Shown here in pieces: positions 1-64,000 of a stretch of DNA of 64,000 nucleotides. The notes below the pieces were generated by a model. That model was not told the DNA's origin and ran no database searches. It saw only the letters and a program-made list of their open reading frames with translations. This stretch comes from Symbiodinium sp. CCMP2592 (lineage: Eukaryota > Sar > Dinophyceae > Suessiales > Symbiodiniaceae), in NCBI GenBank assembly GCA_905221615.1, contig CAJNDT010006135.1:2325226-2389225 (forward strand). The letters run 5' to 3'. Made by a program: the position numbers and the translations under genes. The stretch's first letter is position 1. Each line of letters begins with the position of its first letter.

Positions 1-70
<70 letters not shown>

Positions 71-85
71 GGGTAGCAGTACTAG

Positions 86-140
<55 letters not shown>

Positions 141-180
141 CGTAGTAGTAGTAGTAGTAGTAGTAGTAGCAGTAGTGACA
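1..180. repeat. (GTA)n microsatellite
   Basis: Nearly uninterrupted GTA trinucleotide run with a few substitutions (around 68-85, 140 and 170-180). No gene is visible. The run reaches the window edge, so its full length is unknown. Confidence 0.97.
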
Positions 181-1580
181 GTAGTAGGACTGGTACTAGT
201 AGTTGCAGTCGTAGCAGCGGGCCCCAGGGAGTTGGAGTTCCAGTTCGAGGTCGAGTTTGAGTTCGACGTGATAAGTTCGGCGGAGGGGGGGGGGGTTCCA
301 GTTCGAGTTCCAGTTTGAGTTCGAGTTCGATCACCGGCCGGGCGAGCGCAGCCCGTGGGGGGGGGGGGGGGGGGAGTTCCAGTTCCAGTTCGAGTTCGAG
401 TTCAGGGTTAGCAAGGGGTCCGAGTGCCAGGGGAATGGGTCGTGCGGGTGGAGTGACTCGAACTCGAACTCGAACTGGAACTGGAACAGTTCCAGTTCCA
501 GTTCGAGTTCCAGTTCGAGTTCGAGTTCAGGGTTAGCCAGGGGTCCGAGTCCCAGGGGAATGGGTCGTGCGGGTGGAGTGACTGGACCAGTTCGAGTTCC
601 AGTTCCAGTTCGAGTTCGAGTTCAGGGTTAGCAAGGGGTCCAAGGCCCAGGGGGAGGGGTCGTGCGAGTGGAGTGACTCGAACCCGAAGTCGAGTTCGAG
701 TTCGAGTTCAGGGTTAGCAAGGGGTCCGAGTCCCACGGGAATCGGTCGTGCGGGTGGAGTGACTGGACCAGTTCGAGTTCCAGTTCCAGTTCGAGTTCGA
801 GTTCAGGGTTAGCAAGGGGTCCAAGGCCCAGGGGAAGGGGTCGTGCGGGTGGAGTGACTCGAACTCGAACTCGAATTGGAACAGCTCCAGTTCCAGTTCG
901 AGTTCCAGTTCGAGTTCGAGTTCAGGGTTAGCAAGGGGTCCAAGGCCCAGGGGAATGGGTCCTGCGGGTGGAGTGACTCGAACTCGAACTCGAACTGGAA
1001 CTGGAACAGTTCCAGTTCCAGTTCGAGTTCCAGTTCGAGTTCGAGTTCAGGGTTAGCCAGGGGTCCGAGTCCCAGGGGAATGGGTCGTGCGGGTGGAGTG
1101 ACTGGACCAGTTCGAGTTCCAGTTCCAGTTCGAGTTCGAGTTCAGGGTTAGCAAGGGGTCCAAGGCCCAGGGGAATGGGTCCTGCGGGTGGACAGCCTCG
1201 AACTGGAACTCGAACTGGAACTGGAACAGTTCCAGTTCCAGTTCGAGTTCGAGTTCAGGGTTAACAAGGGGTCCGAGTCCCAGGGGAATGGGTCGTTCGG
1301 GTGGAGTGACTCGAACTCGAACTCGAACTGGAGCTGGGAATGGGTCGTGCGGGTGGAGTGAGTCGAACTCGAACTCGAACTCGAACTGGAACAGTTCCAG
1401 TTCCAGTTCGAGTTCGAGTTCAGGGTTAGCCAGGGGTCCGAGTCCCAGGGGAATGGGTCGTTCGGGTGGAGTGACTCGAACTCGAACTGGAGCTGGGAAT
1501 GGGTCGCGCGGGTGGAGTGAGTCGAACTCGAACTCGAACTGGAACTAGAACAGTTCCAGTTCGAGTTCGAGTTCGAGTTC
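181..1580. repeat. GTTCGAGTT/CAGGGTTAGC minisatellite array
   Basis: About ten imperfect units of roughly 80-165 bp. Each has a core CAGGGTTAGCAAGGGGTCC (cores near 403, 527, 624, 705, 803, 923, 1048, 1143, 1256 and 1421), then a GGGAATGGGTCGTGCGGGTG block. Runs of GTTCGAGTTCCAGTT precede the core and their complement (AACTCGAACTGGAAC) follows it, so each unit can fold back on itself. The Ser- or Asn-rich open frames here only reflect the period-6 repeat and are not genes. Confidence 0.93.
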
Positions 1581-1968
1581 CAGTTAGGGTGGGGTTCCTA
1601 ATGAACCCTTAAGAACTATAACCTCAAGTGCTAAACCAAGACACCCAGAACCCAAAACCACATACCATAAACCCTGAACCCTGCACCCAAGAAACTAAAC
1701 CCAGGATACCTTCCCAAATCATCATAGTCACCGTGATCCTCACTATAGAAACCCCACTTTCTAACGGGTAGGCACTCGAGACCCTTAGGGAACCCAACAG
1801 TTCTTCCTAGCATGTAAACCCTAATTACTTGTACTACGATATGGGTTCTTATAGGTTACTTAGGGAGCACAAAGCGATTGCTAATTCAGAAACCCTACTA
1901 TTTTCTACGAGCCCCTAAACCCCTAAACCCCAAACCCGAAAGCCCTAAACCCCGAAACCCTGAACCCT

Positions 1969-2104
1969 ACTTGGAGGGTCGGGGGACTTATAGTAAGTAG
2001 GTGGTAAGTAGACTTATAAGTACCCGAAAAGGGACCTAATTGGGCGCATAATACTTATAAGTCCTTAAAATAACCAGTTACTAAGTTCCCCGACCCGCCA
2101 AGTA
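1969..2104. repeat. HP-A hairpin copy
   Basis: Diverged member. The left arm has TTGGAGGGTCGGGGGACTTA, and the right arm has ACTAAGTTCCCCGACCCGCC. The inner stem is GTAGACTTATAAGT against ACTTATAAGTCCTT. Confidence 0.7.
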
Positions 2105-2109
2105 AGAGA

Positions 2110-2205
2110 ACAAAGCCCGTTTCGATCGTGGCCTCGCTCTCGGCGACCGGCGCAGGCAGCGCTTGACGCGGCGCAGGCGCGGGCAGGGAGACTTCCCGAA
2201 AACCT
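2110..2205 (-). CDS. Candidate internal exon, unknown product
   Basis: A GC-rich island inside AT-rich repeat DNA. On the minus strand an AG acceptor (CTGCAG) is followed by an open frame reading FREVSLPAPAPRQALPAPV and then AESEATIETGF. The plus-strand reading is also open but more basic. The strand was chosen partly because neighbouring exon candidates are on the minus strand. No function is assigned. Confidence 0.3.
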
Positions 2206-3284
2206 GCAGCGCATACCCAGGGTTTAGGATTTAGGGGGTTCCTTTAAAGGGGTCTATTAGGGTTTAGGGTATAGGGTCTAGCAATCCCAAGCTTTGGGTG
2301 TTTTGTTTTATGGCTCTAACGTTTTTGGGAGTGGGGAAGTCTTTTGGACTAGAACAGGGCATGGGAATATGTCATGGCGTAATACCCAGGGGATGCTTTA
2401 TTCTACTTACGGCGGTTCACATGAAATATTCTCTACCTTAAGCCAAACTTTGCTGAAGCCACGACGTCAAGAGAGAACCCTACTGAGATCTTGTGTAGTT
2501 TAACGCCCAACAGCCCGGGTCCTTAGTCCAAATATGAGGGTCTCAATGGTTAGCATAAGGTTTTGGGTTCCTCTGTAGTAAAGTTATAATTATAATGAGG
2601 AACCCCTAAGGGATGATATTGATTATTGGTCATTACTTGGGCTTCTGTGTTAGGCTGGTTGGGTGGGGAGTGATCCTGCAAAGCAACAGCAGCACTCGTC
2701 GTATCGGTACAGCGCTAGCGGACAAACTTTACGAGCAATAAGCTAAGGGAAGACAACCAACACTAAGAGCTGTTTTCTCAGCCCAAAAACCCCTCCACAC
2801 TAAATACGCCACAACCCTCAAGCCCGAAACCCTAAACCCTCAAACACCTCTCAACCCTAAAAATAACAAAGCTCCGCAAGACCTTACAAACTGCCACAAC
2901 TCCCCAACCAGGGAATGCACCTTAAATCGTAATTAGATGGGTCCTTTGACCCAACAAAGCATCCAGGACACAGCTACAAAACAACATACAAGCCTGAAAG
3001 TAACCCTCAAACGGACCCCACATAGCAAAGAACCACACTCCTTCATCCTTACGCGAGCTCTGCAAAAACCACGGCCGATCCTGTCCAACCTGAGCCCAAA
3101 ACCCCAAACCTCTAAACTCCCAAACTCCTAAATGCCTGAAACCGTCATGTTATCCCGTATAATTAGCCTTATCTGTCGGGGGATCCCTAATCCCCAATCA
3201 TAGTCCCCATAACCCATCCCCCCATTCCCTACTAAGGACTAGACAGTTATAGGAACCCTTATAGGAGCCCTAAACCCTGCTGAG

Positions 3285-3330
3285 GCTGCGAACTCGTGCT
3301 GCAAGGCATCGCCAGGCAGAAGTGGCTATC
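3285..3330 (-). CDS. Candidate short exon, unknown product
   Basis: A minus-strand acceptor CTACCAAG precedes a short open segment (IATSAWRCLAARVRSLSR) that ends at CAGCAG followed by GGTTTAG, a possible donor. It is an isolated GC-rich island. A plus-strand reading with a stop is also possible. Confidence 0.25.
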
Positions 3331-4371
3331 TTGGTAGTGTTGAGGGTTTAGGCTTTTAGCAGTTTGTGGCTCTTCTAAAGGGATCCATAGGGGTTCCTTT
3401 AAAGGCACCCATAAGGGATTGGGGTTTAGTGTTCAAGGTTTAAGCCTTTGGGGCTGTTATGGTTTATGGGCGGTTTATGGGCGGTTTATGGCTGTTGGGC
3501 CTTAGGGGCTTTATGGCTCAGGGGTTTAGGGGTTAGGTTTTGGGGTTGAGGGTTGAGTGGCCATCTGGGGCTGATGGATTTCAACTCCCTCTCCAAGGTT
3601 TCTATAGGTGTTCTATGAAGGGGATCTGGAGGGGCTCTCGAACTTTTCGAAGCTGTTCAGTAGCCCACTGGGAAAAGTATATACTTTTTCTAGGCTTCTT
3701 ATTTTATAATAAGAACCCAGAAACCTGAAAGTAAAGTGTACCACTGAACAGCCTGGATGGGTGTTAGTTTCATGTTTTAGGACTCACCTTCTACTTCTTA
3801 TTATCTACGCGCTTATAGAACCCTGTAGCACTATGCATTTAGGACCAAGTGACCCTTGAAAGTAGGGGCGCTTTTTTGTATGAAAACCCCTTTCAGGGTC
3901 CATTTCGTCTTTAAGGTACCCCAAACCCAAGCCCCCGAAACCAGGGCTTGTTTGGTCCTTACCTACTACGTCCCATGAGTCTTTAAGTAACTGGTGTCCT
4001 CCAAAATACTTTGGAGGCCTTGTTAACTGGAGAATAGGGCTTGAGGATATATGCTAACATACCAAGAATAAGGAACCCCAAAACCCTTGACTAACTTCTG
4101 AACCCCTCCTACAAGTAAAATGTTTGGCCTCCTTATAATAGTTCATATAGAAACCCAAAAAATTCAAGTCCAAGACCAAGCAATAGAATGCCAAGCCCTA
4201 TTCCAATGATTTAAGGCCCCTCCAAAATATGATGGGAGGCCAACAGGGGGTTTAAGACTCGTGGGGTAGGGATTCCTTAATATGAATCCGGTGATGGGAA
4301 CCGTAATCCCTACTACACTCCCAAAGGCTAAAACCCCTTTTGGCCTCCTATGAAAATAGGCCGAAGCGACT

Positions 4372-4431
4372 GGTGCAGTCAAAGGCGGCTGCAGCTGCAC
4401 GGAGCCTGGCTACCGGTTCACGGCGCTCCTC
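4372..4431 (-). CDS. Candidate Ala-rich exon, unknown product
   Basis: On the minus strand, acceptor ACCTATCAG is followed by EERREPVARLRAAAAAFDCT. This is an amphipathic, helix-like segment in a GC-rich island flanked by repeat DNA. Confidence 0.35.
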
Positions 4432-4701
4432 CTGATAGGTAATCGAAGGGCCTTGATAATCAGAATAGGGTTCCTTTAAATGGGTCTATAAGGGTTGCTA
4501 GAGGGATCTATAAGGGCACTATAATACAAGGGGCCTTAATAATTAGAAATGGGCTTTGGGGTACCTTATACTATAACAGTATGAAGGAGCCACCACAATA
4601 GTGTTGATAACTATGCTGATAATTCTGTATGAACTTTGGCTTTTTCGGAATCAGGGTTTACAATTAAGGGCGTTTAGGGTTTAGGGTTTCTGGGGTTCAT
4701 G

Positions 4702-4803
4702 TGGGCAGTTGTCAAAATTATGGTCCCTTTTTGGTGCCCTAAACATTAAGTGCTGTATTATATTAAGGACCCCAACAGAGCCCATAATTTTGACAACCAC
4801 CCA
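4702..4803. repeat. HP-B hairpin (type copy)
   Basis: The inverted arms begin GGGCAGTTGTCAAAATTA and end TAATTTTGACAACCACCC. The loop contains the family signature CTAAACATTAAGTGC.GTATTATATTAAGGACCC. About 100 bp, non-coding and MITE-like. Confidence 0.88.
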
Positions 4804-4814
4804 TATAGGGCTTA

Positions 4815-4938
4815 TACTTGGAAGGGCAGGGGACTTAGTAAGTAGGTTATAAGTAGGGTTATAATTGGGGTAACTCCATGTAGGGTACTTATAACTCTAC
4901 TTATAACCTACTTACTAAGTCCCCTGCCCTTCCAAGTA
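4815..4938. repeat. HP-A hairpin (type copy)
   Basis: Almost perfect inverted repeat. TACTTGGAAGGGCAGGGGAC with ACTTAGTAAGTAGGTTATAA is mirrored by TTATAACCTACTTACTAAGT with CCCCTGCCCTTCCAAGTA. Arms exceed 45 nt. There is no open reading frame. HP-A is the most abundant hairpin family here; many copies sit beside AAGGGATCTATAGGGTTCC words. Confidence 0.92.
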
Positions 4939-5277
4939 TAGATCCTTTTAATGAGCCCTTTAAGGACCCCGGCCCCTCTAAGTAGAGCCCCTAATTGGCC
5001 TAAACCCTAAACCCCATAGATTCCTTTAAAGAAACCCCTATAGATCCCTAAGTCCCCTGCCCTTCCAAGTAGGGTTTGGGATTTAAAGGATCATGAGACT
5101 TAGTAACCTAGGGTTCCTTAAAGGGCTCCTTAAAGGGTTCTTATCGGGTTCCTTAAAGGGATGTATGGGGTTTATAGGGTTTATTGGGTTTAGGATTTGG
5201 GATTTGGGATTCAAGGCCGGGTTCAGGGTCCAGGGCTCCGGGCCTAAACTTTGTGAATTAAACGGCTTAGACAAGTC

Positions 5278-5405
5278 GGGTTTAGGGTTTAGGGGTTTAG
5301 GGTTTAGGGGTCTAGGGTTTTGGGTTTAGGGGTTTAGGGGTCTAGGGTTTAGGGTTCAGGGGTCTAGGGTTTAAGGTCTATAGGGGTTCAGGGTTTAGGG
5401 TTTCG
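5278..5405. repeat. Interstitial TTTAGGG array
   Basis: A run of TTTAGGG and TTTAGGGG units with substitutions, internal and impure. Confidence 0.8.
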
Positions 5406-5412
5406 GTTTAGA

Positions 5413-5603
5413 GGCTGGAAGTCCGGGCTAATGATGAGCAAAGGAACCACAAGGCCACCAGAAAAGTTATTGAACTATTAAGACGAACACCCACCCAGCG
5501 GCCCACCAACCCGCCACTCACCAAGCATGAAAAACGTATATGCAGTTCACTTGTTCTTGCAATTCCGCACGACAGCAGATATGCAACAGCACATTATCGG
5601 TAG
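5413..5603 (+). CDS. Candidate terminal exon, unknown product
   Basis: After a TAGAG acceptor the plus frame stays open for 63 codons and ends at TAG. It starts LEVRANDEQRNHKATRKVIE and is hydrophilic and Lys/Arg-rich, with no motif I can name. The first part read on the minus strand gives a hydrophobic, signal-peptide-like stretch (FLVALWFLCSSLARTSS), so the strand is uncertain. Confidence 0.35.
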
Positions 5604-5861
5604 ATACCATGTAGATATAGTCTCCGATGTAGACACCAGAGCTTGGTAAACATCTTAGGGCACGACACCACGACGTCATCGGTTGACAGACACCACATCA
5701 CAGCAATACTGATATTTCTTAGCTCCATCGGGTTCAATATTTTGAAGCATACCTCTGGAAAAATAAAACTTCCGACGACAATGGTTGGCTTCCTAGAAGC
5801 GTGCTAAAATCGAAGTGTGTGTTCTTTAGTGCCGTTGTTGGTGCCAACGAAGCACAAAACG

Positions 5862-6022
5862 GAGAGCTGGAAAGTTGCTGCTGTCTGTAAACTTGGTTGG
5901 CTTTCGAGCGACACACCGAAAATCATCGCAGTTACTGCCGTTTCTGCTCACGAGCAAGCACGAACGGACAGCTGGAACATTGCTGCTGTTCATAAACTTA
6001 GTTGGCTTCTGAGCGAAATACA
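5862..6022. repeat. Imperfect tandem duplication, about 107-bp unit
   Basis: GAGCTGGAAAGTTGCTGCTG near 5862 recurs as CAGCTGGAACATTGCTGCTG near 5969. Both continue into TAAACTTGGTTGGCTT or TAAACTTAGTTGGCTT. Open frames on both strands carry the duplicated peptide, but I do not call a gene. Confidence 0.7.
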
Positions 6023-6092
6023 ATAAAATCCATGTGTCCCTCTACCGTCTCCCCTGGATATCTGCTGCTCTTGTTGGTTAAGGACAGGCAAA

Positions 6093-6224
6093 TGGGTAGT
6101 TGTCAAAATTAGGGTCCCTTTCTGGATACTTATTGTTATGATGATTATTATTATTATCATGATTACTATACGGCACCTCATATTTGGGGTACCCAAAAAA
6201 AGGCCATAATTTTGACAACCACCC
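6093..6224. repeat. HP-B hairpin copy with expanded loop
   Basis: Arms TGGGTAGTTGTCAAAATTAG and TAATTTTGACAACCACCCA. The loop carries an extra TTATTGTTATGATGATTATT tract, making this copy about 30 bp longer than its relatives. Confidence 0.85.
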
Positions 6225-6319
6225 AAATGTTTGTGCCTGTTGTGCCTGTGTTATCCCGGCGAACATGTGCATACGTGTCGACGAGCAATTTGCCAACGTC
6301 CACGAAAAGGGTTCAACAG

Positions 6320-6825
6320 TCACATACATACATGCATGCACACATGCATGCATACATACGTCCATGCATTCATACCTACATACACACATAGATGCATAAA
6401 TGCCTACATACACATGTGTATTCATTTGTGCAAACATGTATATTAGTTTTCTTTATTCAACTATATTTTCCTTTGCCTACCTATTCGCTGTGTACATTTC
6501 ATATGCATGTGTATTTGTACCTCTAACCAAGTACATATGTATAGTATGTGTATGTATGTATGTATGTATGTATGTATATACACATGTTGGCAGGTACACA
6601 TGTATATAAACCGATATGGCGCTATGATTGTATTCGTTTTTGTATGTATGTAGGTACGTACATGTGTAGATAGGTATGTATGTATGCATGTATGTATGTA
6701 TGTATGCATCAACGTAATGTGATGTATCGTACTGTAATGTGAGGCTTGCAACGAATGCATGTATGCACGCATGCATGTACGTATGCATGCATGCATGCAT
6801 GGATGTATGTACTTAGTACTTGTCA
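6320..6825. repeat. CATA/TATG microsatellite with strand inversion
   Basis: The left half is rich in CATACATGCATG words, the right half in GTATGTATGCATG words, so the region is a long imperfect palindrome. The His/Thr/Cys/Tyr-rich open frames on both strands come from the 4-bp period. Confidence 0.85.
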
Positions 6826-7363
6826 TTGTGAGTGCTGTGTTACAAGACAAGTTATACGCACTCAAACCTGAAGCTCGAAGCAGACAAAAAAAACATCCTG
6901 TATAGGGGCCAAAAATAGCATGTTGCATTGCTTGAGGCAGTATGTGTTTCATACAAACGAGGATCCCCAGGCAGCACATACTTAGCAATTGTTCAGGCTT
7001 CTACATCATGCACCTCAACCCTGAACCAGATACCCTCACCCCTCACAGAACGCTTAGAGGAACCCTTAAAGGATCCAGATACAACCCAAAACCGTCTATA
7101 CTCTGTGGACCCCAAACGGTTCTCCCCGCCCCCTTCGTGACAGTCCTCGGTCAGCGACATCCAGATCTTGGAGCGGGGATCTCACGTTTAGAGGCTACCC
7201 TAATTAAGGGTCCGTGTGAGCTTGAAGGTACATAGAGAGAGAGAGAGAGAGAGGGACTCGTATTAGTGGCGGCATGTTGTAACCCCGCACTAAACCCAAA
7301 CCCTAAAACCGACAGGGCTTCTTACAAACATCCGGCATCTGTGCATGAGTTTTCATCGGTTAC

Positions 7364-7471
7364 CCTAAGGGTCCAAGTACCTAATTATCACTCTCCAATA
7401 TAGTAACCTACATAACTATTATCCTAAACCCAAGTACCTATATAATTATTGGGTCCTTTGGACCCTTAGGG
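7364..7471. repeat. HP-E hairpin (type copy)
   Basis: CCTAAGGGTCCAAGTACCTA is mirrored at distance by TTATTGGGTCCTTTGGACCC. The interior has the signature CTAACCTACATAACTATTATCC in degenerate form. Confidence 0.8.
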
Positions 7472-7582
7472 TTAGTTATCCAAAGAGCTCCCCGGAGCCG
7501 TGATACTTTATGGAAGTCCTCTCAGCCGAAGTACTCTTCCATGGGTAATTCAGGCTTCTATAGAATGGCTTAAAATTCCCTG

Positions 7583-8268
7583 CTATTTGGGTACCGCTGG
7601 ACCCTTGCAAGCACGGTCGGGGGCTCCGGAGCTCATGATGAATTTGGTCCAAAAGTGTTCTCCTTTGTAGTGCTCATGACATTCCCAGTAAGAAAACCAA
7701 CGCATCAGCTTGACCATCGGCCCGCGAATGCGACACGTTTCCAGCGATTGTATCTGGAGCCACAAGGCCTGGCGATCCTCGAAAGTGGTCGGCTCGGCTT
7801 GTCCTCGCTCTGAGCAAATAAAAGAAATGTAGCTCAAGAATGGCTCGCTGTTCGCATCGCACCTGAGGAGGAGCTCGTCTCGCATGTGTTGCTTTTTCAC
7901 GAGCCATGTGCCCGAGCCGCCCGGCCCGTAGTTGCAGTTGTACAGCACTGCATATTCCACAGGGTTCGAAAGAGATTTGCATGCCGCAGGGCATGCTTCA
8001 CGTCGTTCCAGACCCTGTGGTAGCAGTCGTAGAGACAGACCACGAAGGCTCTGAGATGAAACTGCAAAATGTCCAGTCCGGGACAGTTGAGCGGCCCCTG
8101 ATCACTGACCGACACCAGGATGGGTCGATGCTGCATGTCCTGCGGAAGCTGTCTGCAAGTCATCCCGGTCTTGTGGTTGTGGACAAAATACATGCCTCCA
8201 AGAAGCACCCTGGACTCCTCCAGCAGCCTAAAGAGAAACCTCATTGAATTTGGGGTTCTGATACGCAT
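7583..8268 (-). pseudogene. Frameshifted fragment of an unknown dinoflagellate-type ORF
   Basis: Minus-strand coding-like sequence in two frames that join near 7960-7985. The upstream part contains ILVSVSDQGPLNCPGLDILQ and LYDCYHRVWNDVKHALRHA. The downstream part contains NPVEYAVLYNCNYGPGGSGT, SEPFLSYISFIC and ETCRIRGPMVKLMRWFSYWE. The composition and motif density are those of real protein, and the two frames read as one product if shifted once. I recall similar SDQG...YNCNYGP proteins as repeated, unannotated families in dinoflagellate genomes, possibly mobile-element derived, but could not verify this. There is no start codon context, so it is probably a decayed partial copy. Confidence 0.55.
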
Positions 8269-8423
8269 AAGTCTACAAAATAACTACTTACAGATTCCGC
8301 CGACCTGAAGGTACCTCCTTGGCGAGCATCCCGAACCTACTCTACCCAGACCTTCCAAAAATAAAATACCTTAAATCATAATAGGATCCCTGATATGATT
8401 TAAGGTCTATTCCTCTAAGGCTC

Positions 8424-8502
8424 AAAATAGCCCGAAAACCTTATATAGTATGGTCTTTGGGCCCAAAAGCCTCAAAATATTAGTCCTTAGAGCCTAAGGG
8501 TT
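8424..8502. repeat. HP-H repeat copy
   Basis: About 75-bp conserved block: AAAATAGCCCGAAAACC, then TTATATAGTATGGTCTTTGG, then GAGTCC-like TTAGTCCTTAGAGCCTAAGG. Other copies are near 20822, 27281, 27712 and 33672. Confidence 0.75.
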
Positions 8503-8864
8503 CCTTAATTCAGGGACTGGGTAAGGAGAGTCCTTGGGCCTGCCTGGCGCGTCTCAGAAATCGTAGTTTCAGGGTCCCCCCTTGTTCATGGGTATGGGGT
8601 ATAGGGTTTCGGGTTTAGGGGTTTAGGGTTTAGAGTTTAGGGTTTAGGGTTTAGAGTTTAGGGCTTAGGGTGGTAGTTGTAAAGCGGAGTTATAACTCCC
8701 CAAATAGGGCCTACAACTGTAGTTACCCTACCTATAGCCCCACTTCTAACCACCCATGAACCTCCTAGCTAAAGCATCAGGACCCTTAGGGAAGTACGAT
8801 GCAGTGGAAACTAGGCGTTTCTAGAGCAGGTATTGCTATTATCAATTATCTCAAAGGTTCCATA

Positions 8865-8968
8865 TGGGTAGTTGTCAAAATTGTGGTCCCTTTTTGGGTC
8901 GCTATTATAATACGGCACCTAATATTTAGGGTAACCAAAAAGGGTCCATCATTTTGACAACCAACCAT
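8865..8968. repeat. HP-B hairpin copy
   Basis: Arms TGGGTAGTTGTCAAAATTGT and ATCATTTTGACAACCAACCA. It abuts an HP-G element on its right. Confidence 0.87.
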
Positions 8969-9068
8969 ATATACTACCATTATGAAACTATAGGTCCCAA
9001 AGGACCATCCTTGTCATGGCTTTAGGGCACCTAAATCCATGGTGGTAGTATATATTGAGCCTCCGGGT
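8969..9068. repeat. HP-G hairpin copy
   Basis: Inverted repeat from ATATACTACCATTATG to CCATGGTGGTAGTATAT, with the inner signature CCCAAAGGACCATCCTTGTC. Related pieces are near 15914 and 32805. Confidence 0.75.
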
Positions 9069-9129
9069 TAGGGGAGGGTTAAGGGTTTAGGGTTTAGGGC
9101 TTTTAGGGTGTAGGCTTAAGGTTGGTCAA

Positions 9130-9228
9130 CTTCGTTCTTAGTTGCCGAGTTCATAAACTTTCAGCTTAAGAGGATTTCATTCTCCCAAAAAGCGTAAAGT
9201 AAGTAAACTAAATAAACTCAGCTGCTAA
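9130..9228. repeat. HP-L repeat copy
   Basis: CTTAGTTGCCGAGTTCATAA at the left, CCCAAAAAGCGTAAAGT inside and ACTCAGCTGCTAA at the right. It matches copies near 21718 and 32540. Confidence 0.7.
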
Positions 9229-9332
9229 CCCAGAAGGTCCGAGTACCCAAATAGAAAGGTGTTAGGTCCCAAAACTCCAAAACCCATACTCTGAATGGTT
9301 TTGGGAACTTCAAACCTACTATTTAGGTACTT

Positions 9333-9434
9333 CGGTTGATGATACAAATCCTGCATTACCCATAGTAAGGAATATACCGTAATTCCCATACTTTAGGGTC
9401 ATTAAGGTAATGCAGGATTTATATCATCAACCGT
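9333..9434. repeat. HP-C hairpin inserted in an HP-N element
   Basis: CGGTTGATGATACAAATCCT and GATTTATATCATCAACCG are the arms. The flanks on both sides are the same 13 bases, TATTTAGGTACTT. The surrounding sequence matches HP-N elements (near 11700 and 30800) that lack the insertion. Confidence 0.88.
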
Positions 9435-9869
9435 ATTTAGGTACTTGAAGCCTTAGGGTAAGACTTTCAGCCACCAAGGGATCAACTCAAAGTCAAAGGC
9501 TCTGAGCCCCAAACTCCCAAAGCTGCGTACACCCAGAGCCGTGAACTCTGAATCCTGAGTCCGAAACTTGAAACCCACGTGTCGGGTTTTGGGCACAGGT
9601 TCAGGGACTTTAGGGTTTAGGGTTTAGGATGGTTTCGAGTTTGGGATGGCTTAGGGGGCTTAGTCTTATAGTTTAGGGTTAACCCTAAGGGTCCTAACAC
9701 TTTGAGGAACCTCAACATGTAGGATTCCTGAAGCCGCAACGTGACCCAAGGGCTCTCCCTTGGAGATTCCGGACCCTCTTAAGGAGATACCTGGATTCTT
9801 AGGGAAGGCTCAAGGTTTTAGGGAAGTCGGTCTCAAACCCAAACAGACCTTCTGGGTGCAGAAGTGGTA

Positions 9870-10079
9870 CTACTGTTGATGGACAAAATCCTGCATGACC
9901 CTAAGGACTTTAAACTATGGGAACTACGGTTGATGATATAAATCCTGCATGACCCATAATAAGGAATATACCATAATTCCCATAGTTTAGGGTCCTTAAG
10001 GTGATGCAGGATTTATATCATCAACCGTATGGTATATTCTTTATAATGGGTAATGCAGGATTTTGTCCATCAGCAGTAT
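9870..10079. repeat. HP-C hairpin nested inside another HP-C
   Basis: The outer copy starts TACTGTTGATGGACAAAATC and ends GATTTTGTCCATCAGCAGTA. It is interrupted at its centre by a complete inner copy (9925-10029) flanked by TA on each side. The uninterrupted family sequence at the insertion point is GGGAATTATGGTATATTCC, so a TA target appears duplicated. Confidence 0.85.
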
Positions 10080-10104
10080 TTATGAAGCCTCTGGGGTTAA
10101 AGAA

Positions 10105-10325
10105 CCTTACAGTAACCCTTAAAGGAGCCCTCAAAGCCTTAAAGGAGCCCTTAAGGGAACATGTAAAGGAGGCCTTAGAAACCAACAAAGGAACCAACAA
10201 AGGACCCTTAAAGGAACCCCTCAAGGAGCCCTTAAAGCAACCCTTAAAGGAGCCCTTAAAGGAACCCTTCAAGGAATTAAAGGAACCCTCAAGGAGCCCT
10301 TAAAGCAACCCTTAAAGGAGCCCTT
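10105..10325. repeat. AAAGGAGCCCTT minisatellite
   Basis: Ten-to-twelve-base imperfect repeats of CTTAAAGGAACC and CTTAAAGGAGCC. The KEPLKEPLKEP-like frame and its minus-strand KGSFKGSF counterpart only reflect the repeat. Confidence 0.85.
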
Positions 10326-13300
10326 CTAGGTGTGGCACGGAAGGGTCGCCAAGATCTTCTCCGACGTCCCGTAGGCACTGCACTAGCGCCTCCGACCGGG
10401 GTTTTGGCTCTTCGAAGACACTCCAAAATCCTTTAATTGAAGAATATCTAGGGTCCTTTAAAGGGGTCTATAGGGTTCCTTTTAAAGGATCTGTCGGGCT
10501 TGAGGTTTAGCTGACTTAAATATCCCCTCAATTAATGAATATTCCCTTGAATCATATTCGGGATCCTGCTATGACTTGTATATTCCCTGATTCAGGAATA
10601 TTGGAGTTTCTGGGTTCCGGGGTTCCTGCAATGGTTTCTATAAGGGGTGCCTTTAGGGACTTGTTCAAAGGGTTAGGGCTCAGGGTGTTAGGGCTGTTTG
10701 GGTTCCTGGTCTACAGCCCCAGAGCCCCTCTCAGGGCTTAGGGTTGCCGGACACTGGTTTAGGGTTTAGGGGTTTAGGGTTTAGGGGTTTGGGGGTTTAG
10801 GGGTTTAGGGTTTAGGGGTTTGGGGGTTTAGGGGTTTGGGGTTTATGGGTTTAGGGGTTAGGGGTTTAGGGGTTTAGGGTTTAGGGGTTTAGGGGTTAGG
10901 GGTTTGGGGGTTTAGGGGTTTAGGGTTTAGGGGTTTAGGGGTTTAGGGGTTTACTCGGGTTTAGGGTTCAACACAACGCCTGAAACCCTGCACCCCCTAA
11001 ACCCCTAAACCCCCTCCCCCCCAAATGCACACCCGAGGCCCCTCACCCCCCTAACCCCAAACCCTTCAACCTCTAAACGCCCTAATCGTACTTAAAGGAT
11101 CATGGGACTTAGTAACTAGGGTTCCTTAAAGGGCTCCTTTAAAGGGATCTATAGGGTTCCTTAAAGGGATCTATGGGGTTTAGAGTTTAGGGTCTACTTA
11201 AAGGATCATGGGACTTAGTAACTGGGGTTATAATTCGGGTAACAATACTTATAGCCCCACTTAAGGTACTTATAACCTTACTTACTAAGTCCAATGATCC
11301 TCCAAGTAGCCCCTAAACCCTAAACCCTATAGATCCCTTTAAGGAGCCCCTTTAAGAACCCTTTAAGGAGCCCTTTAAGAGCCCTTACTAAGTCCCCGAG
11401 GCCTTCAGTCCGTTCCACATCTCCTGAGGGTTTTCGCGGACCCCCGGCTGAAGAACGTACCTCGTTCGGCTCGAAGAGGATCCATACCAGAAGGGTCCAA
11501 GTACCCAATAATCATATACTCTCCAAAATCCTAACCTACATAACTATTATCCTAAAACCGAGTACCTGATTATTGGGTCCTTTGGACCCTTGGGTTCATA
11601 CCAGAAGGGTCCAAGTACCTAAAAAATATGGAAACCCTACATTCTACTATATCGGTACATAGGACCCTTGGGGTTGATCCCTTGGTGGCTGAAAGTCTTT
11701 CCCCAAGGGTCCAAGTATCTAAATAGTAGGGTTTCAAGGTCCAAAAACCATTCAGAGTATGGGTTGGGGTATCTAACACCGTTCTATTTGGGTACTCGGA
11801 CCCTCTGGGATACACACAGGCTCCATTGTAGGTCCTTTTTGGGGCTTGCCTTATAGGATCCCAGATATAAACCACAAAATGGAACCACAATGGAGCCTAT
11901 AGTTATGTACTACCACTATGGTAGTAAATTGCAAGGCTTTGTGTTTAGGGGTTCCGGTCTGTAAATATACTGCTGCGGTACAATTGGTCCTCCAAAAGCC
12001 GCGCTTCGGATGTTCTTTTGGGGCTTAATTCCATAACGGCAATACAGTACATATAGACCCTCTGCATTGGGCAATACAGATGCCAAAATGAGGAGAACAT
12101 GGCATCGGGAAACCCTAAACCCTGAACCGGGACTGCAGGGGGGATACTGCTTGACGATACTGCGACCTGTGTTCGCACGTCCATAGCATATGTCACATGA
12201 CCGTAATTTAGCGGTTTAGGGTTTAGGGTTTAGGGAACGCCTCCTAGGAGTTAAACTTTCAGCCTCCTTATTATTGTTCATACCCTAAACCCTGAACCAA
12301 AAAAGTTCAAATCCTAAGAGCCAACCAGAAGAACGCCAAGGCAAATTCTAGTACCTTCCTTGGGTTGACCGTAGGTTATGCCGAAGCAACCCATGAAACA
12401 GTGCCAGACTGCCAGCGCAGAGGGCTTTTTCAGTGCACAGCTGGGCATGGCTTTGCCGCTGATGTTTGTCGGTGGCTCACAGCGCCGTGGTGTGCATGCT
12501 TCTGGCAAATTCTTGAGGTCAAGACTTATTTCTTTTTACCGACATCACCGACGACTTCGTTGATGTTGCTGCTGGCGCTTGATCGTGAACTGCCAGTGAA
12601 CAAGTTCTCAAAGGGCCTGCCCAGTCCTGACAGGACGGCCTGCTTCTCCCACTTGTCGGAATGCGTGACCGCATTGTAGACCTTAGTTTTAAAACATGTC
12701 CCTGAACTACAGCTCTTACGGCTGACGATCTAAATCCTGCATTACCTTAATGGCCCGATGCTATGCGAATTCTGGTATAGTCCATATTATGACGGGTGAT
12801 GCAAGATTCGTATCATCAACCGTAGGAAAGACGGCAAGATAAAGATCCAGACAAAAGCTAGCAAAGGATTGCGAGTGAACCTTTGAAATAAGAGACTCCT
12901 ACGGAGTATTTCTGGCAATTCCATGAGGTGGCCCGGTAGGAAGGGAACTCCTTGAGGAAGTCCTGACTCCACTCCTTCAATCCTGCCAAGGTCATCTTGT
13001 ACTGGGGATCCTCCTGGTATGGTGCCCGAAATCGGCAGGGCTTCGTGGGGTGTCTAAGGTTCAGGGTCTATAGATGATAGGGGTTCAGGGGTCAAGGGTT
13101 TAGGGTGTGTGGTTGAGGAGTTTTTGCTACGGCATGTACAGTTTACAAGGGTGTGGGGTGTAGGGATCCGCCTTCCAGCCCTTTGCCACGACTCCCGCGT
13201 TGTTGTAGCCGCCTATGTATTCTGCAGCTGTCTTGGTCGGTTGCTGAGGCTCCGGTGTGTAGCTCTCGTTCTTGGCCGTTTTGAAGAGCCAAGATTTTTC

Positions 13301-14280
13301 GGTCAGGTCGTCCATCGTGGCTCTTTTGTTGACAAAGTGACACTCAATCTCTGCCCGGTTTTCACCCGAGTAGTTACCACTTTTGAACTTGTATGCGCTT
13401 CCCGACTGCTCCACAATCGCAGACTTCTCGTTCTCGAGGCCTAGCACAGCCAGACCTTAGTTGCTGAGCTCATAATGAAGCTCCGGAAAGCAGATCTATA
13501 GAGTTTATATTGTCCGAAACACTGCAAAACCAAAAAAATAAAATCTCTAAACCCTAAAAACCCCTAGACCCTTAACCCCAAAACCCTGAAACCCCAAACC
13601 CTAAAGCCCCAAAGCCCTAAACCCTGAACAACTTTAAACCCTGAACCCTAAAACGCTAAAGTGTACTCGTTCAGCTGCGAAGAGACAGTGATAGGCAACC
13701 GGATTGATTTTGCAGCAATACGTCGCGGCATTTTCGATCTTCAAATGGCCCTGGTTCTCACCTGAGCATAGTTTTGGCTTGAAGGATTAGGGTTGAAGGG
13801 TTTAAGGCATATGATAGGGTTTAGGGTATCTTTGTGGCCCATGACCAACTCTCGTTGTTGCTCCCACTCTTCTCTCCTCATCTCCACTTCCACTGCTGCT
13901 ATAGGTTGTAAAACCCTAAACCCTAAACTAAGACCCATGAGTAACCTAAGAATTAAAAGGGTGCCCTTCTTGGTGTAAAGGGGCTTTTTGCGGAACCTGA
14001 ACCCTGAAAAAGGGAATAAGGGCCTACTCCAGGTCCTACGGTTGATGATATAAACCCTGCATTACCCATAATAGGGAAGATATGGGAGTTATGGTATATT
14101 CCTTATTATGGGTAATGCAGGATTTATATCATCAACCGTAGTAACTCCTAAACCCTAAACCGCTTCAAAAAGGCCGAGTCACAGCTGTATCGACCAGATA
14201 GGAAGGAGCCCTGTGCGCGCCCCCAATTCAGCTGGGCGCTGGCTGTTGAGGCCAAGAGCAAGAAGGCCAGAGTGGAAACC
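10325..14280 (-). CDS. Multi-exon gene model, putative secreted protein of unknown function
   Basis: Exon candidates on the minus strand, in order of transcription. 14280-14168: after CTCAG, STLALLLLASTASAQLNWG, a signal-peptide-like h-region with an A-S-A-Q cleavage context. 13765-13655: IENAATYCCKINPVAYHCLF. 13447-13130: YKFKSGNYSGENRAEIECHF and later EYIGGYNNAGVVAKGWKADP. 13060-12880: PYQEDPQYKMTLAGLKEWSQ and ATSWNCQKYSVGVSYFKG. 12672-12543: YNAVTHSDKWEKQAVLSGLG. Possibly 12508-12314, 11476-11398 (YVLQPGVRENPQEMWNGLK) and 10420-10325 (EEPKPRSEALVQCLRDVGED). Junctions were not all resolved, so the grouping into one gene is inference. Cysteines and the leader suggest a secreted or lumenal product. 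No family was recognised. Confidence 0.4.
10755..10975. repeat. Interstitial TTTAGGG/TTTAGGGG array
   Basis: The longest and cleanest plus-oriented run of TTTAGGG with one-base variants. The orientation flips to CCCTAAACCCC just after 10980, giving a head-to-head arrangement. Confidence 0.88.
11089..11308. repeat. HP-A hairpin with a duplicated left arm
   Basis: TACTTAAAGGATCATGGGAC occurs at 11089 and again at 11194. Only the second is followed by the full loop and the right arm (CTTACTAAGTCCAATGATCC). Confidence 0.82.
11489..11594. repeat. HP-E hairpin copy
   Basis: AAGGGTCCAAGTACCCAATA at the left and TTATTGGGTCCTTTGGACCC at the right, with CTAACCTACATAACTATTAT inside. Confidence 0.82.
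11698..11815. repeat. HP-N element copy
   Basis: AAGGGTCCAAGTATCTAAAT, then TAGGGTTTCAAGGTCC, CCATTCAGAGTATGGG and TTGGGTACTCGGACCCTC. This is an intact relative of the elements near 9263 and 30798. Confidence 0.7.
12717..12825. repeat. HP-C hairpin copy
   Basis: TACGGCTGACGATCTAAATC at the left and GATTCGTATCATCAACCGTA at the right. The left arm is more diverged. TA borders are present on both sides. Confidence 0.82.
13932..14032. repeat. HP-F element, diverged copy
   Basis: AGTAACCTAAGAATTAAAAG, then CCCTTCTTGGTGTAAAGG and AGGGAATAAGGGCCTACTCC. Better copies lie at 19159 and 32162. Confidence 0.65.
14037..14140. repeat. HP-C hairpin copy, near perfect
   Basis: TACGGTTGATGATATAAACC against GGATTTATATCATCAACCGTA. 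It lies immediately beside the signal-peptide-like exon on its right. Confidence 0.9.
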
Positions 14281-14639
14281 TGAGGTGTTAGGGAACTTTT
14301 TGGGGAGCTACCGAAACGAGGAAAACAGATTAGTTCCTATGCATCCACATTTGTTGCTTTCGATCCCTGGCAACTTAAGCGAACTCTCTCTAATCACGCT
14401 GCCTAAACCCTAAAACCCTAAACCCTAAACCCCTAATCCCTAAACTTTTTAAACCCTAAACCCCTAAACCCAGTTTCCACGGCAAGTACCGGGGAGCTGC
14501 CTTGCTTGAAGCCATGCTGACCTGGGTTGTAGTTTAGGGGCCCTTAAAAGAATTCATGAATCTGTAGGGTTTACTTGGAGGGGCAAAGGGCTCCTTAAAG
14601 GGATCTATAGGGTTCCTCAATGGGATACGGTTTAGGGTC

Positions 14640-14760
14640 TACTTGGAGGGGCAGGGGACGTAAGTAGGTTATAGGTAGAGTTATAAGTACCCCAAATGGA
14701 GTTACCCCAATAATAACCCTACTTATAACCTACTTACTAAGTCCCCTGCCCCTCCAAGTA
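14640..14760. repeat. HP-A hairpin copy
   Basis: TACTTGGAGGGGCAGGGGAC at the left, CCCCTGCCCCTCCAAGTA at the right. The loop contains the CCCAAATGGAGTTACCCCAA seen in other copies. Confidence 0.9.
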
Positions 14761-14833
14761 AGATGTAGGGTATAGGGTTCAGGGGTTTATGAATAGGTAC
14801 CTCTACAGACTCTATAGAAACCATAAAGGAACA

Positions 14834-17800
14834 ACTAGAACGTTTCCCAAACTGCTGCCTCGTGACTGTCACGAGAAGGATATGTAAACTCGCGAGGCGC
14901 GAATCGAAAGACCTGAGGTAAGAAAGCTCGGTTTTGAGCCAGAATGTCGTGCAGTACGATCGTCGGCTGTTCGCGGTACATCCGGCAATCAAGGTCCACA
15001 TCTTCACGCGGGGGAACGGAAGACTTCGAACAGTTAATGTTATAGCATCCTTAAGGGAGGGGGGTCCAAGGGGGGTATGTAGCCTAGTGATCCCTAATTC
15101 TCCCTAGTACTCCCTAAGGTTCCCCTACAGTCCCCTAAGGATTCCTTATACCCTCCCCCCTTGAACCACCCTCCCTTAAGGATCCTATAATAATGGTGCC
15201 ATCTTACAGGCGACTGTCGGTTCCAAGAAGACGGAGATGGATCGACCTTTCAATACATCCTCTTACTAAACCCCAAACTCTGAACTCCCAATATTGAAAC
15301 AAGCCCTAAACTCTCATCCATACGGTTGATGATATAGATCCTGCATGACCCATAGTAAGGTATATACCTTTAAAAACTTCCCATATACTCCTTATTATGG
15401 GTAATGCAGGATATATATCATCAACCGTAGCTCGTAGGTTTCAAGCATTCTGATCTTCTTCTGGGCACTGATGGATTGATGAGACTACTTGGAGGGTCAA
15501 GCGACTTAGTAACTGGTTATTTTAAGGAGTTATAAGTACCGTAACCCTAATTAGGGTCCCTTTTAGGGTACTTATTAGTCTACTTACTACCTACTTACTA
15601 AGTCCCTCGACCCTCCAAGTAAGGCCACTACGACGAGGCCCAGAAGTTATCTGGAATTCTCGGGAATATACAGACAAGGCTTTTGGGCAACCCTGATGTT
15701 CATTCACAGGTTTAGGGTTTATAGGGCTTATGCCTCGAAAATGCTCGAAGCACTCTACTCTGAACCCTAAACCCTAAACCCTGAACCGTTTTAATCGTTC
15801 TAGAACCCTTCGAAGCCCCGTTGGAATCCGGTTTTGGGTGATGTGGTAGCCGCAAATATCGACAATGACAATCTTAGTCTTCAGGCTTCCTCTATATAAG
15901 TGTACCCAGAGGCTGCGTACATATGACCATTATGGAGTCTATAGGTTCCAAAAGGCCATTCTCACTATGGTTTTAAACAAATTTCTGGTCCAATTATTCA
16001 CGCCCCCAGGTTCAAGGACACCATAACCGAAACCCTAAACCCTGAACCTTACGCCCCAACGCCCTAAACCCTAAACCTTCGACCCTAGAGATCCCTTGTT
16101 GGAGCCCTTTGAACATAACTATAGTGCGCCTCCCTTGAAACCCTGTTGAAGCCCTTTTTGATCGCTTTAGGGGCCCTTTTGAACAAAGGGGGGCACGTCG
16201 TGAAGTTCGTCACAACATCCATGCGCCCGAAGACTCGGTCCTTCAAGGCCTCAAATCGAGCGTTTTTGAGGGTTCCTGGAAGGGCTCCTTTAAGGAATCT
16301 ATAGAACTTAGGGGCTTTAGGGTTTAGGGTTTAGGGATGGTAGGTGTAAATAAACCCCAAAAAGGTCAAAGGTTACCTACTCAGCTACTACTAAGAATTT
16401 CGTCCTAAACCCTACCTTAACCCCAAGTAACCTACCTTTTTAAGGACTTGTATAAAGAAATCATATTAGGGAGCCCTAGGAAGGTAGGTTCCTTAGGGTC
16501 CAGGTAAACCCTAAGCCTTAATCCCGTAGGCCTATACTCTAAGACCTAATCACTCAACCCTGAGACCTACATCCTAAGCCCTAAACCCTAAACACTTAAA
16601 CCTGAACCCTAAGCGCTCATCCCTATCCCCTACCTACTATAGGTAAAGGAACAGCCCAAAGCTCGGGCGTCGAAGAACTACTGTAATTAGCGCCTGAAGA
16701 GACCCCACAATCAAATAACCAAGGAATACTCGGGTTTTCTTACTAAGGTACACTTCTGAATACTCGGGGTTTAGGATCAAATAGCCAAGGAATAAACGTC
16801 ATGGTTTAACATAGCAATTCTTCTTCAGAAACCTTTACTTACGGGAAAAGACTCATTCTATGAAGGAGCCAAAAACGCAGGCGTCAACGTTAACAGTTAG
16901 TCTGGTCTAAGCAATAATGTCGCAGCTTTTGTGCAGGTTTCTACAGCTCTACGCTGCCCCCTAAATCGGTAAAGAAGAAACCAAACAGATCCCGTATAGG
17001 AAGCTTTCTAGATCCCCTCTTTAAATCGGTCCCCAAAAGCACATAAGCAACAATGAGGATAGGGATATCCCATGTGAATCCCCTTAGAATGGAGGCCAAA
17101 AAGTTAGGGATATCTCTATCAAATGCTTATGCTTATGTCCTTTTTACATCCCTTTAAAAGAACCCTTATAGGACCAGGCCTGCAGCAGTACTTGCCGATC
17201 ACGCTCACTGCGGATCTGGAAGCTAAAGCCCTGGCAGTTCGCATCTAAACACCGCAAGGGTCCAAAGAACCCAATAATTAGGTACTAAGGGCTTACGGGG
17301 CTTAGGGTTTAGGGTTTAGGGCTTTAGGGTTTAGGGCTTTAGGGTTTAGGGCCTACCCTAAGGCCCTAAGGGTCCAAAGAATCGAATAACTAGGTACTTA
17401 GGTTTCGGATAGGAGGTATGTGGGTTACTATTTGGGAGTGTCTATGATTCTGAGCTACTAGGGACCCGAGCTGGCATTCATATGGTAAAAACAGATGACC
17501 CACATACCGCCTTAGGTACTTGGTTCAGGGTTTTACGGTTGAGCGGTTTCGGGCTTAGGGTGAATCTGAAGGTTTAGGGTCTAGGTATGCACATTTTCCA
17601 AGTTTAGGGATTTCGCGTTTGGGGCTTACGGCGTAGGGTTTGATACATTCAGGGTCGCGGGCATTTCCTCGAGGGTTCGGAACCTGCTGCTCGGAAGATC
17701 TCTAGGGACAATTACTTGGAAGGGCAGAGGACTTAGTGAGTAAGTTATAAGTAGAGTTATAAGTACCCTAAATGGAGTTACCCCAATTATAACCCTACTT

Positions 17801-20800
17801 ATAACCTACTTACTGGGTCCCCTGCCCCTCCAAGTAGACCCTAAACCCCAAACCCCCTAGATCCCTTTAAGGAACCCTATAGATCCCTTTAAAGAGCCCT
17901 TTAAGAGCCCTTACTAAGTCCCCTAAAGCCCCTCCAACTAGAAATGTCGGGACTCCAGGGTCTGAAAACTCCATATACTACCCTTATAAGAGCTCCTTAA
18001 AGCTTCCTTTAAGGGCTCCGTTAAGGGCTCTGTAGGGTTCCTTAAAGGGGATCTATGGGGTTTAGGGTTTAGGGTAAAGGGAACTCCAGAAAGTTGGAAT
18101 ATGGTTTCAGGGTAGGATACCCTATAATTTACCATAGAAGGGTTTAGGATAGTCATATTCCAACTTTCTGGCTTTTACCTTAACCCTTGGGGGGGCATGC
18201 AGGGAAGTCGTACTTAAAGGATCATGAGACTTAGTAACTAGGGTTCTTAAAGGGCTCCTTAAAGGCTTCTTATCGGGTTCCTTAAAGGGATGTATGGGGT
18301 TTAGGGTTTAGGGTTTAGGGTCTACTTAAAGGATCATGGGACTTAGTAACTAGGGTTATAAAGAAGGTAACTATACATTATAATTGCTTATTACCCCAAG
18401 TAGGGTACTTATAACCTTACCTACTAAGTCCCCTGATCCTTTAAGTAGACCCTAAATCCTAAACCCTAAACCCCGTACATCCCTTTAAGGAACCCGATAA
18501 GAAGCCTTTAAGGAGCCCTTTCCGAATGAAGGAGCCTCAGGCACTAGAATAGGGTTTTGGGGCATACTACACCATGAGGGTGGTTGACAAAATTTGGGTC
18601 CGTTTTTGGATACCCTAAATATTAGGTGCCGTACTATATTAAGGACCCAAAAAGGGACCCTAATTTTGACAACCACCCATGAGCATACAAGGAACCCGAA
18701 GGAATAGCGCAGGTAGTTGTCTAGTCTAGGCGTGTGTATTCAGCCCTAAACCCTAAGACTTGGTTAACCCTGATAACCCGATAAACCCCACAACCTAAGT
18801 CCTAAACCCTAAACCCTATAAACCCCGAACCCCAACGCAGGCTCTGGCCTGAACTCGGACAGGGACAGGCTGCGAATCTTCTCGCATTGAGAAGAAATGC
18901 CTTGAAGAAACCTGAGGGTGCTCAAGCGTTCCTGGTCCCTGCGGGCAGCCACTCTCTCCGCTTCAGCAGTCAGCTCAAACTCGCCAATGCGCACAACCTT
19001 GGAAGAGCTGACAAACTGCGCTGTGGCAAAAGCCCCATTTCCCGTGAAAAGGTCATAGACAAGGCTGATCAGCTAGTCCTTCGAGGAATGATGTGATGCA
19101 TCAGTCACCACGCAAATTTGCTTTGCGCCCAACAAGGAAAGATGGCTTTCTTCCTTGTCTAGGATACCCAGTAACCTAAGAATAAAAAGGCCTCTCTTTT
19201 TGGTATTGGGTAACTTTATAAGGATCCTAGGACCACAAAAAGGGCATAAGGGTACTACCGGGCATCCTAGTCCTTGTACATGCTCAGCAACTTGCATATC
19301 CACTGATCCACACTCCCCGGCTTGATACCACCCCGGCGGTCCAAACCCTTAACCTGAAAACCTTAATTACTAAACACCCTAAACCCTAAACCTGTAATAA
19401 CCCTAAACTCTATAAACCCTAATATCCCTAAACCCTAAACCCTATAACCTGAAGCCCCGAACCCCAAACCCTAAACACTAAGGAACCCTATAGATCCCTT
19501 TAAGTAAAACTCTAAACCCTAATATCCCTGATATCCCTAAACCCTGAATCCAAGGCAGCCTCAATCTCCTTCTTCATGTCCTGCGTCAGAAGTCTTTCCT
19601 ACTATTTGCTTAAGAACCACCAAAAAACTAAAAAAACAAATATTCCTTATGGGGGTAATATAGGGATTATTATGTTTTATTTTTTGGGGGGGCTTCTTAA
19701 GCAAATAGTAGTTTCTGACGGCTCGACAGGGCTTGGAGATGAAGTGGGTTTAGGGTTCAGGGTTTAGAGTGTTTAATAAGGTTCTACCTTAAACTACCAA
19801 ACCCTACTTTTGGAATAAGAACCTACAAAAAAGTAGGGTTTGGTAGGCTAAGGTAGGTTTCTGAGCAGTTCATTTATAACTAACCCTAAGGGTCCACGTA
19901 CTCATATAGTATATACGCTGGCATTAAAGTACACCCTATATAGGTACATTGGGCCCAAAGTATATGCTATATGGGCACATGGACCCGTAGGGTAAGGAGA
20001 TCCTTCTTCCTATTATTCAGCTGTGGGAAGGGGATCCTAAACTAAAACGGGCAAAAGGCACTACTCAGGTACCTAGGGTTCGGTCTTTGAGTTAGGGCTT
20101 CGGTTCTAGGGTTTAGACTTGAGGGCCAGGGTGTAGCCCTGTATTATAGCACCCTTATAGATCCCTTACAGTAGCCCTCATAGACTCCTTTTAGAAGGAG
20201 TCCTATTCTAACTACCAAGGCCCGGGTTTAGGGTTGAGTTTTTGAGGGGTTCCAGGGTTTTAGGGTTTCAGGCTCTCCAAGATGCGCGGAGCTCTGGATA
20301 ACGGATGTGTGAAACCCTAGAGTTCACGGATCAGGGCTTGGAGTTTAACTTAACCTACTATTTGCTTAAGAACCCCCAAAAAAATAAAAAATATATTCCT
20401 TATGGGGGGGGTAGTTTAGGGATTATTATTTTTATTTTTTGGGGGCTTCTTAAGCAAATAGTAGTAACCCTACAATCTGAGGCTTTCAGGCTTAGGCTTT
20501 TTCCGGCTTCGAGGTGCTTGGGTTTCCCTGAACTTGCGGCTTTCCAGATCTAGAGCTTAGAAGCTGCCCCCCACCCTGTAATACGGTTGATGATAGAAAT
20601 CCTGCATGACCCATAGTAAGGAATATACCATAATTCCCATCGTTTAGGGTCCTTAAGGTAATGCAGGATTTATATCATCAACCGTAGTGACTATAAGGAT
20701 TATATAGGATTATATTAGGGCCCTATTATATTCCTATTATACCACTACTACAGGGTGGGGGCAGCTTCTAATGTAGAGCTTTGAAGGGAACTACCGTTTT

Positions 20801-21114
20801 CAAGGGCTTCACCCTGTAAATCAAAACAGCCCAAAAGCCTTATATAGTAGGGTCTTTGGGCCCGAAAGCCTTAATATATGAGTCCTTAGATCCCTAGGGT
20901 AAGGAGTCAGAACCACTTTTCATCATAGGGTTTGGGGCTACAGGTAGGTAAGCCCCTTCGGAGGAACCCCAAAGATCCATCCCTTGGAGGAACCCGGTCA
21001 TCCCACTAAAACTAAAACCCTAAACCCTCCTAAAACCCTAAACCCCTAAACCCCTGAATGTATAGCGCCTCAAGATGCTGGATGTCGGCGATCACCGTCA
21101 TCACAGCATCGAGC
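14834..21114 (-). CDS. Multi-exon gene model, unknown product, possible PH domain
   Basis: Minus-strand exon candidates. 21114-21049: PRLDAVMTVIADIQHLEALY. 19072-18850: VYDLFTGNGAFATAQFVSSS and KVVRIGEFELTAEAERVAAR, then RFLQGISSQCEKIRSL. 17247-17178: DANCQGFSFQIRSERDRQVL then LQAW, whose hydrophobic pattern and terminal Trp resemble the C-terminal half of a PH domain. 16266-16188: RFEALKDRVFGRMDVVTNFT. 15013-14834: DLDCRMYREQPTIVLHDILA through SHEAAVWETF and a TAG stop, a plausible last exon. The grouping is inferred from strand, order and the stop. Introns of 1-2 kb are filled by hairpin elements. Confidence 0.4.
15048..15183. repeat. Unclassified inverted repeat
   Basis: TCCTTAAGGGAGGGGGGTCC is mirrored by CCACCCTCCCTTAAGGA about 100 bp away, with CCTCCCCCCTTG inside. 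The interior is rich in CCCTAA/CCCTAG words. Single copy in the window. Confidence 0.75.
15321..15429. repeat. HP-C hairpin copy
   Basis: TACGGTTGATGATATAGATC and GATATATATCATCAACCGTA. The centre is shortened to TTAAAAACTTCCC. Confidence 0.88.
15486..15621. repeat. HP-A hairpin copy
   Basis: TACTTGGAGGGTCAAGCGAC on the left and TCCCTCGACCCTCCAAGTA on the right. The left inner stem has lost the GTAGGTTATAAGT motif. Confidence 0.82.
16424..16505. repeat. HP-J element copy
   Basis: AACCTACCTTTTTAAGGACT, then AAAGAAATCATATTAGGGA, then AAGGTAGGTTCCTTAGGGTC. A second copy is at 29650-29742. Confidence 0.75.
17713..17836. repeat. HP-A hairpin copy
   Basis: TACTTGGAAGGGCAGAGGAC and GTCCCCTGCCCCTCCAAGTA, closely related to the copy at 14640. 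Confidence 0.88.
18211..18447. repeat. HP-A hairpin with a duplicated left arm
   Basis: The left arm TACTTAAAGGATCATGAGAC at 18211 is followed by TTTAGGG units. A second left arm at 18323 pairs with the right arm ending TTTAAGTA at 18447. The same layout occurs at 11089. Confidence 0.8.
18577..18679. repeat. HP-B hairpin copy
   Basis: AGGGTGGTTGACAAAATTTG and TAATTTTGACAACCACCC, with CTAAATATTAGGTGCCGTAC inside. Confidence 0.88.
19159..19270. repeat. HP-F element (type copy)
   Basis: CTAGGATACCCAGTAACCTA to GTACTACCGGGCATCCTAG. The interior has AATAAAAAGGCCTCTCTTTT and TGGTATTGGGTAAC. The match to 32162-32273 is almost complete. Confidence 0.85.
19599..19711. repeat. HP-D hairpin copy 1
   Basis: CTACTATTTGCTTAAGAACC and GGCTTCTTAAGCAAATAGTAG. 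The loop has an A-rich CCAAAAAACTAAAAAAAC side and a T/G-rich TTTTATTTTTTGGGGGG side. Confidence 0.88.
20356..20464. repeat. HP-D hairpin copy 2
   Basis: The arms match the copy at 19599. Only these two HP-D copies are present, 750 bp apart in the same orientation. Confidence 0.88.
20582..20686. repeat. HP-C hairpin copy
   Basis: TACGGTTGATGATAGAAATC and GGATTTATATCATCAACCGTA. It is flanked outside by a further palindrome-rich TATAAGGATTATATAGG segment. Confidence 0.88.
20822..20905. repeat. HP-H repeat copy
   Basis: AAAACAGCCCAAAAGCCTTA, TATAGTAGGGTCTTTGGGCC and ATATGAGTCCTTAGATCCC in the canonical order. Confidence 0.78.
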
Positions 21115-21717
21115 CTTGGGTGTTAGGGTTTAGGGGTTTAGGGGTTCATAGTCCAGGGGTTTCGGGCTCAAGGGTTTAGGGGTTCAAAGGTTTAGGGTGT
21201 AGGGTTTCTAGTAGGATCCTGAGGTAGAGCTTAGAGATAAATAGCTTCAGCCAGTTCCGAAGTAATAATGGGACCTTAAGACTGAGAATAGAACTTGTGG
21301 AGTTGAAATACCTGTATTGATTAAGAAGGCGAGGTATGGCTAAAAGTAGGTATCTGTTTGTTGCTGTAACTAGTAGTTGTACATGCTAAGGAGATTCGGG
21401 GCCTTCAGAATTGTGATAGGGTGAAAGGATAGGTAACATATGGAAGACGAAAGTAAAGTATTGTTATTCGCAAGTAAGTAGTAGTTTTAGCAATTGTAGC
21501 TCTACCTTTTTCCGAAGTAAGGGTGTAGGGTGTGTAAAAATCGGTAAGTTGCGCTTGAGTGCCGTTTTGTTTTCAGCGAAAGTTTGGAAGGGGCTTTCGT
21601 TTGCAAGCTGATCTCGAATTTGGGGCTGGGCTTGGCTGGACTGGGCTGGTTCTTGAGGATTTGGGGTTCAGGGATTTGGGTTTAGGGTTTAGGGCAGGGT
21701 AAAAGGTCCAGTAAAGC

Positions 21718-21830
21718 TTACTTGCTGAGTTCATAAAGCCCCCCAAAAGTGTGCACTTTCAGTTTTATATTGGGTAACATAATCCCAGAAAGTGTAAAGT
21801 GTATCCACTCAGCTACTAAGACTTGGCTGC
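21718..21830. repeat. HP-L repeat copy
   Basis: TTACTTGCTGAGTTCATAAA, AAGTGTGCACTTTCAGTTTT and AAGTGTAAAGTGTATCCACT, ending CAGCTACTAAG. Confidence 0.75.
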
Positions 21831-22312
21831 CTGGGTTTTAAGCGGGTTATCAGAGCAGCTGTTTTTCGAACCTCAACTCTACCATCCTATAAACCCGGTA
21901 AAGCCCAAAGCCCTAAACCATCATAACGTAGGGGCTTAAATAATTACCAATAGGTATTATAAGTATATATACCCCAAAGTTCTATTCTAATTATTAGGAG
22001 GGTCCCTACATTAGATATCACCCTCCAAAATAGCAAGATTCACTTCAGGAACCCTAGTTAAGGTCCAAGGTTTCTTAATCAGGTTCCTACATTACCCTGC
22101 AAGCCCACATAAACTCCGACTACACAATCAATTGCGGACTATAACGACGGCAATGCGAAGAGACGTTCATGTCACAGGTAACCTTGAGCCCAAAACCAAA
22201 AAGATCATACAAATACAAGGGAACCTCATAACCCTAAACCCTAAACAGAGAGATTCTGAAAACGGCTGTACTCCAGCATGACAAACACAACAGCAACAAT
22301 CACACCAGTGAA

Positions 22313-22421
22313 ACCACGGCTTCATGATATAAATCATGCGTTGCCTTAAGGACCCTGAACTATAGGAATTGTGGTATATTCCTTATTATGGGTACTGCAG
22401 GATTATATATCATCAACCGTA
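22313..22421. repeat. HP-C hairpin copy
   Basis: The left arm is diverged (CACGGCTTCATGATATAAAT), the right is intact (TATATATCATCAACCGTA). Confidence 0.8.
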
Positions 22422-22662
22422 GGGCTTCTGAGGCCTCGTGAGGTTCCGGACAGTCCAGTCTAGTGGCGGAACCTGATTAAGAAACCTTGGGCCTTTATTA
22501 GGGTTCCTTCTATGAGCCCTACTATTTGGGGGTTGTGGGGCCAGAGTTCCTTACTCAGGTTCCTACATTATAGGATAGGCTTTCTGGCTTCAATGTTCAG
22601 GGCTTCTGTTGCAGCTAAAGTCCTAGCTACTAAACACCAAACCCTAAACCCTAAACCCTGAC

Positions 22663-22847
22663 CCCAAGGGTCCAAGTACCTAATAATCATATACTCTCCG
22701 AATTCCTAACCTACATAACTACTATCCTAAAACCGAGTACCTAATGATTAACCCCCTACATTTTTGGCACCCTTATAGTAGCCCCTTATAGACCCCTTTA
22801 TAGGAGCCTAATTCTTGGGTCCTTTGGATCCTTGAGGTGAGGCCCAA
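22663..22847. repeat. HP-E hairpin interrupted by a foreign segment
   Basis: The left arm and interior match 11489-11594. Between GAGTACCTAATGATTA and TTCTTGGGTCCTTTGGATCC lies an extra piece of about 70 bp (CCCCTACATTTTTGGCACCC onward) absent from other copies. Confidence 0.75.
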
Positions 22848-22979
22848 AGGGCCCTAATTCGCTAAAAGGGTACTTAAAGGATCATGGGACTTAGTAAGGG
22901 TTCTTATAGGGCGCCTTAAAGGGATCTATAGGGCTCCTTAAAAGGGTTCTATGGGGTTTAGGGTTTAGGGTTTATACGT

Positions 22980-23066
22980 TCCGCATAGGCGATGAAGTGC
23001 GCCAAAGAAGCCGCTGAATGTGGTAGAGACAAACCATGATGCAGGGGACGTAGAAGGCAAAAGCCT
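22980..23066 (-). CDS. Candidate exon with hydrophobic segment
   Basis: The minus-strand frame reads QAFAFYVPCIMVCLYHIQRL then LWRTS, a possible membrane helix in a GC-richer island. It lies downstream of the FkbM exons on the same strand. Assignment to that gene is not supported by any motif. Confidence 0.3.
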
Positions 23067-23441
23067 GAATTTTCGCTTCAGGTTTACCAGTCATAGCTTA
23101 TGTTATGGGGGGATTATGTATGGTATAGTAACTATATTCGGCACTGATGTCAATTAAGGAGAAACCCATGCCTACTTCTTCCGACTGCCCTCTTGTTGAC
23201 TTGAGGTCGAAGACCCTGACCCCATACCAGGCCCAGAAACTCAGACTTGTTACTCATTGAAATGAATCGCGTGCACACAACCCGCACCCCCCCTAAACCC
23301 TGAACTCAAAGCCGAAAATAAACACAAAAAACCTAAACCCTAAACCCTAAACCTTAAACCGTGGCCTTGAATGACAGGCGGGGGAGGCTGACTCAGATCC
23401 AGACTTCGTGGTTTCGGATCGGGAATATTGTGGATTTCAAG

Positions 23442-23539
23442 TGGGGGTTGTTCTAAATTAGGGTCCCTTTTTGGGTACCCTATATAATAAGGACTATACT
23501 ACTATAGGGCCCAAAAAGGGACCATAGAACAACCCCCAA
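23442..23539. repeat. HP-B hairpin, variant arms
   Basis: The outer arms read GGGGGTTGTTCTAAATTAGG and CATAGAACAACCCCC instead of GTTGTCAAAATT, while the inner stem GGGTCCCTTTTTGGG is conserved. The outer stem has changed in concert on both sides. Confidence 0.83.
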
Positions 23540-23709
23540 GTGCTTTAAACTTCCCTCTCAGTGCTGCTAATGAGGTTTCAGTACTGTTTAGTTTCAAGGC
23601 TTTTTCGACCCCCCCTGTGAGGGCCAGATAGTGCGCTTTTTCGCTCCCGCGCCGGAGCTTTCGTTCTTTCCGGGCATCTCGATGACGCACATGAAATAGT
23701 CCTTGGAAC

Positions 23710-23821
23710 TACTTAGAGGATCATGGGACTTAGTAAGTAGGTTATAAGTGGGGTTATAAGTCCCCTACTAATTATAACCTACTTTTCACCTTACTTACTA
23801 AGTCCCATGAGCCTTCAAGTA
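23710..23821. repeat. HP-A hairpin copy
   Basis: TACTTAGAGGATCATGGGAC on the left and GTCCCATGAGCCTTCAAGTA on the right, with a short loop. Confidence 0.88.
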
Positions 23822-23882
23822 GGGCTTAGGGCTTAGGGACCAGGGCGTAGGATGTTGGGGCTTTGGGGTGAGGGTTTGGGCG

Positions 23883-23993
23883 TTTCCGAAAATTAGGGGT
23901 ACCTTATAATTATTGCGGGGTCCTTAAAAGAAGAATCCTGCTATTTTAATAATTAGGGTACTATATTAGGGTCCCCCATTTTCGGAAACTCCC
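23883..23993. repeat. HP-K hairpin (type copy)
   Basis: TTTCCGAAAATTAGGGGTAC and GGGTCCCCCATTTTCGGAAA. The interior has CTTATAATTATTGCGGGGTC. Confidence 0.8.
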
Positions 23994-24424
23994 GTATAGG
24001 GTTGGGGAGTTACTTTTTAGGGTTCTAAGTGCAGAAGTTCTGCAGCTACAAGGCCTTACGCAACGTTTAAAGCCTTAGCGTGAGACGCAACTCCAACAAT
24101 GTGTACCCCATTACAACCAAAAAACTCTAACACAACTCATGCGCCAAACAACAAACACCATAAACAGCCCCAGGACCACAAAACCCTACATCGTCCACCC
24201 TAAGGCAACAACGCTGAACTCTGAACCCCAAACCCTCCTTAAACCACAAGTCAGAAACCCTGAACCCTCCCAAGTTCCCCCTGACAACCCTAAGGGTCCG
24301 TGTACCCAAATCATATATACTTCGGCCCCAAAGTATCTATATAGGGACTACTTTAAGGCCAAAGTATGTACTTTTTGGGTACATGGACCCTGACGTACAT
24401 TGACCCTTGTGGTAAACCCTACAA

Positions 24425-24592
24425 GTAGACCCTTAAAGGAACCCTTCACGGAACGCTTGGAGGAACGTTTCAAGGAACCCTTACAGGAACCCCTAAAGGA
24501 ACCTTTCAAGGAATCCTTACAGGAACCTTTCAAGGGACCCTTACAGGAACCCTTAAAGGACCCCTTCAACGGACCCTCAAAGGAGCCCTAGG
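24425..24592. repeat. AAAGGAACCCTT minisatellite
   Basis: Imperfect 10-15 bp units of CCTTAAAGGAACC, CCTTTCAAGGAA and CCTTACAGGAACC. Open frames are repeat-derived. Confidence 0.82.
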
Positions 24593-24608
24593 ATTAACAA
24601 AACCAAGG

Positions 24609-27600
24609 CACCTCGATGGCCGCGGCCCGCTTCGGACCACTCCAGGAAGCGTCTGCCCGACATCGCACATCCTGAAAGTTGCTTGGTGGGGCCTTAGGGT
24701 TCCTTTCCCAAAGGGTCCGAAGTACTTATATAGTAGAATGTAGGGTTTCTATTTTCGGAATTAGAATTATGATTAGGGGAAAGATTCCCCATAACAGTAC
24801 CTAGGACCCTTTGGGCTTTACAGGGATCTAGTATAAGGCTCCCTCTCCAGGATCTACAAGGGTTTCGGGCCTTAGGGTTTAGGGTTGAGGATGGTTTAGG
24901 GGTTTAGGGTTTACGATGGTTTAGGGTACAAGGGTTCGGGGCGTTACCCTATCCCTCCAAGGACCTCATAGTTAGGGCCCTAGACCCCTTAAGGAGCCCA
25001 TAATAAGGTCCCTGGAGGCCTAGGGTAAGGCTAAAAAGTTTAAAGTTCCCCCATTGGCTATCTAAACCCTAAACCCTAAACCCTAAACCCTAAACTCTAA
25101 TAAGGTCCCTGGAGGCATAGGGTCAGGGTTTAGGATTTAGCTCAGTACCCCCCTGGGGCCCTGTAATAGACACTCAATTCTTCAAGGGCTCCTTAAAGGG
25201 ATCTATAGGGCTCCTTAAAGGGGTTCTATGGGGTTTAGGGTTTAGGGTCTACTTGAAGGCTCATGGGACTTAGTAAGTAAGGTTATAAGTAGGTTATAAG
25301 TAGGACAACCCCAGTTAGGGGACTTATAACCCCAATTATAACCTACTTACTAAGTCCCATGATCCTCTAAGTAAGCCTGCATAGAGACAGACCAGAAACT
25401 ACACGGGTGGTTGTCAATATTAGGGTCCCTTTTTGGGTCCTGATTATAATGCGGCACCTAATGTTTGGGGTACCCAAAAAAGGACCCTAATTTTGACAAA
25501 CTATCCACATCAACCTGCACAGCATTACCTCGACCAAAAATGCACACTTCCCCGTTAAAGATCAAGCAAGCATCCTGTTGGCCGTAATTAAGCCCTACTT
25601 AAGGGATCATGAGACTTAGTCATTAATTGTAGCTTATAAATAAGGTAGCTATATCTATGTTTACTTATAGCCCATAATTCTTCAGGTACTTGTAACCTTA
25701 CTTGCTATATAAGTCCCATGATCCTCCAAGTACACCAAGCATCCTTCTTGGCACGATAGCCCGCATCGCGGAAAAGCTTCAAGTATTCCGTCGGTGTGCA
25801 GCCCCTAAGATCTATGCTGCAGGGGTGTGTGCGGTCGCTTGAAGGTTTTGGGTGTAGGGTTACTAGGGTTGAGGCTTTAGGCTTCACGGTTCGAGCGTGT
25901 TGGCGTTGGAGGTTCGTTGATTTCTGATGACCATCCTCCACCCAACAGGTCTGCTAAACCGCTAACCCCATACCACTATGGGCTATTAGACCCTAAAGAT
26001 CCCTATTAGGATCCTATTAAGGGTAGATTAAGGTACCCATAAGGTCTAATAGCCCATAGTGGTAGTTCGAACCGCACTGCATCATGATCAATGCAGACCC
26101 TTGATTAATACAGACAAGAACGGGGATCCTAATACTGAGGCCCTTAAGGACAGCGGAAAAATCAACCAGGGAGGCTTTTCCTATCCCCGACCTAAAACTC
26201 TTGCATACCCTGCTTATTCATCCCTCACTACATAGTTCCAAATCTGACCGAACCTCTCTTATCCAACCCTGATTTGAGGGGCAGGGGACTTAGTAAGTAG
26301 GTTATATGCAGAGTTATAAGTGCCCTAAATGAAAAAAGCCCAATTATAACCCTACTTATAACCTACTTACTAAGTCCCCTGCCTTCCAAGTGCTTTGACT
26401 GGCCGAGTGGCTGCATGGTGCCCCAGACCTCACTTTGGATAAGTCGAGGCCTCGCTTGCGGACATCTCTCGTAAACCCGAAAATCGAACCCCAATTCCTA
26501 CGGAAGGGGTCTATAAGGGATCTATAGTAGGGTTCTATAACAAGGGTTTTGGGGATATGGAACCCCAAGATACGGTAAACCCCCGAATCCCTGCAGTGAA
26601 TCCTAGACCCTACTTGGAGGATCAGGGGACTAAGTAGGGTTATAAGTACCCTACTTGGGGATATAAGTAACTGTAAGTATAGTGATCGTATTTAGAATCT
26701 TAGTTACTAAGGCCCATGATCCTTTAAGTAGCCATAGAGCAATCGAACCCTTACAACCTCCGGTAAGGGGCCCTTTGAGGGTTCCTCTAGGGGCTCGTTT
26801 AAAGGAACTACTTGAAGGATCGTGGGACTTAGTAGTTAGGGTTATAAAGAAGGTAAATATACCTACAATTACTTCTATGCCCACTTAGGCTACTTATAAC
26901 TATACTTACGAAGTCCCCTGATCCTCCAAGTAGCCCCTGAAACCTAAACCCTAAACCCTATAGATCCCTTTAAGGAACCCTATAGATCCCTTTAAGGAAC
27001 CCTATACATAGATCCCTTTAAGGATATAGATCCCTTTAAGGAGCCCTTGAAGTAGCCCCAACCCCAAGCGGCCTCTGCTTGAGGAGCTTTTTCGCTCCTT
27101 TCCAGACGTGGCACTCGAAGCCTTCCACATCCACCTGCCGGTTTCGGGCTCGTAGGGCTTAGTCTGGGCCCAGATCTTCCAAAATCCCTAGGGGCTTACT
27201 TGGAGGATCAGGGGACTTAGAAAGTAAGGCTATAAGTGCCCTAATTGGGGGTACGAGTAGTTATAAGCTCGTACCCTGGAAACAAAAATAGCCCCAAAGC
27301 CTTATATACGGTTGATGATATAAATCCTGCATTACCTTGAGGACCCGAAACTATGGGAATTATGGTACATTCCTTATTATGGGTGATGCAGGATTTATAC
27401 CCTAAACCCTAAACCCCTAAACCCTAAACCCTAAACCGTACTATATGAGTCCTTAGATCCCAAGGGTAAGGAGTCCGGGCTCGTCACGGGACTTAACTTA
27501 AGCTGGGTTCTTGTTAAGGAACTTAATTTAAGTTACCATAATAGGGATCTATCGTAAATAATAGGGTTTCCTTATTATGGTAACTTAAATTAAGTTCCTT

Positions 27601-30600
27601 AACAAGAACCCAGCTTAAGGTACCATAATACGGAAACCTTATTATTCACTATAGATCCCTATTCTGGTAGCTCAATCTATATCCCTTAACAAGAACCCAC
27701 TAACTTCTTAGGGATCAACATAGCCCAAAAGCCTTATGTAGTATGGTCTTTGGGCCCGAAAGCCTTAATTTCTGAGTCCTTAGATCGCTAGGGGTAGGGC
27801 TTAGATTCTTTAAGGGCTAGTGTTCTTTGAGATGAACTGCACTCCCTTTCCGAAGATCCGAAGCGCTGGCATGCCTTAAGGGCTTGAGGGCTTAGAGCCC
27901 AGGGCAACCTTTTAGGGTGCCTTTAGGGGAACCCTTAAGGGCACTAAGAGCTCTTTTTGTTTTTAAGGGGGTTTAGGGTTTAGGGGTTTAGGGTTTAGGG
28001 GTTTAGGGGTTTAGGGTTTAGGGTTTAGGGGTTTAGGGTTTAGGGGTTTAGGGGTTTAGGGGTTTAGGGTTTAGGGGTTTAGGGTTTAGGGGTTTGGGGT
28101 TTAGCGGTTTTAGGGTCTTGGGGCATGGGGTTTAGGGTCGCTGTTGACCGGCACAAACGGCCAGCCTCCCCAGTAATCAATATCACCCTTTAACAAGGAG
28201 ACCCGAAACCCCAAACCCTGAACTAGGCACTCTAGAACGGTCCACCTGTTTATGACACCTCTTCTGCGCTCAGCCAACACCCCGAATTCGTCCCTTTCTG
28301 CTTGAAACTCCCACCCCACAACAATCACCACTCTACTGTGGATGGCAAGAATGAGAATTTGCAGTACGTACAGTGATATTACGATACGAAAACAGAATCA
28401 GAAAGAACCTCCAAACCTTGAAACGAAACACACTAAGCTCCGAGCCGAAAACCCTGAATAGCGCCCGTTGTCATTGTAGGGCTTGGGGTTTGTGGTTTGG
28501 GCGGTTTGAGGTAGTTTTATCAAAATGCAAACGATCTTTAAAGGCAGTCTTGACCCCATGCAATACCCTCAAACAAATACATCCCAATACGCTAGAGACG
28601 AAGAGTTATGTCCCGCCTTCACAAAGCTCACCTGTTGGTCAGCGAACTTCAGTTCAGGCAGCTCTTCGTCAAGCACTTTCCTTGCGTTTGTCTTATCTCT
28701 TTGGCCCCAAACCCTAAACTTCCGTGACTTCTGCAGACGTCTCGCAGGGTTCGAGTCTTTCTGATACTCTTTGTCGGGGGAGTTGTCCCTAAACTCTAAA
28801 CCCCCAAACCCTAAACTAAAGTTAAGCTTCACGGAGCTTCGTAACAGTCCAACCATCCCAGAGGCTCGATGTACCTTTTATCAGCGTCCTCTATGGGTTC
28901 TCTACAATTGTCGACTATGGGGGATCGGTTCTATAAGGGCTTCAGGGTTAAGGGCTTGAAGGTCCATGTGCCTGTAAAGTATATGCTAAGGGAATAAAGT
29001 TCCTAAATGGGACCCCGTTTACAGACATAAGCTAGGTTCGTGAGTAGCCCTTCATCATAAGGATACCCTTTTCTTCTACACTTTCAATTTCAACATGGGG
29101 ACCCAAAAATGAAAGGGCAAAAGGGTACGACTCGGGAGCCTAGTAGACCCTAAACTAATATAGATCCGGGATACCTTATTTTAGGGGTCCTCATAATAAG
29201 GACCCTACTATTTTAGGATACTATATTAGGGCCCCCTATTTTCGGAAACTCCTATGTAGATCCCTTATAGAGCCCTTTAAGGATCCGAACCCTTGGTGCT
29301 ACTCAGGAACCTAGATGCTATATAGGCAACATGGAGCCTCAGGGGATCTGGGCCCCTACACAGGCACTGCCTGAACCCTCCAGTCTTTAGGGTTCCTTCG
29401 GTTGGTTTCCTTGGAAAAAGGTTAATGTGGGGTCTTAAACCCTAAACCCCGAACCCTAAACCCTAAACCCTAAACCCTAAGGTAAGTTAATTTGTGTTCA
29501 GGCGAAACTTAAACCCCACCCGGCCCGAAACCCCACAAGATGAAACCCCGAAAACCGGAACAGTCCACCCCGACAGGGAACCCTAAACCTTAACCTAAAT
29601 CAATCCCTGCATCCCTAAACCCTAAAGCCTTGAACCCAGAAATCCCTACCTTAACCTCAGATGACCTACCTTTTTGAGGACTTATACAAAGAAATCATAT
29701 TAGGGAACCCTAAAAAGGTAGGTTCCTTAGGGTCCAGGTAGACCCTATTTGAAAAGAAATCGTGCCAAGGCTCATCTCGAATCGACCCCGCACGACGTAG
29801 TCGTGCCCAGGTTGCCTCACGATGCTTTCACCTGGGTGGTCAATCAAAATGATGGGCCCTTTTTGGGTACCCGAAATATTATGTGCCGTACTATAATAGG
29901 GACCCAAAAAGGGGATCATAATTTTGACAACTACCCACCTCCGCACTTCACCACCCCATCGCCTCTGTGGCAATGGCTGCGATATAGGGTTTTCAGAGCC
30001 GTTTGGGGTACTTTTGAAGACTCCTGCAAGAGATCCATAAAGGCTTAGAATTCAGGGCGGATAGAGGCTTCGGTTTTGGGTTTAGGCTTTGCGCCCCAAG
30101 ATTTCGGGTTTTTGGCTTGGGTTTGGGGCTTAAGGATTATGGTTAGTCATGGTGAACCAGATAGTAATCCTGAGCACATCTGAGCACTATGTAACACTAC
30201 GACAGATGATGACATCAACTACTTGTGAGTTCGATGCTGTTAGCATAATCAGAACGACGGTTGCTAGGACCTTCTGACTACTACTACGCCGTTTGTGTGC
30301 ACAATAACCTTACCTTATCTACTCCATACGACGGTAAAAGGACGTTTAACAAAAAAACAGATAATACCAACTTATGCTGGAAGTTTTTGCCACGACCGGC
30401 CTTCATTGCCTCTGTCGGACACCATTCCTTGGCTGAGTAACTGCAAGGCCGTTGGTCAATGAACTCACAGGGTCCGACGGTTGATGATATAAATCCTAAG
30501 GTTCCTTCAGAGGGATCTATAAGGGTACCCTTTAAGGGGCTCATCTATGAGGGTTTAGGGTTGGTGATGTAAATCCTGCATGACCCATAATAAGGAATAT

Positions 30601-32089
30601 ACCATAATTCCCACATATTCCTTATTGTGGGTAATGCAGGATTTATATCATCAACCGCAGTAGTTCATTAACCTAGAGGCTCCGAGTAATGGGAGATTCC
30701 TCAAGTTAGGGGTGCCTTATTTGGGGGTCCTTATAATAAGGATCCTTGTATTTAGGGTGCTACATTAGGATCCCCTATTCTCGGAAACTCCCAAATACCA
30801 ATTGTTAGGGCCCAATTTCCATACCCTGAATGGTTTTTGGACCTTGAAACCCTACTATTTAGGTACTTGGACCCTTAGGGTCAGGACTCGAGTTTAACTT
30901 AGAAGGCAGTTTAGTCGGAGAGGAAAGTGGCTGAAGGTTTATGAGTTATGAGCACAGCTCCGGTTTAGGGTTTAGGATCTCAATCTGTGCACTTTGAGCA
31001 CCAACTACGCCCCGCATGTTGATCAGAGACCCAAACCTCCTATACCCTAACTCCCAAACTCAAAAAACCCGAGCCCCCGACCTCCCAAACCACCTGAACC
31101 CAAAACAATAAGCCCTGCACCCTGGACCCTCAAAGAATTAAAAAGCTCAAGTATTCCTAAAAACCCTAAACCCTAAACTCTTAAACCCTCAACCTCCAAA
31201 CAACGTGGAGCAAGGGCTCGGCATTGCTTCGCAACATCCGACAGTCCCACCGGGTGAAGGTCAATCTGGTCCTCGATCTTCAGCGATCTACAGTTGATGA
31301 TACAAGCCCTGCATTACGCATTAGAAGCAATATACCATAATTCCCATAGTTTAGGGTCATTAAGGTAATGCAGGATTTTATACCATCAGCCGTAAGGGCT
31401 TTTGGAGAGGGGATTTAGTTTTGGACTCCAAACCCTAAATCCTAAGCCGTTATGAGGGGATGGCTTTGGCTTTAGGGTCCGGTCCACGGGTTGGAGTCTC
31501 TGGGATAATAAACCCTAAACCCTAAACCCTAAACCCCAAATGCTGAGCACTTAACCCCTGGTCTTCATGAACATCTACCATGCAATAGCCCTCATGGCTT
31601 CTAAGTGTGGCTTTCTAGGGCATAGCAATGGGTTCCCGTAAGTAAGGGAGGTTCCTGAGAAACGAACCGTGAGTTTTGGGATATTGAAGCCGGGAACCGA
31701 GCAAAGAACCGAATGAATCCCGTTGTGAACCACCCTCGGACCCTTACGTTTTAAAGCATATGGGTGGTTGTCAATGTTAGGGTATCTTTTTGGGTCCTTT
31801 TTATAATGCGGCACCTAATATTTAGGGTACCCAAAAAGGGATCCTGTTTTCGGAAACTCCCATATACATCCCTGATTAAGGCTGGCATAGCCCATTATAC
31901 TGCAACCCGAAGCCAGGCCTTCTGCTTCAAGAATCTCGAAACCAATATGCTTTGAGCTCTCTATTCTGACTTCTTTAACTCAATCCTACCTACTTGTCGG
32001 GTATCATGTGGAAGTAAAGGTTAACCGTTTCGGTTATATCTGGATTATATATGGGCTATACTACCCCCAAAACGCTTAAATGCTACCTT

Positions 32090-32164
<75 letters not shown>

Positions 32165-34981
32165 GGTTACCCAGTAGCCTAAGAATAAAAAGGCCTCTCT
32201 TTTTGGTATTGGGTAACTTTATAAGGATCCTAGGACCACAAAAGGGAATAAGGGTACTACCGGGCATCCTAGTAAACCATCCAAACCCTAAACCCTAAAC
32301 CCTAAACCCTAAACCCCTAAACCCTAAACCCTAAACCCTAAACCCTAAACCCTCAACCCAAACCCTAAACCGGGGTTTCAGCCGACCCAGAACCCTCAAC
32401 TCCAAATCCCTTGGAGAGCCTCTGTAGGTCCCCCAAAATTGGGGTCGAGGGCTCCTTGAAAGGAGTCTATATAAGGATTACTATAAGGAGTATTATGGGG
32501 GTTTAGTATAGGGGCCTCAGAAATTACCTATACTACCTTAGCTGCTGAGTTCATGAGCCCCAAAAAGTGTACACTTTCAGTTTTATCGGGCTAGTAGTTG
32601 CCCAAAAAGTGTGAGGTGTATCCACTCAGCTACTAAGCTACATTGCAGGGGTTCCTTATTCTACTTATAGTATCAAGGACCCCAAGACCCTATTCGAATT
32701 ATTAAGGCTCCTATATGGTACCCTTATAGTGCCACTATGGTAACCCTTACAGACCCCTTTAAGGGGGCCCTATTCTAGCTATAAACCCGGAGGCTCCATG
32801 AGTATAGTACAATTATGGAGTTAGGCCTCAAAAGACCATCCTTATCACCGTTTTAGGTTCCTAATTCCATAGTGGTACTGTATATGGAGCCTCTAGGAAG
32901 GGCACCAATATTGCATGATCTCTGAAACGAACCCAAAAATCAAAACGAAGCCTCTGCAGGAAGCCCTTGTAGGAACCCTTAAAGAAGGCCCTGACCCCCG
33001 AAAGGAGCCCTTAAAGGAAGCCCTTAAAGAAACCCTTAAAGGAACCCTTAAAACCTCCACCTAAACCCTACACCTCGAAACCCCCAAATCCCTAAACTTA
33101 AAACCTCCACCCTCAGTCCGGTCCTTGATGTCTGGATTTGCACATAGACTTGCCTCGGCTGGGCGGAAGTTGCGGATTCAGATTGCCCCCAAAGGGTCCA
33201 AACAGTGCCGAAAAAACGAATATGTTTTCGGGTTGTATGGAAGCGTGACGGGGTTTGATGGGATTCTGAAGGTACTTAAGAGCCCTCGGCGTGGGTTGTA
33301 ACTGGGGTTATACCGGCCCTAAATATGGTTATCCTAGTTATCCTGGCTATAAACTAAGTCCCATTGTACTTAAAAAATCAAGGGACTTGGTAACTAGGGG
33401 AATAATTAGGGTAACTATACTTATAACCCCAATTAAGGTGCTTATAACCTTACTTGCTAATTAAGTCTCATGAACCTCCAAGTAGCCCCTAAACCCTGAA
33501 CCTTAAACCCCATAGATCCCTTAAAGGAGCCCTTTAAGAACCCTTTTAGGAGCAGTTTAAGAGCCCTTAGTATGTCCCGTTGTAAGCGTGTAGAGCAGGG
33601 GAGCCTTCAAAATCAGAAGAGTTTAGCGCACCGATGGTCTCGCTGCAACTCCTTTTTGGGATAACTTTACCCTCGGTATCAAAATCGCCCAAAAGCCTTG
33701 TATAGTATGGTCTTTGGGCCCAAAAGCCTTAATATATGAGTCCTTAGATCCCTAGGATTATAGGACCCTACAAGTAACATTCGTGAAACCAGGAAAAGGC
33801 GCCACAATGGAGACTATAATTACTTGAAGGCTCCAGTCCCTTAGTAAGTAAGGTTATAAGTAGGTTATTAAGGATAGCCTAACCCCACTTGGGGGGCTTA
33901 TAACGCCACTTACAACTTACTTACTAAGTCCCATGGTCCTCTAATTAGGGCCATGGTCTTCGAAGCAGAGCCACCTTGATGAGTGCGAGGTTCCCCTCCA
34001 TGGGCTCAAACGTCGTGACATTCCATCCAGCTTTTGCTAAGGACAAAGAATAGACACCGATGTTGCCTCAGGGTGTAGAGTTACCGGCCGTGACTTTGAC
34101 TTTGTCGTAAGGGCTGAAGTTCAGGAACGAACGTGCTGCTATGTTTAGTGCGCCGTCGCCATGTTAATATCTACTATTGTCATTGCGATGATGATGATGA
34201 TGATGGTGTTGATGATGGGGATGACGATGATGACTGTGATGATGATGGTGATCGATAGTACCATTATAGCTATTGCGAAAGTTGATGATACTATCTTTAC
34301 TGCTACTACATTAGTATGATGGAAACTATTTATGGAGCTTTGCTTTCCTTGTCAGCGCTCAAGGGAATACATGCCTGAATCCATATTCTACCCTTTTCTA
34401 GGGTACTTACTTGGCGATATCATGGGTTTTAACAATGAAATCATGTATCCAAGAAAGGAGTCGAGCACCATCCTTTAGGTAGACTGTAAACCCTCAACAA
34501 TTAACTTGTCGTTGCAGCCCTCGACTGGGCTGGCCCACTTAACGCCCTCAGAAAATATGTAGATGAATAGACCCCTCCAACAATAGGGCTGATGTTGCAG
34601 ATCGACATATTACGTCCTTAAAGTGCGGGTGCTCATTAAACACGACTCTGCATGCATGATGCGGGACGAGGATCCTCTGAAACACATTGGAGGAAAACAT
34701 GAAATATCCAAATCGCCCGAAAGAAACTTTCCAAGTTGTGCAGTGCATCCTCCACTTCCATAAACAGCTTCACCGAAACTATTCAAGGACGGCAACCAGT
34801 AATTTGGCAATGCAGGGACGGCTTAAGGGAAGCTCCGACGAACGGAAGTCGAGTTGCCACCGATGTCCATGGCATGTCCGGGTCGTCCATAAACGGATGC
34901 ATCGAGGTTCTCCCAGCTATGAGACTGCTTGACCATGTCACTCACGATGTCGTGCAGAACATACACTGCTATCAAGAAGGG
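24609..34981 (-). CDS. FkbM-family methyltransferase-like gene, many short exons
   Basis: FkbM-type proteins are SAM-dependent methyltransferases, usually O-methylating sugars or small molecules. Minus-strand exons in order. 34981-34858 ends YGRPGHAMDIGG. 34066-33957 continues GNIGVYSLSLAKAGWNV then TTFEPMEGNLALIK, the SAM-binding motif I region plus the post-motif EP-x-x-x-N. About 33160-33116: SLCANPDIKDR. 31283-31203: IDLHPVGLSDVAKQC. 28691-28632: RKVLDEELPELKFADQQ. 27135-27065: VDVEGFECHVWKGAKKLL, the family's DVEGFE motif. About 26468-26402: RPRLIQSEVWGTMQPLG. 25816-25736: CTPTEYLKLFRDAGYRAKK. Possibly 24669-24609: DVRCRADASWSGPKRAA. Codon phase is continuous at 34858/34066 and 28632/27135. 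Coding islands at 30475-30375 and 28788-28719 are unassigned. The N-terminus is not located. Introns of 0.7-2.5 kb are packed with hairpin elements. Confidence 0.72.
25250..25373. repeat. HP-A hairpin copy
   Basis: TACTTGAAGGCTCATGGGAC and GTCCCATGATCCTCTAAGTA. The loop is AGGACAACCCCAGTTAGGGG. Confidence 0.88.
25405..25507. repeat. HP-B hairpin copy
   Basis: CGGGTGGTTGTCAATATTAG and CTAATTTTGACAAACTATCC; the right tip is diverged. Confidence 0.85.
25596..25732. repeat. HP-A hairpin copy adjoining an FkbM exon
   Basis: TACTTAAGGGATCATGAGAC and GTCCCATGATCCTCCAAGTA. It ends within a few bases of the exon at 25736-25816, so it lies at the 5' end of the following intron. Confidence 0.85.
26272..26391. 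repeat. HP-A hairpin copy
   Basis: GATTTGAGGGGCAGGGGACT and AGTCCCCTGCCTTCCAAGT. It adjoins the exon near 26402-26468. Confidence 0.86.
26611..26932. repeat. Two tandem HP-A hairpins
   Basis: 26611-26730 (TACTTGGAGGATCAGGGGAC to CCCATGATCCTTTAAGTA) and 26809-26932 (TACTTGAAGGATCGTGGGAC to CCCCTGATCCTCCAAGTA). They are separated by 78 bp of GGGCCCTTTGAGGGTTCC-type DNA. Confidence 0.85.
27281..27475. repeat. HP-H repeat split by an HP-C whose arm is replaced by CCCTAAA units
   Basis: The left part of HP-H (AAAATAGCCCCAAAGCCTTA) stops at TATA. It is followed by TACGGTTGATGATATAAATC, and HP-H resumes at CTATATGAGTCCTTAGATCC. The HP-C right arm breaks off at GGATTTATACC and is replaced by about 50 bp of CCCTAAACCC units before a terminal CCGTA. 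Confidence 0.82.
27497..27698. repeat. HP-I hairpin with 47-nt arms plus half copy
   Basis: CTTAAGCTGGGTTCTTGTTA at 27497 is mirrored, essentially without mismatch for 47 nt, by the sequence ending GAACCCAGCTTAAG at 27619. A further half copy, in rearranged order, runs to 27698. A diverged piece is near 35004-35107. Confidence 0.9.
27712..27792. repeat. HP-H repeat copy
   Basis: AACATAGCCCAAAAGCCTTA, TGTAGTATGGTCTTTGGGCC and TCTGAGTCCTTAGATCGC, in the same orientation as the split copy 300 bp upstream. Confidence 0.75.
27966..28115. repeat. Interstitial TTTAGGG/TTTAGGGG array
   Basis: About 20 units, mixed 7- and 8-mers, plus orientation. Confidence 0.88.
28873..29050. repeat. 178-bp segment identical to the sequence after the N gap
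   Basis: Base-for-base the same as 63823-64000, from ACCTTTTATCAGCGTCCTCT to GCTAGGTTCGTGAGTAGCCC. Confidence 0.97.
29166..29258. repeat. HP-K hairpin copy, left side diverged
   Basis: GGATACCTTATTTTAGGGGT, then ATAATAAGGACCCTACTATT and GGGCCCCCTATTTTCGGAAAC. Confidence 0.68.
29650..29742. repeat. HP-J element copy
   Basis: GACCTACCTTTTTGAGGACT, CAAAGAAATCATATTAGGGA and AAAAGGTAGGTTCCTTAGGG. Confidence 0.75.
29833..29938. repeat. HP-B hairpin copy
   Basis: TGGGTGGTCAATCAAAATGA and ATAATTTTGACAACTACCCA. The left arm has a two-base rearrangement (GTCAATC for GTTGTC). Confidence 0.85.
30375..30475 (-). CDS. Candidate Cys-rich exon, unknown product
   Basis: The minus-strand frame reads CEFIDQRPCSYSAKEWCPTE then AMKAGRGKNFQHK, protein-like and bounded by repeat DNA. 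It lies among the FkbM exons but does not fit that family's motif order, so it could be a linker exon or belong elsewhere. Confidence 0.4.
30560..30657. repeat. HP-C hairpin copy with a detached left arm
   Basis: A truncated left arm (CGACGGTTGATGATATAAAT) sits at 30477-30498. After 60 bp of AGGGATCTATAAGGG DNA a second left arm (GTTGGTGATGTAAATCC) pairs with GGATTTATATCATCAACCG. Confidence 0.78.
30703..30888. repeat. HP-K and HP-N elements side by side
   Basis: HP-K at about 30703-30795 (TTAGGGGTGCCTTATTTGGG to ATTCTCGGAAACTCCC), then HP-N to 30888 (CCATACCCTGAATGGTTTTT to TTTAGGTACTTGGACCC). Confidence 0.7.
31289..31395. repeat. HP-C hairpin copy
   Basis: TACAGTTGATGATACAAGCC and GGATTTTATACCATCAGCCGTA. 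It lies a few bases 5' of the FkbM exon at 31283-31203. Confidence 0.85.
31761..31865. repeat. Chimeric HP-B/HP-K element
   Basis: Begins as HP-B (TGGGTGGTTGTCAATGTTAG, then AATGCGGCACCTAATATTTA) but ends with the HP-K terminus (CCTGTTTTCGGAAACTCCCA) in place of TTTTGACAACCACCC. Confidence 0.8.
32090..32164. repeat. (CTA)n microsatellite, about 25 units
   Basis: Uninterrupted CTA run whose last unit merges with the CTAGG start of an HP-F element. Confidence 0.97.
32162..32273. repeat. HP-F element copy
   Basis: AGGTTACCCAGTAGCCTAAG to GTACTACCGGGCATCCTAGT, with 13 of the first 15 loop bases as in 19159. Confidence 0.85.
32278..32372. repeat. Interstitial CCCTAAA array
   Basis: About 12 units, minus orientation, starting right after the HP-F element. 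Confidence 0.88.
32540..32636. repeat. HP-L repeat copy
   Basis: TTAGCTGCTGAGTTCATGAG, AAGTGTACACTTTCAGTTTT and GTATCCACTCAGCTACTAAG. Confidence 0.78.
32805..32896. repeat. HP-G element copy
   Basis: ATAGTACAATTATGGAGTTA and CCATAGTGGTACTGTATATG, with CAAAAGACCATCCTTATC inside. Confidence 0.7.
32950..33052. repeat. AAAGGAACCCTT minisatellite
   Basis: Short third block of the same 10-12 bp unit found at 10105 and 24425. Confidence 0.78.
33367..33483. repeat. HP-A hairpin copy
   Basis: TACTTAAAAAATCAAGGGAC and GTCTCATGAACCTCCAAGTA. Confidence 0.82.
33672..33762. repeat. HP-H repeat copy
   Basis: GTATCAAAATCGCCCAAAAG, TATAGTATGGTCTTTGGGCC and ATATGAGTCCTTAGATCCC. Confidence 0.75.
33831..33948. 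repeat. HP-A hairpin adjoining an FkbM exon
   Basis: TACTTGAAGGCTCCAGTCCC and TAAGTCCCATGGTCCTCTAA. Its right end is about 10 bp from the end of the exon 34066-33957. Confidence 0.82.
34183..34256. repeat. (GAT)n-rich microsatellite
   Basis: GATGATGATGATGATGGTGT and variants, impure. Confidence 0.85.
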
Positions 34982-35213
34982 CTGCAGGTGAGGAACATTC
35001 ATACCTTGTCTGGGTTCTTGTTAACGAATTTGGTCTACATCCTGATAATGAAGAACCCATACTATTCACTATTGTTAACGATAGATCGCCATTCTGGCAT
35101 CTTGAAGTAAGACCCTTCGCAGGAACCCAATTGTGGGCGCAGCTTCTTGCAGGAGCAGGTCAAACTAAACCCTACGCTCCTAAATCTCAGGGGCCAACAT
35201 CAACTAAGGCTCT

Positions 35214-35349
35214 TCTTGGAGGGTCGGAGGACTTAAGAAGTAGGCAATAAACGGACTTATGCATATCCCAAACGGGATCCTACTGGGCATTATGGTTTTT
35301 ATAAGTCTACAAAACGACTACTTACTAAGTCCCCCGACTCGACCACGAG
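35214..35349. repeat. HP-A hairpin, diverged
   Basis: CTTGGAGGGTCGGAGGACTT and AAGTCCCCCGACTCGACCACGAG-like right end. It is closest to the copy at 1969. Confidence 0.7.
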
Positions 35350-35388
35350 ATGCACCTCAGAAACCCCTGCGTGACTAGTTATCCATAT

Positions 35389-35500
35389 CCCCAAGGGTCC
35401 AAGTACCTAATAATCATATACTCTCATAAATCTTGAGCTACATTAACTACTATCCTAAACCCAAGTACTTGATTATTGGGTCCTTTGGACCCTTAGGGTA
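35389..35500. repeat. HP-E hairpin copy
   Basis: CCAAGGGTCCAAGTACCTAA and TTGGGTCCTTTGGACCCTTA. Confidence 0.82.
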
Positions 35501-35567
35501 TGAGTCTGCCCTTCCAGGTCCTCCAAAAACTACGGCACCCCTCTAAACATGACTCCAAAAGGAATCC

Positions 35568-35679
35568 TAGCGGTTGATGATATAAATCCTGCATAACACA
35601 TAATAAGGAATATACCATAATTCCCATGGTTTAGGGTGCTTAAGGTAATGTAATGCAGGATTTATATCATCCACCGTAG
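35568..35679. repeat. HP-C hairpin copy with 5-bp duplication
   Basis: AGCGGTTGATGATATAAATC and GATTTATATCATCCACCGTA. The right arm has TAATGTAATGCAGG, a duplicated TAATG. Confidence 0.85.
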
Positions 35680-35849
35680 CCATGTAGAACAAAGGCTGCA
35701 AGCAGCAAACCGGAGCAGAAGCCTAACAGCCTAAACCCAAGCCCCGCACAACAACCATGCGGAGCAGACCCCTGCTCCAAAATCCTTACTACATCCCAAA
35801 ACAGGAACAGAGACAGCAAACTTGCCCCCCAAACCCTATCTAGGAACCC

Positions 35850-35945
35850 CAGTAACCTCGGAATAAACAGGGCTCCTTTCCTACTATTGGGTCATTTTGT
35901 AAGGAATCTGGGATCACAAAAAGGTATAATGGGTCCGCTGTGGTT
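35850..35945. repeat. HP-F element, diverged copy
   Basis: CCCAGTAACCTCGGAATAAA, CCTACTATTGGGTCATTTTG and AAAGGTATAATGGGTCCGC. Confidence 0.65.
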
Positions 35946-36051
35946 AAACCCTAAACCTTTAACCCCTAAGCCGTAAACCCTGAATCTTTCAGGCTCTGAA
36001 AAGTATCAGGACCCTTTATGCATCCTAGACCTAGCTATAAACCCTAAACCC

Positions 36052-36132
36052 TAAAGTCTGCTCCTCACAAGAGACCAGGAACTCTCCCACCGACCGCCCT
36101 CTGGCAAAGTACAAGGCCACTGAGGCTGCTTT
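36052..36132 (-). CDS. Candidate exon next to the giant element
   Basis: The minus-strand frame after acceptor AATTCAG reads GKAASVALYFARGRSVGEFL then VSCEEQTL. It is 65 bp from the left inverted repeat of the element and could be an N-terminal exon of the FkbM gene, which otherwise has no located start. A plus-strand reading is also open. Confidence 0.4.
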
Positions 36133-36197
36133 GCCTGAATTATGGCTTGGGGTTTCAATGCCGCTCTAGGGTTGAAGGGTTTAGGTGTTAGGACCTA

Positions 36198-36220
36198 CTT
36201 GGAATCCTCGCTGTGTTATA
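36198..36220 (+). repeat. Left terminal inverted repeat
   Basis: Begins CTTGGAATCCTCGCTG. It is the exact reverse complement of 52487-52509 over 23 bases. Its first six bases, CTTGGA, are also how HP-A hairpins begin. Confidence 0.9.
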
Positions 36221-36847
36221 ATGATATAGGCCAGATAGGGTGGAGTATAAGTGTGTTACGAAAGGGTTATAAGTGCATGCTAAGTCTATACTAAGTATGT
36301 GTTAAGTCTGTATAATAATGGTTAAAAGATGTTATGTGTTATGTCATGTTAGTAATAAAATCAGTTTTTTAGCTAAGTCAAGTCAAGTCCGCTAACTAGT
36401 TATAGTTTTTTTAACTTTTTAGGTAAGGTTTTATGTATATGTTTTTCTATGTGTTGACATGTTTTTTTTATAGAGCTGTAATCCGTTTTTGGTCTAGTGG
36501 ACATGCTTTTGTGGCTAGCAGGAAAAGCTTTCTGTATAGATCCATTTCTGCATGCACACAAATTTTCGTAACGATTTTTGAAACGAACCTGGAGAGATTC
36601 TGTTGCAAGTCCAATTGCCAGGTTTGGCCATGAGCTTCGTAACCATGCCAAAACCACAGACCGAGTTTTTTTTTTGAAAGCCGGAAACCATGTTTGCTTG
36701 TAAGTGGTATATCGCCATGTGGCTGGAAAGTTGATATTCATACAGGAATGCAACATGAGTGTTGTGAGAATTCTGTGATACTTTCGTGAGGTTTCCAAAC
36801 CCAAGCCATCCAATTTGGCCTGCCCGTTTTCCCGCTCTGCAGTAGCC
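36221..36847. other. Left subterminal region of the element
   Basis: Contains TAAGT/ATAAGTGT-rich direct repeats (36245-36320), then GCTAACTAGTTAT and T-rich DNA. Two dyads, GCCAGGTTTGGC (36617) and GCCATGTGGC (36714), precede the first gene. No convincing ORF. Confidence 0.6.
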
Positions 36848-37390
36848 ATGGTCACCATTGACAGCCATGTCGTCGTGAAATACCAAAACGAGCCATTCGT
36901 CGCCATTCCCCAGTACTTGATTGTCGAAAGCTCCAGTGGCCAAAAGTTTCTGCAGATGCGAGCCTCCAGTTTGCCCATCGTGCAGCTGCTCACAGGGGCC
37001 AAAAATCCCAGCAGAGCCAGCTTGACCTTCTACGAGCCCTTCAAGAAGTTGCACGAAAGTCGCAACAAGGCCATGGATCGCTATGCCAACGGCGACGAGG
37101 ACCAGGGCGACGAGGCCAACCAACTCTTCGAAGACCAGGATGGGGAAGCCCAGCGGCAGCCCAGGCGTCACAAGATCCAAAACCTCCCAGAAACTATCAA
37201 CATCCACGTGGGGAACGCCATTATTCCATGCCTGCTCCCGGAAGATCGCCGCCGGCCCAAGGCTGCAGACCTGGCAGTGCCACTGGAGAGCAACACCATC
37301 GGTGCCATCATCGACCACGTTCGTGCCAAAGTTGAAGAATTGGAGGCCCACATGCAGCAGCCCAAGAAGAAGGCCAAGAAGAAGCAGTAA
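36848..37390 (+). CDS. Element gene 1, basic-tailed protein of unknown function
   Basis: 180 codons from the ATG in GCCATGG context (36848); an upstream in-frame ATG at 36815 is possible. It starts MVTIDSHVVVKYQNEPF. The middle is acidic (NGDEDQGDEANQLFEDQDGE) and the C-terminus is helical and strongly basic (PKKKAKKKQ), a likely nuclear localisation signal. The single exon is followed 190 bp later by gene 2. No family was recognised. Confidence 0.7.
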   Translation: MVTIDSHVVVKYQNEPFVAIPQYLIVESSSGQKFLQMRASSLPIVQLLTGAKNPSRASLTFYEPFKKLHESRNKAMDRYANGDEDQGDEANQLFEDQDGEAQRQPRRHKIQNLPETINIHVGNAIIPCLLPEDRRRPKAADLAVPLESNTIGAIIDHVRAKVEELEAHMQQPKKKAKKKQ

Positions 37391-37580
37391 TATAGGCTTC
37401 CGACCACTGCAGCTGCGACCCACCGCTTGGGATTGAAAAAAAAGCGCCTCTGCGACTAAGCCATGCATTATGGAGTAAGAGGGAAGCTTTGTCCAGATGT
37501 CAAGTTTCTATACCATGAGTTTGGGCCCAGACTGCCCAGTTTTGCTTTTGCCACTTTTGGCCAGCTCCAAGCTTCTTGCC

Positions 37581-39933
37581 ATGGCTGGTGTGCCAGAGAA
37601 GGTGGTCCAAGAAGTGGAAGCCATGATGTCCTCGACTGCTCCAGTGAATACGAAAGTGGACCAGATCGTCCAACTTCTAAGGACACATGGCCTTGCCCAC
37701 GACCAAGTTCTGACTCCAAGTCAGATCTTGGTACACCCAGAAAACCGAGGCAAGTCCATGGTGTCCTACTACGACGTCTGGTCCAAGGGCAGCCAGATGA
37801 CCAGTGTCGGCTTCCAGCCCAAGCTGCTCGACGGCCAGACCATCTGCACCCAAATGGCCACTGCCGAGACCAAGAGACTTGCCCAAGTGCAAGCCAACCG
37901 CCAACTGGTCTCTGAGGCCAAGGGCCATCTGGCACCAGTGAGTGGCCAGGAAGGCACCTGGCTCATGCATGCTTATAATGTTTTGAAAATTGTTTGGTGT
38001 TTATAGACCATTATATAAGCCCTGTGTAGATGTTTGGTTCCCTGCCGCTCAGGCTTCCTCTCCCTTGCAGGGAGCCACAGTGTTGCCTTTCTCCGATGCC
38101 TCCAGGCGGGCATCCAAGGACCAGAGGGCTATCACGTCGCCATTGCGAAGTCGGACCCAGCATGGCGAGCGATCGAGCAAGGATGGTGCTGGATCGTGCT
38201 GGCAGCATCCATTGAAGAAGCCATGCCACAACTTCCCAACTTTATTCAGCATGCTGCCAACTCGTCCAACTCAATATCCAAAGCCATCAACGAGTTGGAG
38301 GTTGCCCTCCATGTGGCCACTGCATTTGAGAAGGGCTTGAGCCTTCCAGATGCCATCCAGCAGGCCAGCCAAGGCGACGTGAGATGCCGTGCCAGTGTCC
38401 CCGCCATCGCCAAATTCGTCCAGAACTTCGGCGGCGGCAGCCAGGGGTTTCCACTCCTCCATTTCCTTGCCAATTTTGGGAAGCAGTTTAATGCCACACT
38501 TCTGGTGGGAACCGAGCTGATGTCCACCCTGGTGTCGCTAGATTTCAAGCAAGCGACGTGCATCTTTCCCATGCTTCGTGTGGCGGCATGGGCTACCATG
38601 TTGACCAGCCCAAAATCCCAAGACGGGTTCAGCCGCATCCTTTCCACCAACGATCTCCAAAAACTGAAGGCACCAGGCATGCTCGACCAAGTTACCCAAG
38701 CCGAAAACATGCTCCAAGAGGCTTGGAAGGTCCAACAGGATCTTCTTGTGGAGCAGACCCACCATGCGTCCCACTTAACCAAATGCTTTGGTCGATTTGC
38801 AGTCAGAGTTTGTTTGTTCCTCACGAACAAACAAAGGGCAGGCCGGGAAACCAAGCACTGGCAATCTCTCCAAGCCATCTTGACTGCCTACACCAAGGAG
38901 ATCCAAGACAGCTCGGCTGGCGATGCCATTGCGGACCACAGCATGACTCCAAACATGCAGGTGACTGATGTCTTGGCAGCCAGCAACAAAACCATTGCCA
39001 TGCTCCAAAACAACCACATGGAACTGGGCAAGTTGTTGCTTGGAGCGGAAGCTAGCAATTGGCCTATAGCCAGAATATCCTTGTAAGAGAATATATACAT
39101 AAGCATATAGGCAAGGAATATACAGATGTGGATAGATTCCTTGATGCCAAGTGCTGAGGTACACCACCAAGGACCACGGTGCCAAGGTGTTCAAGCTGAC
39201 GGATGTCACGGACGACCATGCCACCATGACTCACAAGCCACTCTTCCAAGATGAGGAAGAAGTCCATGTGCCATTGCAGAAGCTGCCAATGTGGAAGGCC
39301 ACCAAGGCCATGATGCCGATGTTGTGCCCCCAGGATCTTGCCAGGGAAGGAATGACGGCGAAGCTTCTGTTGGAGGAGCGGGCCAGGTCGGAGGTCCAGC
39401 TGGCTCTCCACAGAGCGGCGGAAAAGCACCATGTGGATGCCCAGACCATCGCTTTCGGCCAGAACCCGCAGGGGTTGTTTGCCATCAAGACAATTCGCAA
39501 AACCATTCGTTTGGTTCCACTGGGCACGGTGAACAAAGCCAAGTCGACCGCCAAGGAAACGAAGCTCCTCATCCAGCACGGCGGCCACAGCTGGACCATT
39601 GGGCCGTTCCGCCAGAATGCGCAGTTCGAAGCAGACAGTGCGTTTTGCTTGATTCCATATTTCTGGTGCAAGCCCACGAGCGAAACCTCCGAGGTCACCA
39701 TGGTTCACTCCACGGTCGTCGAGTCTGGGATTACCATCCCATGCTTGGAGAATCCTGCTCCGCTGGAACAGCACCAGCCGCTTTTGTTCCTGGCGGCCCA
39801 TGCCGAAGCTTCCGAAGCAGACCACGGCGAGCCAGAGCCATCAGAGGCCGAGCCTAAAGCCAAAGCCAAGGCCAAGGCCAAGGCCAAGGCCAAAGAGCAG
39901 TCTGAGCCTCCTTCCAAGAGGGCCAAGAAGTGA
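37581..39933 (+). CDS. Element gene 2, three-exon protein with Lys-Ala tail
   Basis: Exon 1 (37581-about 37953) starts MAGVPEKVVQEVEAMM after a GCCATGG start and contains KSMVSYYDVWSKGSQMTSVG. Exon 2 (38071-about 39056) follows a pyrimidine-rich TTGCAG acceptor and is helical (HSVAFLRCLQAGIQGPEGYH; VRVCLFLTNKQRAGRE). Using a GC donor at 37954 keeps the frame. Exon 3 (about 39152-39933) contains VFKLTDVTDDHATMTH and FCLIPYFWCKPTSETSEVTM. It ends with EPKAKAKAKAKAKAK and PPSKRAKK, a histone-tail-like basic run and NLS. The exon 2/3 junction is unresolved (intron about 39057-39151). I recall similar VFKLTDVT...PYFWC proteins as a large unannotated dinoflagellate family. Function unknown; nuclear location inferred. 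Confidence 0.68.
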
Positions 39934-39985
39934 AGAGCTTTTGCAGCCCCAAGGGAGCGGGCTCCACTTTAAAGACCCAAAGACC

Positions 39986-40650
39986 ATGGCGGGTTTTGAA
40001 GCCAGCCGCCAGAGTTTTGCTGGAGAAGAAAGGTTCGCAAAGGTGTTTCCCGAAAGGGCAGGGGTGCATTCTTGCATGCATGTGCCATGTGGCTTTTCCA
40101 TGAATGGACAGCATGCATGAATTGTGCGATGTTTGGTATAATTCTTCTTCGTCCATGCACAGCAGCTGTTTGCCAGACAAGGCCAGAGGCTGTCCACAGC
40201 AATCCATCATGGAGCTTGCACCTGCAGCCGCCCCTGAGCCAGCCATGCGAAACTCCAGGCTGCCAGCGGTTTGCCAACTTGGGCCAAACCAAATGCTGCA
40301 GGAAGTGCAGCCAAGGTGGCAGCCATTCCAGCAGATGCTCGGCCAGGCAGGACCACTTTGCGGGCAAAAGGACCAGCGGCACCACCGGCATAACCGGCAC
40401 TCCTCTCCGCTTGAACCCAAAGTGGGTGCCCATGTGGTTCGGTGCCAGCCTCCGGGTGCGGACCTTTCTCCTCCATGCCCACGAGACCATGGAGGAGTTC
40501 CAAGTGTCCATGGAGCCATCCACAGCATCCACGTCCTTCCAAAACTGGCTTCGAGCTCAATTGGTGGCTGTGCATGAAGCCACCCATGGTGACCAAGGCT
40601 CCAATGCTGATCTCACCAGAATAATCAAAGAGCTTCTGCACCAGCCATGA
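39986..40650 (+). CDS. Element gene 3, small Cys-rich zinc-motif protein
   Basis: Two exons proposed. 39986-40063 starts MAGFEASRQSFAGEER at ACCATGG. 40228-40650 follows a CCTGCAG acceptor. The phase is consistent and the product is about 166 aa. Exon 2 carries CETPGCQRFANLGQTKCCRK then CSQGGSHSSRC, a C-x4-C-x8-CC-x2-C...H-x3-C pattern of the zinc-binding kind. The C-terminus is helical (LTRIIKELLHQP). The GC-rich second exon is open in other frames too, but only this one has the metal-ligand pattern. Confidence 0.6.
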
Positions 40651-40689
40651 GCATGCCTGGACGGTGTGAAAACATGTGCTTGCAGGCAT

Positions 40690-41330
<641 letters not shown>

Positions 41331-41529
41331 GAGACACTCAACGAGACCTTGCATGAGATTCTTGAATGGTCTGCGGATGCTGCAGCCATTCTTGCCAAGT
41401 GTTGGCCTGCCCCATAGTGCTCCCAAGCCACCAGCCCTCCAAGATGGCCCCGAAGGCCGGTGCAGGGTCTCCATTTGGGTCCTGCTTTAGATATCTAAAG
41501 GGCTCATAACGACCCTGCAGGCACAAGCC

Positions 41530-41901
41530 ATGAAGCCCCAGCAGGACTCCAAGGCCACGGTCTCCAAGCAGAACATGAAGAAGCCGGCCGCCAGCAAGAC
41601 CACGGAGAAGCCAGTTTTGCCAGCCGGCAGCAAGACCACGGTGGAGCCAGAGGCCATGGACCCCATGGAGGACACTTTGGGCATGACCAAGGCCCAGCTG
41701 CAGGCCATGTTTGGCCCAGGCTTCGAGCCAAACTTCGAGGAGCCAATTGGGGGCCATTTGGCACTCCATTGCTCCAAACCAGGCTGCAGCAGCTGGGTGT
41801 GGTGCCACAAATTGTACCAGCGGAAGGTTTGCGTGCAATGCGGGCAAGTCTGGCTTCGGTCGTTTGTCGACCATGGATGCCGGCTCCAATGGCATGACTG
41901 A
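41530..41901 (+). CDS. Element gene 4, zinc-ribbon-like protein
   Basis: 123 codons from an ATG in AAGCCATGAAG. The N-terminus is Lys/Ala/Thr-rich and disordered (MKKPAASKTTEKPVLPA). The C-terminal part reads LHCSKPGCSSWVWCHK then KVCVQCGQVW, two Cys pairs forming a ribbon-like motif that gene 5 shares. Another ATG at about 41444 opens a short MAPKAGAGSPFGSCF frame and could be an upstream exon. Confidence 0.6.
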   Translation: MKPQQDSKATVSKQNMKKPAASKTTEKPVLPAGSKTTVEPEAMDPMEDTLGMTKAQLQAMFGPGFEPNFEEPIGGHLALHCSKPGCSSWVWCHKLYQRKVCVQCGQVWLRSFVDHGCRLQWHD

Positions 41902-41963
41902 CCACTTGGACCATGATGGCTTGGTGGAGTGAAAAAGAGAAGTTGCAAGCCTTTATTTGTCAA

Positions 41964-42310
41964 AAGGCCCGTAGCCTATATGTCACCCCTTAAGCCTCCA
42001 AGCCTATCTCGGCCCAAGGCTCCAAGCATACAGGGTTTCGCCTTTGATGGCTCGTTATTTCGCTAGGAGCACATGACATGTTTCTAGATGTCAATATATA
42101 TATATATATATATATATATCTATAGGATATATACATATATGTGGTCAGAAGGCCCGTATCCTAGATGTCATCCCACAAAGCCTCCAAGCCTATCTAGGAC
42201 CAAGGCTCCAGGTTTCCAGAGTCCCTGCTATAGTTTCGCCTTTCATGGCTCGCTTTTTCGGTAGGTGCACTTTACATGTTTCTATATATGTCTTGCTATA
42301 TATATATGTA
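41964..42310. repeat. Direct duplication of about 150 bp in the gene 4/5 spacer
   Basis: AAGGCCCGTAGCC (41964) and AAGGCCCGTATCC (42149) begin two copies. Both continue through GCCTCCAAGCCTATCT, AAGGCTCCA, TTTCGCCTTT and ATGGCTCG, then end in a TA microsatellite. Confidence 0.82.
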
Positions 42311-42536
42311 TATATATAAAGACATGTAGGTATTTCTTTATATAAACAACTAATTTTCCTACAGATTTTGATATATAGAGAATTATGTATATATACTGGC
42401 AAAGCTGTAGACACAAAGTATGTCTAGTCACAAACACAGTTTAGAATTGTTGATCCTGCCACTGTGCTGCAGCCTTTCGTGCTCCAGCACACTTTTGCCA
42501 TCCACGGCCAGCTTTGCTTTTGCATTTTGCACCATA

Positions 42537-43350
42537 ATGTCCGGTGCCGCTCCCAAAAGCAATGCCAAGGCAGCCATGCCCACGGCAGCCTCCACAGCCT
42601 CCACGGAGGCAGCGGTCCCCACGGCAGCTCCAGCCAAGGCCCCTCCGGCCAAGGCCCCTCCGGTGCTTGGGCCATGGGTGGCACCCATGCCAAATCCAGC
42701 GGTTGCACCATTGGTGCTTGCAAGGCCATTGGTGCCAGCCAACCAGGTGACGGCCCTCACCATGGCCTGCGGGTGGTACGTCCCACCCACTGCGGTTGTC
42801 CAGAACCCAACTGCACACCATGCCACGGCGAGGTTCACCAACCAGCGGCCCAACTTCAACTATCCAGAGCCCACCCACTGGATCTGGGTGGAGTGCACCA
42901 GGTGCCAGGCGGCCATGGTGTCACTCCGTGACATCCACCAGGCCAGATCCTGCATCCGCTGTGGCCACTCTTGGTTCCAGTCCATTTTTGGTGGGCTGCG
43001 GATCTATGAGCCACGGCAGGACCAGGGCCACTTCGACCAGGACGACACGACGAGGACCAGGAGGGCCAGGATCCATGGGCTGCAGAAGGCGAGGGCCAAA
43101 CGGACCACGAGAGCGACCATGATGACGAGGCCTTTCCGTCTCCAAATTGGCCAGACTGGGCAGTCATGGATTTTCTGAATGCCCTGCAGGAGGACGAGCC
43201 CCAGAACCAGCAGCCCATGGAGCAGCCCACGGAGGAGCCCACGGAGGAGGCCACGGAGGAGCCCACGGACGAGCCCACGGAGTCCCAAGACCATGCAGGA
43301 CCATCGCATAGCAGCATGTTCTGCTTGCCTTTGTTGTGTGACCTGGCATG
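42537..43350 (+). CDS. Element gene 5, zinc-ribbon paralogue of gene 4 with a frameshift
   Basis: Starts MSGAAPKSNAKAAMPTAAST and runs through a Pro/Ala-rich stretch to WVECTRCQAAMV and RSCIRCGHSW, the same Cys-pair plus C-G-x2-W pattern as gene 4. Up to about 43045 the frame ends in acidic YEPRQDQGHFDQDD. From there the acidic, protein-like reading continues in another frame (EDQEGQDPWAAEGEGQTD, then FPSPNWPDWAVMDFLNALQE) and ends in a PTEEPTEEATEEPTDEPT repeat. There is no room for an intron, so a one-base indel near 43040-43065 is likely. It could be real or a sequencing error. Confidence 0.58.
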
Positions 43351-43499
43351 CAGGACCAGCGGCCTAAAGGCACCATGCATGGTCTTCCATGGAGCGAGCG
43401 GCCAGGGCACCATGGATCTTCCATTGCATCTTCCATGCGATGACAAAAAATTCGCAAAGGATCTCAGGTTTCGATGCTTGGAGATATATTATAGATAGA

Positions 43500-44400
43500 A
43501 ATCTATTGAAGTTAAGGTATATAGGGTTTAAATATATAATATATAATGGGGTTTATAAGTATAGGGGTTTATAGGGTTTCTATAGGGTTGAGTGCTTATA
43601 GGGTTTAATAGGGTTTATATAGGGCTGTGTCTTTCTATCTCTAGACATGTAGATATTCATTTTGGGATTATTATAGTCTTTAAGTTTGTATAGGGTTTAG
43701 GGTTTGGAGGTTTTAAGTCTTTTTTTAGGTATTAAGGTTTCAAGACATACAGAGACATTGTTTCAGCTGTCCGGGAACATAGGGATTCAAAGTTTCAGTG
43801 TAGATCTACATGTATATATACATCCACAGGATATATATATATATATATATATATGTATCATTTTTTATACAGACAGATATATATATATATATATATACAG
43901 ACTCAGATATATATATATATATATATATATATTCTAGTGTATATATACTGCTACTTATACAGATTTGTTGCCAGAATGGCCAGTATACCCATTGCCAGTG
44001 TGGCCAGCATGTTCATATTGTTTTACATTTATATGTAGCCACAGCCATCATGGCCAGCTTCTTTAGATTTCTCATCCACACATTGAAAGACAGCCATCGT
44101 GGCCAGTTTTTGTTTTATATGGATATAGCCAGCATGGCCAGCAAACTCCAACACCAGTCCCAGCAACCAGTGCAGCACCATAAGCAATGTGAAACCCAGC
44201 AGCCCTATAGTGCAGGCATCTCCTGTCCGAGTGCCAGTGTGAGCTGGTAGCAGACCCCAGTCGCAGGCACATGTGCATCACATAATGTTGTAATCCGAGC
44301 CCGTTCTCTCCAGCGGTTCAGTCGAGTCGCAAGCACCAAACAAGCCTCACCCAGACCATGCGAGCAGACTGAGTAGATGGAAACTTACAAGCAGTGTTCA
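43500..44400. other. Spacer with TATAGGGTTT words, TA microsatellites and five dyads
   Basis: GGGTTTATAGGG-type words at 43520-43720; TA runs at 43829-43852, 43877-43898 and 43907-43932. GCCA-N3-TGGC dyads at 43970, 43994, 44044, 44093 and 44128. No ORF is convincing. Confidence 0.65.
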
Positions 44401-44585
44401 ACAAACAATGGTTGCATTCAGGATTGCATCAACAATCCTAAGTACAAGAGTTTTGCACTTAGGATTGCAATTACAATCCTAAGTGCAGAATTTCTGCACT
44501 TAGGATTGCAATTACAATCCTAAGTGCAAAATTTCTGCACTTAGGATTGCAATTACAATCCTAAGTGTACTAAGCCATTGTTTGG
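44401..44585. repeat. Tandem array of 34-bp palindromes
   Basis: Three near-identical palindromes (TGCACTTAGGATTGCAATTA and its mirror) at 44454-44487, 44495-44528 and 44536-44569, spaced exactly 41 bp, with a degenerate fourth at about 44413-44446. The set is bracketed by CAAACAATGG (44402) and CCATTGTTTGG (44575), itself an inverted repeat. It ends 30 bp before the start of gene 6. Confidence 0.93.
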
Positions 44586-44616
44586 CGTTTTCCATTTCTC
44601 CACGTGGCCCGCAGCA

Positions 44617-46313
44617 ATGGATGATGGCGACAGGACTGTGGTGCCGACGACACCGAGTCCAGAGTACGATCCCCACAGCCCTGCGATGAGTGAGGTCTCC
44701 CATGAGACAGTGGTGCCGGAGAGGTCCACAGCCAAGGCACGGACCCAGGTCTTCGCATGGCCGACACCACCAGATTGGGTGAACCTACAGGCTGCTGCCC
44801 AACAAGCAGCGGTGCTGGGCCGAATGGGACCAGTGCTGGGACAGTTTGGGCCGACAGCACCACTGGTGCCTCCAACACCACCCTTGGTGCCTCCAACAGC
44901 ACCATTGCTGGCTCCGACAGCACCATTGGTGCCTCCGACAGCACCATTCCTGACTCCTCCAAGAGCAGCATGGCTGCCTTCAGTTGGACCAATGGTGCCC
45001 CCAGTGGCACCATGCCTGCCTTCAGCAGCACCACTGCTGCAACCGATGGTGCCTCCAGCGGCAGCATTTCCTCCAGCTGAATGGGTCCATGGTTGGCAGC
45101 CAGAGGCAACCACACACAGCATGGAGGTAACATTCGGAGGCAGGGGACCCAGTCAGCCACAACAACCCCCAGCAGAGGCCGCAGCAAGACCAGCACAGCA
45201 GGCAGCACCACCAACAGAACAACAAGGCCCTGAGGCCCAAGGGAAGGAACAGCAACAACCACCATCCCAAGCAGCCGGGCCAACAACACAGCAGCAGCCA
45301 CGGCAGCAGCCACCCACAGCAGAGCAACAGCCACAGCAGCAGCAACCTCCCTGGCGGCGACAACAAGCACCACAGCCAGCACCACCAAAGTCAGCAGCGG
45401 AAGCGGCGAGGCCACCAAAGGAACCAGCAAAGTCAGCAACGGAAGCGGCGAGGCCACCAATGGAACCCACTCGACCAGTGGGCCCAATCAGCAAAGCCAA
45501 CGTTATGAAGGGCAAAGGCAAAGGCAAAGAATCCAACATCCCGGCCGCATTCCGAAAGCAAGCATTGGGCCACACACCCATGGTCGTTCCGCCACCGAAG
45601 CAAACACCAGAGCCGGCCACCTCCTCCCACGACCCATGGGCTTTCCAAGGACCGCCGCCCAAGCTGCAGCCACGAGAACCAGACTACCCACCACCTGGAT
45701 TCGGGCCAAAGCAAGTGGGAAAAGAACCACCAAAGGCCAGGCGACCCACTGCTGCTGCACCAGCCGGTGCCATGCCAGATGTGCCACACCGACACACAGG
45801 CTGGAAACACAAAGCATGTTGGCTGTTGACCAGATACAGCCAAGAAGATTGGAGAGGGGTCCAGGAGCTGTGCAGCAGCTTCCAAAAGGAGCTCCATGAC
45901 CACGAACCAGTGCTGTGGCTGGACGGGAAACCAACGTGGGCCAGGAAGGTCCAATGGTTCATTGACCATTGGACCCAGGGCGACTATGCTCGCTGCCACA
46001 GACTCTACCAGTGGCACCATGGACCTGATTGTTTAGGTTTTCCAGAAACCATATAGTTCCGAATCTTTTCTAAAGCATTGCTGAGATAAATATGGATCGG
46101 AAAGCCATAAATAAGCTAAGCCCCAGATAAGCTTTCTTTGAAAGGAGTTTGAAACAATAGTCCAAGTTCGTTTTTTTCGACCGACACAACCGCTGTCCAT
46201 TAAGGTTCAGCACGGAGTCCCAGATGGCCCAGTACTTGGCTGAGCATGCCATGGTGGTGGAGGAGCACGGCCATGACCCACTGCAGCCAGACCGCTTCAG
46301 GCAGCACCAGTAA
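44617..46313 (+). CDS. Element gene 6, Pro/Gln-rich protein with conserved C-terminal helices
   Basis: Starts MDDGDRTVVPTTPSPEYD at 44617. The first 300 residues are low-complexity (PTAPLVPPTAPLLAPTAP; later Q-rich PQQQQPPW), with a short KGKGKGKE basic patch. The last part is ordered (KHKACWLLTRYSQEDWRG; LDGKPTWARKVQWFIDHW). The frame meets a stop at 46054. An intron at about 46014-46204 with a GC donor joins YQW to FSTESQMAQYLAEHAMVV and a TAA at 46311, giving a better C-terminus. No family was recognised. It may be a DNA- or partner-binding cargo protein. Confidence 0.62.
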
Positions 46314-46349
46314 AACACCAGAGGTCCGTGCATGCACCATGTCCATGTC

Positions 46350-46430
46350 ATGTATTCGCCAGTTTTGTGGCCAGCACACTTCGCCATTTTTTGTGGCCAG
46401 CACAGTTCGCCATTTTTGTGGCCAGCACAG
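46350..46430. repeat. Three 25-bp tandem repeats carrying GCCA...TGGC dyads
   Basis: TTCGCCAGTTTTGTGGCC, TTCGCCATTTTTTGTGGCC and TTCGCCATTTTTGTGGCC, each followed by AGCACA, at 46356, 46381 and 46407. Confidence 0.85.
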
Positions 46431-46439
46431 TAACTATAC

Positions 46440-46913
46440 AGAAAGAATCAAACTTATTGGTTGTTTTTGTTTTCTTGCTCTCTCTATATATATGTATAAA
46501 TATATATATATATATATACACACACATATATGTTTATATCTATCTATATATATATATATATGTGTTTCTTGTTTCTGTGTATAGGCTGCATACATGTATA
46601 TGTGTCTATATGTACGTATGTGTGTGTGTATATATACACATACATACATATATTTGTTTCATTATACACACCTATATATCCAGTTACATACAATCACTGT
46701 GCTTATATATATATATATATATATAAGCAAACGTATAGATGGTGATAAAGCCACATGGCTAGCCACTGGGTTTTTTCCTTTCCATATAGAGTCTTCTACA
46801 TAATATATAATTACTTAGATATCTATATATATATATATATGTGTATCTGTCTGTTTATCTACATATGTACATATTTATACATACATACATTCATTTAATT
46901 GAAGTATATAACT

Positions 46914-46944
<31 letters not shown>

Positions 46945-47270
46945 TCTTTCTGTTGGCTAGCCAAGAAAGCTGGATACTGTATATGTTTGACATGGTATCT
47001 GTACATGGGTGTGTGTGTGTCTTTTCTTCTTCATCTAAACTCTCACGAACTTCATGTTGTTTTGGCAGAAATCCAGACAACTTTGGCTTGCATGATGTCT
47101 CCTTCCAGAATCAACAATCGCTGTGTTCTATATTCTGTACTGTTTTCTGTTGTTGTCCATACATAAAGAGACACAGACATATATTTTATGTGTATATACA
47201 TATATAGATATGCATATCTGTCTTTACATATACATGTCTTCTGTGTGTCCTAATGTATCTATAGGATGTG
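46440..47270. other. TA/CATA microsatellite-rich spacer
   Basis: TA runs at 46497, 46546, 46706-46726, 46823 and 46914-46942. No gene. The Tyr/Ile-rich open frames follow the repeats. Confidence 0.75.
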
Positions 47271-47376
47271 CCTTTCAACGTGCCGCTATAGATTGCTTGA
47301 GATGTGCTTTCTCTGCCATCCTCGCAGCCACCTTGGCCTGCTTCCCAATTTGTTTTAGGACCACACTTGTGCCGCC

Positions 47377-49014
47377 ATGTCCCAAGTGTGGAGCATTTCT
47401 GACTTTTTGTCTGAACTTCGCCATCTGGGCCAGCTCACTAAGTTGCGGCCAGGGAGCCTGGTCGTCACTACCATGGCGACCACATTCGTGGAAAGGATCC
47501 GTGCGGCCAAGAATTGGACATCGGCAGGCATCATCCAATTGATCGGTGAAGTCCAAAGCATGGAGCTGCCAGATGCCATAAAGGAGAGCATCCAGGAGGC
47601 CGTTGAGACATGCCAGACCAACGAAGCCTCCCACATCAAGCTCTCCAGTTGCGGCCAGAAGATAGCCCATGTGCCAGCATACTTGACCACGGCGGATTGG
47701 CAGGCTCTCGAATCTGCCGTATCCAAGGATGACCAGATGTCTGTCATGGCCAAAAGGCTCCGAGCAATGGGCCTTACCTCCCTGAAGGAGAACACGGTGC
47801 ACCAGGTGCTCGCCACCCTGCTCTACGTCAACCACAGCCGAGGCCAACCACAGATGCAGCCGAGTGCCATACATTCCATGGTAGACGACTTCCAGGCCAT
47901 ATTCCACGGCACGGCCAAGATTGAGGCTGTGCCCAAACTGGCCACTTACTCGGAGGATCCTCTCCAGAATGGCGAGGCCTGGCTGAGCCAAGCATACACG
48001 AATGGCTGCAGTCCAGCCAAGAAGGTGCTTCCTCTGCATGCTTGGTACAGGAAGGTGCCCATGAGGAAGAACCATCATTTGCTGGTTGGCTATCATGTGC
48101 CGGCGGAGTCCAAGAAGGCACATGGAAGCCATGACCATCTGGCCAAAGCTGCCCAGATGCTTTCCCAATTGGCAGAACGGTGGGCTTCACCACCTGCAGA
48201 GCCAGAGATTAAATTCTTGCAGCCTCGCCAGGACCGGCTGGCTCTGCAGAACCTGCCAACACCGCAGCAGCAACCATCGCAGCTTGCACTTCTGCCGGTG
48301 CAGAACGAGCAGAACCAAGCGGTGCAGCAGCAGCCGCTGCAGCAGCAGCAGCCGCTGCAGCAGCAGCAGCCGTTGCAGCAGCCAGTGCAGCTGCAGCAGC
48401 CCTCGCAGCAGCCACTGCAACTGCAGCAGCCCTCGCCCCAGCCACTGCAGCTGCAGCAGCCGTCGCAGCAAACAGCACTGCAGCAGACTTCTGCTACGGC
48501 CCATGATGAGGCGGGCAGCCAAGCAGCAGTGCCGCCGGATCCCATGCTCGCCACAGCCGAGCCAGACATGTGTACGGAGAAGCCCTGCAATTCCAAGCCA
48601 AAGACTTTGCAGGAGTTTGAGGACCAGCACTTCGAGGAACTCAGGAAGAGGAAGCTTGAGGCCAAAGAGAAGGCCGTGCCAAAGGCAAAAGCCAAAGCGA
48701 AGGCCAAAGCCAAGGCCAAGGCCAAGGCCAATCCCAAGGCTAAGGCCAATCCCAAGGCTAAGGCCAATCCCAAGGCTAAGGCCAAGGCCAAGGCCACCCC
48801 CAAGGCAAAGGCGAACCAAGCGAAGCCAGTGGCCAAGAACCAGGACCACCTGCCGCCGCACAAGCGGGATCCACCGATTTTCGGGTGCCCCAAATGCCGA
48901 GGGAATCCAAGCGGTTGTGGGCAGTGCCTGAGCCCAACGTACACAGGCCTGCGGCTCCCAGGCCGAGAAGCCTATCGGGCCCATATGGCCCGAAAGGCCA
49001 GGATGGCCAAGTGA
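47377..49014 (+). CDS. Element gene 7, Gln-rich protein with KA repeats and C-terminal Cys motif
   Basis: 545 codons from GCCGCCATGT. Residues 1-270 are ordered and mostly helical (MSQVWSISDFLSELRHLGQL; TMATTFVERIRAAKNW; YRKVPMRKNHHLLVGYHVP). Residues about 285-365 are Gln/Leu/Pro-rich. Residues about 425-485 are Lys-Ala repeats with NPKAKANPKAK units. The end holds FGCPKCRGNPSGCGQCL then RLPGREAYRAHMARKA, a C-x2-C-x6-C-x2-C zinc-type motif. The Lys-Ala tract is shared in style with gene 2. A GCCACCTTGGC dyad lies 40 bp upstream. Probably nuclear and nucleic-acid-associated; function unknown. Confidence 0.72.
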   Translation: MSQVWSISDFLSELRHLGQLTKLRPGSLVVTTMATTFVERIRAAKNWTSAGIIQLIGEVQSMELPDAIKESIQEAVETCQTNEASHIKLSSCGQKIAHVPAYLTTADWQALESAVSKDDQMSVMAKRLRAMGLTSLKENTVHQVLATLLYVNHSRGQPQMQPSAIHSMVDDFQAIFHGTAKIEAVPKLATYSEDPLQNGEAWLSQAYTNGCSPAKKVLPLHAWYRKVPMRKNHHLLVGYHVPAESKKAHGSHDHLAKAAQMLSQLAERWASPPAEPEIKFLQPRQDRLALQNLPTPQQQPSQLALLPVQNEQNQAVQQQPLQQQQPLQQQQPLQQPVQLQQPSQQPLQLQQPSPQPLQLQQPSQQTALQQTSATAHDEAGSQAAVPPDPMLATAEPDMCTEKPCNSKPKTLQEFEDQHFEELRKRKLEAKEKAVPKAKAKAKAKAKAKAKANPKAKANPKAKANPKAKAKAKATPKAKANQAKPVAKNQDHLPPHKRDPPIFGCPKCRGNPSGCGQCLSPTYTGLRLPGREAYRAHMARKARMAK

Positions 49015-49151
49015 GCTCCAGGGCCATGGCGGGGAGACCTCCCGTGTCACCATAATTGGCCATTTTGGCTGACCAGATCCGTTGGCTTAACCACGGGCCT
49101 TGCATTGGGGCAAAAGTTTCTCGCAAGTTGTTTGCTTTGCATGCAATGCTC

Positions 49152-49154
<3 letters not shown>

Positions 49155-49212
<58 letters not shown>
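49155..49212. repeat. (TC)n microsatellite followed by (CA)n and (TA)n
   Basis: Pure TC run, then ACACACAC and TATATATA to 49255. The minus-strand Glu-Arg open frames are artefacts. Confidence 0.95.
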
Positions 49213-49213
<1 letters not shown>

Positions 49214-49259
49214 ACAGACACACACACACACACACACGTATATATATATATATAGAGAA

Positions 49260-49985
49260 ATGGTGTATACAATGGTTTATGTCGCATATATAATAAGGTT
49301 CTATTTCTCCAATTACTTTCGCTTTTCATTCAATAACTGAAAAATATATGCCTATATACATGCAATAAATATACATATTTATATGTATATATATATACAT
49401 ATGTATATATAGTCTTATTTGCATATATATATATATATATACTTTTATATCTATACATATATATATATATATATATATTTTTCATGTGCGAGCATGAATT
49501 TGACGTCTGTGGACGGTCAATTTCTTCTTGTAGCTGGAATATATGTATTTCTCTTGAGGTATGATACTGCAAGAATCATATATTCCTGACAAAGGGCCTC
49601 TATATGGCATGCAGGGTTTCTTTTTGGCGACATAGCAATCGGTGAGTGCCCTTTCCATTTCTGTCCTGCCATCTCTGAGAATGCATGACTTCTGTCCGTG
49701 AAGCTTGTTGCTCCAAACAAGAAGTACCAGCAGAGGCAATGCATGCAGGACTAGTTTGAACATGGTGCCCCGAGCTCCCCTCTGCAAAACCGTGCATATA
49801 TATATATATATATATATATGCTTGTCGATGGAACGTTTCCCGTTGATTACGTGCAGACCAGATGGATGCAGACAGCTCAGATACATCGAAATATCTTAAA
49901 GTATGTGTTTACATATATATATATATATAAGAAGTTCGGATCCATCATTTGTAAACCAAGTAGGCACTGTCCGAAGCCCTGGGTG
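49260..49985. other. Spacer upstream of the transposase gene
   Basis: TA runs near 49395, 49418, 49455, 49799-49820 and 49910-49929. A minus-strand frame at 49482-49886 is open and partly protein-like, but it crosses a TA repeat and I do not call it. Confidence 0.6.
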
Positions 49986-49988
49986 ACC

Positions 49989-52073
49989 ATGGAGCCTTCC
50001 AAAAAGAAAGCCAAACTTCAACACCTTCTGACGTTCAAGGCCAGCCTGCCAGGCCATTCCCAAAGTGCTTTGGCGGGCTTCGTCAAAGCAGCCAAAGAGC
50101 AGGGCCTCCCGGAAGCCAGTTCTTCCAACGACCAGCGAAAGGCACGGCAACAGCTTCTTGAAAGCTGTGATGGCGGCCCCCTGGGACCATTGATCCAGCA
50201 GGCAGAACTGCCCATGAGCGACGGTGCCACAGTGACCATCCATTTTGCCAACCTTCTGGTCTTTATCACCAGTCTTTTCGCCATGGGGGGCAGTTTCCAT
50301 GATCTGCTCCAAAGGAAGCATGCGGCCAAACCCTCGTCGCTGGACCAGCCCTGGTCCTTGATCTTGTATTGCGACGAGGTGATCCCTGGCAATGTTCTTG
50401 GTCGTGCTGAACGCAAGCTATGGGCCATTTACGCCACATTCCTCCAGCTAGGCCAAGAAGCCATGGGCCACGAAGACATGTGGCTGACCATCAGCCTAGA
50501 AAGATCCACCTTCGTGGCCCAATTGCCAGGTGGCATCGGCCAGGTGTTCGCCAAGATTCTGGAAGCCATCTTTTGCTGCCCCATGGCTGAACCATGTGGA
50601 GGCCTGCTCTTGAAAAGTCCACATGGGCCCATGGGCAACATCCGCCTCCATTTCAATTGGGGTATATGCCTCGCTGATGGGGCTGCCCAGAAGCAGATCT
50701 GGTCTTCCAAAGGCGAAGCTGGTACCCGATTTTGCATGTTATGCGCAAACATCCACTCAGCAGCCACCATGGCTGCAGGCCAGGATGCCATTGACCATGC
50801 GACGACCAAATACCACCAACTGCGCTTGACAACTGACACTGAGGTCATCCAGTCCTACCATCGTTTGGACCAACGGCAGCAAACATGCACCAAGGCGGAT
50901 TTCCAGCACTGGCAGCAGGCCGCAGGGTGGACGTGGAATGCCCATGCCCTCCTCTTGAACCAGCCGCTGTTGTCCAGAGGCCACATTCGACCAGTGAGCC
51001 AGTTTTGCCACGATTGGATGCATGGGATCTTGCAAGGCACTGGCCCTGTCGTCCTCTTCCAGACAATGGAGACCATTGGCATGGCAATGGGTTTCAATGC
51101 TTGGGATTCCATGGAAAAGTACATCCAGCTCTGGTCCTGTCCAGGGGCTTCCAAAGCAGGGCACCTGAAAGCTTTGTTTTCCTCCAGGATGGTGAGCAAA
51201 CACCAGGCAAGTTATAAGTTTTCCTGCCAGGCCAGCGACCTCTTGAGTATATTCCCCATTGTGCGGCATTATCTCCACACCATGGTTATGCCGGTGGGCG
51301 GCTGCCCCATTAAGGCCTGCGAGGCATTCTTGGCCCATGCAGACCTGCTCGACCAGGTGCACCAAGGAACCATGTATGGGGCCACTACCAGGGCAAGCCT
51401 ACTACCAGCTGCTGAGTTGGCCATCCAGAGTTTCGTGGAAGCCAACTTCGGAGTTTCCTTAATAAAGAAGTGGCACTGGCTTCTGCACCTGCCTGATTTC
51501 TTGGAGAGGTATGGGATGTTGCCAAGCGCTTTCACCACTGAGCGCAAGCACAAAACCATTGCCAAGTATGCCACCAACTTGCAGAAGACCACGGCTTTCG
51601 AAAGCCATTTGATGCAGCAGGTCGTGGCCATGGAGATCACCACTTTGAAGGAGCCAGGTCTGCACCCGGACACCTGCCAGCTGCTGAAGCCAAAGAAAGC
51701 TACCAAGCAGCAAGTCCAAGTCCTCCGCGACTTCGTGGATGGCCCATTGAACGAAGCCATGGTTGCTTCGAGTGCGAAGCTTGCCAAAGGTGGCACCATT
51801 CATGCCCACGATGTGGTTGTCTTCCAGCAGCAAGACGGACGTTGGGAAGTCGGCCAAGTTTGGTTCCACTTGGAAGTGGGTGCTCAACAGGTCACACTTC
51901 TCCAGCGGTGGACTCCCACGGTGAACAAAGCATCCCACTCTGCGAAATGCACCATCGCGAACGAGCAAGGCTTCGTTCCCATCGACTCCATCCAGTACCC
52001 ACTGCTGTATAGTAAAGCCTCAGACCAAGAGGCCACGGTGCTCATCCCGTACCAGCTCAACTGCAGGCTGTAA
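49989..52073 (+). CDS. Element gene 8, DDE-type transposase candidate
   Basis: 694 codons from ACCATGG at 49989. The frame is open further upstream but only through a TA repeat. Candidate catalytic residues: Asp129 in LILYCDEVIPGN, Asp230 in ICLADGAAQKQIW and Glu518 in AFTTERKHKTIAKY. Between them are a Cys pair (FCMLCAN, 249-252), HDWMHGILQG (341-350) and KKWHWLLHLPDFLERYG (493-509). The size and the D...D...insertion...E layout fit large eukaryotic DDE transposases of the CACTA/Plavaka/KDZ kind. The exact superfamily is unproven. I recall related CDEV-PGN proteins as multicopy in dinoflagellates. The N-terminus has a basic KKKAK patch. It is the last gene before the right inverted repeat, a typical place for the mobility gene. 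Confidence 0.65.
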   Translation: MEPSKKKAKLQHLLTFKASLPGHSQSALAGFVKAAKEQGLPEASSSNDQRKARQQLLESCDGGPLGPLIQQAELPMSDGATVTIHFANLLVFITSLFAMGGSFHDLLQRKHAAKPSSLDQPWSLILYCDEVIPGNVLGRAERKLWAIYATFLQLGQEAMGHEDMWLTISLERSTFVAQLPGGIGQVFAKILEAIFCCPMAEPCGGLLLKSPHGPMGNIRLHFNWGICLADGAAQKQIWSSKGEAGTRFCMLCANIHSAATMAAGQDAIDHATTKYHQLRLTTDTEVIQSYHRLDQRQQTCTKADFQHWQQAAGWTWNAHALLLNQPLLSRGHIRPVSQFCHDWMHGILQGTGPVVLFQTMETIGMAMGFNAWDSMEKYIQLWSCPGASKAGHLKALFSSRMVSKHQASYKFSCQASDLLSIFPIVRHYLHTMVMPVGGCPIKACEAFLAHADLLDQVHQGTMYGATTRASLLPAAELAIQSFVEANFGVSLIKKWHWLLHLPDFLERYGMLPSAFTTERKHKTIAKYATNLQKTTAFESHLMQQVVAMEITTLKEPGLHPDTCQLLKPKKATKQQVQVLRDFVDGPLNEAMVASSAKLAKGGTIHAHDVVVFQQQDGRWEVGQVWFHLEVGAQQVTLLQRWTPTVNKASHSAKCTIANEQGFVPIDSIQYPLLYSKASDQEATVLIPYQLNCRL

Positions 52074-52486
52074 AACATCCATGCTTCACCTATTCAGTGC
52101 AGGTTTGGGTTTCGCCCTGATCATCGTGCCTACCTAGAGATTTGGACTTCCAAAGGGGGGTTTAGGGTTCGTTTTCATGCATGGTTTCTATAAGCTTTCA
52201 GCTGATGCCTTTCTCATTCTTGTTTTAAAAGGCCCTGTTGCTCACAAGATATCCATGACACCGCCTATATATGGCCAGCTACATATGACATATAACCCAT
52301 GTGAAAGCCTATATGGCCAGCCGATTTCCACATAGCTCCCATACTTCATGGCTGTTCCATCCCATACATTTAGTGTAAGTCTTTGCCACGAAAGCCACAC
52401 CCAAAAACAGAGTTATAACTAGTTAGCTAACTCCACCTAACTAGTTATAAAAAATTACTTAACTCATGTTAACCAAGATAACTAGC
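52074..52486. other. Right subterminal region of the element
   Basis: Contains TATATGGCCAGC twice (52263, 52311), inverted ATAACTAGTTAGC (52415) and a direct TAACTAGTTATA (52439). No ORF. Confidence 0.6.
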
Positions 52487-52509
52487 TATAACACAGCGAG
52501 GATTCCAAG
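52487..52509 (-). repeat. Right terminal inverted repeat
   Basis: Ends GCGAGGATTCCAAG, the exact complement of the left end. Confidence 0.9.
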
Positions 52510-52602
52510 CAAGCAACAATCGACCACGCAAACGTTCTAATTTTTGTATATTTTTGTGAGTTCTAGCTTCGACGCAGCCGTCGGATTTCATCCCCGTTGC
52601 CA

Positions 52603-52970
52603 TCAGATAACAACAGCCAACGCGTGCGATCTAAGCGCGCTCCATGATGCGGTCGCTGTTACCCCTGCAACGGTTTCGATCGAGCTTCCAATAAACGTAA
52701 TGTGTGTTCGCTGATCCATGGTCTCGCTGGCTTGAAAGATGAAAAAGGCAAGCATCGCTGAGCCATGTTGGTATATCGTCCGTCTGCGGACAAACTCCCG
52801 GACTTGAGACGATGCATTTCGTCCACGACTGTGCAGCGGACGGAAGAAGGTGTGTGGAGAAAAACACACATATACGCCAGCGCTTCAATGTGGTTCGGTG
52901 CAGCTACAAATAGTGCTGTTTTGCTACAACAGTCCTTGCCCACGGCTACAGTGGCACGCGGCCGGGCCAA
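52603..52970 (-). CDS. Candidate exon(s), unknown product
   Basis: Minus-strand frame with FVAAPNHIEALAYMCVFLHT then VVDEMHRLKSGSLSADGRYT. A second frame further on reads SETMDQRTHITFIGSSIETV and ends in a stop at about 52603. These may be two exons or one frameshifted gene. No family recognised. Confidence 0.35.
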
Positions 52971-53325
52971 CCTTGGCAGAGTAATTAGCTACGACTAAAT
53001 GTGGAAGGCACGCATGCCAGTTCATGAAAACCAATGCTGCCGCGGGCAACACGAACCACCCGGTGCATCAGTTCTCTCCTCAATCTCCGCATTTGCTACG
53101 CCATATCATGTCCTTGGCGCACTCCAACGTCCCTCATTAACGGCCCTGCAACGTCACATGGCCGTAGTCAGGCCGTAGTTTGCCTTGTGATTTTGCTGGG
53201 CTGAAGCCGTCGTGTTGTATTTCACCGGGGCTTCTGCCTGTGGGATGTGGTGAATGTGCAAGAACCAGTGCGCTTGGAGCCACATGCTCAGGGATTACGT
53301 TGCAAATTATGATGGGCCGGCCCGC

Positions 53326-53822
53326 TTACACGCGGGAGAAGCTCCGCGACAAGTACTTGTTGTTTAGTTGTCCAGAATTCTGTTGGCACTTGGTCGGTCC
53401 CTGTCGCTTTGTTGCGCGAACGTGAGGCTGCTGCATCTCCTCATCATTGAACGGCCCCGCGTCAACTGGTAGAGCCAAGCCAATTGGATGATCATTGAAA
53501 TGGCACGAACGGCCCATTGTACGTCCGGAAAATGTTTTGCCAATGACTCTGCATGAAGTAACTTTCCACGACGTGCCGTCATCATCGCGCAAGTCCACAT
53601 TCGGCTGCGAATCCTCTGCGTAGCTGTCCAATCATAAGTGGTCCAGCCAGCCACTCCGGCCCGCAGCAACGGAACGGCTGATTTGTTTGGATAGATCACG
53701 CTCCACAGAACCATCCTTTGATAACCATGCATCATCTCGTCGTTGCAAAAGAGATTAATTTCCGCTTGAAACCCAGAGCCGCTTGGCAATATGCAAGCGA
53801 TTGCGCGGGTTGCGGCAAACAT
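53326..53822 (-). CDS. Candidate coding segment with a frame change, unknown product
   Basis: EINLFCNDEMMHGYQRMVLW and SVIYPNKSAVPLLRAGVAGW read in one frame. From about 53635 the better reading moves to another frame (DSYAEDSQPNVDLRDDDGTS, then CHFNDHPIGLALPVDAGPF). This looks like a frameshift or small intron. No domain recognised. Confidence 0.38.
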
Positions 53823-54409
53823 ATATCAGCGGCGTGCTGAAAACCCCATGCCTTACAGGTCGGTATGGTCCGTGCTGGAAACACGCTGGCAGCCGCAGCC
53901 GCATCTGCACTCGGGCTTTCAGCCATGTCCAACCAACGCTCGTTGTGTGTTCAGGTGGTCGGGCTGCTTGTGTCTCTTGGTTCGCGCACTATTTTGCAAC
54001 CCCCCGAAAACGCGCGATCCCCGCAGCACGGGCGACTGCGTTCCGGCGGTTCGTGCGTGCGCACGTCAGCCAAAAGCTCGTGCAAAGCGGGTTTCCCCTC
54101 CACCGCTGCACTCGTTGGCGGGTGCAGCAAAAACGCACACTGGCGCAAGCAAACAAACGAAGTCGTCGGCTTCAGATGCTTCAGGTGCCCAAGTCCCCAA
54201 CTTCGAGGCCGAAATCGGATTGACTACACGGCACCGGCGTGCCGTGCTGAGCTCCGGGGCATGGTCGATCCAGCGCGGGCATGGGCCGTCCCAGAGCTCC
54301 CCGTCACACCCGACTGGGCTAACGAGGGTGGCGTCAACCGCGAAGCTGTGTCCTCATTGTCCATGCCAACGGTCGCAACCTATGACCCATGGCAACAACA
54401 ACTTTTTAG

Positions 54410-54854
54410 TTGTTGTTTAAATTTTTCTTTTGGCATACGCACCTTGTCGAAGAGTATCGAACAGTGACGCGGTCCCAGTGCACGTGAAGGTTGCGGCCTA
54501 CGGGCTGGTTCGGTTGTTCGATGTTGTTCGTTTCAGGGCGCCGGCAGGCGGCGAGCGACCAGCGGAGGGCCGCTTCGGACTTCGGCAAGGACTTCGTGGA
54601 GCCCGGCTGCGGGTCCCCGTTCCGCGCGACAGGACGCACGAGCATAGCGTCAAGCGCGAGCTGCACCCCGTGCCAGAACGGCAGGCCGTTTTTGCGACGA
54701 CTTCAACGCACCGCGCGTCGCTGACAGGAACATCAATGTCCAATTTCAGCGAGCCGGACGTTGCGGGCAATTCGCGCGCTGCTTTCCCGGCAGACGCGGG
54801 CGACCGCATGCTCGAGCGGAAGGGCTCGGGACACCAACACTCCGGATGTGGCAC
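54410..54854 (-). CDS. Weak coding-like segment, unknown product
   Basis: Minus frames contain GSLKLDIDVPVSDARCVEVV and, in another phase, PKSEAALRWSLAACRRPETN and NQPVGRNLHVHWDRVTVRYS. Plus-strand frames are also open, so strand and reality are uncertain. Confidence 0.22.
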
Positions 54855-55067
54855 AAGCGGAGCGGTGGTTACCGAGCGGGTCGAAGCGGCCCCGGCAACG
54901 GCAAGCGCGCGGCGCGAGGGGTAGTGGCAAACGAAGCCGTTACAGAAGGAGCACTCGGAGGTCGGGTGTCAGGGTGACAGCGGCTGACGTCGGGAGGACA
55001 GTGAGGGCACGGGTTGACTGGGGTCCAGCTTCTGAAAGCAGCAGCACTCAACTTCGTTCCACCGTGC

Positions 55068-55657
55068 CTAGCGCAGGAGAACATCACAGTTCATGTCGGC
55101 GAAACCCACATTGAGCGCAACCCGCACTCCAGCTTCGCGGAACTTCGCGGCAAACTTTCGCAGGTACAAAAACAGGCAGTGTATAGTCATCGACATGGAA
55201 ATATGTGGAAATCGGGCATGTGTCTGCAAGATCGGCCACACCATGCTACACCCGACGACACATGACGGCCTCGGCTTCTGTTCAGTCACAGCAGACCGGC
55301 TTGCAGCACACTCGGCATCTTGTGCCACACGCTCCCCATGCTGCAGGCGCGGGCGCCGGCCGCGGCTGCTGGGATGCTGCAACCCGTTTCCGGATCAAAC
55401 GCATCCAATCGCCGTTGCACAGCAATCACCAGCTTACTTCCGTCACAAAGCCACGCCGCATCACAGTGGGATGTACTCCAAATTGCTGTGTTGGCTCCCC
55501 GACAGCGACGAAGCCGTGATGACGAACGCGTGCTGGGGGCATTTTCCACTGTTATCCAGCATGCGAGGCCACTAATCGGCCGACATGGAGCGCTTCGATG
55601 GCGGCCGGAGGGGCGGGCATGGCAGGCTTGCACCAGTTGCTCAGCGGCGGCGTGCAT
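55068..55657 (-). CDS. Weak coding-like segment, possible WD-like repeats
   Basis: TAIWSTSHCDAAWLCDGSKL then VIAVQRRLDAFDPETG has the look of a beta-propeller blade. A second frame reads HCLFLYLRKFAAKFREAGVR. The plus strand has a 160-codon frame over the same DNA, so I cannot decide the strand. Confidence 0.25.
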
Positions 55658-57424
55658 GAGATTTTTTTCATTACCGATAAGAACACTTAAAGATACGTGC
55701 TAGTAGATGCTCGTTCGTCATTCCGGAACGTCCGGACACGGTGCCATGCCTGGCGCTGCAGACGGCGATGAAGAAAAGATGCGCTGGCAGCTCCCAGCTG
55801 CGTTCCGTATGAAAATCTACAATGTGTGTTGATGGGCGCGTCAGGCGGGGACGGGCGGTGTGCAGGGTCTTGAAGCCTTGAGTTCCGCCAATGTCGTTTC
55901 ATGATCTTGCAACTAGCTATTAACTAGCTAAGCGCACGCCCAGCCGCAGATAACTTACCGAGCTGGACGAGGGCAGTAGCACGCGCGGCCCACGTCGCCT
56001 TCGCGTCGTGCGCAGCGCTCTGGTGTGCTGTGGTGTTGGTGGGGCCCCGCTCCCGCTGCGAGAAGTGTACTGGTCATGCCTCCCGCAGGAAGAGCGTGAC
56101 GCGAGCAACACATGGTTCCGGTACAGAAGCATGCGAGGGGCAAGCACTGGGCAAGCACAAAAAGGTTCCAACCACGTATTTTGTGGTCAGGTGGTGCTTG
56201 GTCCGCAGCAAGTGGCAGGCCAGCCCACAAATCGAGGCGCGTTGCCCCTCGGACCCTCGCAGGAACAGTCTGCAACGTAAAAGCTCGATTTCGCATTTCA
56301 GTGTGGAGCGAGATCTCGCCCAGCGAGGCCAGGCCACGTTGGAAGCTTGCATCAGCTGCTATCAGCAGCTCGCCGTTGGGCTACAAGTTGCTGCAACACC
56401 GCTTGCTCCTAGGGGCCTCGGTTGGCGCTCATCAGTGGCTGCGTGAGGACCTCGTCCAGTAACCTCCTTCACGTCCTCCAGCCCGGCCCGTGGCTCGGGC
56501 ACTGCGCTCTGCAATGGTATGCGCCCGCTCGTCCTCGTCCCGATCCGGGGCTTCAGCATCGAGTGCAGTCACCTCTTCACGACCATGCTCGTTGAGAGCA
56601 GGAGCATCGGGAGTGGGTGCTTAAGGCTGTGGGGGACTCTGCCGGGGCTCGGCCGCGTGCAGCAGCGACGGCAGAGCCGGGTTGCAGAGGCAGGCTTTGG
56701 GCGTCGACGGGCTGGGCGCGCTATGAGGCGAGCCAGACTAACTACGGGCCGCCGGACCAACGAGGAGAGTTAGCAGCGCTTCCTGCAGTGGTGCCGCGAT
56801 GTAGTGGCCTTCCTGCGCGACCGCAATCGCAACAATGCGATCAGGCATGGCCCCGAAACCCATAACAGTGGTGTGTGAGACAAGTTCAGACAGAAGAAAC
56901 TCAGCCACCAACATCCCTTCTTAGAACCCAAAATCGAGACCGGCATCTTGAACAACGAGGCACGAGTTGCCCCAGAGGGCGCCACCGTGGGGGTTCGATG
57001 CTTCCAATGGTTTCTACGACTTGCTGTTGTCTTGATCATGACACGGTGATATTCTCCATGGCCTCAGCGTCTATGCAAGGAACGAAACTCGCAACGACTG
57101 TTAAACATTGCCCCGCGTCTGTCATACTTTAGTGCAGCGCCTCAACGTGACCACACAAAGTTGCGCAGCAGGCTTGCATCAAACAACATCTTCCAAATGC
57201 TGCATCCGCCCCGCGCGCTTGTGCGCTCTAGTGCACTCTGCATGGGCGGGGTGACGGTGAGCTGAGTGCGATTGAGTTCTTGCTGTGGCATCATCCCAGG
57301 CAGCTAGGTTCTGCTCTTTTTTGCGGAAGCCACTACATCGTCCCACTGAAGTCGGCCGGAGCGCCATAAACCTACAGGACAAGCTTCGCAATCGCGATGC
57401 TCGCAAAGCAGGAGATGTCTCCTC

Positions 57425-57600
57425 AAACACGGCCTGACCTGATCCTGGTATTCAGGACCTCAGACCTCCCTTGATGCATAAGCTCGCACACGGACATTCT
57501 GATGTCTTTGTACATAGCAAGATGCGGTGTCATTGACATCGCAATCTCGCCCGAAGCCTGTAACCCCACACCCAGAATCAGAACCATCGTAAACCTCGTA
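57425..57600 (-). CDS. Candidate exon, unknown product
   Basis: The minus-strand frame reads MVLILGVGLQASGEIAMSMT then PHLAMYKDIRMSVCELMHQG. It lies beyond the channel gene's last exon on the same strand. Confidence 0.33.
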
Positions 57601-57639
57601 TGCACCTACCCTAAACCCTAAAACACTAAAAGGCCTCAA

Positions 57640-60600
57640 TGCCATCGCCCCCCCAGCCGAGTGTTGCCCATCCGACCACCGCGTGTCTGCGGCCGCCCCG
57701 CCTGGAGGAGGGTGCTTTGCCGCAGCTCTTCCAGCGACTTCTCAAGCCGCACCAGCCTGAAAGCCAAACACTGGTTTGTGACGAGATATCTATGCCCAAA
57801 CATCCATGTCTACAGTACCTATCTATCTCTCCATCCTCTCTATCCCGCATGATCTCCGTCTATCGATCGATCTATCTGCCTATACATGCATACATGCATG
57901 CATAATTACATACATACATGCATGCAGGCAGACAGAGACGGACGGACGGACAGACAGAAAGACAGGCATGCGTGCAGATCTTTAGACCGGAACGGTAGGT
58001 CTCTACGTACTGCGGAAGAGGACTGAAAGTGACTGGGACTGCCAGCTTAAAGACATACTGTACTACATCATTGCCCTACCTAAAACCGTCATAAGCCCTA
58101 AAACCCAATAAACCCTAAACCGCACGCAAAGCTTTGCACGCACACACACACACACACACACCTCTCGGCCATGTCTTCCACCATCTGCGCTTGCTCCGCT
58201 TCACCGGAGATGCCGTATTGCTTGCTTGTCGGTGCACACCACCAAAGGTAGCTACGACTGCAGACATCTTCGTTAGTCCATGGCCGCTCCAGCAGCAGTC
58301 CGTTGAACCTGGGACGTGTTTCTGCATGGCAAAAGGATATTTGTGTTCCTAGTCTGCATGGTCCCGAAATGCTCGGCTCGATTACTACAAGAATTACTCC
58401 CATCACCTTCTGGCCTTCCAATTTAGAGTCTCCTCTCTTGTCCCGATAATTTAAAAGTCCGCAATTCTACACGGTCCAGCTCGTGCGTTCGGGTTCGGGC
58501 TGCCTGGCATTGGGCTTTGAAAAACGAAATCTGGATGTAGTTTAAGAAAAACCATCATACGGGCCAAGAAGAACTAACGAAGAAAGCACTGGAAGGGGGG
58601 CTGAGGATCCGGCAGGTAGAAAGCCAAGGAGAGCAGCACTGCAGGAATGATGGCAGGACAATCTTCAATAAGAATACATAGAACCCATCCTCCGAATGCC
58701 AGAAAGGCCAAAACGAAGTAGCCCAGCTGCCACCATTTCCTCTGGTGGCCGCAGCACATGGGTAACCGTAGCTGCACCATGCAGTGCACACAAATGGAAG
58801 CCCTTTCCTGGAGGAATAGGTTGGTGGCATGCATGTGGGCTTCGGAGTATGCCCTTCCATGTACAGCAATAAATAAATTCAGCAAACTAATACAGAAGAT
58901 GATCACCGCAACCATCAAGCTGGCCAGCGTGATGTAGTCCCCGTTGCCAGCCTCATCACCACGGTTGCCAAGCTTCAAGACTTGCACGATGCCATCGCCA
59001 TCCACCATGAAAAGCAGCTTCACCGTTCCCACAAGAATTTTATAAGGGCCTTGGAGACCCCAAAGTGGCAGATTCAGCGTGCGGGGGGACAGTTATGTGA
59101 AGCCGAGGTGCCTTCGAGACCGTTGTCCAGGATCATGAAGGCATGCCAGAATCCGGCAAAAACGAAGCCACCTTTTCTGGTTGTCTTCAAGATAACATGT
59201 AAAGGCCCATCTGACCCATTTCCTATGCCTACACTCCTCAACAGCTCCCCCTGAACAGCCAATGTGGGAGTGCTCCTTGCTTGCAGCGGAGTTGCAGATG
59301 ATCCCCATGCCCCCTATCTTCTTGACAGAGTGCAGAATGGGAATAATTCCTTTTACGCCAATCATGCCCAGCTTGAAAGCACGCAGTGCGAAAAGCATCT
59401 GGAACCAGCGAACAAAGACCAACAGGGCAAAAAGCTCCTCCTCTGCATCCAAGTTGAACTGGCCAGAATACAAAGCCTGTCCAACCACCACATTGAAGAT
59501 GGAGATAACCGCGACATCCACGTAGTTGCCTCCATTGCCAAAATAAGACCCAGGGTTCTGAAGCTGGATGCAGTAGCCGTAGGCTTGGAAGGCTTCTATG
59601 TAGGTATCTCGAACAGCGCTTTCAAACATGAAGGTCCAGGAGATGCGGCGCTGCCAGTAAGGGACCTCAGGTGCCACCAAGAACTCTGTCTTAACACCCT
59701 CGCAGTCCTTGGGTTTGTTTTTTTTCATGGGGCCTGCTTGTTGTTGAAGTCCTGAGACTTGGAGTAGGTCCATGCAGACAGCACGATCAATTCCAGAAGC
59801 CGGTGCAGCAGCTGGAGTAAGTACCATTTCAACACGAAGGCATCCCAACAGTATGTCAAGGTTGCAGTGACGGCGGGATTTCTGAAAATCTCGACATACT
59901 TGGTCTCACTGAGTGCCTGCAACACCTCGGGGCAAACAATGCCTTTCAATCGCAGTTGCCGCATGTGCACTGGCTGCAAGTCGCGCGAGTCCACAAACTT
60001 TGGCTGGTTCGTCCGAGGGTTCGGTTGGCGCATCACAAACTTCGAGATGCGATTGGAAGGGGCGTGGGAAATCCGCCGTCCCTTCCGCACGGCGCGGGCG
60101 CCAGGGGCCAGGCGGTCATGCCAAGCGGGCCACGCCTTGGCCCTGTCACCGGTTTCAGTGTCGCATTTCCAGCTGTCGTCCGTGTTGTAGTCTGCCCTGA
60201 GCTCCTGCAGAGTTTCACGAGAACAAAAACCCACGCGAAGGAGCTCGGAGCTCTGAACTAGGTTACCGGTTACCGCACGGCTTATGCTCGGTCCTTGAGG
60301 ATGGCCTGGTTGGGCAATGGATGGTAGTAGACGCTGTCCTCGTCAGGCTCCACGGTCAGGATTTCCAGCAGATAGTCTGCGGCATCTGGGGTGTTGTCCA
60401 GAAGCGCTATCCAGTGCTCGACCGTCAGGTTTTCCTCCGTCTGCAGCTCATCTGCGACGTTGGTCTTGTGCGCCACTTGGTCCGCCGACTCTGCACCAGC
60501 GTAGTCGCACAAAAGATTCCGAATGAACTCCGTTGTGGCACTGGGGCAGTGCTCGGATACGATCATGATGTCGCCAATGCGAAATCTCGCCAGAAGATGA

Positions 60601-60931
60601 AGCCGACGCTGAGGAAATACTCCGGACTCAACGGCCACCTGCAAAAGTGATCTTCCAAACACAAGCGATTCCAGCTGACCCATCGGTGTGGAGTTGGTTG
60701 TTGACTGATCTGTGTCTCACACTTGGCCAAGAAGCCACCAAAGCCCGTACAACTAGTTGCCCTAGAATTCCTCACCCCACCGTGCCGAAAGCATTACTCA
60801 AGCCCTGAACCCCAAACAGCCTCAATCCTGCATGTGCAGGTATGTATATATATATATATACATACATACACACATACATACTTTATACCATATACTATAT
60901 ACTACATATTACATGTACTACATACTATATA

Positions 60932-60963
<32 letters not shown>

Positions 60964-60982
60964 CATATATACACACTCTCTC

Positions 60983-61060
<78 letters not shown>

Positions 61061-62791
61061 CATATATATATATATATACACATTATATATATATGTGTGT
61101 AATATGTGAATTTGAAGCCTCCAGCGCGCTCCGCTGGCTCTCGTCCCTGAGCTCGGTGTCGGCCTCGTGGCGCACCAAGACCTCCGCCACCTCCGAAGCA
61201 CCCATCCTGAGCATGTAAGTACAATATATAGTATATTATATATGTGCGTGTGTATACAGCTCTATTTATTTATTTATGTAACTATATGTTTACCTTCTAT
61301 TTATATGTATATATGTAGATGTATGTACTTACAGTATGTATATGAAGTGTAAATCTGTATATAGAGATAGTACGGCCATTTTGGGTTTCCAAGGGTCTCG
61401 GGTTTTCAGGTTCAGGGTTGTCGGCTTGGGGTTTAACGTCCGTGCGCTCCGTTAACGGCCTCCAGTCGACTCGCTTGGAGCTCCGTGTTGGGTTGTTGCT
61501 GAAACGATTTACACGGATTTGTCAGGGTTCTATGCGTCTTGTCTACCAGCTCACAAGGTCATATAGGAGCTTATCTAGGGTTGGAGAGAGGAAACCTGTA
61601 AATTAAGCCTTCTGGCTTGCGCGCACAGCTCAGATTTCAGAGCCAAGTAGCTTTGCAGCCACATGGAGCGGAGTCATTCCTCGGGGGTCGGGAAAGCGGT
61701 GACAGGTCTGGTAGGGGCTTATAGGGCTTAGGGGAACTTAGGGGTGGGTTCGGGGGGAAAAAGTGTAGGGAGGGTGATTGAAGATGGTGCTTTCTGACCG
61801 CGGCACGATCCATGTTCAGCGCATTGACGCTGGCAGCCTTCTCCAACAAGTACTGGACCATGTCGACATCGCGGAAGAACACAGCCTGCGTTGGCACTTT
61901 GCAATGGGAGTCAACGGTCGACAGTAGCCAACAGTCGCGCGGGCGCGAAGATATTTTCACACTGAAAGCGAAAAAGACTGTGCAAGCAAGTGTCGTCGTG
62001 GAGAGGGCAAAAGTGATCTGAACCATCCACCTTGACTCGAGCGTTCACGTCCGCGCCAGCATTTATCAGCAGCTGAACGTTCTCCAGACAGCCCTGCAGA
62101 GTCTTAAGACATGTCGTCAGACAAAAAAGCCTTCATGTCGTGGACTCAGAGGACACGACACATGCAAATTCCTCCTCTGATTCTGATGCGCGCCTGCACG
62201 GCCAGGTGGATGGGCATTGCCCGGCCCTCCTTCTCGAAGGTCATGTAGCGGCACTCCACGTTGATGTCGACGTTGAGGTCCAGGAGCTGCTCGAGGAGTT
62301 GCCCATCGGATTGCAGCGCAGCGATGTGGATGGCCCCGCCCGTGCACTTCCGCTTCTTGTACTGGCACGCAGGGCACAGCAACTCTTAAGACACGCAAGT
62401 CACAGGAGTTGGAAGAACGCCGCTAGTAATGCTAGTACGGCAGCTCGGAGGTTGCAAAATGCAAGGCCGGGTCCTGGAAGGTGAAAGGATAGGAGCCATC
62501 CAAGAGCGATCTACAATTTGCAGAGTCCATCCCTTCTTCCAGAACGGTGTAGATCTCCTCCAGCTGACCGTCGAGGGCCTGGTGCATGACCGCGGTCTGC
62601 GTTCCGCCCCCGGACTTGTTAGTCTTGGTTGAGAAACCTGCCAGCTTGGCAGGCGACAAGGTGTCAGCCCCAATGCTGGTCAGCGGCACAGTTCCTTGCG
62701 GGACCACCGAATGCGGCAAGGCCCCTTCTGTGCCGCCCGTCAGCGGCATGGTTCCCTGTGGAACCACAGAGTTTGGCAACACCTCATCCAT
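57640..62791 (-). CDS. Ankyrin-repeat six-transmembrane ion channel (TRP-like), multi-exon
   Basis: TRP-type channels are plasma-membrane cation channels with N-terminal ankyrin repeats. Exons in order. 62791-62432: LDGQLEEIYTVLEEGMD. 62388-62146: GGAIHIAALQSDGQLLEQLL, AMPIHLAVQ. About 62105-62030: CLENVQLLINAGADVNARV. About 61925-61800: VDMVQYLLEKAASVNALNMD. About 61690-61640: GMTPLHVAAKLLGSE. About 61205-61110: VAEVLVRHEADTELRDESQ. 60683-60282: ENLTVEHWIALLDNTPDAAD. 60234-59742: pre-S1 and S1 (DAFVLKWYLLQLLHRLLELI). 59725-59310: YVDVAVISIFNVVVGQALYS, LLVFVRWFQMLFALRAFKLG, GVKGIIPILHSVKKIGGMGI. About 59185-59105: FVFAGFWHAFMILDNGLEG (S5/pore region). 59030-58574: LASLMVAVIIFCISLLNLFI (S6). 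58326-58163: YGISGEAEQAQMVEDMAER. 57762-57640: LVRLEKSLEELRQSTLLQ, coiled coil. S1 and the next segment change frame at about 59730 with no room for an intron. Confidence 0.68.
57845..57968. repeat. CATA/GACA microsatellite
   Basis: TACATGCATACATGCATGCA, then GACGGACGGACAGACAGAAA, in an intron of the channel gene. Confidence 0.9.
58138..58161. repeat. (CA)n microsatellite
   Basis: Eleven CA units in the channel gene, at the 5' end of the intron after the 58326-58163 exon. Confidence 0.95.
60841..61110. repeat. Compound (TA)n/(TC)n microsatellite in a channel intron
   Basis: TA runs at about 60846-60860 and 60927-60972, a pure TC run at 60976-61049, then TA to 61095. The open frames across it are not genes. 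Confidence 0.95.
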
Positions 62792-63104
62792 GCGCCCTAG
62801 TACGGCACAGGCTCATAGCTCGGCCGAGGTCTTTGAGTCTTCCAGTCTTGAAACAGGAGGCCTATCCCAACTAACTAACAGAACCTCGGCATGTAGTTCC
62901 CACAGTTACCACATCATGGCTTACCCCAACGGCTCAGCAAGCTGTCAGAGCAGAAAATTAGTGAGCGAGGTCACGGAAAACAGGCCTGATCAAGCGCGCA
63001 TGGCTCAACAGACTCAACCTGACATCTTTAGAACTCTCCTAACTCGGAGGTTCCCTGCCAAAAACCCTTTACTGAAAGACCCTGCCCCCGCAGGCTTTTC
63101 TTTA

Positions 63105-63230
63105 CTCCTCCAAAGCTTTCTCGCTGGCCGCGCGCCGCGCCCTCCGCTCGTCTTGCAGGAGGCGAACCTCCTCCCTCTCCTTCCTGGCGGGAGTGGGAGG
63201 CTCGTTCGAGCTTCTGCAGGTCTGGGGAGG
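63105..63230 (-). CDS. Candidate exon with coiled-coil character
   Basis: The minus-strand frame PTPARKEREEVRLLQDERRA then RRAASEKALEE ends at TAA. It lies upstream of the channel gene and could be the last exon of another gene or an unrelated frame. Confidence 0.3.
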
Positions 63231-63421
63231 GGGCTTCTTGCTGGAAATCCAAGCAAAGGGAGATGAAACAGCCGCTCCGAATCAGCTGTTGCAAGCAAGG
63301 CCGGAGTGACTCCGCCACGTCTGACTGCTTCTGACTGCGCAGGAGGCAGATGGAGGGTGGCATCACATGCGAGACTCGTGCAACTCTCAATGAACGTTTC
63401 TACTTTCGGTGTATCCGACCC

Positions 63422-63700
63422 TCAAACAAAGCATTCACACCGCACCCAGATCACAGCCTGATCAGATACTGCAAGAAAACGATGAACAGGATCAGCGTCG
63501 GGATCATCGGGCTCTTGGCACAGAACCACGTAATGAACTGACACATCACATCCTGATGCATGCCGCTTCGAAATCTGAGATCCGTTCACGAAAGTCCCAG
63601 TGCTGCTCCGGGACCTCAGCACTGTGGCTGAAACACAGATTTCCACCGCCCTCTGCAAAAGCAGTGCACGAAGCAAGAAGAGTAAGCTGAGCAGGCTTTA
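63422..63700 (-). CDS. Candidate coding segment beside the gap
   Basis: The minus strand has an 84-codon frame (AVEICVSATVLRSRSSTGTF; YVVLCQEPDDPDADPVHRFL). Other frames give FSHSAEVPEQHWDFRERISD or a hydrophobic CAKSPMIPTLILFIVFLQ. A TTTTCTTGCAG acceptor is visible. The frame is undecided, and the gap cuts off the upstream part. Confidence 0.28.
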
Positions 63701-63722
63701 TCTCGACTCAGTTGTGATCTGC

Positions 63723-63822
63723 NNNNNNNNNNNNNNNNNNNNNNNNNNNNNNNNNNNNNNNNNNNNNNNNNNNNNNNNNNNNNNNNNNNNNNNNNNNNNN
63801 NNNNNNNNNNNNNNNNNNNNNN
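63723..63822. other. Assembly gap of 100 N
   Basis: Exactly 100 N, the conventional placeholder for a gap of unknown size. Confidence 0.99.
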
Positions 63823-64000
63823 ACCTTTTATCAGCGTCCTCTATGGGTTCTCTACAATTGTCGACTATGGGGGATCGGTTCTATAAGGGCTTCAGGGTTA
63901 AGGGCTTGAAGGTCCATGTGCCTGTAAAGTATATGCTAAGGGAATAAAGTTCCTAAATGGGACCCCGTTTACAGACATAAGCTAGGTTCGTGAGTAGCCC
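63823..64000. repeat. Duplicate of 28873-29050
   Basis: The whole post-gap stretch to the window edge is identical, base for base, to an internal segment 34,950 bp upstream. Confidence 0.97.

Follow-up and report, generated by a model that had tools for sequence, protein, structure and literature searches.

A 64-kb stretch of DNA from Symbiodinium sp. CCMP2592 (the window, 64,000 nucleotides) contains, at 36198-52509, a one-strand set of genes enclosed by inverted repeats, which raises the question of whether this segment is mobile by means of a transposase that it encodes and whether the remaining genes belong to it or are carried as cargo. We read it, with a probability of roughly 0.7, as a CMCT-type DNA transposon of 16.3 kb that moves by cut-and-paste in a dinoflagellate of the coral-symbiont family Symbiodiniaceae, with a predicted RAG1-fold, BAH-bearing transposase and accessory genes 1-7.

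Terminal repeats and subterminal sites

The perfect 23-bp inverted repeats reported in the initial annotation were located exactly, 16.3 kb apart, together with shorter motifs just inside them:

36198..36220, + strand: left terminal inverted repeat, 23 bp (exact repeat)
52487..52509, - strand: right terminal inverted repeat, 23 bp (exact repeat)
36393..36402, no strand: left subterminal palindrome TAACTAGTTA (motif location in the window)
52416..52447, no strand: two right subterminal palindromes TAACTAGTTA, starting at 52416 and 52438 (motif location in the window)

With up to 3 mismatches allowed, the two ends were the sole matches of the 23-bp repeat in the 64-kb window, and the expected number of such exact repeats was 0.00 (100 shuffles). 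A scan for inverted pairs (complexity-filtered, exact, at least 17 nt) yielded 229 pairs; among the 200 longest, four touched DNA right of 35.5 kb, the 23-bp pair being the longest of these (followed by 19, 18 and 17). The 23-bp end did not occur in viral_contigs. The element terminates in CTTGG..CCAAG, and no target-site duplication of 2-10 bp was found at its ends, this being the only copy of which the ends were seen. The string CACAGCG within the repeat, which we take to resemble an RSS heptamer, is oriented away from the interior of the unit and was discounted as a coincidence.

A 13-bp inverted match had also been described inside the ends. It is present, at 36391 and 52415, but its inverted orientation weighs little because its core, TAACTAGTTA, is itself a palindrome. 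In the 64-kb window this palindrome was found at the three listed positions only, and its clustering at the ends makes these sites look like candidate protein-binding sites.

Gene content

The genes had been described as lying on one strand, which was borne out by tblastn, as every match of the 17 mapped relatives fell on the + strand. The models were as follows:

36848..37390, + strand: gene 1, 180 aa, Lys-rich tail, without recognized domain (single stop, terminal; relatives P0069 68%, P0071 34%, P0072 35%)
37581..39933, + strand: gene 2, 709 aa, three exons, Lys-Ala tail (splice check; nine relatives)
40257..41929, + strand: gene 3, one or two genes, exons approximate (P0065 and P0066 relatives)
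42537..43309, + strand: gene 5 in the count of the initial annotation, two CxxC pairs, approximate model (ATG at 42537; P0051 relative)
44617..46271, + strand: gene 6, Pro/Gln-rich, uncertain model (P0051 relative)
47377..49014, + strand: gene 7, 545 aa, Gln-rich middle, Lys-Ala tail, CxxC...CxxC end (single stop, terminal; 14 relatives)
49989..52073, + strand: gene 8, transposase, 694 aa, RAG1-like core and C-terminal BAH fold (predicted fold, motifs, relatives)

The multi-gene character of the set was confirmed, but the relatives back about seven units, with the 40.26-41.93 kb stretch read as a single one, and not clearly the eight genes first counted. Gene 2 comprises exons 37581-37953, 38053-39034 and 39159-39933, separated by GC-AG and GT-AG introns. 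For gene 3, both P0065 and P0066 match 40257-40647, and P0066 additionally 41503-41929 (tblastn). P0051 matches gene 5 over 42684-43309 at 88-93% and gene 6 at 45946-46014 and 46206-46271, both at 100%; the model of gene 6 is unsure because P0051 reads 44715-45047 in a frame differing from the long open frame of the window. The frame of gene 8 is open already from an upstream ATG at 49818.

No domains were recognized in genes 1-7 using Pfam. The CxxC pairs of gene 5 are zinc-ribbon-like by eye, with Pfam Zn_ribbon_4 at E 0.52, below cutoff, and a structure prediction of genes 1-2 from nine sequences gives no fold (mean pLDDT 35.8). At the C-terminus of gene 7 (48820-48975), a zinc-like GCxKCRxxxxGCxxC motif was observed that recurs in P0062, a CCMP2592 protein otherwise weakly related to gene 7 (E 5.5e-4); judging by its sequence, the motif is possibly a common dinoflagellate module.

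The transposase

The predicted fold of the transposase core matches RAG1/Transib best, at a fold identity of ~10%, and a BAH fold is present at the C-terminus of the predicted structure. The description of the last gene as D-D-E type holds: in the alignment of relatives, the catalytic residues are conserved in all non-gap rows (D129 33/33, D230 33/33, E518 31/31). The Cys/His residues are conserved nearly as strictly (C249 33/33, C252 32/33, H345 33/33, H496 31/32, H500 31/31), and the CMCT protein signature, D-D-E with C(2)C and H(3-4)H, is present in the gene 8 protein.

Profile searches returned no Pfam match to the Transib, EnSpm, Plavaka or RAG1 families for the 33 transposase members (E <= 0.1) and no RAG1 chain in a PDB profile search of the transposase (E <= 10), and PDB sequence searches gave matches at chance level (best E 0.68, 0.059 and 0.42). 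The RAG1-like fold may be common to lineages without a solved structure. Pattern scans for transposase relatives yielded 8 candidates from viral_contigs and 11 from genome_contigs, of which none was confirmed.

Relatives, copies and gene order

The named relatives come from Symbiodinium and Effrenium voratum; CCMP2592 is named S. tridacnidorum in the excerpt consulted of PMC8045281. Three CCMP2592 proteins are near-identical to the gene 2 exons, namely P0065 (identities 124/124, 327/327, 184/185), P0066 (124/124, 327/327, 157/157) and P0067 (326/327 and 253/255), and lie on contigs of 658,378, 242,083 and 719,333 bp, respectively. The differing contig sizes imply several copies or contigs, although one of the three could represent the locus of the window as found in a different assembly. 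The Effrenium relatives of gene 2, P0068-P0070, are 85-96% identical by exon, and transfer between Symbiodinium and Effrenium is at most a possibility.

Gene order was assessed from adjacency inside fused gene models of relatives, not from terminal repeats. The fusions are probably gene-caller joins, and they show adjacency because such a join requires neighbors on one strand. A gene-1 relative is joined to a gene-2 relative in P0069 (Effrenium), P0071 (Symbiodinium) and P0072 (Effrenium), the gene-1 parts having the identities listed above and the gene-2 part of P0071 being 46%, 41% and 38% identical by exon. In P0008, a gene-7 relative (34%) is joined to a transposase relative (63-67%). P0066 spans gene 2 into gene 3, and P0051 spans gene 5 via gene 6 to gene 7; as both are CCMP2592 proteins on a contig of 242,083 bp, there is strong but indirect indication that they share one contig. 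On checking the order of genes among relatives, the adjacency of genes 1 and 2 and of genes 7 and 8 was seen to recur at 34-67% identity.

Nature of the element

That the segment is mobile and encodes the transposase that moves it finds good support in the RAG1/Transib fold, the CMCT motifs, the near-identical gene 2 proteins and the recurring gene order. The designation of the other genes as cargo was abandoned: because genes 1 and 2, and genes 7 and 8, adjoin in relatives down to 34% identity, genes 1-7 are better read as accessory genes of the element, and we infer from this conserved order that they encode its accessory proteins and not captured host cargo. Of the proposed link to chromatin, the BAH fold in the transposase remains as one clue, while counter-silencing was not upheld for genes 1-7, which are without recognized domain.

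In the mechanism that we propose, the transposase would pair both 23-bp ends, perhaps assisted by the product of gene 1, gene 2 or gene 7 bound at the TAACTAGTTA sites, and would nick and cut the ends by a D-D-E reaction, as RAG1 does. The whole 16.3-kb unit would then be reinserted, with the BAH domain anchoring the complex to a chromatin mark and thereby steering the choice of insertion site.

Rearrangement or misjoining may have affected the flanks of the studied copy, which would explain both the missing duplication and the unlike flanks, and near-identical repeat copies invite such rearrangement. The corresponding alternative is that the element is real but the copy is not intact, assembly or recombination between copies having joined the left and right ends of different copies. 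We consider this a serious prospect, somewhat short of even odds. It accords with the lack of a duplication, with the contrast between a left-hand desert rich in TTTAGGG and a dissimilar right flank of higher GC content, with the existence of near-identical copies, and with a 100-N gap at 63723-63822 followed by 178 bases identical to 28873-29050. However, the ends are exact matches and no break is apparent across the gene set that they enclose, and some DNA transposons leave no duplication: a study of Spy elements, by its title, reportedly concerns transposons of this kind.

That genes 1-7 are host genes taken up as passengers by a simpler RAG1-like transposon is unlikely. Their lack of recognized Pfam domains would fit such an origin, as would the usual complement of known CACTA elements, 1-2 ORFs in the excerpt of PMC6431247, and the number of relatives, 50 for the transposase versus 14 for gene 7 and 9 for gene 2. 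Recent capture, however, does not predict adjacencies kept at 34-67% identity, and captured host cargo was set aside as the main reading since gene order is kept in diverged relatives.

We consider it highly improbable that there is no element at all and that an ordinary dinoflagellate gene array happens to lie between chance repeats: arrays on one strand are normal in dinoflagellates (PMC11071213, in part) and no duplication marks the ends, but a 23-bp exact repeat did not arise in the shuffles, the last gene encodes a RAG1-fold transposase, and the TAACTAGTTA palindromes occur at the ends only. A Polinton/Maverick-like or viral element is the least probable of all and was rejected. The likeness to Polintons and Mavericks lies in a similar size and in inverted repeats at the ends: Polintons usually measure 15-25 kb and have terminal repeats according to the excerpt of PMC6431247, and that of PMC11071213 mentions annotated Maverick elements for Breviolum minutum. 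Against this reading, no protein-primed polymerase B, capsid or retroviral-type integrase was found at E <= 1 among ten translated frames, nine of which come from the element and some of which were left unspliced and may conceal weak domains. The catalytic protein, moreover, is RAG1-like, and no relative was found in viral_contigs.

Comparison with known transposons

We call the enzyme CMCT-type and leave the element without a named superfamily because the protein signature was found at the studied copy and the matching termini and duplication were not. Most members of the CMCT clade have CA..TG termini, and a 2-5 bp target-site duplication is given for the clade (PMC12730594, in part), whereas here the termini are CTTGG..CCAAG and a duplication of 2-10 bp is lacking at a copy with possibly rearranged flanks. 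Plavaka and other fungal CMCT elements share the same catalytic and Cys/His motifs but have TGT..ACA or CATCA..TGATG termini and 2-3 bp duplications, neither of which is seen here, and some Plavaka and other CMCT lineages encode a chromatin-modifying TET/JBP dioxygenase (both from the excerpt of PMC12730594). Neither the TET/JBP nor the Plavaka families gave a Pfam match here.

In CACTA/EnSpm elements, subterminal repeats are bound by an accessory protein; here, the three end-clustered TAACTAGTTA palindromes are candidate sites only. The CAC..GTG termini and 3-bp duplication given for CACTA/EnSpm in the excerpt of PMC12730594 are absent here, as is a Pfam match to the EnSpm transposase. The red alga Chondrus crispus is reported to have enlarged En/Spm (CACTA) families, of 16-20 kb and with 4-5 ORFs instead of the usual 1-2 (PMC6431247, in part), which resemble the element in CMCT type, large size class and possession of several ORFs, as compared by description only. 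They differ in that CACTA termini and a short duplication are expected there and were not found here, and in that about seven genes and a BAH fold in the transposase are present here.

Transib/RAG1/ProtoRAG-type elements (BbRAGL, TransibSU) provide the best predicted fold, with D-D-E, C(2)C and H(3-4)H, and in ProtoRAG-type elements the transposase likewise travels with partner protein(s), as RAG1L does with RAG2L. RAG1/Transib elements have CAC-type ends and a 5-bp duplication, and neither this type of termini nor this type of duplication was found here. RAG2L is a Kelch-PHD protein, and RAG1 works with a PHD-finger partner (excerpt of PMC4411706), whereas no RAG2-like gene was recognized here, identity is ~10% without a sequence-profile match, and a chromatin-reader fold is fused to the transposase itself.

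More tentatively, and with the odds against it, the element could represent a distinct dinoflagellate transposon superfamily, in which a RAG1-fold transposase with a built-in BAH reader would act together with several conserved partners in a complex of multiple subunits. Such a superfamily would be common to Symbiodinium and Effrenium, or have passed between them, and would be suited to the unusual chromatin of dinoflagellates. Among the literature matches listed, no title concerned a dinoflagellate DNA transposon with many genes or a transposase with a BAH domain; PMC4352252, which matches BAH domain, transposase and transposon, concerns methyltransferases in the part consulted. The Chondrus crispus En/Spm families (PMC6431247, in part) provide a partial precedent for the large size and the presence of several genes. 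To judge by the literature matches listed, the new features of the element are its dinoflagellate lineage, the BAH fold of its transposase and its conserved set of accessory genes.

The recombinase of antibody genes descends from a transposon, and a partner that reads chromatin guides it. If our main reading is true, an algal RAG1-fold enzyme joined in one chain to a chromatin-reader fold would offer an independent example of how such enzymes come under chromatin guidance. A many-gene, apparently recently active element would moreover help to explain the strong genome divergence of Symbiodiniaceae, and would give context to many proteins filed as 'unnamed protein product'.

Surrounding DNA

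The sharp compositional break reported at the left flank was observed: TTTAGGG-like motifs are common across most of 0-36 kb and rare beyond the left tip of the element, with the exception of six GGGTTTA within 42-44 kb. The right flank is GC-richer and differs from the left. Rfam (gathering threshold) and ARAGORN returned no matches.

The region from ~2000 to 36197 is a gene-poor desert of degenerate TTTAGGG/CCCTAAA motifs and dispersed repeats that stops exactly at the left tip; the left flank has 325 self-matches, and a single table-11 ORF of at least 150 aa, at 6461-6988, lies between 2 and 36 kb. Positions 1-1660 hold nested tandem repeats, with a 108-nt family in mostly 9-nt steps and additional 165- and 300-nt families. 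The 178 bases after the 100-N scaffold gap (63823-64000) are 100% identical to 28873-29050, in the same orientation; as this copy begins exactly after the gap, the scaffold restarts inside the left desert, and the identity would reflect either a nearby duplication or redundant contigs placed in tandem. On the minus strand of the right flank, 59096-59905 gave a PF00520 ion-transport match (E 0.0039, below Pfam's cutoff) and may be part of a channel gene.
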